Positions 1 through 40,417 of a DNA stretch of 40,417 nt are shown one piece after another. Position numbers and translations under genes: made by a program. Each line of letters starts with the position of its first letter. The stretch's first letter is position 1. The notes under the pieces are model-generated. The model was not told the origin of the DNA. It saw only the letters and a program-made list of their open reading frames with translations, and did not search any database. Origin of the DNA: Desulforudis sp. (lineage in GTDB: Bacteria > Bacillota > Desulfotomaculia > Desulfotomaculales > Desulforudaceae); NCBI GenBank assembly GCA_003604975.1, contig QZIR01000063.1:1-40417 (forward strand), written 5' to 3'.

Positions 1-98
1 GAAACCAGCGTCGCTTCGCTCCGACTACTGGTCGTTTTGAGCCGGAACAGGTGGTCGGGTTGGGCCGGATTCAGTGGTCGATTTGAGCGGAATGCGCA
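1..98. mobile_element. Terminal end of an IS21-type insertion sequence (partial)
   Basis: Three near-identical 23-bp units lie head to tail at 29-51, 52-74 and 75-98. Each starts TGGTCG and carries a T-rich stretch followed by GAGC(C)GGA or GGGCCGGA. The last unit ends in TGCGCA. Multiple terminal repeats of this length ending in CA are typical of IS21-family (istA/istB) elements. No transposase gene is in the window, so the body of the IS must lie to the left. The call rests on the repeat pattern only. Confidence 0.6.
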
Positions 99-271
99 CT
101 TTTCGGGTTTCCATACATTTTTAGAAGTTTTACAACAGCCTGACCTCCGAGTGAGGACCGGGCTTTATCTTTGTTGTTTGTGGGGGTGAAGCTTTACCGA
201 ATGCAATTAGTCTTTACCCATGGGTAGTCCTATAGTGACTACTACCGGAATTCTGAGAGTAAGGATGTGAT
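99..271. other. Intergenic leader before the first operon
   Basis: No gene is supported here. It holds a weak hairpin around 150-165 (CCTC..GAGG) followed by a T-rich stretch, and a short inverted repeat GTAGTC/GACTAC at about 225-243 just upstream of the first start codon. AAGGA at 261-265 is the likely ribosome binding site for the GTG at 272. The promoter of the 272-3173 operon probably lies here, but no convincing -35/-10 pair was identified. Confidence 0.3.
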
Positions 272-1498
272 GTGCTTTTGGATTCGCCGATTAGAAAGAT
301 CATTATCGCCACGGGGGACCGGGATCTCGATAATGCTCTTAGGGACCTGTGTGATGGTGATGGACAGAGCCAAGTTGTGGCCAGTGGCGTCGGCACCACA
401 GAAGACTTGCTTGCTCTTACCCGGCGACACTTACCTAATGTCGTTGTTGTATCAAGCCTGATCACCGGCCATGGTGCGCGAAACCTGGAATCTACTTTAA
501 GAGCAGTGCTTGAACTATCAGCCAGAGTGGTCTTCCTGGCCGCGCATTTGCCGGAGTCAGACGACATGGTTAAGGCGGTAGTAAGCATGGGGATTTCCAG
601 CATCCTGTTTAATCCCTTGGTTATTGATGACATTCTGGATCACATAAGACGGGCGCACACTGCTGAGGACTCAAAGGCAAGTCTTACCCCGTGGTCCGGA
701 GAAACGGAAAGGGAACCCCCTGATCACAAAACGGATACGGTTTGTCAAGTCCGGGGCGCCGCCATAAGTGGCAGCAGTGAGGAATTCGATAGAGTTGATC
801 CTGCGGAGGGCCCAGACCAGAATACTAACAACCTCGTGCTAGTATGGTCTCCGGTATCGGCCGGAAAATCGTTTATAGCCATCAATTTGGCGGTTTATCT
901 GGGCCAGTTTGAATCCACTGTGTTGATAGGTCACGATGGGGACGAGGGCACTCTATGTAGATGGCTGCAGCTACCGGCCGGTGGAATCCCATTCCGTGTT
1001 ATCGTCGGTGACACATCATCCCCACAAGGGTTTAAAACCCCTCTGGCACTAGGTCTGTCCGTATTCCTTGACGAGACAACCGTGGATATCTCGGCCTTAA
1101 TGGAATCTTTTGCATCCATAGTTGTCGTAGATGGTCGAGATGTTATAGATGTCTCGATGTTGGATAGAGCCGGAACCATCATTATCGTTACTGACCCCGA
1201 TCCGGCGCACGTTAACCGTCTCCGCCTGGTTGTAGGTGAACTTGAGCCATCTATACTCGCCCGCTGCGTGCTGGTAATAAATAAACAGACTCCGGATATT
1301 GACACTCAGCACATTGAGGATTCGATCGGATTGAAAGCCTCTTGTGAACTCCCCTATCTAAACCAACTCCTGCCGGGGCAGTATGAAGGCATCCCCTGCG
1401 TGCTGTATTGTCCTGAAGTTCGCGAGGTGATTGCTAAGCTGGCAACCCGACTGGTGGGGAATGGCTCAATTAATTCCGGAAAGGAGGATAATCAATGA
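272..1498 (+). CDS. CpaE/ParA-like P-loop ATPase with receiver-like N-terminus
   Basis: A 408-aa protein starting at GTG 272, six bases after AAGGA. Residues 1-125 look like a degenerate response-regulator receiver fold (alternating beta strands such as VVVVSS and VVFLAA, no clear phospho-Asp). Around residues 190-205 is a deviant Walker A, SPVSAGKSFIAINLA, followed by MinD/ParA-type strands (VLIGHDGDEGTL, IVVVDGRDVIDV, TIIIVTDPDP). This receiver-plus-MinD layout is that of CpaE/TadZ proteins, which position secretion or pilus machines at the membrane. The stop overlaps the next ATG by four bases (ATGA), so the two genes are probably coupled. A partition or pole-localising role for the conjugation apparatus is inference. 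Confidence 0.65.
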   Translation: MLLDSPIRKIIIATGDRDLDNALRDLCDGDGQSQVVASGVGTTEDLLALTRRHLPNVVVVSSLITGHGARNLESTLRAVLELSARVVFLAAHLPESDDMVKAVVSMGISSILFNPLVIDDILDHIRRAHTAEDSKASLTPWSGETEREPPDHKTDTVCQVRGAAISGSSEEFDRVDPAEGPDQNTNNLVLVWSPVSAGKSFIAINLAVYLGQFESTVLIGHDGDEGTLCRWLQLPAGGIPFRVIVGDTSSPQGFKTPLALGLSVFLDETTVDISALMESFASIVVVDGRDVIDVSMLDRAGTIIIVTDPDPAHVNRLRLVVGELEPSILARCVLVINKQTPDIDTQHIEDSIGLKASCELPYLNQLLPGQYEGIPCVLYCPEVREVIAKLATRLVGNGSINSGKEDNQ

Positions 1499-2292
1499 CC
1501 GCACCAAGCCCGGCGAAGAGACTGAAACTCTCAAAGAGCGAGACTCTGGACTACATTCTTACACACGGTGTGATTAACGTTGTGTTCCAGCCAATTGTAC
1601 GATTGAAGACCAGATCGACAGTCGGCTGGGAAGCACTGTGTAGGGGGCCAAGGGGCCGGATGTACTCGCCTGGGGTATTGTTTCCCTACGCTGCAAGATC
1701 CGGAAGAATCCGCGATCTTGAATTAGTCGCATGCCGGTCCATCGCATCCGAAATGGGCAAGTTGCCGAAATCCCAAATGATCGCTGTGAACATGTCTGCA
1801 GACACCTTGGCAGATGTTCCACGTCTCAGTTTCTTGATTGACCTGTTGGCGTCACAGACATCACGACTGATCATTGAACTCACGGAACACCAGATCATAA
1901 AAGCTCAAGAACTACTCAATATCAAAGCGGTCTTGGCGCCATTCCGACGTAATCCCGGCATCGGCCTTGCCATTGACGATGTTGGTTCAGGGTATAGTCG
2001 GCTCCGGTCCATCGCGGAATTACAGCCCGATTTCATCAAAGTCGACAAGCCATTGGTTGATCAGATTGTCAATTCCTACACCCACCAGTGCGTGGTTGAG
2101 TACCTTGTAAGGCTTTCATCCGGGATCGGTGCCGACTTAATTGCGGAAGGAGTTGAAACACAGTCTCAACTTGACGCTTTAAGGAAATTGGGAGTTGGTT
2201 ATGCCCAGGGCTTTCTATTTGGACGTCCCATGCCGGCGGAAGACATCAACTCTAAACCCCAGACAAAACAGGCGGAGGTGTCTTTGCGATGA
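1495..2292 (+). CDS. EAL-domain protein, probable c-di-GMP phosphodiesterase
   Basis: A 265-aa protein made up of little more than an EAL domain. The catalytic set is visible in order: EAL in GWEALCRGP (about residue 46), N in AVNMSA, ELTE, the DD of AIDDVGSGYSRL, K in FIKVDKPLV, E in IAEGVETQ, and QGFLFGRPMP near the end. With these metal-binding and catalytic residues present, hydrolysis of cyclic di-GMP is likely. There is no transmembrane or sensor domain, so it acts in the cytoplasm or works through its partners. It overlaps the genes on both sides by four bases, which ties it to the CpaE-like and Rep-like proteins. A c-di-GMP enzyme in the leading operon of a conjugative element is unusual. 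Confidence 0.88.
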   Translation: MTAPSPAKRLKLSKSETLDYILTHGVINVVFQPIVRLKTRSTVGWEALCRGPRGRMYSPGVLFPYAARSGRIRDLELVACRSIASEMGKLPKSQMIAVNMSADTLADVPRLSFLIDLLASQTSRLIIELTEHQIIKAQELLNIKAVLAPFRRNPGIGLAIDDVGSGYSRLRSIAELQPDFIKVDKPLVDQIVNSYTHQCVVEYLVRLSSGIGADLIAEGVETQSQLDALRKLGVGYAQGFLFGRPMPAEDINSKPQTKQAEVSLR

Positions 2293-3173
2293 CCGAACCT
2301 CGCGATGGGGGTGACAACAGCCTAGTCTTTCTGGATCCCGTGATGCGCGACGGGTTTACAAACATGCCTAATGCTATTTTGACCGCCAAAGGGCTATCAC
2401 TGGGTGCCAAAGTGATATACTGTCTTCTGCATATGTTCGCATGGCAGAGTCGTAATTGTTGGCCCGGGCAGGACAGGCTTGCGGAAGCAGCGGGATGCAG
2501 TAAGAACGCAGTGGGAAACTACCTGCGAGAGTTACGCGACTACGGTCTGATTTACTGGCAACGCCGAGGTTTAAAGAAGTCCAATGTTTACTTCATAGAG
2601 CGGCTGGAGAACGTGGAAGCCTTGAAAGACCCTGAATCACAAAAAACGGGATTCAAGAATCACAAATTTTGTGATTCAAGAAACACAGAATTTGTGACTC
2701 AAGAAACACAAAATTTGGTCACTGAAAAAGACTCATGTGAAAAAGACTCATGTGAATATAGGGAATCTAAAGATTCCCCTGGCAAAGCCAGGGGGCATCC
2801 CCAAGGTAATCACGTGGATACCCCCGCATTGACAAGTGATCAGCATTTGACACAGCTGGGACTTGCTAAAGGATATGAGACCGAGTTAGCCCGGGTTTAC
2901 GAGTATCATACGGGCAATCGATTCACAGCTGAAGATGTGCCACACCTTCGAAAAGTCCTTAAGATATGTCAGCCATCAATGGTGGCAAAAGGAATAGCCA
3001 GGAAAGCCGACAGTGCGGAGCGCGTAAAGAGCTTCGCATTCTTTGTGCCGATAGCTGAGGCTGGTGCGTTTGGGCGGAGGGGAAGAAAAACAACGCGCTC
3101 CCAGCGAGACACAAAAACAGAACACCCCTATGCCAAGGAAATAGCGCTCATTAAGGGATTGTATCTAACTTGA
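2289..3173 (+). CDS. Winged-helix replication-initiator-like protein
   Basis: A 294-aa protein with an N-terminal HTH_36-type winged helix (residues about 15-100; LSLGAKVIYCLLHMFAWQ, then CWPGQDRLAEAAGCSKNAVGNYLREL, then GLIYWQRRG). A hydrophilic linker (about 115-185) follows, encoded by repeated DNA. The C-terminal part (about 195-260; LARVYEYHTGNRFT..., VAKGIARKADS) resembles the DnaD-like tails of plasmid and phage replication proteins. This layout suggests replication initiation or primosome loading on the element rather than transcription control. The origin could be inside the gene, as in many RepA_N/theta plasmids. The start ATG overlaps the previous stop. It could instead be a regulator; I am fairly sure of the HTH, less of the replication role. 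Confidence 0.65.
   Translation: MTEPRDGGDNSLVFLDPVMRDGFTNMPNAILTAKGLSLGAKVIYCLLHMFAWQSRNCWPGQDRLAEAAGCSKNAVGNYLRELRDYGLIYWQRRGLKKSNVYFIERLENVEALKDPESQKTGFKNHKFCDSRNTEFVTQETQNLVTEKDSCEKDSCEYRESKDSPGKARGHPQGNHVDTPALTSDQHLTQLGLAKGYETELARVYEYHTGNRFTAEDVPHLRKVLKICQPSMVAKGIARKADSAERVKSFAFFVPIAEAGAFGRRGRKTTRSQRDTKTEHPYAKEIALIKGLYLT
2650..2794 (+). repeat. Iteron-like repeats and hairpins inside the Rep-like gene (candidate origin)
   Basis: Three 21-23-bp units with core TCAAGAA(A/T)CACA(A/G)A follow each other at 2650-2670, 2671-2693 and 2694-2716. The first junction also forms a perfect palindrome, GAATCACAAA-T-TTTGTGATTC. A 15-bp unit GAAAAAGACTCATGT is then repeated exactly at 2724-2738 and 2739-2753. 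Two overlapping perfect hairpins follow: GGGAATCT-AA-AGATTCCC (2761-2778) and CCCCTGGC-AAA-GCCAGGGG (2776-2794). All lie in the linker-coding part of the gene. Direct repeats plus hairpins in a rep gene are what an embedded replication origin looks like. Function is inference. Confidence 0.55.
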
Positions 3174-3194
3174 GCGAGGAACGGAGGAACGAAA

Positions 3195-3824
3195 ATGTTG
3201 TATATCACCCACCTACCGGCCGGACTGATGTCCGGCTTTGTGGTGCTTGCGGCTACCGGTACCGGTTTAATACATTGGCCGGTTGGATTGTTAGCTGCTG
3301 GGCTTGGCAGCCTGGCCCCTGATCTCGATCACGGCCGGTCATACTTAAACCAGTCTTTGGAGCGTACCGCAGAGAATGCCGGAAGGAAGATTCCCGTAGT
3401 GGGCACCGTTGCCGGCGGTGTGGGAGTGTTCGCCACCAGGACGGTCAACCGCACCTTCGCACGGGTAGTAAAACACCGCGGGCCGATGCACAGTCCATTA
3501 ACCCTAGCTTTTGTAATCGTCCTGCTGTTACAGCACTGGGGAATGTTGGCTGCTGTTCTTGGTCAACCGGTCACCAGCGGCATCCAGACGATTATCGAGT
3601 CCCGTGGGCTGGTTGGCCTGGCCTGGTCGTGTTTCTTTTTCGGGTATATCAGCCACCTGGCAGCTGATGCTGTTACGGATAATGGCATCAGATTGTGGCC
3701 GTTCCGTTTCAAATTACGTTTACCATTGGTTAAGACCGGATCAGTAATTGAACGACGAGTTTTGGCACCAGGTCTTTGGTTAGCCATGTTGGTGACTGCC
3801 GGTCAAGCAATACTGAACATTTAG
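3195..3824 (+). CDS. YdjM-like membrane-bound metal-dependent hydrolase (DUF457)
   Basis: A 209-aa protein with several hydrophobic helices and the scattered His/Asp pattern of the YdjM/DUF457 family: THLPAG near the start, LAPDLDHG (about 40), KHRGPMHSPLT (about 95) and YISHLAADAVTDNGIRLWPF (about 155). Proteins of this family are small membrane proteins with a phospholipase-C-like metal site; their substrates are poorly known. AGGA precedes the ATG (GGAACGGAGGAACGAAA-ATG). It sits between the Rep-like gene and the conjugation genes in the same direction and may alter the membrane or help assemble the channel, but that is a guess. Confidence 0.8.
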   Translation: MLYITHLPAGLMSGFVVLAATGTGLIHWPVGLLAAGLGSLAPDLDHGRSYLNQSLERTAENAGRKIPVVGTVAGGVGVFATRTVNRTFARVVKHRGPMHSPLTLAFVIVLLLQHWGMLAAVLGQPVTSGIQTIIESRGLVGLAWSCFFFGYISHLAADAVTDNGIRLWPFRFKLRLPLVKTGSVIERRVLAPGLWLAMLVTAGQAILNI

Positions 3825-3866
3825 GCGTAAGGCGAGAGCGCTCCGTGAAGATTATTAAGATCAGGG

Positions 3867-5390
3867 GTGATGACGGTTTTGCGAACTGAGGACGGTTATA
3901 GCGCATTCTTCCCAGAGGACATCCGCGAGGATGTCCTGTTTTTTGGGTTAATCAATCCCAAGCATATGTACATAATTGGACCTGCGCTGATTGCTGGTGT
4001 GGTTTTCTTTTTGCTACCTTTGCAGGTTGGGTTACGCCTGGTGCTGTTCTTGGGTGTACCGGCTGCAGGCATCGTGATAGCCACTGCGGATCTGCCGCGC
4101 AACATGCGCCGCCTCAAGAAGTACCGATTAGAGAAGCCGACCTTGGTTGCTGGTGAGGATCTGGAAGAAGCAATCATACCCTTGAAGGGAATTGAGGAAC
4201 CGTACGTACTATTTCAAGATGGCAGTGCGGCGATCGTATTACGGATCGAACCTCCGCCCTGGGAAAGCCAAATGATGAACGGTCGCATCCACGCAAATGA
4301 GACCCTGCGATCAGCGTTACGCACGGCAGCGGATAAGGGAACAGAAGTGACTGTATATATGGATGTTGAACCAGATATCCATGTCAACGAATGGAAAAGA
4401 CAGGCTGAGAGGCTGCGCGACCATCCAGCCGGTTTGCGTCAGCTGGGGGAGGCCCGCCTGGTGCATCACATGAACCTGGCTGCCCGCCACATTGCAAAAC
4501 GGGTAGTGTATCATACCCGTTTGCAAACCCGGAGAACCCACATCCGGCCTGGACGTCGGCATCACCGGAAGACAAACCCTCTAATCGCTTCACTTGAGGA
4601 GATTACAAGTTCTGTGGTGGGCGAACTTGAGCGGGCCGGGCACCGGATAACCGCTCTTTCGACGCAAGCTGTTGAAGACCTTGAGCATAGACAATTGAAT
4701 CCACTGGACTGGGAGTCGGAGGTCTTTGAAGACATAAAGGGCATGGGCATGGGGCAGCTGGCCGAGCCGGCTGACCCTGGTCACGGACGCTACTGGTGGG
4801 TGGGAAGTAAAATCGTGATAATCGGCTCACCAGACCCGGGCCTGAGTTCGAGAACCAGTGCACTACTGGCCAAAGCATTAGCGAATCGAGGTCTTCCCAC
4901 CGTGTTGGTGGACGGTGACCGGCGCGGGAGGGGAGCTGCTGCCTTACAGCGTAAGCCTACAGCGACTCGGAGAAGCCAGCTAATTTCATGGCTAGAAGAA
5001 CAATGGACAAACCACAGGGCAATAACGCGAAAGGTTGTTATCAGGCGGGCTAAGGATAGACTTGTGGATCACGTCAACGAGGCCGCGCGGCAGGGCCGGG
5101 GCCGGCAGGGGTGGGTGGTTGTTAACTTGAGTCCTGACCGGCAAGGTGATGAACTTGCGGAGTCCATGTTGCTTGAGGCTGCCAGCGAGGTTTGGATGGC
5201 GCTCCATGAATCAGGGGAACAGCCGGTGTTCAGCCTGGGAGGCAAGGGACGATTTGTGATTTGGCCGGCGGGAGACATCGACAGCAATGCGCTACCGCAA
5301 AGCGATCTACAGACGGCTGTTGTACGCAGTTCAACATTACCCGAGGATACCATCGATGATTTGATCTATGCAGAGGTGGACTATGAATAA
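3867..5390 (+). CDS. Conjugation protein: VirB3/VirB4-N-like with degenerate P-loop tail
   Basis: A 507-aa protein starting at GTG 3867 or ATG 3870. Residues 15-80 contain a PrgI/VirB3-type membrane hairpin (DVLFFGLINPKHMYIIGPALIAG..., then a second helix) preceded by a short charged stretch. Residues 100-300 resemble the non-ATPase N-terminal part of VirB4 proteins. The C-terminal third has a ParA/VirB4-like fold with a decayed P-loop (GSPDPGLSSRTSALLAKAL, about 320, no GKS/T) followed by VLVDGDRRG. So it looks like a VirB3-VirB4-type fusion that lost ATP binding and works with the intact VirB4 encoded next. It overlaps that gene by eight bases. The function within the channel is inferred from position and partial motifs. 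Confidence 0.55.
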   Translation: MMTVLRTEDGYSAFFPEDIREDVLFFGLINPKHMYIIGPALIAGVVFFLLPLQVGLRLVLFLGVPAAGIVIATADLPRNMRRLKKYRLEKPTLVAGEDLEEAIIPLKGIEEPYVLFQDGSAAIVLRIEPPPWESQMMNGRIHANETLRSALRTAADKGTEVTVYMDVEPDIHVNEWKRQAERLRDHPAGLRQLGEARLVHHMNLAARHIAKRVVYHTRLQTRRTHIRPGRRHHRKTNPLIASLEEITSSVVGELERAGHRITALSTQAVEDLEHRQLNPLDWESEVFEDIKGMGMGQLAEPADPGHGRYWWVGSKIVIIGSPDPGLSSRTSALLAKALANRGLPTVLVDGDRRGRGAAALQRKPTATRRSQLISWLEEQWTNHRAITRKVVIRRAKDRLVDHVNEAARQGRGRQGWVVVNLSPDRQGDELAESMLLEAASEVWMALHESGEQPVFSLGGKGRFVIWPAGDIDSNALPQSDLQTAVVRSSTLPEDTIDDLIYAEVDYE

Positions 5391-7344
5391 GATACCCCGA
5401 ACCGGCTGGACCGTGTTTATTCGCTACTTTGACTCGCTCGGCGTATCCAGGTGGATCATGCGCCGGAGCAATAATGCAACGCCGGCCTCAAAGAAAAGCG
5501 GCAGCAGGAGGCTGGTACAAAAGACCGGAGTGGCCGAGAGAGTCGGCTTGATTGTGGGAACCGTTCGCAGGGGGAAGGGGTACGCAGTCGTTGCCAACCA
5601 GGTGTTTACGGCAACTTTGCTTATACGATCGTGGCCAGAGGTTGTAAGCCCTGAATTCATACCCTCACTGCAGCACCCTGCTATTAAATCCGAACAAGGC
5701 GATTTTACGATTAGATTAACGTTGCGGTTTGTGCCTGCCCGTATAGTGTGGGACTGGAAGGCCAAGTCGAAATTCCGGCGTCTTGAGAAGAGCATTGAAG
5801 CCAGTGAAGCCAAAAGCGGTGAAACGTCACGGCCAGAGGAACTGCGTGCTTACCGTTCCATGGAGTATCTGCGGGAGCGTACCACCTACGACACTGCGGA
5901 TATCATGGATCTTTGGGGTTTTGTGACCGTAACGGCGAGAAGTAAGCAGGCGCTGGACAAGGCGATACGGCTGGTCAAAGACCACATTCGCAAGGGGGGC
6001 GTGAGTTTGGAGTATTTGTCGTGGGAGCAGCTGCCAGCACTTCAGCAAGTGCACGCTCTCGGGCAGAACAGGGAGTTTTACCTGGATTGGCCAGGTCGGC
6101 TGGTGGACGATAAGGCGGCTGCGGCACTCAACCCGTTCACGTCCGGATCCCTGAGTGACGGTACAGGTATTTATGCTGGACACCGTGTGGCCGGCCGATC
6201 GCCGAGATCGGCGACCTACCTTGATCTGGACAGGGACGAGGAGAAGAACAAGAACTTCTTGATTCTCGGAGCTACGGGTGAGGGGAAATCCGTTAAGATG
6301 AAAAACCTCACGTTTTCATTTTTGACCGAGGGGTACCGGGTATTCCAGTTGGACGTTGATGGCGAATACCGTGCCCTGTGCGATGAGGCAGGTGGGTTAT
6401 GGATTGATCACACCTTTACTTCCGGTCGCTATTCCGACCCTTTACACATTCAGCGTCCCATCCTTGTTCCGGAATACGACCTTCAGCGTTTGGCCCTGGC
6501 CAATGCCAGCCTGCGCCGTACGGCATCCCTGCTGCTTGGTGGTTGGACGCCCGAGGAAGCCAACGCTGTAGACCGCGCGCTGATGACAACCTGGGAAAAG
6601 GTGAAGGTCGATATGGATCGCCCTGATACTTGGGATGCCGCCGGTGATCGGGCCGACATCCACCTCTGGTACAAAATGTTGGGAAAGGACAAGTCAAGAG
6701 CCGCCGGAGCGGTTCGGGAAAAGCTCTGGCAGTACTTTGAGGGATCAATGCGAAACCTTTTTGCACGTCCTGAGAGCAACTTAAGTGACCGTTTAGATGA
6801 GTCAAACAGGTTTACCGTATTCCACGTGTCTCAAAGCGTAAACAACGAGGCTGACGACCTAACCGGCGCGGTGAAGATGTCTTTGGCTTTGGACTCGGTG
6901 TGGCGTGAAGTTCAGCTTGAGAGGGCGCGTGGAGAGCGCTGGACGGCGGTGGGTGCCGACGAGGGTCAGCGTCTGCTTCTCAACCCCATCGCCTCGCACT
7001 ACATGAACCTGCTGGCAACGACCATACGGAAATGGAACGGTTTACTTTATCTGGCTACCAACAAGACATCCGTACTATTCGGAACCGAGGCTACGTCTGG
7101 CGGATCCGGACTCTGGTCCAATAGCGCGTTCAAGGTGCTTTTTTGGATGGAGGATTCGGACCTGGCAGCAGTGCAAAAGTACGGGGAGGTGCCGGATGTC
7201 GTAATCGAACAGATCCGGGCGAGCTACGGAACCCAGCAGTTTGCGCTTCGCTATGGGAAGCGATGGGATTGGCTACGTTTAGAGCTTCCAACCGAGCTTC
7301 TGCAGGTGTTCAAGACCCGGGGCCTCACAAGAAAGGCGGGATAG
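5383..7344 (+). CDS. VirB4-family conjugation ATPase
   Basis: A 653-aa protein from ATG 5383, chosen because AGAGGTGG lies just upstream and the overlap with the previous gene is then eight bases. Walker A is GATGEGKSVKMKNL (about residue 296) and Walker B is WTAVGADEGQRLLLN (about 521). Between them are the VirB4/TraC landmarks VFQLDVDGEYRALCDEAGG and NLSDRLDESNRFTVFHVSQS. VirB4 ATPases power assembly and substrate handling of type IV secretion channels from the cytoplasmic face of the membrane. The length is shorter than the roughly 800 aa of proteobacterial VirB4 and the N-terminal half is reduced, in line with the split seen in the preceding gene. Confidence 0.9.
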   Translation: MNKIPRTGWTVFIRYFDSLGVSRWIMRRSNNATPASKKSGSRRLVQKTGVAERVGLIVGTVRRGKGYAVVANQVFTATLLIRSWPEVVSPEFIPSLQHPAIKSEQGDFTIRLTLRFVPARIVWDWKAKSKFRRLEKSIEASEAKSGETSRPEELRAYRSMEYLRERTTYDTADIMDLWGFVTVTARSKQALDKAIRLVKDHIRKGGVSLEYLSWEQLPALQQVHALGQNREFYLDWPGRLVDDKAAAALNPFTSGSLSDGTGIYAGHRVAGRSPRSATYLDLDRDEEKNKNFLILGATGEGKSVKMKNLTFSFLTEGYRVFQLDVDGEYRALCDEAGGLWIDHTFTSGRYSDPLHIQRPILVPEYDLQRLALANASLRRTASLLLGGWTPEEANAVDRALMTTWEKVKVDMDRPDTWDAAGDRADIHLWYKMLGKDKSRAAGAVREKLWQYFEGSMRNLFARPESNLSDRLDESNRFTVFHVSQSVNNEADDLTGAVKMSLALDSVWREVQLERARGERWTAVGADEGQRLLLNPIASHYMNLLATTIRKWNGLLYLATNKTSVLFGTEATSGGSGLWSNSAFKVLFWMEDSDLAAVQKYGEVPDVVIEQIRASYGTQQFALRYGKRWDWLRLELPTELLQVFKTRGLTRKAG

Positions 7345-7347
7345 GTT

Positions 7348-9093
7348 ATGCGGCACAAGCGCGGACCGACATCAATGGTCCTGTTGGTGATAATACTGGC
7401 CTTTACTATGGTCACCGTATCCCTGGCACCTGATGGGCAGGCGATGGCTATGCCCGTCGAGGACGTGAGTATGGATGACCACTACGACGATGATCCCATC
7501 GATGGGATCTCCGATTGGTTCTCCGATAGAAATCCGTTTAGCGGAGTAATTGAGAAAATACAGAGATTAATTGACGTATTACAGGAACTCATCTCGGGGG
7601 ATCTTCTATACCGCAAGTTCTGCGAATGGGTTTCCGCCATAATGGATAATCTCCTGCGCCCACTTGAACAGGTGTTTGATAAGAATTTCCTGAGTACGCC
7701 GTCGCTGACGGCGGTTCCTGGCATTCACCAACTCTGGAGTAACTCCTTATATTTTTCGCTGGGCCTCATTGGCCTGGCTATACTGCTCTTTGCGTTCAGA
7801 GCCATCCAGTGCCAGGATTTCAACGCCCTTACGGAAAACGGCAAGGTACTAGGTATCGCCACCGTCGCCATATTCGGGTCTCTTTGGATCTGTGAGTTCT
7901 TTATCAACGTACAGAACCGAATCTGGTCAGAGGTCATGGCCCGGCTGATGGTTGAAGCGGGAGTCGTACCGGGTGAATCAGGCGTCACGATGCTGCCTAT
8001 ACGGCTGATATTTGGAGCCACTGGTGAGGTGGCAGCAGACGAGGCTGTGCGCATGGTGGACGTATTCGGTACGGTGGGTGATGTGGCCACCGCGGCCGCC
8101 TGGATGGCCACGCCAAGCTTAATCACTAATGCAGTGGGATATGTTATCATCGGGATGCTGTTGCTGTGCATACTGGGTCTATTACTGGCAGCGAAATTCG
8201 GTATGCTGCTGGCGCTGGCCGTTGCGGCGCCGCTCTACCTTTCGGGATCAGCCGTAATCGGTCGGATGGATGCGCTTGTCGGATGGGTGGCGTTGTTTTT
8301 CCGTACGCTGTTGGTGCAAAGTGTGTGCTGTATGGCATGGTATTGGATGATCATGATACAACTTATGATGGGACCGGCATCAGGCCATGATTTGCGCTTA
8401 ATTGCAGGCGTCAGCGCTTTTGTAGTCAATCTCGTTCTGCTGATGATTCTGATCTATGTTATTTATCGGTTCTGGCTTTGCCACGCCTGGGTCGCGCTAC
8501 GGCATCCACTAACCCTGAACGGGGCCGTGATTGCGACTGAGGCTGACCGGTTTTACCGGTCCACGGCAGACAAAGCCAGAAGTTTTTACCGCAGACGCTT
8601 TGAAGGCGATGAAACGGGTGGACACTACCATCCAAACTCGACAAGCCCGGACCGATCAAACGCGTCGAGCCCTCCATACGCTCAACATACGATGGATATC
8701 TCTCCCCGGCCGACATTGGAGAGGCAGGCGCCATCGAGTTCTGAGGTCCTTGAGCAAGTGGTGGGGCGACATGACAACGATCGTCATACCATTTTTGAGT
8801 TCAGAGACGAGCGGCTGGCACAGGAGGCATCCTCGTTCTTGACGGATAGGGGGCATCAGGTACAGTCCGTCCGGGGACAAGACGACCAATTGATTGGCTC
8901 CCAAATCCAAGTAAGTCGCCAGCAGAGCCATATGGCTCAACAAGATTTGGATAAGTGGGTCGGAACCAAAACCCCGTATTGGGAGGATGGCAACGACTAC
9001 ATAACCCTGCGGGACGGACTACATGCACCCGTTGCGCATCCCGAACCGCCGGCAAACGGGATTCCGATGGGGAGGTGGCGCCGCCAAGAATAG
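7348..9093 (+). CDS. VirB6-like polytopic conjugation membrane protein
   Basis: A 581-aa protein. It begins with a signal-like hydrophobic segment (MVLLVIILAFTMVTVSLA), then a soluble stretch rich in acidic residues, then roughly six to seven membrane helices between about residues 130 and 385, among them LYFSLGLIGLAILLFAF, VLGIATVAIFGSLWICEFFI, VIIGMLLLCILGLLLAA and FVVNLVLLMILIYVIYRFW. The last 190 residues are hydrophilic and probably cytoplasmic. Size, topology and position directly after virB4 fit the TrbL/VirB6 class that lines the inner-membrane channel of Gram-positive conjugation systems. It starts three bases after the virB4 stop. No catalytic motif is expected or seen. Confidence 0.75.
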   Translation: MRHKRGPTSMVLLVIILAFTMVTVSLAPDGQAMAMPVEDVSMDDHYDDDPIDGISDWFSDRNPFSGVIEKIQRLIDVLQELISGDLLYRKFCEWVSAIMDNLLRPLEQVFDKNFLSTPSLTAVPGIHQLWSNSLYFSLGLIGLAILLFAFRAIQCQDFNALTENGKVLGIATVAIFGSLWICEFFINVQNRIWSEVMARLMVEAGVVPGESGVTMLPIRLIFGATGEVAADEAVRMVDVFGTVGDVATAAAWMATPSLITNAVGYVIIGMLLLCILGLLLAAKFGMLLALAVAAPLYLSGSAVIGRMDALVGWVALFFRTLLVQSVCCMAWYWMIMIQLMMGPASGHDLRLIAGVSAFVVNLVLLMILIYVIYRFWLCHAWVALRHPLTLNGAVIATEADRFYRSTADKARSFYRRRFEGDETGGHYHPNSTSPDRSNASSPPYAQHTMDISPRPTLERQAPSSSEVLEQVVGRHDNDRHTIFEFRDERLAQEASSFLTDRGHQVQSVRGQDDQLIGSQIQVSRQQSHMAQQDLDKWVGTKTPYWEDGNDYITLRDGLHAPVAHPEPPANGIPMGRWRRQE

Positions 9094-9165
9094 CACGGTT
9101 CAAGGTTCAATTGACTAAATTCATAACAAGAGAGGGGGAAGCGCTGCGGAGAGCGGCGCATACAC

Positions 9166-9600
9166 GTGAGAATAATCAACAATATGGGTTCAAGTCTACG
9201 TAACGGCGGCCTGCGGGTCGCCGTACTGTTTGTTGCAGGCATGGTCATCAGCCTGATGTCTACCGGTGTGGTTTGGGCGGATGAGACGACCTTGCCGCCA
9301 AAGGAGTGGTTTGTACCTGAGACGTCGAGTGTACCCGCCGAACCTTTTCTCTGGGCTATTAACTGGCTCGTTGGATTTGCGGCGATGCTGCTTCTTGGTT
9401 GGGCCGTTTTCAAGCTACTACTCGTGGTGAAGGATCTTATCGGTGGGAAAGAGTCACTTGATTCCAAGAAAAGCTACTTTATCGGATTAGGAGTAGGGAT
9501 GATGATCCTAATGATGGCCCTCACGGGCACATGGTATAGCGTGCTGTTGTGGGTCTGGAACAAGGGCTTAACCCCAATAATCGAGCGGTTCCAGGGATAA
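9166..9600 (+). CDS. Small two-helix secreted/membrane protein, possible pilin-like subunit
   Basis: A 144-aa protein starting at GTG 9166 or, less likely, ATG 9184; no strong ribosome site separates the two. It has a cleavable-looking signal peptide (VAVLFVAGMVISLMSTGVVWADE, cleavage near AWA/VWA-DE), then a short extracytoplasmic stretch and two helices (FLWAINWLVGFAAMLLLGWAVFKLLL and YFIGLGVGMMILMMALTGTWYSVLLW). Signal plus two helices is the plan of TrbC/VirB2 pilins, but the family is too variable to assign by eye. Its place between the VirB6-like and cell-wall hydrolase genes supports a conjugation role. Confidence 0.6.
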   Translation: MRIINNMGSSLRNGGLRVAVLFVAGMVISLMSTGVVWADETTLPPKEWFVPETSSVPAEPFLWAINWLVGFAAMLLLGWAVFKLLLVVKDLIGGKESLDSKKSYFIGLGVGMMILMMALTGTWYSVLLWVWNKGLTPIIERFQG

Positions 9601-9618
9601 CGTCAGGAGGTTAATGGC

Positions 9619-10779
9619 ATGGCCCTTTCGTATTCGCAGGGCGCCGCATTGGCTAAAGCCGAAATCAAGCGCCGTGCGGCGAAAGCAGCAGTGGAATACC
9701 TGGGTGCCGGTGGAATTGCGGCTCTCCTTGGCTTTACTCTTGTGTTGCTCCTAATCCTGTCGCTATTGGTGTTCGCACTGTTTGTACCCCTGGCTTTGTT
9801 CGTGAGCGACACACCCGGGGTGCTCGACGGGGGTTACTCCATCGGGCATGGTTCACTTGAGGGGTGGACGCCTGAGGAGATCGCTTTCGTGGAAATCGAT
9901 GAATCCGCACTGCTCTCATGGCTTGCGGCACGCGATTCGGCGTTGGCTACGCCGGATCGCGTTGCCGCGATTGTCCGTGCGGCGCGACTCTATGATGTTG
10001 ACCCTCGCCTTTTGGTTGCCATTACGGGCCAGGAGCAGGGTTTTGTTCCTCGTAACCAGGGACAGAGCGAACGTATTGCGGCGAATCCCTGGAACGTGTT
10101 TGGTGGTTGGTACAGATACCCGAGCCCAAACGCTTGGGCAGCCAATCCGAGCGCTGACGCTTTCATCGAAAAGTCTGCAGCATGGGCCGCCCAAACGGTG
10201 GCCCGTCTGAGCCGGAATGCCCCGGAGGGCATAAGCCTACTGCAGTGGATAAATGGCTGCATTGTTGAGGGAGGGGCTTGGCGTCAGATCAATCCACGGG
10301 GCGTCTATGCTACCGATGCCGGCTGGCATATCGGCGTAAGACTGTTTTACGATCAATTACAGCAGGCTGTTAAGGCATCACCCGGGTGGACGTCCGCAGG
10401 CCCATGGACTTGGCCTGTGCCGGGCATCTATCAGATTTCTTCTCCTTTCGGTTACCGTGGTGGCGAGTGGCACACGGGAATAGACGTGCCCGCCGCGATG
10501 GGTACGCCAATTGTGGCGGCGCGACCGGGGCGCGTTACCGTAGCCGGCAGAGTACCTAATACCGGCTACGGCCTCGCGGTGTATGTAGACCATGGTAACG
10601 GCGTCACTACCCGGTACGCGCATATGTCGGGGACGGCCGTTAATAAGGGACAGATTGTTGAAGCCGGGCAGCCCATTGGGTATATGGGCTCATCCGGTAG
10701 AAGCACAGGGTTGCATCTGCATTTCGAGATCTGTGTCAATGGTAGTGCACAAAACCCGACGCCATATTTCAGAAAATAG
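9619..10779 (+). CDS. Bifunctional cell-wall hydrolase of the conjugation system (lytic domain plus M23 peptidase)
   Basis: A 386-aa protein (ATG 9619, AGGAGG at 9604-9609). One membrane anchor (GIAALLGFTLVLLLILSLLVFALFVPLALFV, about 32-62) is followed by a glycan-cleaving domain of the glucosaminidase/lytic type (about 115-250; LLVAITGQEQGF with a candidate catalytic Glu, then AANPWNVFGGW). An M23 LytM-type endopeptidase domain follows (about 265-386), with the zinc motifs HTGIDV (about 284) and HLHFE (about 364). Such CwlT/VirB1-like enzymes open the peptidoglycan for the channel. The pairing here (lytic domain plus M23) differs from CwlT of ICEBs1, which uses an NlpC/P60 peptidase. Confidence 0.9.
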   Translation: MALSYSQGAALAKAEIKRRAAKAAVEYLGAGGIAALLGFTLVLLLILSLLVFALFVPLALFVSDTPGVLDGGYSIGHGSLEGWTPEEIAFVEIDESALLSWLAARDSALATPDRVAAIVRAARLYDVDPRLLVAITGQEQGFVPRNQGQSERIAANPWNVFGGWYRYPSPNAWAANPSADAFIEKSAAWAAQTVARLSRNAPEGISLLQWINGCIVEGGAWRQINPRGVYATDAGWHIGVRLFYDQLQQAVKASPGWTSAGPWTWPVPGIYQISSPFGYRGGEWHTGIDVPAAMGTPIVAARPGRVTVAGRVPNTGYGLAVYVDHGNGVTTRYAHMSGTAVNKGQIVEAGQPIGYMGSSGRSTGLHLHFEICVNGSAQNPTPYFRK

Positions 10780-10789
10780 GAGTGGTTGC

Positions 10790-11062
10790 ATGAGCTGGGC
10801 AATGGTATTTTGGTTCATGGTCTTGGTGCTGGTGGGCAGCGCCATACTACGTGTCGCGGGTAAATTCACCCGTCAAGCCCTCGGTTGGGTGGTGCTTTTC
10901 GTTGTCGTGGCGATGGGACTACGCCACATTTCCGAAGTGACCGGTTTGGTTGCCTTCACGGCCGATACCTTCTGGCCTGTGCTGCGACAAGGCGTCGAAG
11001 CCGCCGTTCGAAACTCAGCCGAACTAATCCGCGCTTTGATCAATTCATCGCAAGGCGGGTGA
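10790..11062 (+). CDS. Small membrane protein of the conjugation operon
   Basis: Ninety residues from ATG 10790, with AGGAG at 10779-10783 overlapping the previous stop. Two hydrophobic segments (MVFWFMVLVLVGSAILRVAG and ALGWVVLFVVVAMGLRHI) are followed by an amphipathic tail. No family is recognised. A reading frame extending further upstream exists but would run inside the hydrolase gene and lacks a ribosome site. Position makes an accessory role in the channel likely. Confidence 0.65.
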   Translation: MSWAMVFWFMVLVLVGSAILRVAGKFTRQALGWVVLFVVVAMGLRHISEVTGLVAFTADTFWPVLRQGVEAAVRNSAELIRALINSSQGG

Positions 11063-11068
11063 TAGCAG

Positions 11069-11152
11069 ATGTCATCATATATTCGCGGATTGTTTTCGGG
11101 CATCCTAGCCAGCTTTGGCTTAGCCGGGTTGATCCACGTTTTGATCACTTAA
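11069..11152 (+). CDS. Tiny hydrophobic peptide
   Basis: A 27-codon reading frame starting ATG 11069 six bases after the preceding stop region. The peptide has one hydrophobic helix (GLFSGILASFGLAGLIHVLI). It shares the look, and the GxLxGILA signature, of the next small frame, so the pair may be paralogous membrane micro-proteins. A Shine-Dalgarno is weak (GATAGCAG). Coding status is uncertain. Confidence 0.4.
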   Translation: MSSYIRGLFSGILASFGLAGLIHVLIT

Positions 11153-11172
11153 TCCTAAGGCGGTGTCAATGA

Positions 11173-11277
11173 GTGTTTGCTTTCGGACTATTGACGGGCA
11201 TCCTGGCCGTCGCTTTGGGCTTACTCGTTATAGCCGCGATGGTGGGACCTGGGGCCAGTACGACGCGTAGGGAATAA
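11173..11277 (+). CDS. Tiny hydrophobic peptide, similar to the preceding one
   Basis: A 34-codon frame from GTG 11173, nine bases after AAGGCGG. It encodes one strong membrane helix (FGLLTGILAVALGLLVIAAMV) and a short basic tail (TTRRE). An overlapping frame from ATG 11169 would give a hydrophilic peptide and is less credible. It ends 23 bases before a strong hairpin that probably ends the operon. Confidence 0.4.
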   Translation: MFAFGLLTGILAVALGLLVIAAMVGPGASTTRRE

Positions 11278-11300
11278 TGGGATTTGCGGGCGCAATGAAA

Positions 11301-11330
11301 GGCGGGTGTTTACGCACGTAAACACCCGCC
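11301..11330 (+). terminator. Strong hairpin ending the conjugation operon
   Basis: A perfect 14-bp inverted repeat, arms 11301-11314 (GGCGGGTGTTTACG) and 11317-11330, with a two-base spacer, followed by TTAAAGCTTTG. The stem is strong but the T-tract is poor, so termination may be partial. The inner 16 bp (11308-11323) is also one of three copies of a palindrome found in the window, so the element may double as a protein-binding site. Confidence 0.55.
11308..11323. promoter_or_regulatory. Palindrome GTTTACGCACGTAAAC, copy 1
   Basis: First of three occurrences of GTTTAC-N4-GTAAAC in the window (others at 13727-13742 and 19619-19634). The flank to its right (11324-11360) also matches the flank of copy 3 at roughly two thirds of positions, including GCCTTAAA and TTG.AAAT. 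It could be an operator or a recombination site. Confidence 0.4.
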
Positions 11331-11386
11331 TTAAAGCTTTGCAAATAAAGGCTTTTTACCCGAAATGCGTATCATGGGAAAGGGGT

Positions 11387-13444
11387 GTGGTTACGGTATT
11401 CAAGGATTTCATAGCCACGTTGACAGGAGAGGTTAAGAAACTCTTTATGAATACAATTGTCATCGCTATCGGGGTTGGCATTCTGTCTACCGTATTCTTG
11501 TTGTCGGACATCCCCGAGAGCGTACCGGATCTGGTGCCATACGCGAAATCTGCAGCTATGGCCGGCTGGCTGACAGCAGTGGTGCTTATAACGCTTGCTG
11601 TAACCTGGGCGAAGTGTGGGGAGCTGGGGGCTATGCTTCGATATGCATTGAGTTGTATACCTCGCGTAGCTGCTCGTCTTGGGTTTCCGAATCTAATCCG
11701 GATCCGGGGAGCGGGGTCTGGCGGCAACAGGCTGTCGCGGTCACTCGGACCAGGCCTGCCTTCGCTCTCGTTACTCCCTGCAGCACCGGCCGAAGTGGCA
11801 CAGGATCAGCGTACCGGTGCGGGCTATGCACGGCGAGTGCTGGCGGCATTCCGACGCTGTGGCTTGGCGCAGCCGAAAGACGGGAGAAAAGAGGGAATGG
11901 TTCAGGTGGTGTCTTACCAGGCTGGACCGGCGGCAACCAGGGTAACCGTCTCCTTGCCTGATGGATTCCGACTAAGCCAGTTAAAAAACGCTTCAGAGGA
12001 CCTCTGTGCTGCGCTGGGGGCTCCGACGTTGCAGGTGGTTGGGGGTAGGCGCGCCGGTACGGCAAACCTGATCATTGGTAATCACAAGAGGTTACCCGTA
12101 TACCTGCGGCCGTCCCTGGAGCACTCAGACTTTGAGAAACACCTGGAGCGTGCCGTCCTGCCGTTCTTGGTGGGAGTTGATGACGTCGGTGAGCCGATCT
12201 TCAGCGATCTGGTACGTGTTCGGCATCTTCTTGCCGGTGGCGCAACGGGGTCAGGGAAGAGTTGGTGGCTGAACCAGCTGCTGGTGACCCTATTGCTGAC
12301 GAAAAGTCCCAGCGAACTGCGTCTGGTACTGATCGACCCTAAGAAAGTTGAAATGGCGGCTTATCACAATACGGTCCATACGCTGTCGGTAGCCACAGAG
12401 GTAGATGATGCTGTAGAAATACTCAAGAATTTGGTCGTCGAAATGGACCGTAGGTACAAAGTATTTAAGGATGCGGGTTGCCGGAACATCCAGCAGTATC
12501 ACAAGCGCCATGACGTGTCTACGATGCCGTATGTAGTAACCGTCATTGATGAGCTGGCGGATTTGATGATTCTTGCGAAAAAAGAAGTAGAGCCGATCAT
12601 CCAACGCTTAGCCCAACTCGCTCGGGCTGCAGGTATCCACCTGGTAGTAGCAAGTCAACGACCATCCGTTGATGTGGTTACTGGCGTAATCAAGGCCAAC
12701 CTCCCCTCGCGGGTTGTGTTTCGTCTTTTGTCTCAGGCCGACTACAGCACGATTCTGAATGAAAACCCCAACACCAGCCTGGAGGGAGGCGGAGACGGCC
12801 TAGCCCTTATCGAGGGCCAGCACGGTCTCATCCGCTTCCAGGGCGCCGGGGTCGGGGGTGACGAAGACGATCTGGAGCGAGTAATCTCCAAGCTCAACGA
12901 TTTCTGGCGCAATAATTCTAAATTTGCCCCTGCGAAGGTCTCCTTACTAGAAAATGCAGCTGCAGTTCATGCAGATACCGTATCGGTTTTAGCTCAAACA
13001 CCTTTGGCGCAGCCATCCGGCAGTCCCCAGGCAAGGCCAGACTCAAAAGGGGAAAGAACAAAGATGCCTACCGTCTCCGAAGAACCGGGCAAGCAAGTGT
13101 TCGTTCTCAGCCCGGCTGCTTCGAGCGGCCAGGCAGCGAACGTGGCCACAATACCCATGGACGGCGAAGGCCGTAGTGACTTGGTGAACGTGCCGGATCT
13201 GCCGGAGCCGGATTTCGACGAGTTCGAGGAAGACGATACCCTTCTCCAACTCAAACAGTTGATTGCGCAGACAGGGGAGACCAGGGCGGATAAGCTCCGG
13301 GATATGCTTGGGGTGCGCAAGGCCAGGCTACACGAGTTGATGCAAAGATTGGTGGCGGAAGGATGGCTGGAACCGCCCCCGCCAAATAATCCCCGGGCGA
13401 GCTATCGCTTGGTGGTAAGTATGGAGGAATCACGGCGTCAATAA
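11387..13444 (+). CDS. FtsK/SpoIIIE-type DNA translocase, probable conjugative coupling ATPase
   Basis: About 685 aa from GTG 11387; the start is uncertain, and ATG 11447 is an alternative, since frames further upstream run into the hairpin. Two N-terminal helices (NTIVIAIGVGILSTVFLL and GWLTAVVLITLAVTWA) precede the motor, which has Walker A LLAGGATGSGKSWW (about 283), Walker B VTVIDELADLMI (about 385), GIHLVVASQRPSVDVVTG and a GDGLALIEG strand. The last 70 residues form a gamma-like winged helix (LLQLKQLIAQTGETRADKLRDMLGVRKARLHELMQRLV). The motor pumps DNA across the membrane. The gamma domain in FtsK reads short DNA repeats, so the repeat array just downstream is a candidate partner. Confidence 0.88.
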   Translation: MVTVFKDFIATLTGEVKKLFMNTIVIAIGVGILSTVFLLSDIPESVPDLVPYAKSAAMAGWLTAVVLITLAVTWAKCGELGAMLRYALSCIPRVAARLGFPNLIRIRGAGSGGNRLSRSLGPGLPSLSLLPAAPAEVAQDQRTGAGYARRVLAAFRRCGLAQPKDGRKEGMVQVVSYQAGPAATRVTVSLPDGFRLSQLKNASEDLCAALGAPTLQVVGGRRAGTANLIIGNHKRLPVYLRPSLEHSDFEKHLERAVLPFLVGVDDVGEPIFSDLVRVRHLLAGGATGSGKSWWLNQLLVTLLLTKSPSELRLVLIDPKKVEMAAYHNTVHTLSVATEVDDAVEILKNLVVEMDRRYKVFKDAGCRNIQQYHKRHDVSTMPYVVTVIDELADLMILAKKEVEPIIQRLAQLARAAGIHLVVASQRPSVDVVTGVIKANLPSRVVFRLLSQADYSTILNENPNTSLEGGGDGLALIEGQHGLIRFQGAGVGGDEDDLERVISKLNDFWRNNSKFAPAKVSLLENAAAVHADTVSVLAQTPLAQPSGSPQARPDSKGERTKMPTVSEEPGKQVFVLSPAASSGQAANVATIPMDGEGRSDLVNVPDLPEPDFDEFEEDDTLLQLKQLIAQTGETRADKLRDMLGVRKARLHELMQRLVAEGWLEPPPPNNPRASYRLVVSMEESRRQ

Positions 13445-13489
13445 AACTCAACCAATGCATGGCAAACATGGAGGCAAGAATTGCATTTT

Positions 13490-13617
13490 ATTCGTTCCCG
13501 AAAAGCGTATTTAATTCGTTCCCGGCATTTGTTCCCGGATTCGTTCCGGGGGCATGTCCCCTTATAGGCATGGGCCGCACACAGGCGAACATCGGGAACG
13601 AATCAGAGGGAACGAAT
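13490..13617. repeat. Array of ATTCGTTCCCG repeats, four direct and two inverted
   Basis: Direct copies at 13490-13500, 13514-13524, 13527-13537 (ATTTGTTCCCG) and 13539-13549 (ATTCGTTCCGG); inverted copies at 13593-13603 and 13607-13617 (CGGGAACGAAT, AGGGAACGAAT). A GC-rich inverted repeat around GGGGGCATGTCCCC (13548-13561) lies between the two sets. The array starts 46 bases after the FtsK-type gene. A short frame crosses it, but its product is just the translated repeat. Candidate transfer origin, clt-like locus or operator. Confidence 0.6.
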
Positions 13618-13718
13618 CCGCACCGGCTTTTTTACTTCCATGCGCTATACATGCGAAACCAACCGACCATCCTGTACAATAGCAAACCAGCTACCACCCG
13701 AGTAAGGAGTAAGGATTG

Positions 13719-14057
13719 ATGGTGTTGTTTACGCAAGTAAACTCACTCTTTACTACGGGAAACGAAGTGGAAGGGGATGTGAGAAAAATGCGTCTCCATA
13801 AAGGAACGCGAATCTATTATACCGGGGATATGGCAAACAGGGAAGGTTTTGGAACGATTGTAGCCGTTTTGGAACCCACAAAATACAGTCCGCAGCAGGT
13901 AGTGATCAAGATGGATGACGGCAGAGAGAAGAAGGTACCCACTGCGATGTTTAGTAAGGAGTACAAGGGACACGGCGGCACGCGGTTTGTCACTGAGGAT
14001 GCCTACAGAAGATGGCAGCAGGGACAGGTCGAGAAGCTGAAGACGCCCTGGGGGTAA
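13719..14057 (+). CDS. Hypothetical small protein
   Basis: A 112-aa protein from ATG 13719 with AAGGAG at 13704-13709. ATG 13788, preceded by AAGGGG, is an alternative start that would remove the first 23 residues and the palindrome they contain. The core has beta-rich stretches (GTRIYYTGDMANREGFGTIVAVLEP, QVVIKMDDGREKKVPTAMF) that look like a small SH3/KOW-type barrel, then a charged C-terminus. I recognise no family. Its place between the transfer genes and topB suggests an accessory ICE function. Confidence 0.6.
   Translation: MVLFTQVNSLFTTGNEVEGDVRKMRLHKGTRIYYTGDMANREGFGTIVAVLEPTKYSPQQVVIKMDDGREKKVPTAMFSKEYKGHGGTRFVTEDAYRRWQQGQVEKLKTPWG
13727..13742. promoter_or_regulatory. Palindrome GTTTACGCAAGTAAAC, copy 2
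   Basis: Second copy of the GTTTAC-N4-GTAAAC palindrome. It lies eight bases into the 13719 reading frame, or 46 bases upstream of the alternative start ATG 13788. If the latter start is used, the site sits where an operator would. Its flanks do not match the other copies. Confidence 0.35.
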
Positions 14058-14157
14058 AACAAAGTGACCCGCCGGGGGCCGCTCTCGGTAGATAGAACCT
14101 CTTGGCTGTTATGTAAATCCCGTACGTTTCAGCACAACCAAAGGGGTGGGGAGCAAA

Positions 14158-14427
14158 ATGCCTTACAGCAAATGTCCAAACTGTGGCGCCAACCGTCACA
14201 AGAATACTGCGGTAGTGGGCGTCTTTGAGTGTGTTCAGTGCGGGGCTGTTTACGGTTCCTGCTATCTGGGCGAATCATACGAATTTGTCATGCCCTACAT
14301 GACAACCGAATCTGTGCCGTCCGAGCGGACACGGTACTACGACTTTGAGTGCTTGGGTAGCGGGGGGATCACCCGCCGACACGGATGGTTCGACCCGGCG
14401 ACAAAACGGATTGTACAAGTTGGCTGA
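14158..14427 (+). CDS. Small zinc-ribbon protein
   Basis: An 89-aa protein from ATG 14158, preceded by GGGGTGGGGAG. The N-terminus has CPNCGANRHKNTAVVGVFECVQCGAVYGSCY, two CxxC knuckles that would bind one zinc ion, followed by an aromatic-rich tail. Such free zinc ribbons are common beside topB and conjugation genes, but no precise role can be assigned. It reads with topB and is 66 bases upstream of it. Confidence 0.65.
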   Translation: MPYSKCPNCGANRHKNTAVVGVFECVQCGAVYGSCYLGESYEFVMPYMTTESVPSERTRYYDFECLGSGGITRRHGWFDPATKRIVQVG

Positions 14428-14493
14428 GATAGCGAACTGTTGCTTGGCCGAATTGAGGGTATTTTTGTAGCTGATAGAAAAGGTGGATAACCA

Positions 14494-16389
14494 ATGAAAA
14501 AAACGCTTATATTGGCGGAGAAGCCTTCGGTGGCCCGTGACATCGCCAAAGTACTCCCAGACCGATTTGTTTCTCGGTCCGGGTATGTGGAAAGCGACCA
14601 GTATGTTGTTACCTGGGCGATTGGTCACCTGCTTACACTGGCCGAACCCGAAGACTATAACCGTGATTTAAAAAAGTGGAAGATTGAACACCTGCCGATC
14701 ATGCCCGGAACCTTCAAGCTACGTCCTGGGGGGCACGCAGAGGAGCAGCTTCGCGTGATAAAAAAGCTATTGAAGCGATCCGATGTGGGCGTGGTGGTCA
14801 ACGGCTGCGATGCCGGCCGGGAGGGAGAACTCATTTTCCGGTGGATCTATGCCTGGTCAGGGTGTCGAAAGCCGGTCAGGCGTTTATGGTTGTCTGAGAC
14901 TACTCCCAGATCTGTACGCCAGGCCATGGAAAACCTCCGGCCCGGGTCCGATTATGATTTTTTGGCTGCAGCTGCCCAGGTGCGCGCTCAAGCCGACTGG
15001 GTGGTGGGTATTAACGCTACCCGCGCTTTTACCATAGCCCAAAAGACATTGCTCTCCATAGGGCGCGTTCAGACTCCGACGCTTGCCCTGGTGGTGGCCC
15101 GAGAACAGGAGATACGTGCGTTCACGGCCCGAGACTACTGGGAATTGTGGACCACGTTTCGTACCGATGCCGGAGAGACATATCAGGGCAAATGGTTTTC
15201 GGCTGACCAGGATACATTTGATAATCGTGAGGATGCCGAGCGCATCAAAGCGGAAGTTGATGCCACCGGCGCCGGAGTTGTAACTAGCGTTGAAAGCCAA
15301 GACGTCAATGAGTCGGCGCCGAATCTATATAACCTCACTGATCTACAAAAGGATGCCAACAGGCTGTATGGATTATCGGCCGAGGACACCCTGGCGGCTG
15401 CGCAAAACCTTTATGAGGCTCACCTTATTACCTACCCGCGTACTGAGAGTCGCCACCTGACCGAAAGTCTGGGCGCAACCGTAGATGAACGGATTGCCGC
15501 ACTGGGGGCCGTGCACGAGTACGCCGGGATAGTGCGGCAGGTACGCAGCAAGGAGATCCCGGCCCGGTACCTGGACGATGCCCGGGTTGATGACCACCAC
15601 GCCCTGATACCCACTGACGTACCTCCAAACCCCGCCGTGTTGGGTGAAAACGAGGTCCATGTTTATGATTTGGTGGCACGTCGCTTCCTGGCTACCTTTT
15701 TCCCCGATGCCCGGTTCCGGGAAACGACTGCGATTACGGAAGTTGGCGAGCACAACTTTAAATCCAAGGGGCGCATAGAACTACAGCGCGGCTGGCGTGT
15801 TGTCTACGATGATGGCGATGTGGAAGAACAGGAAGCAGCGGTTGCACATCGGGAGTTGCCGGATATGGCCGAGGACCAAGAGGTTCTGGTGGTCGGCTCG
15901 AAGGCGGCCCACAAGAAAACCCAACCGCCCAGGCGTTATACGGAAGGAACCCTTCTTGGCGCAATGGAAAACGCCGGCCGATTCGTGGACGACCGGGAAC
16001 TCAAGCGCCGGCTGCGCGCTGTTGGCGGGATCGGCACGGCGGCCACCCGGGCGGCGATCATCACCCGGTTGATTAAGGTGGGGTATCTTTCCTTGCGCGG
16101 TAAGCAACTGGTGCCGACAGCCAAGGCCGAGATACTAATCTCGCTTGTGCCGGAACTGTTGCGCAGCCCTGAACTGACCGCCCGGTGGGAAGAAACCCTG
16201 CACGCGATCGAAAATCGCCGCGGCAGTCCAAAGAGGTTTATGGACGGCATTATCCGTGAGGTTCAGGCTCTGGTCCAGCAGGCAGAAAGCCAAGAGCCGG
16301 CTCCGGAGCTGGAGCCCTTCCGGACGGACTGGGCCCGGAAGAAAAGACCGGGCAAGCCCGTTAAAAAGCACGCATCCGGGATGCGTTAA
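14494..16389 (+). CDS. topB: DNA topoisomerase III
   Basis: A 631-aa type IA topoisomerase. The Toprim domain begins LILAEKPSVARDIAKVL (residues 5-21) and has GCDAGREGELIFRW (about 103-116). The active-site tyrosine is in LITYPRTESRHL (about 314), and the C-terminal clamp includes PRRYTEGTLLGAMENAGR. It passes DNA strands through single-strand breaks and separates replication intermediates. Copies of topB are regular passengers of ICEs and conjugative plasmids. GGTGG lies upstream of ATG 14494. The usual C-terminal zinc fingers are absent: the protein ends soon after the clamp in a basic tail. A decayed second copy of this tail lies downstream at 16725. Confidence 0.95.
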   Translation: MKKTLILAEKPSVARDIAKVLPDRFVSRSGYVESDQYVVTWAIGHLLTLAEPEDYNRDLKKWKIEHLPIMPGTFKLRPGGHAEEQLRVIKKLLKRSDVGVVVNGCDAGREGELIFRWIYAWSGCRKPVRRLWLSETTPRSVRQAMENLRPGSDYDFLAAAAQVRAQADWVVGINATRAFTIAQKTLLSIGRVQTPTLALVVAREQEIRAFTARDYWELWTTFRTDAGETYQGKWFSADQDTFDNREDAERIKAEVDATGAGVVTSVESQDVNESAPNLYNLTDLQKDANRLYGLSAEDTLAAAQNLYEAHLITYPRTESRHLTESLGATVDERIAALGAVHEYAGIVRQVRSKEIPARYLDDARVDDHHALIPTDVPPNPAVLGENEVHVYDLVARRFLATFFPDARFRETTAITEVGEHNFKSKGRIELQRGWRVVYDDGDVEEQEAAVAHRELPDMAEDQEVLVVGSKAAHKKTQPPRRYTEGTLLGAMENAGRFVDDRELKRRLRAVGGIGTAATRAAIITRLIKVGYLSLRGKQLVPTAKAEILISLVPELLRSPELTARWEETLHAIENRRGSPKRFMDGIIREVQALVQQAESQEPAPELEPFRTDWARKKRPGKPVKKHASGMR

Positions 16390-16497
16390 GTTACTCCCAA
16401 TTTCCTAAACGGCCTGGCCACTAAACACGGTTGTTCAAAAGACCCAGCAGGTCGCGAAGTAAGTAGTGCCATAATGATAATGAGGAGTGGGATGAAC

Positions 16498-16707
16498 ATG
16501 CGTGTGGTTTCCACCGCCGATAGGACCCTAATCTGTCCCAAGTGTGGCCGCCTATTCAGTGGGCGCGGGGTAGCACTCTACAAGAAATGGATATTAGACT
16601 TACCTTGTACTGCTGACGATCCGCACACCGGGCCGGGAAAATGGGTTAAGACCGAGCACAGGAATATCTTTTGTGTCACCTGTGGCGCAGAAGGCGCCAA
16701 GGAGTGA
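16498..16707 (+). CDS. Small zinc-ribbon protein
   Basis: A 69-aa product from ATG 16498, ten bases after GAGGAG; ATG 16492 would add two residues. It contains CPKCGRLFSGRG... and CVTCGAEGAKE with a further Cys between, a two-knuckle zinc ribbon. It lies between topB and the decayed topB tail, so it was perhaps inserted in or duplicated with this region. No family name is offered. Confidence 0.55.
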   Translation: MRVVSTADRTLICPKCGRLFSGRGVALYKKWILDLPCTADDPHTGPGKWVKTEHRNIFCVTCGAEGAKE

Positions 16708-16724
16708 ACTGCGTGGGTAAGCCC

Positions 16725-16901
16725 CAGGCCCTGGTCTAGCAGACAGCGACCCGGGAACCGGTTCCGGAACTAGAACCCACTTAGACCTACCCGGGCTGGG
16801 CCTGCAAAAAAAGATCAAAGGGGTTGGTGGCGGGAAAAATCTGCACTTGCCCTGGCCGGAAATCCGGCAGCAAAAAGTACGTGTCCGGGATACGCCAGTA
16901 A
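16725..16901 (+). pseudogene. Decayed duplicate of the topB 3' end
   Basis: Read in frame from 16725, the sequence gives QALV*QTATREPVPELEPT* and, after further residues, CKKRSKG ... KKYVSGIRQ and a stop at 16899-16901. This matches the tail of the intact TopB (QALVQQAESQEPAPELEP, ARKKRP, KKHASGMR) through two in-frame stops. Between these blocks is an extra GKICTCPGRKSG stretch that resembles the CxC of topoisomerase C-terminal zinc fingers. So a second, longer topB allele once ended here; only its tail remains. Confidence 0.75.
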
Positions 16902-17204
16902 CTGAACGAAAAGCCCGCTATTATTGACCTGGGGGTTGATGATTTCGCGCAAAATAAAGCCGAATATGATCCCGCAGGTATTTACAGATCTGAGTGGGTT
17001 GGGCCTGTCCTGTATCCGCTGAAATCACCTTGACAAGCCTTATGCGAATAATACAAGATCTGTTGTGCATTCATCTGGATGCCGAACATATGAATAGCAG
17101 GATCATGTGTTGTTTTGTAGAAGTATGTAGGCTGGTGATGCAGATTGGGAACTTATGCAGGCCGATATGAAGCTCATAGTGTTTTGTAGGAGGTTAAGCT
17201 TACA
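16902..17204 (+). other. Intergenic region with a possible decayed frame
   Basis: No intact gene is supported. In the frame of the topB remnant, after its stop, a run of about 40 codons reads as plausible protein (KPAIIDLGVDDFAQNKAEYD...) before a TGA near 17034. It lacks a start and ribosome site and may be remnant coding sequence. The 3' part is A/T-rich and ends with AGGAGG at 17187-17192, the ribosome site for the methylase at 17205. Confidence 0.3.
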
Positions 17205-18053
17205 ATGACTTTTGCATCACCGTTACGATATCCGGGGGGAAAAGGTAGGCTAGGACCTTGGCTTGGAGAGTTGATAAGGCACAACCAAATTAGCGGTGGA
17301 TGGTATGTAGAACCCTATGCGGGCGGGGCCGGGGCAGCCATTTATCTCTTGCTGGATGGTTATGTCAATCATATCGTGATCAACGATCTGGACCCTCTTG
17401 TACATTCATTTTGGTGGGCTGTGCTTAATAATACCGACACTCTCCTCCGGTTGATTAAGAATACGACGGTTACCATAGAAAATTGGCGCCGTCAAAAAGC
17501 TGTACATTCCGCGCCGGATCAACATTCTACCACAGAGGTTGGCTTTGCGACCTTTTTTCTCAATCGAACCAACCGTTCAGGTATACTTACCGGTGGCGTG
17601 ATCGGAGGACAGGAGCAAAATGGGTCTTACAAGATTGATGCCAGGTATAACAAAATAGAACTGTCGCGACGGATAGAGCGTATCGCGATGCGGCAGCGCC
17701 ACATAAGTCTATATCAACTTGATGCTTTGGAGTTAGTTGACCGGCTGACAAATGACCTACCCCATAAGGTATTATTTTACTTTGATCCACCTTACTACAA
17801 TAAGGGGAGCCTTTTGTATACGAACTATTATAGAGAACAGGATCATGTAAGAATTGCCGAGAAGGTTACAGATCTTAAGTTGCCCTGGGTTATTACCTAC
17901 GATGATTGTGAACCCATCCGTGACTTATACCAAGACTTTCCTGCGGTTAATTATTCCCTTTATTATTCAACAAGTGCCGATCGCCCCCGGGCTACCGAGG
18001 TGATGTTTTACGGCAACCTAAGACTTCACGAAAATCCCTGGCTCAAGCGTTGA
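17205..18053 (+). CDS. Dam-type DNA adenine-N6 methyltransferase (D12 class)
   Basis: A 282-aa protein with an ideal AGGAGG before ATG 17205. The SAM-binding motif I is LRYPGGKGRLGPWL (residues 7-20) and catalytic motif IV is FYFDPPYYNKGSLLYTNYY (DPPY about 193-196); the order I-(target recognition)-IV is that of the alpha class (Dam, DpnIIA, MboIA). It methylates adenine in a short DNA site; GATC is common for the class but cannot be read from the sequence. No partner nuclease is next to it. It converges with the ParB-domain gene, with five bases between stops. Probably cargo or anti-restriction. Confidence 0.92.
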   Translation: MTFASPLRYPGGKGRLGPWLGELIRHNQISGGWYVEPYAGGAGAAIYLLLDGYVNHIVINDLDPLVHSFWWAVLNNTDTLLRLIKNTTVTIENWRRQKAVHSAPDQHSTTEVGFATFFLNRTNRSGILTGGVIGGQEQNGSYKIDARYNKIELSRRIERIAMRQRHISLYQLDALELVDRLTNDLPHKVLFYFDPPYYNKGSLLYTNYYREQDHVRIAEKVTDLKLPWVITYDDCEPIRDLYQDFPAVNYSLYYSTSADRPRATEVMFYGNLRLHENPWLKR

Positions 18054-18058
18054 CCGAA

Positions 18059-19471
18059 TTATGATTTCCAACACTCTTGAACAAAGAAGCCGATTTCGTC
18101 CCAAAGGATGTTGAGGACCTGGTACGAAGGATGAAAGTCTGGCGAATGGACATATTTCTGAAGAGTTGTTACGTTGAGGATGTCTCCTTCTTGGTGTGTT
18201 TTTCGGATTATGAGTTCTTTTTGGTCCCCAGTAATCTTGCTTTGCTCTTCCATATGTCTAGCTGCCGCTGCAATATTTTGGCGAAGCCCATTATTGTGGG
18301 GCAGGCCTTGCACTTCGCGGTAGCGACGTTCGCTCAGTTCGATTAAGGCACGCAATAACAGGGCTACTGCGATGGGCGTCTTGCGTACCTTGAGATCACA
18401 AAGCTCGGTAATGATATTGCGCACCTTGGTATTATCAGTTGGAACACTTATTCCATGCTTCTTGCGCGGAAAAATGCAGTCTCGCTCCCAAGAAGGTTTT
18501 CTAAATGAACGATGCCCCTGCGGACTTCTGTCTGAAGGAGAAGGCACCTGTCCTTGATCACCAGTCGTAATGTTGTTCGGGTGAGGATGGGTTAACTGGG
18601 GTTTGCCAGTCCGCTCTTGGGACACAGTGGCATTCTGCGGATCATTTACGTGCTCGTCTTCCGTCATGGCGTCAACGGGCATATCAGGCAACTCTTCTTG
18701 GCGAATTGCAGTTACATATTCAAGTGCTTGTTTGGGCGTAAAAACATCCTCTACCGTCTTTATGCGTTGTGCAAAATCCCTCATAACGCGCTCAATTATT
18801 CGCCGGGCGCTTTCCGCATCGATAATGAGCGCCAGATTATCATTTTCAACTGTAAAACCCAAAAGCTTTAGAGTGTTTTGATTCAGCATCCGGTTTAGAT
18901 TGGTAACGGGAAAGTTATCATCAAAACGAATACCCTGTTCTTCAGCCCAAAAAAGCAACTGTACGGCCCTTTTGTTCTGGTCCGGAAATCCGTGACTAAC
19001 ATTAAAAATTGCCTTAGTAAGTGCGGACCAGCTTTCTTGGCCGATGCCCTGGTTTTCGCCGGTGTGTTTTAGATCAAGATAACGGAGTATGGCTTCTTCG
19101 CTATCCGAGGCAAAACAGTTTACGTACGAAAGTACCCGCTCGCCACGACTTATCATATTCTCAATTTGCCGTCTCAGCTCCGGATCGGGACAGCGCTCCG
19201 GCTCATTAAGTAGTTGTAACGCAGCAACACGACGGTTACCATCTCGTACTACCCATTTACCTTCGGTATTCCTGGATAAAACAAGAGGCTCAATAGACAA
19301 ACCATTTTGGGCGATATCACCCAACAAGTTCATAAATGTTCTCGGCTTTCGTAATAAGCGGGCTATGCACTCTTTTTGGTCTGGAGCATGACGTATTCTC
19401 GGGTTTTCAGAGTCGAGTAATAACTCTGTGACCCGAACATTCTCTACCGGATAAAACTCTCTACTGTTCAT
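18059..19471 (-). CDS. ParB/Srx-domain protein with helical C-terminus
   Basis: About 470 aa from ATG 19471, chosen for GAAGGGGGTGG upstream and because the ParB domain starts just after (VENVRVTELLLDSENPRI). The ParB/sulfiredoxin fold spans about 5-110, with GLSIEPLVLSRN and the signature RDGNRRVAALQLL (about 85). A low-complexity hinge (about 295-345; many Pro, Thr, Gly) leads to a helical domain of about 120 residues (VALLLRALIELSERRYREV...). There is no ParB-type HTH, so this is not a chromosome-partition ParB. Stand-alone ParB-domain proteins with CTPase- or nuclease-like cores are frequent next to methylases in defence islands; the role here is inferred from context. Confidence 0.7.
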   Translation of the reverse strand: MNSREFYPVENVRVTELLLDSENPRIRHAPDQKECIARLLRKPRTFMNLLGDIAQNGLSIEPLVLSRNTEGKWVVRDGNRRVAALQLLNEPERCPDPELRRQIENMISRGERVLSYVNCFASDSEEAILRYLDLKHTGENQGIGQESWSALTKAIFNVSHGFPDQNKRAVQLLFWAEEQGIRFDDNFPVTNLNRMLNQNTLKLLGFTVENDNLALIIDAESARRIIERVMRDFAQRIKTVEDVFTPKQALEYVTAIRQEELPDMPVDAMTEDEHVNDPQNATVSQERTGKPQLTHPHPNNITTGDQGQVPSPSDRSPQGHRSFRKPSWERDCIFPRKKHGISVPTDNTKVRNIITELCDLKVRKTPIAVALLLRALIELSERRYREVQGLPHNNGLRQNIAAAARHMEEQSKITGDQKELIIRKTHQEGDILNVTTLQKYVHSPDFHPSYQVLNILWDEIGFFVQECWKS

Positions 19472-19785
19472 CACTGCCACCCCCTTCACGGGTTTTCTAC
19501 AGATTTCACTATTTTTCCTTTGATTTCCTGCTTTAGGTTTTGCAGAAAATGTTAGGGGATGCGCCTTCAACAAGACTTGCTTCGCTTAACTTGCGTTTCT
19601 CGGTTGAAAAAGGTATAAGTTTACGTGCGTAAACAGAGGCCTTAAACCCTTGGAAATGCTAGGTTTCTCCTTAGTATTGGTGTTGGTAACGAGGTGCTGA
19701 ATTTGGAATGTGAAGCCCTGCTCTCTTCGCTGAGGCAGTGCTTCTTTCGGCGAGGAGAAGGGGGCTACCTGTTATCTCCGCAGCC
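19472..19785. other. Gene-free stretch with palindrome copy 3
   Basis: No credible gene; short frames on the minus strand do not start with a ribosome site. It contains the third copy of the GTTTAC-N4-GTAAAC palindrome (19619-19634) and its conserved right flank. It probably also holds the promoter of the leftward ParB-domain gene and the 3' untranslated end of the leftward 440-aa gene. Confidence 0.4.
19619..19634. promoter_or_regulatory. Palindrome GTTTACGTGCGTAAAC, copy 3
   Basis: A perfect 16-bp palindrome. Its right flank (19635-19670) shares GGCCTTAAA, CTTGGAAAT and a trailing TTT..CC with the flank of copy 1 at 11324-11360. The shared block is therefore about 50 bp long and brackets the FtsK-topB-methylase stretch, which would suit a recombination site as well as an operator. 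Confidence 0.4.
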
Positions 19786-21108
19786 CTAATTGTCCCTAGT
19801 TGATGAGCTATCCAGTACATACAGAATCTCATCCAACATCTTAGCAAGCATTCTATACAACATAACCTGAGCCTTTTTCCAGTCTGCCGACCGAAAAGGC
19901 TTGGGTTTATTGATGAGGTGTACGAATGCATTGCCGCCTTCTACTAGTTTCTTTTGGACTCCACTTCCGTGATCCAGGTCATGTCTAAAGTCACGACGCA
20001 AGTGTTTTATGATCCATGCGGGCATTAACTGATTATGACTTAGCAAGCCCGTGATTCGTCCGGCCGTTCCGGATGCTTCGTAAATGAGAAAGAAGAGCTG
20101 GTCGACAATATGAGCAAACCTCATTTCGTCGGAAGCCACCAAGGTCGAAATCTCGCTTGCAGCACGCATGTTTTTGGTTGTGGGTTTGAAGATGGGCTGA
20201 CCGCTAATAGCCTCGGAATAGGTATTGATTTGGTAAATCCGCTTATTAATGTAGCACCCCAGAGAGTTAACCTGGTTGGGGATCGAATTCTCGATTGCGT
20301 TCAGGGTTTCGCCGGAGAAATCTATTCTGTAGACATAGGACACGTGCCGGGAAAGCATGGCGAATAGGTTGGGGGGATAGTCAGAGGATTCCTCTTCATC
20401 AGCCTCTTCGACATCCTCGCAATACTCCAGGTGGGACGTTGATGTCATATGATTGAGTGTGACCATTTCTCCGGCCTGGTCAACTAGAGTCAGTGCCCGT
20501 TCGGCGAGAGGTTCATTCAGAGAAAGGTACTTTTCGTGGCTTCTAGCGAACGCCTGAAAGGAATCCTGCACCCTTAAGGCTTGGTTTACGAATGCATCGG
20601 GAGGATTGAAAGTATCTATTGCAGCCTGAACACCTGCAAGAGATTCAATAATCCTCGTGGAAGGCGGACTAATGCACGAACGAAGAAACAAGTCATTTCT
20701 GCGTTGCTCCATCGCCATCAGTCTCTGAAAACCGGATTGCAGGCTTTCGTGAATGCTGTGTGGTATCCTTGGTTTGAGGAGACGTGAGATATCCCCGAAC
20801 TGGTCAATTGGCCGGTAGTGCTGAATGGCTTTAATATACTGGCTGGATAGGGAAGAGCTCATAATTCGCTCAGTGCTGGGCCTAACCAACTTCTCTACAC
20901 CTCCTTCAAGATGTAGGCGACGAATAGCGGATAGATCAGGCCATTTGCTTAAGCGGTAGGCCCAATCGAAGCCGGCGGACACACGCCTTATGCGTTCTGT
21001 TGTCTCTATAAGTGATAATAGGCCGTTGTTAAATAGTAGTCTGTCTTTCAAGTTTCTGAAACACTCCTCAGGCGTGATTGAAGCATGCAGGTTACCAGGT
21101 ATTATCAT
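19786..21108 (-). CDS. Unknown 440-aa protein with HEPN-like C-terminal motif
   Basis: ATG 21108 starts a 440-aa soluble, mainly alpha-helical protein. I do not recognise the N-terminal 300 residues; they include an acidic patch (DVEEADEEESSDYPP, about 230). The C-terminal 130 residues form a helical bundle (IVDQLFFLIYEASGTAGRITGLLSH... LRRDFRHDLDHGSG) in which RHDLDH (about 374) fits the R-x4-6-H active-site pattern of HEPN ribonucleases. HEPN proteins are often toxins or anti-phage effectors. The neighbourhood of methylases and a restriction system supports that reading, but the motif is short and the assignment is tentative. Confidence 0.5.
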   Translation of the reverse strand: MIIPGNLHASITPEECFRNLKDRLLFNNGLLSLIETTERIRRVSAGFDWAYRLSKWPDLSAIRRLHLEGGVEKLVRPSTERIMSSSLSSQYIKAIQHYRPIDQFGDISRLLKPRIPHSIHESLQSGFQRLMAMEQRRNDLFLRSCISPPSTRIIESLAGVQAAIDTFNPPDAFVNQALRVQDSFQAFARSHEKYLSLNEPLAERALTLVDQAGEMVTLNHMTSTSHLEYCEDVEEADEEESSDYPPNLFAMLSRHVSYVYRIDFSGETLNAIENSIPNQVNSLGCYINKRIYQINTYSEAISGQPIFKPTTKNMRAASEISTLVASDEMRFAHIVDQLFFLIYEASGTAGRITGLLSHNQLMPAWIIKHLRRDFRHDLDHGSGVQKKLVEGGNAFVHLINKPKPFRSADWKKAQVMLYRMLAKMLDEILYVLDSSSTRDN

Positions 21109-21162
21109 TCTCCTTCGCTGTTAGATATCCTGTCGTATTTTGCAGGAGTGTGTGCTAAGTGA

Positions 21163-21563
21163 TTGAAGTGTCTTCATATGAGAGTCTACAGCTTTCCAGC
21201 CTTAACCGCCATTGTCCTATTCCTGGCTGATCAATCCTTCAAGGCCTACTTTGACACTACAACACTGAACCGACAACCTATTCCCCCAGCCGTCCATATC
21301 CTCGGCTTAATCGTCTGTCTAGCCTTGATCTTCTACCTAGCTCGCCGCTGGCGTAGCCGAAAGTTTGTGTGGGCTTTTGGCTCTTGCTGGCCGGCAATGG
21401 GGGCAACATAGTGAACAGTTGGTGGCCCGGATACTGGGTGGACTATTTTGAGTTTCCTTATGTAGCAGCATTCAATGTGGCCGACGTGATGATTTATGGT
21501 GGGTTTGTGCTGGTGGGTTTAGGGATAATTGACAAAGCCAAAGAGGTAATTACGGAGCCTTGA
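21163..21563 (+). pseudogene. Frameshifted signal-peptidase-II-like (LspA) gene
   Basis: Two overlapping frames make one LspA-like protein. The first (21163-21411) gives LADQSFKAYF and two membrane helices; the second (21369-21563) gives WLLLAGNGGNIVNSWWPG, VDYFEF and FNVADVMIYGG, the LspA box C/D region and last helix. A one-base slip near 21360-21370 joins them. LspA cuts prolipoproteins with an aspartate pair; here the second Asp (NVAD) is kept but the first (GNxxD) is Asn. So the gene is either dead or a divergent, non-peptidase relative. A sequencing error could explain the slip but not the Asp-to-Asn change. Confidence 0.7.
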
Positions 21564-21638
21564 TACCGGATATTAGGACATTCCTCGCAGCTTCTTGCTT
21601 TCGAATTGAAACCGGCAGGCACCCTAACCCCTGATTGA

Positions 21639-21660
21639 TTATCTGTCCAGAGCCAGATAA
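21639..21660. terminator. Hairpin between convergent genes
   Basis: TTATCTG (21639-21645) and CAGATAA (21654-21660) form a seven-base stem between the converging lspA-like and hsdS-like genes. There is no T-tract on either side, so it is at best a weak bidirectional terminator. Confidence 0.3.
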
Positions 21661-21663
21661 CGA

Positions 21664-23067
21664 TTAAGCTCCTGGAATAGTGGATCGGAGTTCCTGCTCT
21701 AGGATTGCAATTGCTTGGTTCTCAATGGTTGTTGCAACTGCGAAGTTGTCCCAAGCGTTGATAACTGCGTTTCCCAGATCCTCTGCAAGTCTACCGGTTG
21801 GATACGGTACAATTACACTCCCAACGTCGGATTCGGAGAGCGCATCAACGACGGACCCTGTAGCAAGTGCCTTGAGTTGAGCTTGGACAGGGAAGCTTGT
21901 ACAGGCAAGATACAGTAACCCTGGATTGACGCCTTTTCTTGGGTGCAGTCGGATGATGTGACCACTAGCCGCCCAGCCGGCCCGGTCTTCACGGATTAAA
22001 GAGCAGTCAGCAAGGTTGTCTCCGGCACGTCCGTCTGCCGTCATTGCCAAAGTGTTAGGGTCCAATAAGTATTTGTTAAGGCCGGGGAATGCCTTGGTCA
22101 TGAACCTTAGACCAACAGGGCGGAACTGCACTAATTGACGACCTGAGAGTATTGGAACACCGAACTCTTGGTCTTTAACATACTGGGTACGGTATCGTGC
22201 CGGGGGCCTGGAAGTTGAGGCAAGATCAGTAATAGTGGTGGCTATACCCATATCCCCGATGAATTCTTGGTAGAATCTGTACAAGGGTGCATAAGGCTCA
22301 GCGTCTAACCGCCTACGGATGTCTGAGCTACTTATGCAGAATCTTCTGCTGCGGCAGTGATGTTCAGTCACTAAATCCGAAAGATCTCGAAGTCCGGTTT
22401 GCAATGAAAACTCCTGTTCAGCATCGATGAGGGTAATGCGCCCCTTTTCACGGATCAGAGATGCCTCACGGAAGGCTGTAACCACCTCTGACCTAAGAGG
22501 GTTGCGAACAATGGGTAGCACCATATCCTGGACGTCTTTAGGATGTATGTGATCAATGACCGAGCCAGAACGCCTACGGCGGATTGTGTTTAGCCCGGTA
22601 GGGGTATGCAAAAACGCCATTAAATAGAAGAGTTCGTCGCTTCCCGGGGCGGAAACCCTGATCATGTCACCGCTTATAGCAAAGGTAGAAAGCACTGAAT
22701 CAACCAGTACACACGGGCCAAGGTTTCTCCCAGAACAGGTAATAAGTAGCCAACCGCGTTCAACCTCACACCGTTCGAAGTCCTGGTTTTGTGTGCGGCT
22801 AAGGGTTGCGTTTGAACGGAGAACATAGCGAAGAGTATGCCACGGGGCAAGATAGGGCTTGCCAAAAGCAGGTTCTTTTGCGTAAACCTGCGCGGCGCGG
22901 GGAGGAATCCAGATGTTGTCTTTACCTAGAAAGTCTGTAACACTGACTGTCTCCCAAGGTCCTTTCGAAACTCGCTGGACCGCTTCGTGCCCTGCATCAA
23001 CGAAGAACTTAGGATCAACACGCAATGCATCAGCTAAGGCGGATGAGTCGACTGCTGAATATTTCAC
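21664..23067 (-). CDS. Type I-like restriction-modification specificity subunit (HsdS-like)
   Basis: A 467-aa protein with two target-recognition halves. The first (about 15-185) ends in TIRRRRSGSVIDHIHPKDVQDMVLPI; the second (about 270-450) ends in LKALATGSVVDALSESDVGSVIVPYP. Each half closes with the G(S/T)VVxxLxxxDVxxxxVP consensus of HsdS target-recognition domains, so the enzyme should read a bipartite DNA site. The start overlaps the upstream methylase stop by four bases, so the two are translated together. There is no HsdR helicase gene nearby; together with the nuclease-methylase fusion this is the BcgI-type A/B arrangement. Confidence 0.8.
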   Translation of the reverse strand: MKYSAVDSSALADALRVDPKFFVDAGHEAVQRVSKGPWETVSVTDFLGKDNIWIPPRAAQVYAKEPAFGKPYLAPWHTLRYVLRSNATLSRTQNQDFERCEVERGWLLITCSGRNLGPCVLVDSVLSTFAISGDMIRVSAPGSDELFYLMAFLHTPTGLNTIRRRRSGSVIDHIHPKDVQDMVLPIVRNPLRSEVVTAFREASLIREKGRITLIDAEQEFSLQTGLRDLSDLVTEHHCRSRRFCISSSDIRRRLDAEPYAPLYRFYQEFIGDMGIATTITDLASTSRPPARYRTQYVKDQEFGVPILSGRQLVQFRPVGLRFMTKAFPGLNKYLLDPNTLAMTADGRAGDNLADCSLIREDRAGWAASGHIIRLHPRKGVNPGLLYLACTSFPVQAQLKALATGSVVDALSESDVGSVIVPYPTGRLAEDLGNAVINAWDNFAVATTIENQAIAILEQELRSTIPGA

Positions 23068-25073
23068 GATATTCTGCTAACCTGCCTTTGGCCAGATGCT
23101 GCGGTCTTCAGCCACTCAAGATACGCATTGGCGACATCATCGAGTTCATCATCTACGATCTTGGTCTGAACAGTAAGTTCTTGACCTTGACGGACCCCAT
23201 TTACTATTCGTATCTGTGTAACACGCTGCTGCCTAAGTATAAGACTACCGTCAGGACCACGCATGTAAATGGTATTACCCCTTTTGTCATGACCGATCGA
23301 ATCAGCAATAGCCATAAATACCGGGTAATCCTTGGATGATTCTCCTGGTGCCTTCCGCCGTAGTAAGACCATGCTGGTTTGCGTGTCGTTCCCGGGCTGA
23401 AATAGGTCACGGTGCATATCAACAATGGCGATTATCTGTGCCTTTTGAAGTAGCCAATAGCGGAAGTATGCTAGCCCAGGGTTATTCAATAGACCATTTG
23501 GTATAACAATTGCCATTCTTCCCGTCCCTGGTTTAAGGAATTGAAGGCAGCGCTCAACGAAAAGAATCTCAGGGGGCATTGAAGGTTGGAAGAGCCTGTT
23601 TCCATCCCTGTCTAGGCGTATTTCCCAATTATCTGACGTCTGAACCCACTGGCAGGCTACGTCATACTGTTCTAGAATTAGAGGGTCGTCAATAACGATT
23701 TTTGAGCCAAACGGAGGGTTGGTAAAAAGAACGTCAATGGAGCCTAGCGAGAGGTTGGCTCTTACATCTGCTGACCAGCGGTGGGGATTCTCCAAAGAGT
23801 TGCACTGAAAGAGGTTGCCAGATCCATCGTTGTTCATCACCATGTTCATCTTTGCAGCCCTGACCAAATTCGGATTAAGGTCAAGGCCAAAGACCCGCTT
23901 GGAGAGATAGTCGTTACGCTTATGGTAGAGTTCTTCAAGTTCGAATCGTGTTGGCTTAGAAATGTCCGCCCATTTCTCCTGCTCGGCCTCTTCGATAACC
24001 CTAAGAACGTGGTTCATGGCTGTAACCAAAAACCCTCCAGTCCCCATTGCAGGATCTAGGACGCGCTCGTTGGGTTGTGGGTCAAGCATTTTAACTGCCA
24101 TTTGGCACGCATTTCTTGGGGTGAAGAACTCGCCACGGTCGCCCCTAAGGTTACTTCCAACAACTTCTTCGTAGGCTACACCTTTAACGTCAACTGGTGA
24201 ATTGAGAAGGGAATAATGTTGTAACTCGGAGACAACATAGGCCAAAACTCTGGGATTCATTTCGATCTCGTCGTTGGTTTTGAAGATAGTAGGATATTTG
24301 TTGACAACCAACTCCGCGAAGACTCTCTGCAACCTGTTTTTAACCCGGGATTGGCCGTTCATAGTAGTTCTTTCTGATTCTGATACGTAAAACTGCAGAC
24401 TTTCATTAGATGAACGCTCGTCTTCAATTTTGCAGAAAATCAACTTAAGAAGCTCCCAGAAAGCCTCCGGCTTCTGTAAGCCTTGATTCCCTGCAATGTA
24501 GTTGTGACACCTACGGAATGCAAATAGTAGATTGTCCCCTGTTGCAGCACGAAGCACGTCCCGAGTAGGTGCGTCAACTCTTTTGTTTCCCATCGCTGGG
24601 ATGTCGATAGCTTCATCATTGCGAAAAACTTTGCCATCAAATGCTCGGCGGAAGCAAGCCCTAAACTCGCCGTTGGTCCACATCCCATACTCGCAGTTTA
24701 GGCAAGCAGCCATGTAGGATTTGAGCTGTTCGATCCCTTCCCTTTTGTCCTCCGGGTTGGTGCCGTTTTTCTTCGTCTCTACGATTATGAAAGCGGTATC
24801 CTGGTCATGTTTTGCGTCCATAGGGAATACTGCCAAGTCGACACGGACCCGTTTAGAGCCCTGCTTGATCGGAAACTCAACCTCAATCTGCTTTGGATCG
24901 TATCCGTATTCCAATACCAAGCTCCGGGCAATATTTTGCCGCACGTACTCCTCAGGGGTGTCGTTCACTAGCTTGCCAGTGATAAAGTCGACGAGCTTCC
25001 CCTCGGGAATGGATTCTAAATTAACTAATGCATCTGCAACCCTAAACTTATCCGCCGCCGCCATTTTATCCAC
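23064..25073 (-). CDS. Nuclease-methyltransferase fusion of a BcgI-like (type IIB/IIG) system
   Basis: A 669-aa protein in two parts. The N-terminal 150 residues match the type I HsdR N-domain: EVEFPIKQGSKRVRVDLAVF (D about 78) and FIIVETKKNG (E-x-K about 97-99), a PD-(D/E)xK nuclease core. From about 300 it is an HsdM-type adenine-N6 methylase with the GDRGEFFTPRNACQMAV entry, VLDPAMGTGGFL (motif I, about 340) and LFTNPPFGSKI (NPPF, motif IV, about 451). One chain that cuts and methylates, with a separate specificity subunit, is the BcgI plan: such enzymes cut on both sides of their site. Plain HsdM with a nuclease-like N-terminus and a distant HsdR is the alternative. Confidence 0.8.
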   Translation of the reverse strand: MDKMAAADKFRVADALVNLESIPEGKLVDFITGKLVNDTPEEYVRQNIARSLVLEYGYDPKQIEVEFPIKQGSKRVRVDLAVFPMDAKHDQDTAFIIVETKKNGTNPEDKREGIEQLKSYMAACLNCEYGMWTNGEFRACFRRAFDGKVFRNDEAIDIPAMGNKRVDAPTRDVLRAATGDNLLFAFRRCHNYIAGNQGLQKPEAFWELLKLIFCKIEDERSSNESLQFYVSESERTTMNGQSRVKNRLQRVFAELVVNKYPTIFKTNDEIEMNPRVLAYVVSELQHYSLLNSPVDVKGVAYEEVVGSNLRGDRGEFFTPRNACQMAVKMLDPQPNERVLDPAMGTGGFLVTAMNHVLRVIEEAEQEKWADISKPTRFELEELYHKRNDYLSKRVFGLDLNPNLVRAAKMNMVMNNDGSGNLFQCNSLENPHRWSADVRANLSLGSIDVLFTNPPFGSKIVIDDPLILEQYDVACQWVQTSDNWEIRLDRDGNRLFQPSMPPEILFVERCLQFLKPGTGRMAIVIPNGLLNNPGLAYFRYWLLQKAQIIAIVDMHRDLFQPGNDTQTSMVLLRRKAPGESSKDYPVFMAIADSIGHDKRGNTIYMRGPDGSLILRQQRVTQIRIVNGVRQGQELTVQTKIVDDELDDVANAYLEWLKTAASGQRQVSRIS

Positions 25074-25151
25074 CTACTTAAACATTGCCGAAAACACACC
25101 ATGATGGCCAAGGCTGCTGAATGTATTCGGAATTGAACTCCTGATTCCTTC

Positions 25152-25549
25152 TTAAAGCTCTTCCAACAGAGTTAAAAATGTGTCCGGCACCTCGGTAGAG
25201 TACGTACCGGGTCCTAAACTTCGCCCGCGGATAACGCTCAATTGCTGATTTTCCCCGACAGATTTAGATTTGGTTGGTGCCGATTCCGGTTCATCCTCTG
25301 ATTTCAGTTCATGCCACTTCATCAGAAAGCCTTGGTGCATAAGTGCCGTCTCGGTGCCACACTGCTCACAATAGCGGGCATCTCCCGGGTTCTCCCGCAG
25401 TTATCGTTCTCACACCTATTGTAGAGGTAGAGGCCACACATTTTGCACCAGGCTGCGTGGTGCGAGAAATCCTTATTACCGCACGCCGGGCAGGCTACGA
25501 AGCGGCCGTCATCATCTGTTGGGACTGATATGTGCTTCAATAAATCCAC
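25152..25549 (-). pseudogene. Frameshifted zinc-ribbon protein, paralogue of the ImmA C-terminus
   Basis: Two minus-strand frames (25322-25549, then 25152-25340) form one protein. The first gives DDDGRFVACPACGNKDFS and CKMCGLYLYNRC; the continuation after the slip (around 25375-25395) reads GDARYCEQCGTETALMHQGF. This matches the zinc-ribbon tail of the ImmA gene next to it (DGNGRYICCPRCRNTAFS, CRVCGLYLYNDC, GDVRYCEYCGAKTPLLQMGF) over about 70 residues. So the tail has been copied as a stand-alone gene and then lost its frame. The final 50 residues are unrelated and hydrophilic. Confidence 0.75.
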
Positions 25550-25789
25550 CTTCTAAACAGATCCTGTCGTATACAAGCTATAATTATGGCATTCAACCAG
25601 CTCTCCCTCGCGGGAGGGCACCCACCGGGGGCCTTACTGGCCCCCGGACGTTCTTGCGGGATCAGAAACGGGACGAGGAAACACTGGAAGAAATTCTGAT
25701 GGTCCCGAACACACCTCACACGGGATGATATCTAGGTATGGCAAAGAGCCCTCAGTCAATATTTCACGTGAAATACCGGTATTGGGTTC
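25550..25789. other. Intergenic region with GC hairpins and a parS-like palindrome
   Basis: No gene is supported. CCCTCGCGGGAGGG (about 25606-25619) and a CGGGGGCC/GGCCCCCGG stem (about 25628-25649) are strong hairpins that may end transcription from the leftward ImmA gene. The palindrome at 25760-25775 is listed separately. Confidence 0.4.
25760..25775. promoter_or_regulatory. parS/Noc-like palindrome TATTTCACGTGAAATA
   Basis: A perfect 16-bp palindrome. It matches the ParB site parS (TGTTTCACGTGAAACA) at 14 of 16 positions and the Noc site (TATTTCCCGGGAAATA) at 14 of 16. The inner CACGTG is parS-like; the outer TATTT/AAATA is Noc-like. Whether host ParB or Noc binds it is unknown. Confidence 0.4.
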
Positions 25790-26761
25790 TCACGATCTGG
25801 CTCTATTCACCCGCCCAGCACTGCTGAGTAGACTGTCCATTTGCTTACAGTCATCTGCCGCCACCACTAGACGCCTCTTAGCCCCCTCATCCTGCGACGC
25901 TGTTGTCAGGAAGCCCATCTGAAGCAACGGTGTTTTCGCACCACAGTACTCACAGTACCGTACGTCTCCAAGATTGCGCTTGCCGCAACGGTCGCAGTCG
26001 TTATACAAGTACAGCCCGCACACTCTGCAGTGTCTTGCGTACGGTGAGAATGCTGTGTTCCTGCATCTTGGGCAACATATGTATCTGCCATTTCCGTCTG
26101 TGGCCATAGCGCTAGGTCGTCGTTCGCGCTCTTGTTCCCCGGCTAGAAACTGACGAAACTGGTTGCGCAATGCCGTGGACAGAGCACCTGGCTTGTACCG
26201 CCACAGACCCAACTCGCTAACCCGGTTTCGCGCTGCTTCGCCTGAGACGAGGCATATACGGGCTATGGCCGGCGCGGTTGTAACGCCCAGCGCCTTAATG
26301 ATCATCATCGGCATAAGCAACTCGGCAGCAAAAAGGTCCGCCTCGCGTTCTAAAACACGGTATTCCCGGGTGGTGAGGCCACCTCTGCAGAGGCACGTGG
26401 CCTCGAAGTCGGTCAGGTGGGAAAGAACGATGTGGCCGATTTCGTGGGCGAGTGTCCATCGTACACGATTTGCTCTGGCCGTTGCTTTATGCACGGTTAC
26501 GTAGGTACCCGTATCGCGAGTTCGCAGGGTCCGGGCGTCAGCGCGGGCGCGTATAAGATTGAGCGGATCCGGCCGTCCGTAAATCTGCTCTGCCCGGCTG
26601 CAAGTGTACAACAACCAATCATGGTGTTGCGCATACAGAGAAAACGGATTTACCGGCAGCTGGCGAGTATCTGACTCGATGATGAATTGCCGGGCGATTC
26701 TAATAGAGCGTTCCTTGCGCGGTATCGATGGCAGCTGTTGTGTTCTTCTAAATCGAGACAC
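25790..26761 (-). CDS. ImmA/IrrE-family metallopeptidase with zinc-ribbon tail
   Basis: A 323-aa protein. The peptidase domain (about 20-190) carries the zincin motif WTLAHEIGHIVLSHL (HEIGH about 104-108) and the downstream glutamate helix EREADLFAAELLMP. Residues about 220-290 are a double zinc ribbon (CPRCRN, CRVCGLYLYNDCDRCGK, CEYCGAK). In ICEBs1, ImmA cuts the repressor ImmR to release the element. Here several XRE proteins nearby are possible substrates, the closest being 27371-27736. The start is GTG 26761; the ribosome site overlaps it poorly, so a start slightly downstream is possible. The same zinc-ribbon tail recurs, broken, at 25152-25549. Confidence 0.88.
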   Translation of the reverse strand: MSRFRRTQQLPSIPRKERSIRIARQFIIESDTRQLPVNPFSLYAQHHDWLLYTCSRAEQIYGRPDPLNLIRARADARTLRTRDTGTYVTVHKATARANRVRWTLAHEIGHIVLSHLTDFEATCLCRGGLTTREYRVLEREADLFAAELLMPMMIIKALGVTTAPAIARICLVSGEAARNRVSELGLWRYKPGALSTALRNQFRQFLAGEQERERRPSAMATDGNGRYICCPRCRNTAFSPYARHCRVCGLYLYNDCDRCGKRNLGDVRYCEYCGAKTPLLQMGFLTTASQDEGAKRRLVVAADDCKQMDSLLSSAGRVNRARS

Positions 26762-26814
26762 CTCTTTTGCAACTGCAAATCAAACAAACATCGGAGTCGG
26801 GGTGGTTGTGCAGG

Positions 26815-27038
26815 CTAGTCCAGCAATCCAACGAACTCGGAGACGCTGAACCCAGCCAGGAAGATCAGGCTTCTCAGTGTTCCGCGCTTAACAGGGTTAT
26901 GTCTTTGGATGCTTAATGGCCAGCGGTTCGGATATCTCTCAAAATTATATGTGAGCCTGACTGCCGATCGGCCCGGTATCCAGCCCGGCCGAAGGCCCGA
27001 ACAATATCCTTTGCTGGCAACCAAGGTACCGGCGGCAT
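26815..27038 (-). pseudogene. Frameshifted hicA toxin gene
   Basis: HicA begins MPPVPWLPAKDIVRAFGRAGYRADRQ...GSHIILR, directly after the HicB sequence and in the same frame, then loses frame. The rest, YPNRWPLSIQRHNPVKRGTLRSLIFLAG, is in another frame ending at 26815. The slip is within AGAGATAT (about 26935), consistent with a two-base GA insertion. HicA is an mRNA-cutting toxin with a double-stranded-RNA-binding fold; the catalytic His of GSHIILR is present but the fold is interrupted. The toxin should be inactive. Confidence 0.8.
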
Positions 27039-27260
27039 TGATACCGCCACCTCTACGGTTGCGATAATGGTACCACCGTCCAAGGGGGTAGGCTCATCGT
27101 TGGCGGATAAAGATGCAAGAAACACAGCAATGGCATCACGGATATTGGCAAGTGCTTCTTCAATGGTGTCGCCTTCGGACACGCACCCTGGCAGGGATGG
27201 GACTGTAACAATATATCCGCCGTCTTCGGGATCAGGAGTAAGAACCACACTATACCTCAT
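26913..27260 (-). CDS. hicB: HicB-like antitoxin fused to a truncated HicA
   Basis: The first 74 residues are HicB: MRYSVVLTPDPEDGGYIVTVPSLPGC, VSEGDTIEEALANIRDAI. HicB normally stops at about ...VEVAV, where hicA starts; here the codon is a serine and the frame runs on into HicA for another 40 residues (to SHIILRDIRTAGH). The result is a 115-aa antitoxin-half-toxin fusion. The DNA-binding tail of longer HicB proteins is absent, as is usual for this short type. It could still neutralise a related HicA elsewhere. Confidence 0.8.
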   Translation of the reverse strand: MRYSVVLTPDPEDGGYIVTVPSLPGCVSEGDTIEEALANIRDAIAVFLASLSANDEPTPLDGGTIIATVEVAVSMPPVPWLPAKDIVRAFGRAGYRADRQSGSHIILRDIRTAGH

Positions 27261-27370
27261 TAAGGATCACTTCCCTTTTCCAGTATCGCTTTCTATGTCC
27301 GAGCAAAGGTGGAAACTGCCTCTTTGCCGGACACCACGGGAAAGCGCATACGAAAGACATCCAACATCCT

Positions 27371-27736
27371 CTATCCCGGCAGTTTGTTCCGTCGTTTCAA
27401 TTTCCGCTCATGATATTCAATTAAAGCGTCGAGTGCCTCGGCGATCTGTTCCGCGTTTTCCTCCGGCAGATCCTTGGCCCGCATAATGGAGTCAATGAGT
27501 TTAGTGGTTTTCTGAGGAACTGGTGCGCCAGGTTTTGGGTGGGGGTCATCAGTCAATCCCAGAACGTAGTCGGTTGATACGAGATAGATATCGGCAAATA
27601 GCCTTAATTGATCTTCATTCAATCTTCTTTCGCCTTTTTCAAGATCGTACAAATGCTGTACCGAAATATCTAGTTTTTCAGCGACTTCTGCCGCGCTAAA
27701 TGGACTGCGCTTGCGCAGCTCTCTTAACCTGTTCAT
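27371..27736 (-). CDS. XRE-family repressor, candidate ImmR-like switch protein
   Basis: A 121-aa protein from ATG 27736 (a TTG lies immediately before). The HTH is at residues 3-60: LRELRKRSPFSAAEVAEKLDISVQHLYDLEKGERRLNEDQLRLFADIYLVSTDYVLGL. A linker and a helical C-terminal half follow (about 75-115; EENAEQIAEALDALIEYHERKLKRRNK), which probably dimerises. The size and divergent layout match the ImmR-type repressor of ICEs. Four copies of a TAAGCAA-type site lie between it and the rightward gene at 27935. It is the best candidate for the ImmA target. Confidence 0.8.
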   Translation of the reverse strand: MNRLRELRKRSPFSAAEVAEKLDISVQHLYDLEKGERRLNEDQLRLFADIYLVSTDYVLGLTDDPHPKPGAPVPQKTTKLIDSIMRAKDLPEENAEQIAEALDALIEYHERKLKRRNKLPG

Positions 27737-27751
27737 CAAAGCCCATCCCTA

Positions 27752-27909
27752 TTACGCTATTTGCTTAATTTAGCTTACCCCATAACCGGACATAAAACAA
27801 TAAGCAAAGTGCCGAATCAGGGAGCAATCCTCTAAGCAAGTACGCTAATCCAGCCATAAAGCCAGCATTGTGCTGAAATCGGAGTTGCCGGCCCTCGGCA
27901 ACTTGCTTA
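27752..27909. promoter_or_regulatory. Operator cluster with TAAGCAA-type sites
   Basis: Four 16-bp sites of the form TAAGCAA(A/G)T(A/G/T)(C/G)(C)G.. lie between two divergent HTH genes: 27752-27767 (minus strand), 27801-27816 (plus), 27833-27848 (plus, TAAGCAAGTACGCTAA) and 27894-27909 (minus). They are close to palindromic (TAAGC/GCTAA ends). Two overlap the likely leftward promoter region and two the rightward one, as expected for mutual repression. Confidence 0.6.
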
Positions 27910-27934
27910 ACATGGACACAGGAGGTGGCCACCC

Positions 27935-28192
27935 TTGAATGCCGCTGTCATTATCAGATCATCTATCAAGCAGCGTATGCGAGAGTTGAATGTCTCAGTC
28001 AACGATTTATCTCGTGAAACCGGATACACGAAACAGCATATTTATGATCTCCTAGCGAGCAACCGCCGTTGGAACGAAACGACTCTCGACAAAGTCTGTG
28101 ATGTCCTGCGCCTTAAGCTTGTCCTTATTGACGAAATCACAAATAATCCGGTTGCCTCAAGCGGAGGTGAAGCCCATGGCATCGTTCGATGA
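27935..28192 (+). CDS. Small HTH regulator, divergent partner of the switch repressor
   Basis: An 85-aa protein starting at TTG 27935, six bases after GGAGGTGG. The ribosome site is inside a perfect GGTGGCCACC palindrome (27924-27933), which could limit translation. An HTH spans residues 8-60 (IKQRMRELNVSVNDLSRETGYTKQHIYDLLASNRRWNETTLDKVCDVLRLKLVLID). This resembles a Cro/Xis-type small regulator set against the 27371 repressor. It overlaps the next gene's start. Confidence 0.65.
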   Translation: MNAAVIIRSSIKQRMRELNVSVNDLSRETGYTKQHIYDLLASNRRWNETTLDKVCDVLRLKLVLIDEITNNPVASSGGEAHGIVR

Positions 28193-28382
28193 AGTCGCAG
28201 CCGCAACCGGCACCGATACCGAATTGATGCCTCGCTTTCCGTTTGCGCGGATGATAGAGCTAACAAAGCTAATCGACGAGTTAATGCAAGACCTACTTGC
28301 AGGCTGCGAAACCCCGGATGAGGCCCGGTACGTCGCAACATTGGTCAAAGGCGCCGTGGACACCTGGTGCCGGCAGCCATAG
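28176..28382 (+). CDS. Small hypothetical protein
   Basis: A 68-aa protein from ATG 28176 with GGAGGTG just upstream; the start is inside the last codons of the previous gene, so the two are coupled. It is helical and hydrophilic (PFARMIELTKLIDELMQDLLAGCETPDEARYVATLVKGAVDTW). No family is recognised. It could be an accessory of the HTH protein. Confidence 0.55.
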   Translation: MASFDEVAAATGTDTELMPRFPFARMIELTKLIDELMQDLLAGCETPDEARYVATLVKGAVDTWCRQP

Positions 28383-28402
28383 TGTAAGCGTACCACTACG
28401 AG

Positions 28403-28421
28403 TCTCGAAAAAACCGTCGAA
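28403..28421 (+). repeat. Short fragment of the cassette repeat
   Basis: TCTCGAAAAAACCGTCGAA resembles the TCCCGAAAAACCCGTCGAA that lies inside the two long cassette repeats at 30552 and 32753. It follows the rightward genes of the first HTH pair, the same relative place as in the other cassettes. It is short enough that chance is possible. Confidence 0.3.
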
Positions 28422-28442
28422 CGGTGCTCATAGGGCAATAGT

Positions 28443-28772
28443 TTACGACTTGTGTCTGTTTAATATATCCAGTAAATGCTGGACAGTTGTCAGCTCATCG
28501 GGATCCAAGTTCCGGGCACTTTCAAGTAGCCGGCGTAGATCCGGCGGCAAGGGGTCCTGGCCTGCACCGGCGGGCGCGAAGAAGTCGGCCAGGGTGATGC
28601 CCAGGGCAGAACAGATGCGGTCAATGGTGTTAATTGTAGGATTACTTTTATTCTTTTCCAGATCACTGATAAACGAAGGGGATACATCGGCGGCTTCGGC
28701 AAGCTGTCGACCAGACATCCCAGCACTCGTACGCAGTTCACGGATTCTGTCACCAATTATGGTGGAGTTCAA
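28443..28772 (-). CDS. XRE-family regulator (leftward member of pair 2)
   Basis: A 109-aa protein from TTG 28772, with GGAGGG at seven bases. The HTH is at residues 6-65 (IGDRIRELRTSAGMSGRQLAEAADVSPSFISDLEKNKSNPTINTIDRICSALGITLADFFAP). The C-terminal tail DPLPPDLRRLLESARNLDPDELTTVQHLLDILNR is shared, with changes, by the leftward XRE proteins at 29832 and 32047, so the three are paralogues. SinR/ClgR-like repressor is the general class. It faces the rightward XRE gene at 28970 across its own operator. Confidence 0.8.
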   Translation of the reverse strand: MNSTIIGDRIRELRTSAGMSGRQLAEAADVSPSFISDLEKNKSNPTINTIDRICSALGITLADFFAPAGAGQDPLPPDLRRLLESARNLDPDELTTVQHLLDILNRHKS

Positions 28773-28795
28773 GGGGAAACCCTCCAGAAGTCAAG

Positions 28796-28813
28796 TGTTC
28801 GACATATCGAACA
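28796..28813. promoter_or_regulatory. Operator palindrome TGTTCGACATATCGAACA with half-sites
   Basis: A perfect inverted repeat (seven-base arms, four-base spacer) just upstream of the leftward XRE start. Further half or near sites lie at about 28840-28846 (TTCGAT), 28901-28910 (TATCGAACGC) and 28924-28937 (TGTTCGATATATGG), the last upstream of the rightward XRE gene. The arrangement suggests that one or both XRE proteins repress both promoters. Confidence 0.6.
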
Positions 28814-28969
28814 GCGACTTGCCATCATCATAAGACAATATTCGATGGAAGGCAAAGATTTTCAACGGAAAAGTACTAATAAAGCCGGATAATTCACCTA
28901 TATCGAACGCATTGGGCCTTGTGGTGTTCGATATATGGTAATACAGTTTAAATAGGTGGTGTCAGCTTA

Positions 28970-29176
28970 ATGATACGAACCCGCCTGAAAGTGAAAGATG
29001 TAAGAACTGAAAAAGGGTTCTCACAACGCCAACTGGCACGCAAAAGCGGGGTCAGCCTTGGACACATCAGCGAACTGGAGAGTGGCAAGGCTAATCCCTC
29101 ATTACTGACTCTCGACAAGCTGGCTGCCGCTCTAGATGTAGAAGTCTTTGACTTGCTTGATAGAACGACCGATTAG
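28970..29176 (+). CDS. XRE-family regulator (rightward member of pair 2)
   Basis: A 68-aa protein that is nearly all HTH (RLKVKDVRTEKGFSQRQLARKSGVSLGHISELESGKANPSLLTLDKLAAALDVEVFDLLD). AGGTGG precedes ATG 28970. It has no C-terminal extension, unlike the rightward XRE proteins at 30333 and 32540. Forty-four bases after its stop is a 22-nt remnant of the hammerhead ribozyme found behind those two genes. Confidence 0.8.
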   Translation: MIRTRLKVKDVRTEKGFSQRQLARKSGVSLGHISELESGKANPSLLTLDKLAAALDVEVFDLLDRTTD

Positions 29177-29220
29177 GCGGCTAACGCTAGCACAAGTCAG
29201 TTTGGATACTATCATACCAC

Positions 29221-29242
29221 GGCGGGGGTTGCGGAAAACCAC
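29221..29242 (+). ncRNA. Hammerhead ribozyme remnant (3' part only)
   Basis: Twenty-two bases match 32883-32904 of the intact ribozyme with one change (the cleavage triplet GTC is GTT). They cover the 3' strand of stem III, the cleavage triplet and the 3' strand of stem I. The CUGAUGAG...GAAAC core that should precede it is missing, so it cannot cleave. It marks a former ribozyme behind the 28970 regulator. Confidence 0.5.
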
Positions 29243-29279
29243 TAAATATGATTAATCCGCTAAGGGAGGCTAGGAATAC

Positions 29280-29489
29280 ATGCCAGGCCTTACGCCTAAG
29301 GAAAAGCGAGTGATAGAGTTTCTGTCCCGATCAGGACCTTATCCCTCGTACCAGACGATCGCCGAGCAATGTAGTCTTTCGGCAGCGCAGGTGTGTACCA
29401 CTATCAGGGAATTGGTGAGAAAAGGCTGCCTGGAAGTCCAAACCGAGCGCCGAAAGGGGTTCGCTCCCAAGCAATTTACCGTTTTGTGA
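29280..29489 (+). CDS. Small winged-helix protein
   Basis: A 69-aa protein from ATG 29280 with GGGAGG upstream. It is a compact winged helix (LTPKEKRVIEFLSRSGPYPSYQTIAEQCSLSAAQVCTTIRELVRKGCLEVQTERRKGFAPKQF), of the HTH_36/LexA-like N-terminal kind. It probably binds DNA as a dimer. Its last codons overlap the end of the leftward zinc-ribbon gene by 14 bases. Confidence 0.7.
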   Translation: MPGLTPKEKRVIEFLSRSGPYPSYQTIAEQCSLSAAQVCTTIRELVRKGCLEVQTERRKGFAPKQFTVL

Positions 29490-29814
29490 AAGCAGTCCGA
29501 ATCGCAGTAAGCAGATCAGCTATCGAAAAGCCTTTTACCGTCACACCATCGGTCTCTTTTTGCAGTGTAATATCTTTTGACAGAGTGTCAGCAAGTTCAT
29601 CGGGCCACGAATCGCGAAACGTAAAGCTAACTAACGAAAGAAGATCGATGATTTCCTGGATATTTTTCGCTTCAGTGGTTGAGAGTATCTCATACGCCGA
29701 GGAATGAGCTTCCGAGTAGAACTCGCCACAGAAAGCACACCACCAGTCTTGTTCTGTGGGCCTCTGGCACATTGGGCATATGTCTGGGGTAGGGGGAAGC
29801 TGACGAGTGTTCAT
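29476..29814 (-). CDS. Small zinc-ribbon protein downstream of an XRE gene
   Basis: A 112-aa protein from ATG 29814 with an N-terminal zinc ribbon (CPMCQRPTEQDWWCAFCGEF) and a helical C-terminus (NIQEIIDLLSLVSFTFRD, DELADTLSKDITLQ). It lies 17 bases after the leftward XRE gene at 29832-30170, so it is probably co-transcribed with it. The equivalent place in the third pair is taken by a membrane protein, so these may be interchangeable partner genes. Confidence 0.65.
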   Translation of the reverse strand: MNTRQLPPTPDICPMCQRPTEQDWWCAFCGEFYSEAHSSAYEILSTTEAKNIQEIIDLLSLVSFTFRDSWPDELADTLSKDITLQKETDGVTVKGFSIADLLTAIRTAFTKR

Positions 29815-29831
29815 TGATAATCAACCTTCCA

Positions 29832-30170
29832 TTACCTTGGTAAATCATCACGTTTGCTTAATCCGTTAATGATTGTCTGGATTGCGGCCAGTTGATTGGG
29901 GGTGAGGTTCTTGGCCGATTCGAGCAATGTACGTAAGTCCGCCGGCAGGGGGTCGGCCCCTTGGCCCATTGGTGCGAAGAAATCTGCCAGGGTTATGCCC
30001 AAGGCAGTACAGAGCTTTTGCAGAACGCTCAAGCTCGCCTTGCGTTTACCGGACTCGATCTCGCTTACTGTCGATTGGGCGACTCCGGCCTTCTTCGCCA
30101 AAGCGTTGGCCGAAATGTCGGCAACTGCACGAACTTCTGTCAGTCGTTGTCCAATATTCAAGCGTCTCAC
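29832..30170 (-). CDS. XRE-family regulator (leftward member of pair 3)
   Basis: A 112-aa protein from GTG 30170 or, with AGGTGAG at better spacing, TTG 30161. The HTH (IGQRLTEVRAVADISANALAKKAGVAQSTVSEIESGKRKASLSVLQKLCTALGITLADFFAP) and tail (DPLPADLRTLLESAKNLTPNQLAAIQTIINGL) are paralogous to 28443 and 32047. It faces the 30333 gene across a large inverted repeat. It leads a two-gene transcript with the zinc-ribbon gene at 29476. Confidence 0.8.
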   Translation of the reverse strand: MRRLNIGQRLTEVRAVADISANALAKKAGVAQSTVSEIESGKRKASLSVLQKLCTALGITLADFFAPMGQGADPLPADLRTLLESAKNLTPNQLAAIQTIINGLSKRDDLPR

Positions 30171-30255
30171 CTATCTGTTCGCAGATAAGTCCTGCATTGA
30201 GTATACCTGCAAAAAACTACGAAAACAAGAGAACAAAGGAGTAATTAACCAAAAC

Positions 30256-30306
30256 TATCTGATAATGCTATAATTTTAAAGTTGTAAATTATAGCATTAT
30301 CAGATA
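30256..30306. promoter_or_regulatory. Perfect 21-bp inverted repeat with two facing -10 boxes
   Basis: Arms 30256-30276 and 30286-30306 are exact reverse complements, separated by nine bases (TAAAGTTGT). Each arm contains TGCTATAAT, an extended -10 box, so the repeat carries two divergent promoters: one for the rightward XRE gene at 30333, one for the leftward gene at 29832. A dimeric repressor bound here would close both. No clear -35 boxes are seen. Confidence 0.65.
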
Positions 30307-30332
30307 ACCTTAATCTAGAGGGGGTTCCCAAA

Positions 30333-30608
30333 ATGTCGTCTCGTTTGGCGGAGCGCCTTATCCATATACGAGAAGCACGCAAAATCAGCCAAAACGCGTT
30401 GGCCAAAAAATCCGGTGTTGCACAGTCTTCAATAAGCGACATTGAAAGCAGCAAAAGAATTCCGTCACTACCGACGCTTGAAAAACTCGCTACCGCCCTG
30501 GGCGTTCCAGTGACAGCTCTGTTCGATGTAGGCCCGGGCACACCCAGTATCCATGATAACACGGCTTGTCCCGAAAAACCCGTCGAATCACAGATGAGGC
30601 AAGGCTGA
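30333..30608 (+). CDS. XRE-family regulator (rightward member of pair 3)
   Basis: A 91-aa protein from ATG 30333 with GAGGGGG upstream. The HTH is residues 5-62 (RLIHIREARKISQNALAKKSGVAQSSISDIESSKRIPSLPTLEKLATALGVPVTALFD). The last 18 residues (HDNTACPEKPVESQMRQG) are identical to those of the 32540 protein, because both genes end inside the same DNA repeat. Thirteen bases after the stop a hammerhead ribozyme begins, so the mRNA may be cut about 80 bases after the stop codon. Confidence 0.82.
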   Translation: MSSRLAERLIHIREARKISQNALAKKSGVAQSSISDIESSKRIPSLPTLEKLATALGVPVTALFDVGPGTPSIHDNTACPEKPVESQMRQG

Positions 30609-30704
30609 TGTTTAAGGTCCCGTTTCCGCCCGATGAGCCTGGGCGGTACCCAGGCGAAACTCCCGCCGTATCACCTCCCGGCGGGAGTCGCGGAAAACCA
30701 CCGC
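30552..30704 (+). repeat. Cassette repeat, copy A (XRE tail plus ribozyme)
   Basis: About 153 bp repeated at 32753-32907. The first 55 bases, from CATGATAACACGGCTTGTCC to the stop codon, are identical in both copies; the ribozyme part differs at a small number of positions that mostly keep its pairing. It joins the 3' end of a regulator gene to the ribozyme, so the two move or duplicate together. Confidence 0.8.
30622..30699 (+). ncRNA. Hammerhead ribozyme A (core base changed)
   Basis: Type I layout. Stem I 5' strand is GTTTCCGC (30622-30629). The core is CCGATGAG (30630-30637) in place of CTGATGAG, i.e. U4 is C. Stem II is GCCTGGG / CCCAGGC around CGGTA. GAAA is at 30656-30659. Stem III is a perfect eight-base stem CTCCCGCC / GGCGGGAG plus the A-U pair. 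The cleavage triplet AGTC ends at 30689. Stem I 3' strand is GCGGAAAAC (30690-30698). The U4 change should weaken or abolish cutting. Compared with copy B, stem II swaps a U-G for C-G and stem III a U-G for U-A, so pairing is kept. Confidence 0.8.
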
Positions 30705-30860
30705 TCAACTACGTCGGTGAGGATGGATCCGTGCTTGGGAGCATAACGACGGGCGCCTGGAACATCAAGCTGGACTGGAAGGGATGGGGGTCCTGTTGCT
30801 ACCACTTCTGAACAAAAGGGCCGGGTTCCACCACGGCCCCACCCAAAAGGAGTCTGCTGA

Positions 30861-31499
30861 ATGAACTTAGAGCCTAACTCAAAGAACACGGTAAACAACC
30901 GGTGCCAGTTTATCGACTCAGTTGGTGAATATCGGCCGGTTTCGGAGATTGAGACCGTGACCACAGTTTCTCGGCGTAGCCTTAGGCGCTTTGCGTTTGG
31001 CATAGGGCGTGGCCTTTTGCTTACGATCGGCTTACCGATGTTGGTCTTGCATTCTTCAAGGTATCTGGGATCCGCTGGGCTGGTGTCACCCGATGTCGCA
31101 CTGTTGGTCGGATTATGCAGCGTCCACTTCTGTGTGTTGGTCATGCTTCTTTTGGTTTCCGTGACCGCCAGTAACGGCGTGCTTGATTCGGGCATTTCCG
31201 GTCGTATGTGCCGAGGTGTTGTGCGCTTTTTCGTTGGTGACTTCCTTCTTGAGCAAACCATCCGTGAAGCCGAGAGGAGTAAGCTGCTGTCGCTATACCT
31301 TGAGCAGATAGTACGCAAGAACCAGGAAGAGCGCTTGAGTAACGACAATCCACCACTTCATAGATCCTTTGCAGATATGGAAGACTCTGAAGACGTACCT
31401 TTTCCGGTAGGCGACCGGCCAAAACATAACCCCGAGGGACTGCAGGAACGAGAAGAGCATAACAACCACCGAAAGAGCAAGACCAAAGACCTGGTATAG
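30861..31499 (+). CDS. Small membrane protein
   Basis: A 212-aa protein from ATG 30861 with AAAAGGAG upstream. It has two membrane helices (FGIGRGLLLTIGLPMLVL, about 47-65, and VALLVGLCSVHFCVLVMLLLVSV, about 78-102), then a charged cytoplasmic tail. The last 69 codons lie opposite the end of the leftward membrane-protein gene, an antisense overlap of 207 bases, so the tail composition may be constrained by the other strand. No family recognised. Confidence 0.55.
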   Translation: MNLEPNSKNTVNNRCQFIDSVGEYRPVSEIETVTTVSRRSLRRFAFGIGRGLLLTIGLPMLVLHSSRYLGSAGLVSPDVALLVGLCSVHFCVLVMLLLVSVTASNGVLDSGISGRMCRGVVRFFVGDFLLEQTIREAERSKLLSLYLEQIVRKNQEERLSNDNPPLHRSFADMEDSEDVPFPVGDRPKHNPEGLQEREEHNNHRKSKTKDLV

Positions 31500-32021
31500 C
31501 GCCTTGCCAAAGAGATTGTCTATTTCGATAGCTTGAAGGCCTGACTGCTGGAGGGATTCCAGATGAGTAGCATACGTCGGGTCGACCAGGGATAAAGAGA
31601 AGACTCTGAGATTGTAAGCAACAATCGCGAAAGTCAAAAGGCTCCATAAGTTGATTAGGCTGAACCGGCGATCGCGGTAAAAGGAGAGCGCAGCAAACGA
31701 CATTGCTGAAGTACCAAAGAAAGTGAGCACGATCCAGCCCACATAGACGATTGTGGCGCCGTAGTTGCCAATCAACCAGGTGGCGACCAAATATGCGGAC
31801 AGCGAGCCAATGATCCACAGCACCCAATGGTCATTGCCTGAAGCAGCCGACTTGTTAGGTATCGTAGCCTGAGATTTTACGGAGATACTGATGTGATGCG
31901 GCGGATGGGCAACACGGTGAAAGAGGTAATCATCAATGGTAGGTTCTCCGGGACGGGAGCGGCCGGCAAAGAAAGCACCGGTGGCTAGACCAGATACGAT
32001 GCTGATTGCGAAGCCAAGCAC
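31293..32021 (-). CDS. Polytopic membrane protein downstream of an XRE gene
   Basis: A 242-aa protein from GTG 32021 (no well-spaced ribosome site; it follows the XRE stop by 25 bases and may be coupled to it). About six hydrophobic helices are visible: GFAISIVSGLATGAFFAG, VLWIIGSLSAYLVATWLIG, ATIVYVGWIVLTFFGTSAMSF, LINLWSLLTFAIVAYNL, VFGLALSVVVMLFSFLQSLGVMF and WWIVVTQALFLVLAYYLL. I recognise no family. It holds the same place relative to its XRE gene as the zinc-ribbon protein at 29476 does to its own. Confidence 0.65.
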   Translation of the reverse strand: MLGFAISIVSGLATGAFFAGRSRPGEPTIDDYLFHRVAHPPHHISISVKSQATIPNKSAASGNDHWVLWIIGSLSAYLVATWLIGNYGATIVYVGWIVLTFFGTSAMSFAALSFYRDRRFSLINLWSLLTFAIVAYNLRVFSLSLVDPTYATHLESLQQSGLQAIEIDNLFGKALYQVFGLALSVVVMLFSFLQSLGVMFWPVAYRKRYVFRVFHICKGSMKWWIVVTQALFLVLAYYLLKV

Positions 32022-32046
32022 GATTTCAATAGGAGTCGTAACGTCT

Positions 32047-32367
32047 TCACCTCTTCATGCTCCTAATGAGCTTTTTGAGTGCAGCCAGCTGCTCTGGCGT
32101 AAGCTCTCTGGCTTCGCGGATCACCTGGTGCAATTCATTAGATACTGGCTCGGTGCTCTCTACCACGGGACCGAAAAACTCGGCCAGGGTGATGCCGAGG
32201 GCGGAACAAATGGCGGCCAGTGTTTCAAGCGAAGCCGGTTTCCCCAGTTCAATCTCGTTCAGATACGAACGAGAAATGCCGCTCGCTTTAGCCAGAGAAA
32301 CGAGGGTAAAACCGGAACTCTTTCTCAGCTTTCGGATGCGCGATCCAAGGTCGGTTAACTCGTTCAT
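32047..32367 (-). CDS. XRE-family regulator (leftward member of pair 4)
   Basis: A 106-aa protein from ATG 32367, seven bases after AGGAG; a longer frame upstream has no ribosome site. HTH: LGSRIRKLRKSSGFTLVSLAKASGISRSYLNEIELGKPASLETLAAICSALGITLAEFFGP. The tail (NELHQVIREARELTPEQLAALKKLI) is paralogous to those at 28443 and 29832. It faces the XRE gene at 32540 and probably heads a transcript with the membrane protein at 31293. Confidence 0.8.
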   Translation of the reverse strand: MNELTDLGSRIRKLRKSSGFTLVSLAKASGISRSYLNEIELGKPASLETLAAICSALGITLAEFFGPVVESTEPVSNELHQVIREARELTPEQLAALKKLIRSMKR

Positions 32368-32402
32368 GTGTTCGCTCCTAGCGACATCCAACCAACTCGA
32401 TA

Positions 32403-32477
32403 ATAGTTGATATTGGCAGAAAAAGCAAGGCTGGAAGAGAAAGTTAAGAAACAACTAAAGGAATAGTCAATATTAGC
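32403..32477. promoter_or_regulatory. Direct repeat in the divergent promoter region of pair 4
   Basis: ATAGTTGATATTGGC (32403-32417) and ATAGTCAATATTAGC (32463-32477) are 15-base repeats with three differences, 60 bases apart, between the two divergent XRE genes. They are candidate operators, one near each start. The spacing places them on the same face of the helix only roughly. Confidence 0.45.
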
Positions 32478-32539
32478 GATATATGAACATTGAGAAACGT
32501 CACCATTTGCGACATACTGCAAAGAAAGGAGTAGATCCA

Positions 32540-32809
32540 ATGCCCGTTGGAGCGCAAATCCTTGCCATAAGACGTCAGCGCAAGCTTACCCAAGTACAAT
32601 TGGCGGCGAAAAGCAAGGTTTCACGCAACTATATCTCCGAAATCGAAAACGGCACTAAAACGCCCAGCATTCCGACATTAGAGAAGATCGCCGCCGCCCT
32701 GGGCGTGTCCACAGGCACTCTTTTTGATCATAGTCGTAGCGCCACTAACCTTCATGATAACACGGCTTGTCCCGAAAAACCCGTCGAATCACAGATGAGG
32801 CAAGGCTGA
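32540..32809 (+). CDS. XRE-family regulator (rightward member of pair 4)
   Basis: An 89-aa protein from ATG 32540 with GAAAGGAG upstream (an in-frame ATG at 32483 has none). HTH: QILAIRRQRKLTQVQLAAKSKVSRNYISEIENGTKTPSIPTLEKIAAALGVSTGTLFD. The C-terminal 18 residues are identical to those of the 30333 protein and are encoded in the shared repeat. The ribozyme with the intact core begins 14 bases after the stop. Confidence 0.82.
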   Translation: MPVGAQILAIRRQRKLTQVQLAAKSKVSRNYISEIENGTKTPSIPTLEKIAAALGVSTGTLFDHSRSATNLHDNTACPEKPVESQMRQG

Positions 32810-32907
32810 TGTTTGAGATCTCCGTTTCCGCCTGATGAGTCTGGGCGGTACCCAGGCGAAACTCCCCGCCGTCACACATCCCGGCGGGGGTCGCGGAAAA
32901 CCACCGC
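32753..32907 (+). repeat. Cassette repeat, copy B (XRE tail plus ribozyme)
   Basis: Partner of the repeat at 30552-30704. The boundary on the left is inside the XRE reading frame, so the tails of two different regulators have been made identical. On the right, similarity stops just after stem I of the ribozyme (CCACCGC). Confidence 0.8.
32824..32901 (+). ncRNA. Hammerhead ribozyme B (intact catalytic core)
   Basis: Stem I 5' strand GTTTCCGC (32824-32831); core CTGATGAG (32832-32839); stem II GTCTGGG / CCCAGGC around CGGTA (32839-32857); GAAA (32858-32861); stem III CTCCCCGCC / GGCGGGGG with a 12-base loop and one bulged C (32862-32890); cleavage triplet GTC (32890-32892); stem I 3' strand GCGGAAAAC (32893-32901). 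Every invariant hammerhead core base is present, so self-cleavage between 32892 and 32893 is expected. Hammerhead ribozymes are known in bacterial genomes and prophages, but their role there is unclear. Cutting would trim the regulator mRNA 83 bases after its stop. Confidence 0.88.
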
Positions 32908-32909
32908 GC

Positions 32910-33804
32910 CGACCACACTATGGTCGGCACTGAACAATGACGCACATACAACAAACAACGCAGCACGCGGGCCTGGGCAGACCGCACACGATCGGGCGCC
33001 AGGTGGGCGACTTGGGGACGCAGGGGGCGGATTCCAGCACACATCCGGTCCTGTAGCGTATCCTGGGGCGTACCGTACGGTCCGGACCAGCTATCGCACA
33101 CTATCTGGCTCAAACCGGACGAAGTCACAACGAGCAGTAATTGTAGCTTTTTTCAAGCACCTCACTGTAACAACCGGACCACACAACCTTGTACCATAAC
33201 TTCCAATGGTAGCAGCTTGGACGCGCCAGGAGATTATGATCTTTGACAACAGCACACCTCGTGCTCTGCAGGGGCTGCGGCACATGCTGCCACACGATCC
33301 GGTGGACAGGCTACCTTTGCGTCTTTCACACAACGTAGGCGAGACGAGGAGGATGATGCTGTGCCGGCTGTCTTTTGTGCTGTATTCCCGAAAAAGGAGC
33401 GTAGGTGTGTACGACGCCGGATAGACTGGGGGCCACGAAAGCGATCGTTAGTCCCCGGGCAGCAAGCTGGGCTGTTCCGGGAACTAACGGGCGGGCATCG
33501 GGTTGGTGGTACTATACGGCGGTGAGTCGGGGGTCGCTTGGGTAGTCGACTTACCTGAACCCCGGGGTCGCGAGACCAAAGAGAGGGTGGACAAGACCAC
33601 GAAAGCGGGATTGCCCGTGGAGTAGTGGTGGCGAATGAAGTCCGAAGGCACGCGCAATTGGGAGCGCAAGACCCCCGACTATAATTATAAATATTCTTTT
33701 GATCCCTGCGGCCGAAAACTCCGGGGGCCGTAGAGATGAAGAGAAGTTGTTGTTTGGATCTAGATTTTTCCGGAAGAAAGCGGGTATCATGAAGGTGAAT
33801 TGCA
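32910..33804. other. Gene-poor region with possible decayed genes
   Basis: About 900 bases with no gene I can support. Right after the ribozyme is a hairpin GCCGACCACACTATGGTCGGC (about 32908-32928). At about 33247-33340 a plus-strand TTG frame after AGGAG reads as a short Cys-rich peptide (LCRGCGTCCHTIRW); the stop that ends it is followed by more protein-like sequence (CAVFPKKERRCVRRRIDW, about 33370-33430). Around 33535-33725 another plus frame (PRGRETKERVDKTTKAGLPVE, then a stop, then KSEGTRNWERK) also looks like broken coding sequence. A large structured RNA is the alternative. A 203-codon minus-strand frame here has coding-unlike composition. Confidence 0.35.
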
Positions 33805-34062
33805 GTGCCATTGATTTGTGAGTTTTTAGGGATCAAGGTATACATATACTACTATGACCATTTGCCGCCGCACGTGCATTTGAGAGGTCCCGGCGTTCAA
33901 GCTCTTGTAGCGATACGAGACGGTAGAGTGATATCTGGGAGTCTGCCCAATAGAGTTGAAACGGTTGTAACGAGCTGGGTTCGCCAAAAATCGGACGCCT
34001 TGATGCAGAACTGGCACCGGGCACAGAACGGAGAGCCGCTGTCCAGAGTATCTCCGCCGTGA
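33805..34062 (+). CDS. DUF4160 protein
   Basis: An 85-aa protein matching the DUF4160 plan: start MPxIxxFxGIKVYIYYYDHLPPHVHLRG, then AIRDGRVISGSLP, then a helix ending WHRAQNGEPL. The conserved HxPPHxH is present. DUF4160 and DUF2442 genes occur as pairs in many bacteria and have been suggested to be toxin-antitoxin-like; biochemical function is not established. The DUF2442 partner begins 17 bases after its stop. Confidence 0.82.
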   Translation: MPLICEFLGIKVYIYYYDHLPPHVHLRGPGVQALVAIRDGRVISGSLPNRVETVVTSWVRQKSDALMQNWHRAQNGEPLSRVSPP

Positions 34063-34078
34063 TTCGGGAGGAATCGGA

Positions 34079-34372
34079 ATGGAAATCGGTTTGCGAGAGA
34101 TTAAGACTGTCTACCCAATAGGGAATCACCATCTGATACTGGAGTTTGACGAGGACGATTACCGCGTGGTGGATATCCGCCCATTTCTTCGCGGTCCGAT
34201 GTTCGAACCGCTAATGGATGGTGCTTTCTTCAAGCGTGCCAGAGTCGATCACGAGTCAGGCACCGTGACTTGGCCGAACGGAGCAGATCTTGACCCACAG
34301 GTTCTTTATGAGAATAGTGTTCCTCTTAAGTTGCGTTCTGTGGAGAGGAAAAACATTCGTTTCAGGAGGTAA
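34079..34372 (+). CDS. DUF2442 protein
   Basis: A 97-aa protein from ATG 34079 with GGGAGG upstream. It has the DUF2442 pattern: KTVYPIGNHHLILEFDEDDYRVVDIRPFL, FKRARVDHESGTVTWPNGADLDPQVLYENS. It is the usual downstream partner of DUF4160. A third and fourth gene of the same kind follow, so the pair is duplicated with divergence. Confidence 0.82.
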   Translation: MEIGLREIKTVYPIGNHHLILEFDEDDYRVVDIRPFLRGPMFEPLMDGAFFKRARVDHESGTVTWPNGADLDPQVLYENSVPLKLRSVERKNIRFRR

Positions 34373-34373
34373 T

Positions 34374-34559
34374 ATGGGTCCAACTATCCACGTAGAATCC
34401 GGTTTTCGGTTCTCGTTTGTTATGGGTGATCCTGTGAAGGTTGAAAGGACACACCGATTGACCCAAGCGGAGAGTAGCAGGATACTAGTTATTGTAAGGA
34501 AGGAACGTGACCGTTTCCTTGAGAAATGGAGGGAAGCTCGTGAACGGGCAGGTCATTAA
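34374..34559 (+). CDS. Short DUF4160-like protein
   Basis: A 61-aa protein from ATG 34374, with AGGAGG overlapping the previous gene's end. It has one beta stretch (HVESGFRFSFVMGDPVKVERTHRLT) and a helix ending in WREARERAGH, like the end of DUF4160 (W.RA..GE), but lacks the PPHxH part. Position before a second DUF2442 gene supports a partner role. It overlaps that gene by 20 bases. Confidence 0.55.
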   Translation: MGPTIHVESGFRFSFVMGDPVKVERTHRLTQAESSRILVIVRKERDRFLEKWREARERAGH

Positions 34560-34845
34560 ACTAGATCCTCGGGCCGTCAGAGTGTCGTTTCCTGGCACGG
34601 ATGCTTTGCAGATCGAATATGCTGACGGGCGCATCCTCCAGGTACCACTGGTTTGGTCAGCCAGGCTAAGCAAGGCCACGCCGACGCAGCGTGCTAATGT
34701 TCGCATCCTCGATGATGGAAGAATACTTAGTTGGCCAGATGTTGACGAAGATATCTCCGCAGAGGCTCTATTAACGGCCGATGAGCTGATCGATTGGCCC
34801 CTCGAAGTTACGGCGCGAAGAAAGACTCTGCTGCCTGAAGACTGA
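34540..34845 (+). CDS. DUF2442 protein (second copy)
   Basis: About 101 aa from GTG 34540, seven bases after GAGGGAAG; a start further upstream is possible but would be inside the previous gene with no ribosome site. DUF2442 features: VIKLDPRAVRVSFPGTDALQIEYADGRILQVPLVW, NVRILDDGRILSWPDVDEDISAEALL. The WPDxDEDIS end is the more canonical of the two DUF2442 copies. Confidence 0.8.
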   Translation: MNGQVIKLDPRAVRVSFPGTDALQIEYADGRILQVPLVWSARLSKATPTQRANVRILDDGRILSWPDVDEDISAEALLTADELIDWPLEVTARRKTLLPED

Positions 34846-34929
34846 AACTGAACTGGTAGCAGTGCTGGCCCAGGATGTTCGTTACTGGGACCATAAGTGT
34901 ATGAAGTCTCCTTAAAGGTTGATCACCAA

Positions 34930-34955
34930 AACCGCCTACGGGCGGTTGTTCTTTT
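34930..34955 (+). terminator. Rho-independent terminator
   Basis: AACCGCC (34930-34936) and GGCGGTT (34941-34947) pair around TACG, followed by GTTCTTTTTT. It is a typical intrinsic terminator and ends the DUF4160/DUF2442 transcript. Confidence 0.85.
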
Positions 34956-34970
34956 TTGGGGGGTGCTTTT

Positions 34971-35231
34971 ATGACGTGTTTGGTGGTAGGTACGGACAGC
35001 CTGGGCAGTGCGGCAACTGTCTTACGTAATCGGCTCGGTGTCCAAACAGTCATACACTGGGACGGCCGTAAGAGACCACCCCGGGATCTGCCCCGAAAAG
35101 TAAATTTGGTCGTGGTTTACGCAGGCTTTGTGAGCCACGCACTGATGCGGATGGTGCGCGACCAGGCGAAGGCCCGGGATATTAAGATGGTGTTCGTGTC
35201 TCGGGGGCTGTCTGAGTTGCCAGACCGATGA
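34971..35231 (+). CDS. DUF2325 protein
   Basis: An 86-aa protein from ATG 34971, with GGGGGG upstream. It has the DUF2325 pattern CLVVGTDSLGSAATVLRNRLGVQTVIHWDGR, VNLVVVYAGFVSHALMRMVRDQAKARDIKMVFVSRGLSEL: a small Rossmann-like fold that starts with a G.D and ends with a PxxxRG-like strand. Function unknown; the family often occurs in Firmicute mobile elements. Start chosen for spacing to the ribosome site; the terminator lies just before it. Confidence 0.78.
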   Translation: MTCLVVGTDSLGSAATVLRNRLGVQTVIHWDGRKRPPRDLPRKVNLVVVYAGFVSHALMRMVRDQAKARDIKMVFVSRGLSELPDR

Positions 35232-35293
35232 GAATCCGCGGGAGATCAGTCGGCGGCTTTTGAAGCAACCCCCGGCAGGTACGGAGAAGGAGA

Positions 35294-35845
35294 GTGATTG
35301 AGGTGAAAGACAACGAGTGGACATGGAGCTTGACGCAACACGATGTGTGGCAGAACGATTCTTTCGCCACCATAGAGGCAGCGATCGAGGCCGGGGTGAG
35401 AGAGGCTCAGGAATTCGGAAAATCTCACTTCTTGGTTGGCCGGGTTCAGGATGCAGGACTTCCAGTCATTAGCGCTGAGGACGTCCTGGATCAGTTAGGC
35501 CTACAAGCCTATGAGGAGTTCGGCGAAGCCGCCGAGGATTATTTGACATTGGGTAATATCGACGACAGCGAGATCCAGGAACTCGAAGAAAAGCTGAACG
35601 AAGTGTTCGCGGCCTGGGCGACCAAGCACGGCTATCTGCCAACGTTCTGCAAGATAGATAATGTGGAGTGGGTTGAGGTTGCGACACTCAGGCACACCCC
35701 TCTTGTTGCCAATGCAACCTGCCGGGTGTGCGGCTGCACAGACGATCTAGCTTGCCCAGGCGGGTGTTACTGGGTCGAGCAGAACCTCTGTAGCCGGTGC
35801 GCGGAAGAAATGGAGATGGCCGCCCAGGGTACTAAGGTGATTTAA
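35294..35845 (+). CDS. Hypothetical protein with C-terminal zinc-binding motif
   Basis: A 183-aa protein; GTG 35303, ten bases after AAGGAG, is as likely a start as GTG 35294. The N-terminal 60 residues are of the kind seen in phage-encoded small proteins (WTWSLTQHDVWQNDSFATIEAAIEAG, FLVGRV). The middle is acidic and helical. The end has CRVCGCTDDLACPGGCYWVEQNLCSRC, six cysteines that could bind two zinc ions. This ending is common in phage and ICE proteins. The downstream neighbour is a C5 methyltransferase; a functional link is unproven. Confidence 0.65.
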   Translation: MIEVKDNEWTWSLTQHDVWQNDSFATIEAAIEAGVREAQEFGKSHFLVGRVQDAGLPVISAEDVLDQLGLQAYEEFGEAAEDYLTLGNIDDSEIQELEEKLNEVFAAWATKHGYLPTFCKIDNVEWVEVATLRHTPLVANATCRVCGCTDDLACPGGCYWVEQNLCSRCAEEMEMAAQGTKVI

Positions 35846-35892
35846 TCCGGGAAAGTTGATACGATCTGACGACGTTAAGCGAGGTGAGATAA

Positions 35893-38115
35893 TTGCACGA
35901 CTTTGGAGTATTACACTTGTTTGCCGGAATAGGCGGTGCCGCCCTTGGGATGCAGGAGGCAGAGCAGGAATGGCGCGGAATTCGGGGTCGGTACGTTACC
36001 TTGGCCGGGATTGACGTTGACCCTGAAGCCTGCCGCGACTTTGAAATGTTCACCGGCGCGCCGGCGGTACAGATGGATCTATTTGGCCGGGACGATTACC
36101 GGGCTTTTCATGGCAAGGAACCGCCGAAAGAATGGCGGGAAGCCAAACCGGCCGACATCCAGGCAGCCACCGGCGGTATCGCTCCGGACGTGATCTTTAC
36201 GAGTCCGCCGTGTAAAGGTTTTAGTGGACTTCTACCCAGTAAGAACGCCAATTCGGAGAAGTACCAGGCCCTGAACCGGCTGACCCTACGCGGGCTACGC
36301 TTGGCTCTGGATGCGTTTCGAGACGACCTGCCCGGGATTATCCTGCTGGAGAATGTCCCCCGGATTACTTCGCGAGGTGCGGATCTGTTGCGGGAGATTA
36401 AGCAGCTGCTCGGTGTTCACGGGTATCTGCTTCACGAAGGCTATCACGACTGCGGGGAGATCGGCGGCCTGGGACAGCGCCGTCGACGGTACCTATTAAT
36501 TGCCCGACTGCCGTCGAAGGTGAACGCCTTTGTATATCAACCCCCGAAACAGCGTGTTCGGTCCATCGGGGAGATTATCGGACCTTTGCCGCTTCCGGAT
36601 AACCCGGCCGGGGGCGCTATGCATCGGTTGCCTCGGTTGCAGTGGAAAACCTGGGTCCGTCTGGCCTTAATCCCGGCCGGCGGGGACTGGCGTAACCTTG
36701 AACACATCACACCGGAACAGTACTCCTTGGAATACGTCCCTCGGGGTGGCGGCCCCTACGGAGTACAGGATTGGGAGTGTGCTGCGAACACTGTTATCGG
36801 TCATGCCAAGGTGCGCGGGAGTAACGGTGCCGCAGTAGCAGATCCCCGGGTTAGGGATGGAATCCAGTACCACAATGGAGCTTACCGGATCTGCCCTTGG
36901 TGTACTACGGCTCCAACCGTGACTGGTGGCAGTCCAGCGACCAGCTCCGGGAAGTGTATTACGGACCCTCGCTTGCAGCACTGTCCCCGGGAAGGTGTTT
37001 ATCGAGTTCAGCGATTTGATGAGCCCAGTACGACAGTGACTGGTGCATCCAGGGTTAATACATCGAACGGTGCTGCCTGCGTAAGTGACCCACGCCTACC
37101 GGACCGGGACAATCGACACCCAGGAGTGTACCAGATAATGCGCTTCGATGGGTCCGGCCCATGTGTGACTGGTACCCGTTTTGGAAGCGGTGCGCCAGCG
37201 GTGGCCGATCCCCGAGTAGGCGGCGGATTCTCCAATAAGCGCAAAGTTCACGCTTGGGATAAGCCAGCGGGAACGGTCACGGGAACTTCTGATATTCAGG
37301 CGGGAGCCCCAAGCATCGCCGATCCCCGGCTGAATCCCCGCAACAGCAGACGTAGCAATTCCTATACCGTGCGGTCCTGGGATAATCCGGCGTTGACCAT
37401 CACCGGTGAGGATTCGCTCGGCAGCGGCGCTCAGTCCATAGCTGACCCGCGCATCCCGTTCAACAACATTTTCAAGGTTACGGCTTGGGATGGTACCCCC
37501 GGAGCCGTCACTAGCGGTTCTGGCCAAACCGGGATTACGGTGGCCGACCCACGCCTAGCCATCAACCCCAACGGCCATCACAACCTGCTGCGTGTTACAC
37601 CCTGGGTCAATCCAGCCAATACTATCACCAGTGCGTCGCGGCCCACGGCCGGTGCAATTTCGATAGGTGATCCTCGTTTAGGGTGCAACTGCCGGAACGG
37701 GCTTTACGGTGTTCAGGCATGGGACGAGCCTGGATACACGGTGACGGGGGCGCGGAATCTGCATAGCGGCACTACATCGGTAGCGGACCACCGGATCCCG
37801 GCCGACACAGAGCAAGGTGTATGGATCATCATCGCAGAGGACGGCACTTGGCATCGTCCGCTGACGACGTGGGAACTGATGGCTCTGCAAGGCTTTCCAC
37901 TCTTAATGCCGGACGGCAGCCCGGTGATCCTAGCCGGCAAAGCAGACGCACGGTGGCGGGAACGGATAGGCAATGCAGTACCACCACCAGCGGCCCAGGC
38001 TATTGGTGATGCCATCTTACAAGCATTGTTACCGAGTCAAGTGGGTGCCTGGGTGATGGGGAGTACGGCGATATGGGTACGGCCGAACAGGCAGCTATAT
38101 GCCGACTCTGTGTAG
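35893..38115 (+). CDS. DNA cytosine-5 methyltransferase with nine internal repeats
   Basis: A 740-aa protein from TTG 35893, after GAGGTGAG. C5-MTase motifs in order: FAGIGGAALGM (I, about 9), FTSPPCKGFSG (IV, PC about 106), LLENVPRI (VI, about 153), LGQRRRRYLLIARL (VIII, about 194), WELMALQGFP (near 660) and GNAVPP (X, near 693). The region between VIII and the final motifs is about 340 residues of tandem repeats: nine units, each with (V/I)xxWDxPxxTVTG followed by (A/S)(V/I)ADPR. Most C5-MTases have one such unit beside a single target-recognition domain. It methylates the fifth carbon of cytosine in an unknown site. Confidence 0.9.
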   Translation: MHDFGVLHLFAGIGGAALGMQEAEQEWRGIRGRYVTLAGIDVDPEACRDFEMFTGAPAVQMDLFGRDDYRAFHGKEPPKEWREAKPADIQAATGGIAPDVIFTSPPCKGFSGLLPSKNANSEKYQALNRLTLRGLRLALDAFRDDLPGIILLENVPRITSRGADLLREIKQLLGVHGYLLHEGYHDCGEIGGLGQRRRRYLLIARLPSKVNAFVYQPPKQRVRSIGEIIGPLPLPDNPAGGAMHRLPRLQWKTWVRLALIPAGGDWRNLEHITPEQYSLEYVPRGGGPYGVQDWECAANTVIGHAKVRGSNGAAVADPRVRDGIQYHNGAYRICPWCTTAPTVTGGSPATSSGKCITDPRLQHCPREGVYRVQRFDEPSTTVTGASRVNTSNGAACVSDPRLPDRDNRHPGVYQIMRFDGSGPCVTGTRFGSGAPAVADPRVGGGFSNKRKVHAWDKPAGTVTGTSDIQAGAPSIADPRLNPRNSRRSNSYTVRSWDNPALTITGEDSLGSGAQSIADPRIPFNNIFKVTAWDGTPGAVTSGSGQTGITVADPRLAINPNGHHNLLRVTPWVNPANTITSASRPTAGAISIGDPRLGCNCRNGLYGVQAWDEPGYTVTGARNLHSGTTSVADHRIPADTEQGVWIIIAEDGTWHRPLTTWELMALQGFPLLMPDGSPVILAGKADARWRERIGNAVPPPAAQAIGDAILQALLPSQVGAWVMGSTAIWVRPNRQLYADSV
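36764..37795 (+). repeat. Nine-fold coding repeat inside the cytosine methyltransferase
   Basis: The repeated unit is 35-45 codons long and carries a W/F-D..P..TVTG block followed by xxxADPR. TVTG-like blocks are TVIG, TVTG, TVTG, CVTG, TVTG, TITG, AVTS, TITS and TVTG; the DPR-like blocks are ADPR, TDPR, SDPR, ADPR, ADPR, ADPR, ADPR, GDPR and ADHR. Units are diverged at the DNA level, so the expansion is old or under selection for variation. Confidence 0.85.
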
Positions 38116-38197
38116 CGGGTACCTGTTCAAATACCTGGGCCATTAGTAAATACACCTGGGAGTACATCATAGAGCATAGCATAATGGAGGGAACGAC

Positions 38198-38359
38198 ATG
38201 GCGAAGCAACAGTCCAGCAAAAAGGAGCTTCACCGGACGAAGGAAGTTAGATTGTTTAACGTTAAAGATGTACAACAGGGTCCCGGTACGGGTGGCAGCC
38301 ACGTCGTTGTTACCCTCCTGGCGCGTTATCACATCGGTAAAAGCAGGAAACTGCACTAG
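38198..38359 (+). CDS. Small basic protein
   Basis: A 53-aa frame from ATG 38198, with GGAGG at 38187-38191, a good spacing. The product is basic and hydrophilic (MAKQQSSKKELHRTKEVRLF...LARYHIGKSRKLH). It lies between the methyltransferase and the recombinase and could be an excisionase or accessory factor by position alone. A longer overlapping frame from ATG 38073 has Cys pairs at its start (CRLCVAGTC) and an acceptable ribosome site; both could be read. Confidence 0.45.
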   Translation: MAKQQSSKKELHRTKEVRLFNVKDVQQGPGTGGSHVVVTLLARYHIGKSRKLH

Positions 38360-38405
38360 ATGCGCTAATTAGTTAGTAGAGTCAGCCAGGAAAGGAGGTG
38401 AAACT

Positions 38406-40070
38406 GTGAAACAGCTATATGCCGTATCTTATGGCCGTGTCTCTGATCCGCGACAGGCTGACAAAGGGATCTCAGTCCCGGCACAGCTTCAAGCAAACCG
38501 GCACTATGCGGAAAGTAATAACATAATCATTGTTGCTGAAGACGCAGACGAAGGTAAGAGTGCATTTCGGGATGATATAAAGAGACCCAGGTTTGAGCGA
38601 CTTTTGCACATTGCTAAGACTGACCCGCGGATTACTCTGTTTCTTGTCCACGACTCCAGTCGATTTTGTCGGCGCAAGCGCCAGGCTAATGTGTTAAAGG
38701 CTGACTTGGAGCGCCATGGGGTACGCGTGGTCTCTGTTACCAGTCCGTATGACGAGAAGACTATTGCCGGCAAATGGATGGAGTCAATAGAAGAAACACG
38801 CTCTGAGACTGAGAGTATGGCAATTTCCCTTCACGTCCTTTCAAAAATGAAATCTCACATCGCTATGCGTGACCCCGAGACGGGGTGGTGCTACAAAAAC
38901 GGCGGTCGTGCCCCCGCAGGATATAGAAACGTGCGGGTGCAGCGAGGTGTGGACAGTCGCGGGATTCCAGTCCTCAAGCAGCTTTGGGAACATGATCCTG
39001 AATGGGCAACACTTCTCCGTCATATTGTTGTAGATTGCAAAATTGCTCAAAGGATGTCCCATAAAGCGATCGTTGAATACCTTAATGCACAGAAGATCAG
39101 AAGCCCGGAGGGACGTCCGATTTGCATCAGTTTTATTTGTGAGCTTTTCCGCGAGGATCGGTTGCTTCAGGCTGCAGGCTACGCTTTTTGGAATCGTGAA
39201 GACCGTCGTGTTAAAGGCCAACGGTTCAAAGATAGGTCTGAGTGGGTTACTGTTGAAAACGCGCACCCAGCCATTATCAGCAGAGAAGAGGCTCAGCGAG
39301 CACGCGAGATGTGTGGCCAGAAACATCGTACCAGGGTTCCACCGCGCCTTGAAGACAGTCCCTGGCTCTTCACTGGTAAGAACTTCGACAGCGAAGACTT
39401 CTTCGTTTGCACTGCTTGCGGTGGGCGTATGGCTAGCCACATCCAGGGCGGAAGACACAAGCCGTCTTATCGTTGCGGAACAGTAACGTATCAGGGTAAA
39501 GAGGCTTGCCGCAATGAGCAGATTGAAAAGGTTTGGCTTGAAGCACAGATAGTTAGTCAAATCAAGAGTCGCTTTACGTCAGAAACGCTTGATCTATTGA
39601 TGCTGCAAGTTGCTGAGGCAGTAGAGGCAGAAACAAGTCAATACAAAGTAGCCCTGGGCAACATTGAAAAGGCGATCAGGGAAGCTAACACCGAGATCGG
39701 GAACCTGGTCAAGGCCGTCGCTAAGGGTGCTAACGTGGACCTGTATAATACAATGATTGACGAGTGTCAAGCAGGGCTCAGGGAGTTGCATAGAGAAAAA
39801 GAAAAACTGGCTCTTGCAAAGCCAGCCATCTCAAATGTTGACATACAGCGCTTAAAAGAGTATGTCAACAGCTTAGACCAAGTTCTAGCTCAAGGTACCA
39901 ATCGGGAGCGCCGGGATTTTATCCGGACTTTCATCCGGAGGATGAAGTTCGATCCAGATGAAAAGCGGATCACAATCTACTGGTACGCGAACCCAATCCA
40001 GGTTCAGAGCCTCGATATGTGCACACACGAAGATGTGCGGTGTTTAACTGGTGTCGGAGGGGGGACTTGA
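38406..40070 (+). CDS. Large serine recombinase (integrase/excisionase of the element)
   Basis: A 554-aa protein from GTG 38406, after a near-ideal AAAGGAGGTG. The resolvase catalytic domain spans about 1-150, with the nucleophile in [12 protein letters not shown] (Ser 13), [15 protein letters not shown] and later the E-helix [18 protein letters not shown]. The recombinase domain follows (about 165-300), then the zinc beta ribbon (CTACGGRM...[12 protein letters not shown], about 337-365), a coiled coil (about 395-475) and a short tail ([15 protein letters not shown]). It cuts and joins DNA at att sites. The stop codon lies inside the tRNA-Leu gene, so about 22 bases are shared; the last residues (GVGGGT) are translated from tRNA sequence. 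Confidence 0.95.
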
Positions 40071-40133
40071 ACCCCCACGGTGTTAACCACACGCCCCTCA
40101 AACGTGCGCGTCTGCCGATTCCGCCACTCCGAC
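40049..40133 (-). tRNA. tRNA-Leu (anticodon GAG)
   Basis: On the minus strand the 5' acceptor strand is GTCGGAG (40127-40133) and the 3' strand CTCCGAC (40053-40059), followed by discriminator A and an encoded CCA (40049-40051). The anticodon loop is TTGAGGG within the stem CACGT/GCGTG, giving anticodon GAG (Leu, CUC/CUU). A long variable arm and TTCAAGTCC T-loop are present, as expected for a leucine tRNA. Its 3' end borders the element and overlaps the recombinase gene, so it is the probable attachment site. Confidence 0.95.
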
Positions 40134-40417
40134 GAGTTTCACATTCTCTAGTTTAGCGTTCAGAGGTTCTTTTGTCAAGTGATACCCTGGGGCATGTAAT
40201 CCGCTTGTAGTATGGAACGGATGCGAATATAGAGCCAAAACGTGGTTCTCAGGACCGGGATAGCGTCAACATCCAGACCTTTGGGCACTGCGATAAGGAT
40301 TAACAGACTTGACTTTTATCCCTAGTTTTGCAGTAAGCCAATAGGGTCAACTTGTATAAAGCCTTGCAAGCAGTAGCTTGCGGGGATTTTTTGTGTCAAA
40401 TTATTCGATTTAGTTAG
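40134..40417. other. Flanking sequence beyond the tRNA gene
   Basis: No gene is supported in these 284 bases. The promoter of tRNA-Leu must lie here on the minus strand (for example within 40141-40200), though no strong boxes stand out. The right end carries a terminator-like hairpin, listed next. Confidence 0.4.
40362..40392 (+). terminator. Terminator-like hairpin near the right edge
   Basis: CCTTGCAAGC (40362-40371) and GCTTGCGGGG (40376-40385) pair over ten bases, with two U-G pairs, around AGTA. ATTTTTT follows. This looks like an intrinsic terminator on the plus strand, ending a transcript that comes from the recombinase or the intergenic region. Confidence 0.65.

Follow-up and report, generated by a model that had tools for sequence, protein, structure and literature searches.

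The window, a stretch of 40,417 nucleotides from a Desulforudis sp. contig, carries a row of four divergent XRE gene pairs that, in our preferred reading, is probably a row of CI/Cro-like switches of the ImmR/CapH kind within an integrative conjugative element, assembled by module exchange. In every pair a long leftward (L) and a short rightward (R) helix-turn-helix (HTH) gene diverge around an operator region with dyads, and all eight HTH genes lie where the original prediction had placed them, with an operator region between L and R. Pfam HTH_3 scores are strong for all of them except R1, which belongs to HTH_26, and the gap between L and R is 162–197 bp, counted in pair 4 from the likely starts at 32370 (L4) and 32540 (R4). 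Each switch would thus comprise a leftward repressor of the ImmR/CapH/SinR kind, built from an HTH and a small oligomerisation tail, an operator region, and a short Cro-like R protein encoded rightward.

L1 (27371–27739, minus strand; HTH_3 8.5e-10, capH 4.6e-9) is a repressor of a distinct type lacking the ADFF tail, and it is paired with the short R1 (27935–28192, plus strand; HTH_26 5.5e-9), which has a small co-directional open reading frame (ORF) beside it (28176–28382, plus). L2 (28443–28772, minus; HTH_3 1.3e-15), a CapH/SinR-like repressor with an ADFFAP tail, matches capH across nearly the whole model (5.1e-16) and is separated by operator region 2 (28773–28969), which holds several TTCGATAT-type dyads in inverted repeats, from the 68-residue Cro-like R2 (28970–29176, plus; HTH_3 5e-17). 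The CapH/SinR-like L3 (29832–30170, minus; Pfam HTH_3) is predicted to fold into an HTH followed by a C-terminal helical hairpin (pLDDT 86); SinR (1b0n) is the top full-length fold match of this model, with DdrO next among full-length repressors. Operator region 3 (30256–30306) contains a perfect 21-bp inverted repeat that encloses the TATAAT of a promoter-like site directed towards the Cro-like R3 (30333–30608, plus; HTH_3 2.1e-17). In pair 4, L4 (32047–32370, minus; HTH_3 6.3e-16) and the Cro-like R4 (32540–32809, plus; HTH_3 2.5e-18) flank operator region 4 (32371–32539) with TAGCGATAT and AATAGTTGATATTGGC repeats. Three of the L proteins had been expected to share an ADFFAP...LPxDLRxLLESA tail; L2 and L3 are close to this pattern, but the tail of L4 has diverged (AEFFGP...VSNELHQVIREA).

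The genes between the pairs vary, as had been proposed for the cargo. They include a small winged-HTH gene in module 3 (29280–29489, plus; HTH_36/MarR_2), a zinc-ribbon-like partner gene of L3 (29476–29814, minus; CPMC...CAFC motifs, no Pfam match), a 212-residue ORF of no family downstream of the pair 3 hammerhead (30861–31499, plus), and behind L4 a putative membrane protein of 242 residues with hydrophobic stretches and no family match (31293–32021, minus). A toxin-antitoxin reading was rejected, as L and R each encode an HTH protein and their neighbours showed no match to a toxin family.

R3 and R4 end in one repeat that encodes the R tail and continues into a hammerhead, in agreement with the original prediction. 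The two copies (30552–30704 and 32753–32907, both plus) are 153–155 bp long and 94% identical with sharp borders, and their initial 57 nt are 100% identical. Traces of the same repeat follow the other two pairs. A predicted ribozyme fragment behind R2 was recovered as a remnant of the hammerhead 3' half, upstream of the winged-HTH gene (29220–29242, plus; 22/23 nt match, 0 in shuffles). The fragment expected after pair 1 is likewise real (28403–28421, plus; a 17/19-nt match to the R-tail repeat, 0 in 100 shuffles), but it follows the small gene at 28176–28382 and not R1 directly. In this genome, only two full copies of tail plus hammerhead and the remnants were found, all within this row.

Comparison of pairs 3 and 4 revealed that tail plus hammerhead is the only part they share recently. 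Inside this unit identity is 100% (57 nt) and 90%, against 53% for the L genes, 58% for the R-HTH segments, 55% for the 3' flank and 49% for the operators, where the random baseline is 50%. The original prediction of repeated duplication of an XRE-operator-XRE-ribozyme cassette stands insofar as the arrangement recurs in the order, but recent copying of the whole cassette is unsupported; the identity profile rules it out as a simple account, with the tree test leaving the matter undecided. A more elaborate version would have an ancestral L-operator-R-hammerhead unit copied three times in place and then diverged, with gene conversion keeping tail and hammerhead alike. The identical gene order in all four pairs, the graded decay of the remnants and the related tails of L2, L3 and L4 fit this version, and an AU test did not reject L2, L3 and L4 as one clade (p 0.27). 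We nevertheless consider it unlikely, since L1 and R1 belong to another XRE type, pairs 3 and 4 are close to background identity in their operators and L genes, and the best relatives of L3 were found in other genomes: its nearest relative, from another family, is 65% identical (genome G070), compared to 47% for L2 and 39% for L4. Under module exchange, the row would have been built by exchange of DNA-recognition cores while the ends, here R tail plus hammerhead, stayed common, and the shared ends would provide a foothold for recombination. As L2, L3 and L4 show no unusual conservation of the tail compared with the HTH, core exchange is visible in the window on the R side only.

Rows of divergent XRE pairs recur in the order Desulfotomaculales, and in several of them HTH-operator-HTH cores have been exchanged between near-identical ends. 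Genome G061 differs from G062 and G063 in a core of ~430 bp with ~50% identity between flanks of >90%, and G056 carries two copies with identical flanks and a swapped core. Within other genomes, tail identity exceeds HTH identity by >15 points in several pairs, whereas in the majority of within-genome pairs tails are not above HTHs (above in 13/36 L and 5/25 R comparisons). Viral contigs hold the same pairs and rows, and phage relatives are annotated as repressors or regulators; a search for phage DNA similar to R4 plus hammerhead found none, and region 33380–33760 gave only short, chance-level matches in the order. With the terms tried, our literature search returned no paper that describes CI/Cro pairs in rows or XRE genes with hammerheads. 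The recurrence of rows with swapped recognition parts and constant ends suggests that mobile DNA is controlled by a mix-and-match system.

Among the order's 15 genomes with hammerheads, 5 have a short XRE gene followed by one; the count is 0/16 for other Bacillota and 0/~14 for viral cases. Counted by locus, a short XRE gene lies 0–217 nt upstream of the hammerhead in 7 of 23 cases, from five genera of the order, and these XRE genes mostly belong to a divergent pair. An exact hammerhead pattern was present in 4 stretches only among the named genomes. Ribozymes without XRE genes, which would count against the predicted cassette, do exist: most hammerheads of this class sit behind other genes of mobile elements, and a strict tie to XRE genes is ruled out. 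The tail-hammerhead unit might be a small element in its own right, mobile or converting, that inserts behind genes and has the XRE genes as incidental hosts. We regard this as improbable. Although hammerheads elsewhere follow many unrelated genes, and the repeats of G015 and G034 consist of little more than the hammerhead (about 73 nt; 71+24 nt), placed after different genes, the Desulforudis genome has its copies confined to the row, the hammerhead lies on the coding strand just 3' of a stop codon, and no target-site duplication is evident by eye at the repeat borders.

Both repeat copies fold as type I hammerheads with three helices and stem I open to the flanks. The hammerhead of pair 4 (HH4; 32822–32901, plus) carries the consensus CUGAUGA, GAA and GUC elements and has every type I core feature (CUGAUGA, GAA, A15.1-U16.1 and a UH cleavage site), with a predicted cut at 32892/32893, 83 nt beyond the R4 stop. 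That of pair 3 (HH3; 30620–30698, plus; -41.9 kcal/mol, z -3.8) matches the model and has a predicted cut at 30689/30690, but its core reads CCGAUGA, and this U4C change considerably lowers hammerhead activity in vitro (PMC3088659). Rfam returned for the window only sub-threshold RAGATH-1-hammerhead matches (17.8 bits at HH4 against a cut-off of 56.3), and none of 20 hammerhead loci reached the hammerhead gathering score, which is a curation criterion and not a functional one. Support for the ribozyme came instead from covariation: across 22 distinct relatives, 11/19 pairs show two-sided changes, 91% of alignment cells are paired compared to at most 47% when the alignment is slid, and 49 cells are doubly changed versus 13.7 after shuffling. 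That the hammerheads are decaying, functionless relics carried along by recombination is suggested by U4C, by the remnants of 23 nt and 19 nt and by one G015 copy with a broken 5' half, yet the retention of every core position and all stems in HH4 and the stem covariation across genera make this doubtful. Judging from sequence, the hammerhead probably cuts the Cro-like R mRNA ~80 nt beyond the stop codon. In the cell, such a cut would separate the R message of these two modules from the downstream transcript and leave a defined 2',3'-cyclic-phosphate end.

An M78 metallopeptidase gene of the ImmA/IrrE/CapP type (25790–26761, minus; PF06114 3.8e-9, PADLOC capP 7.5e-16) closes the row on its L side, 0.6 kb from L1; its product has a HEIGH motif and a C-terminal zinc ribbon. 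An XRE repressor thus stands beside an HEXXH peptidase, as in ImmR/ImmA systems. Such a peptidase adjoins 8 of 12 rows, and the other 4, some on short contigs, have no M78 gene within reach. Based on its family, the peptidase probably cleaves at least one L repressor upon DNA damage, and it may control several of them jointly. The element also encodes a VirB4-like ATPase, an FtsK-like protein, M23 and TopB. Its integration module is a large serine recombinase (38406–40070, plus; Pfam Resolvase/Recombinase) reaching into a tRNA-Leu found by tRNA search (40052–40133), and a 21-nt copy of the tRNA-Leu 3' end is present on contig C45.

A divergent repressor/Cro pair around an operator is also the basis of lambdoid immunity regions, where related phages exchange the whole recognition core; here, unlike there, several switches stand in one row in one element, and exchange takes place between 3' ends that they share, including one with a predicted self-cleaving RNA. 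In the ICEs ICEBs1 and TnSmu1, an XRE repressor and an M78 peptidase (ImmR/ImmA) control an element at tRNA-Leu (PMC10233336). The Desulforudis row shares this combination but has four divergent pairs with separate operators, one peptidase, and ribozymes on two pairs. L1–L3 match capH and the peptidase matches capP, the regulators of CBASS (PADLOC), and DdrO of DdrO/IrrE is among the top full-length fold matches of L3; in contrast to both systems, multiple repressors face Cro-like partners here, and no CBASS effector was found among ten proteins scanned. Many bacterial and phage hammerheads lie near integrase or prophage genes, including tandem copies flanking ardA (Perreault et al., 2011, PMC3088659). 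They share the type I core and three stems with HH3 and HH4, whereas the hammerheads described here occupy the 3' UTR of Cro-like genes, are common to modules and score below Rfam gathering thresholds; the word "repressor" is absent from the text of that paper.

We tentatively propose that the rows form a modular repressor repertoire, in which HTH-operator-HTH cores are swapped as whole blocks while the ends stay constant, L keeping an oligomerisation tail and R a tail with a self-cleaving ribozyme or another RNA element; all repressors could be released by a single resident ImmA-like peptidase, and swapped cores would change immunity against other mobile DNA. To our knowledge, bacterial hammerheads have been known for more than ten years without a clear job, and their placement just 3' of Cro-like stop codons, repeated in separate genera, offers a concrete, testable setting. 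Whole-core exchange in these switch rows points to one possible route by which mobile elements alter their immunity specificity, by a logic comparable to the swapping of restriction specificity subunits.

The four divergent XRE pairs of the original prediction (27371/27935, 28443/28970, 29832/30333 and 32047/32540) are present in the window, and this observation is both correct and unusual. Each pair joins a leftward repressor gene (L1–L4) to a rightward, short Cro-like gene (R1–R4). Dyads are present in the intergenic regions, and that of pair 3 holds a perfect 21-bp inverted repeat which includes the TATAAT of a promoter-like site facing R3. The repeat ending R3 and R4 (30552-30704 and 32753-32907; 153-155 bp, 94% identity) codes for the C-terminal 18 residues of both proteins (HDNTACPEKPVESQMRQG) and for a hammerhead, HH3 (30620-30698, +) and HH4 (32822-32901, +), respectively. 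The predicted remnants were likewise recovered, namely a ribozyme fragment behind R2 (29220-29242, 22/23 matches) and a short repeat fragment behind pair 1 (28403-28421, 17/19 matches), both absent from shuffled sequences.

HH3 and HH4 both fold as type I hammerheads, with z-scores of -3.8 for HH3 and only -1.4 for HH4. The core of HH4 matches the consensus and HH3 carries U4C, a change reported to reduce activity in vitro considerably yet to leave enough for a viroid in vivo (PMC3088659). A U4C core also occurs at G431:C7:206085-206150, in a hammerhead with otherwise intact stems. A first model, built from five sequences, detected 22 hammerheads among 113 genomes of the order Desulfotomaculales, distributed over 15 of them; a second model added one further hammerhead and gave 17 of 398 genomes in a sample of the phylum Bacillota. 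Among 22 distinct sequences, 91% of cells were paired compared to ≤47% with slid partners, and the stems contained 49 doubly changed cells compared to 13.7 in shuffles; alignment A4 was fitted to the hammerhead model and is biased towards it, and the structure-free MAFFT alignment A3 of five sequences gave the same pairing picture. None of the hammerheads tested reached the Rfam gathering score. In genome G015, the middle hammerhead (L037:6244-6314, -) has a broken 5' half and a 3' half 95% identical to the neighbouring copy, resembling the 3'-half remnant at 29220-29242. In a prophage-like region of G484, a hammerhead is preceded on its own strand, at a distance of about 250 nt, by a Twister-P5 ribozyme above gathering score (L067:1820-1890, -).

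We listed the gene neighbours of 39 hammerheads, most of which are found on the coding strand directly behind a mobile-element gene, often 0-20 nt past the stop codon; the core CUGA sometimes doubles as the stop. Within the order, a short XRE gene lies 0-217 nt upstream of 7 of the 23 hammerheads (two each in the window and G015, one each in G036, G034 and G090). The XRE-hammerhead association recurs in five genera of the order. No XRE gene stood directly upstream of any of the 16 hammerheads found in the rest of the phylum, or of any of about 14 viral hammerheads, a few of which are near-duplicates. The link is accordingly genuine but local, and does not hold for the ribozyme in general. Eight further hammerheads of the order have a QS(L/I)(C/W)P(S/P)Y-protein gene downstream, and several such elements carry parAB or XRE pairs. 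This family (L036:5084-6052, L039:4990-5943, L041:1835-2833 and relatives; six genomes) comprises proteins of ~320 aa that begin with this motif and have weak HTH matches, encoded ~90-110 nt downstream of the hammerhead.

The array had been read as repeated duplication of a whole regulatory cassette. In a full-length alignment of cassettes 3 and 4, identity is ~50% across L, operator and R-HTH (random baseline 50%), then 100% over 57 nt and 90% through the tail and hammerhead, and 55% beyond. L3 is closer to two G070 proteins (65% and 57%), to G049 (53%) and to a second locus of its own genome (52%) than to L2 (47%) or L4 (39%), and it groups with the G070 proteins in the tree (support 88). 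The duplication account should be replaced by module exchange among phage-type switches that stand in a row and share a ribozyme-bearing end. An ancient in-place duplication may nevertheless underlie the row; an AU test does not reject a single L2–L4 clade (p 0.27). Recent in-place duplication of whole cassettes is unsupported, given the identity profile of cassettes 3 and 4 and the relatives of L3.

Comparable rows of divergent L/R pairs occur in ten genomes of the order (G009, G015, G034, G036, G056, G057, G061, G062, G063 and G066) and in viral contigs, mostly with R 3' ends lacking a hammerhead. Between G061 and G062/G063, flanks and both tails are mostly >90% identical, whereas ~430 bp spanning R-HTH, operator and L-HTH are at background identity. 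Two pairs within G056 have identical L ends and identical post-R sequences around a core near background, and in several other within-genome pairs tail identity is well above HTH identity, the opposite of what HTH conservation would lead one to expect. In these relatives the recognition core is swapped as one unit while the ends stay constant; within the window, this signature is limited to the R3/R4 end. An imperfect, recurring dyad (roughly TTATCAYA...TGTTATAA, then TGTCG) lies 30-100 nt past the stop of R genes in G015, G036, G056 and G057 (L037, L009, L169, L008) and may serve as a terminator, as an RNA element or as a site of recombination. R 3' flanks of G061–G063 (L170, L171, L174) carry several copies per row of a strong hairpin, ATTATCCCC...GGGGATAAT, with inner stem GCCGTCAAG/CTTGACGGC. 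No hammerhead was found in G061, G062, G063 and G066; cmscan gave sub-threshold HDV-F-prausnitzii-like matches there (30-38 bits, cut-off 44; best E 0.0015), downstream of the rows on the R strand (L171:1801-1882, -; L170:304-385, -; L174:5055-5135, +; L173:1328-1398, -). If real, they would place a second ribozyme class beside XRE rows.

The window, 40,417 bp long, is the entire contig C30 of a genome that comprises 75 contigs and 3.14 Mb, and its DNA is an integrative conjugative element. Its left part encodes a VirB4-like ATPase, an FtsK-like protein, an M23 peptidase and topoisomerase III, and at its right end a large serine recombinase gene (38406-40070) extends into tRNA-Leu(GAG) (40052-40133). 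Contig C45 contains an exact 21-nt match to the tRNA-Leu 3' end at a site with no tRNA. The element is probably integrated at tRNA-Leu, with its far end beyond the window. The window also carries restriction-modification genes (21664-25073, -; methyltransferase and specificity-like subunit), among which we count, by eye, a Dcm-like methyltransferase (35893-38115, +). The ~900 bp past HH4 (32908-33800) contain no convincing gene and a GC-rich, repeat-like stretch (33420-33690); the region occurs once in this genome and had no Rfam match and no real match in a search of the order.

In PADLOC, L1–L3 match capH and the M78 protein at 25790-26761 matches capP. Between this peptidase and L1, a 115-aa ORF (26913-27260, -) appears, by eye only, to fuse a HicB-like part to a HicA-like end. 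A Pfam search placed an M78 peptidase next to 8 of 12 rows examined (G000, G015, G034, G036, G056, G057, G061 and G062). The L3 structure model (pLDDT 86) consists of an HTH and a C-terminal helical hairpin, and its best full-length fold match is SinR, closely followed by DdrO, the substrate of IrrE. ImmR/ImmA of ICEBs1 and TnSmu1 and CapH/CapP offer an analogy for the L repressors and the peptidase (PMC10233336). By this analogy, the peptidase may be activated by DNA damage and remove the L repressors; that a single peptidase acts on several L proteins is our guess.

From the observed anatomy, fold, conservation and recurrence, we infer cleavage, transcript fate, mutual repression and peptidase action as follows. 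In the quiet state, L would hold off the divergent promoters, and the Cro-like R would oppose L. On transcription of R, HH4 cleavage 83 nt beyond the stop codon would part the R mRNA from read-through RNA, giving the R message a fixed 3' end and uncoupling R from downstream genes. The wider reading is unproven but interesting, and the arrangement combines two known kinds, the hammerheads of mobile genetic elements and ImmR/CapH-type switches.
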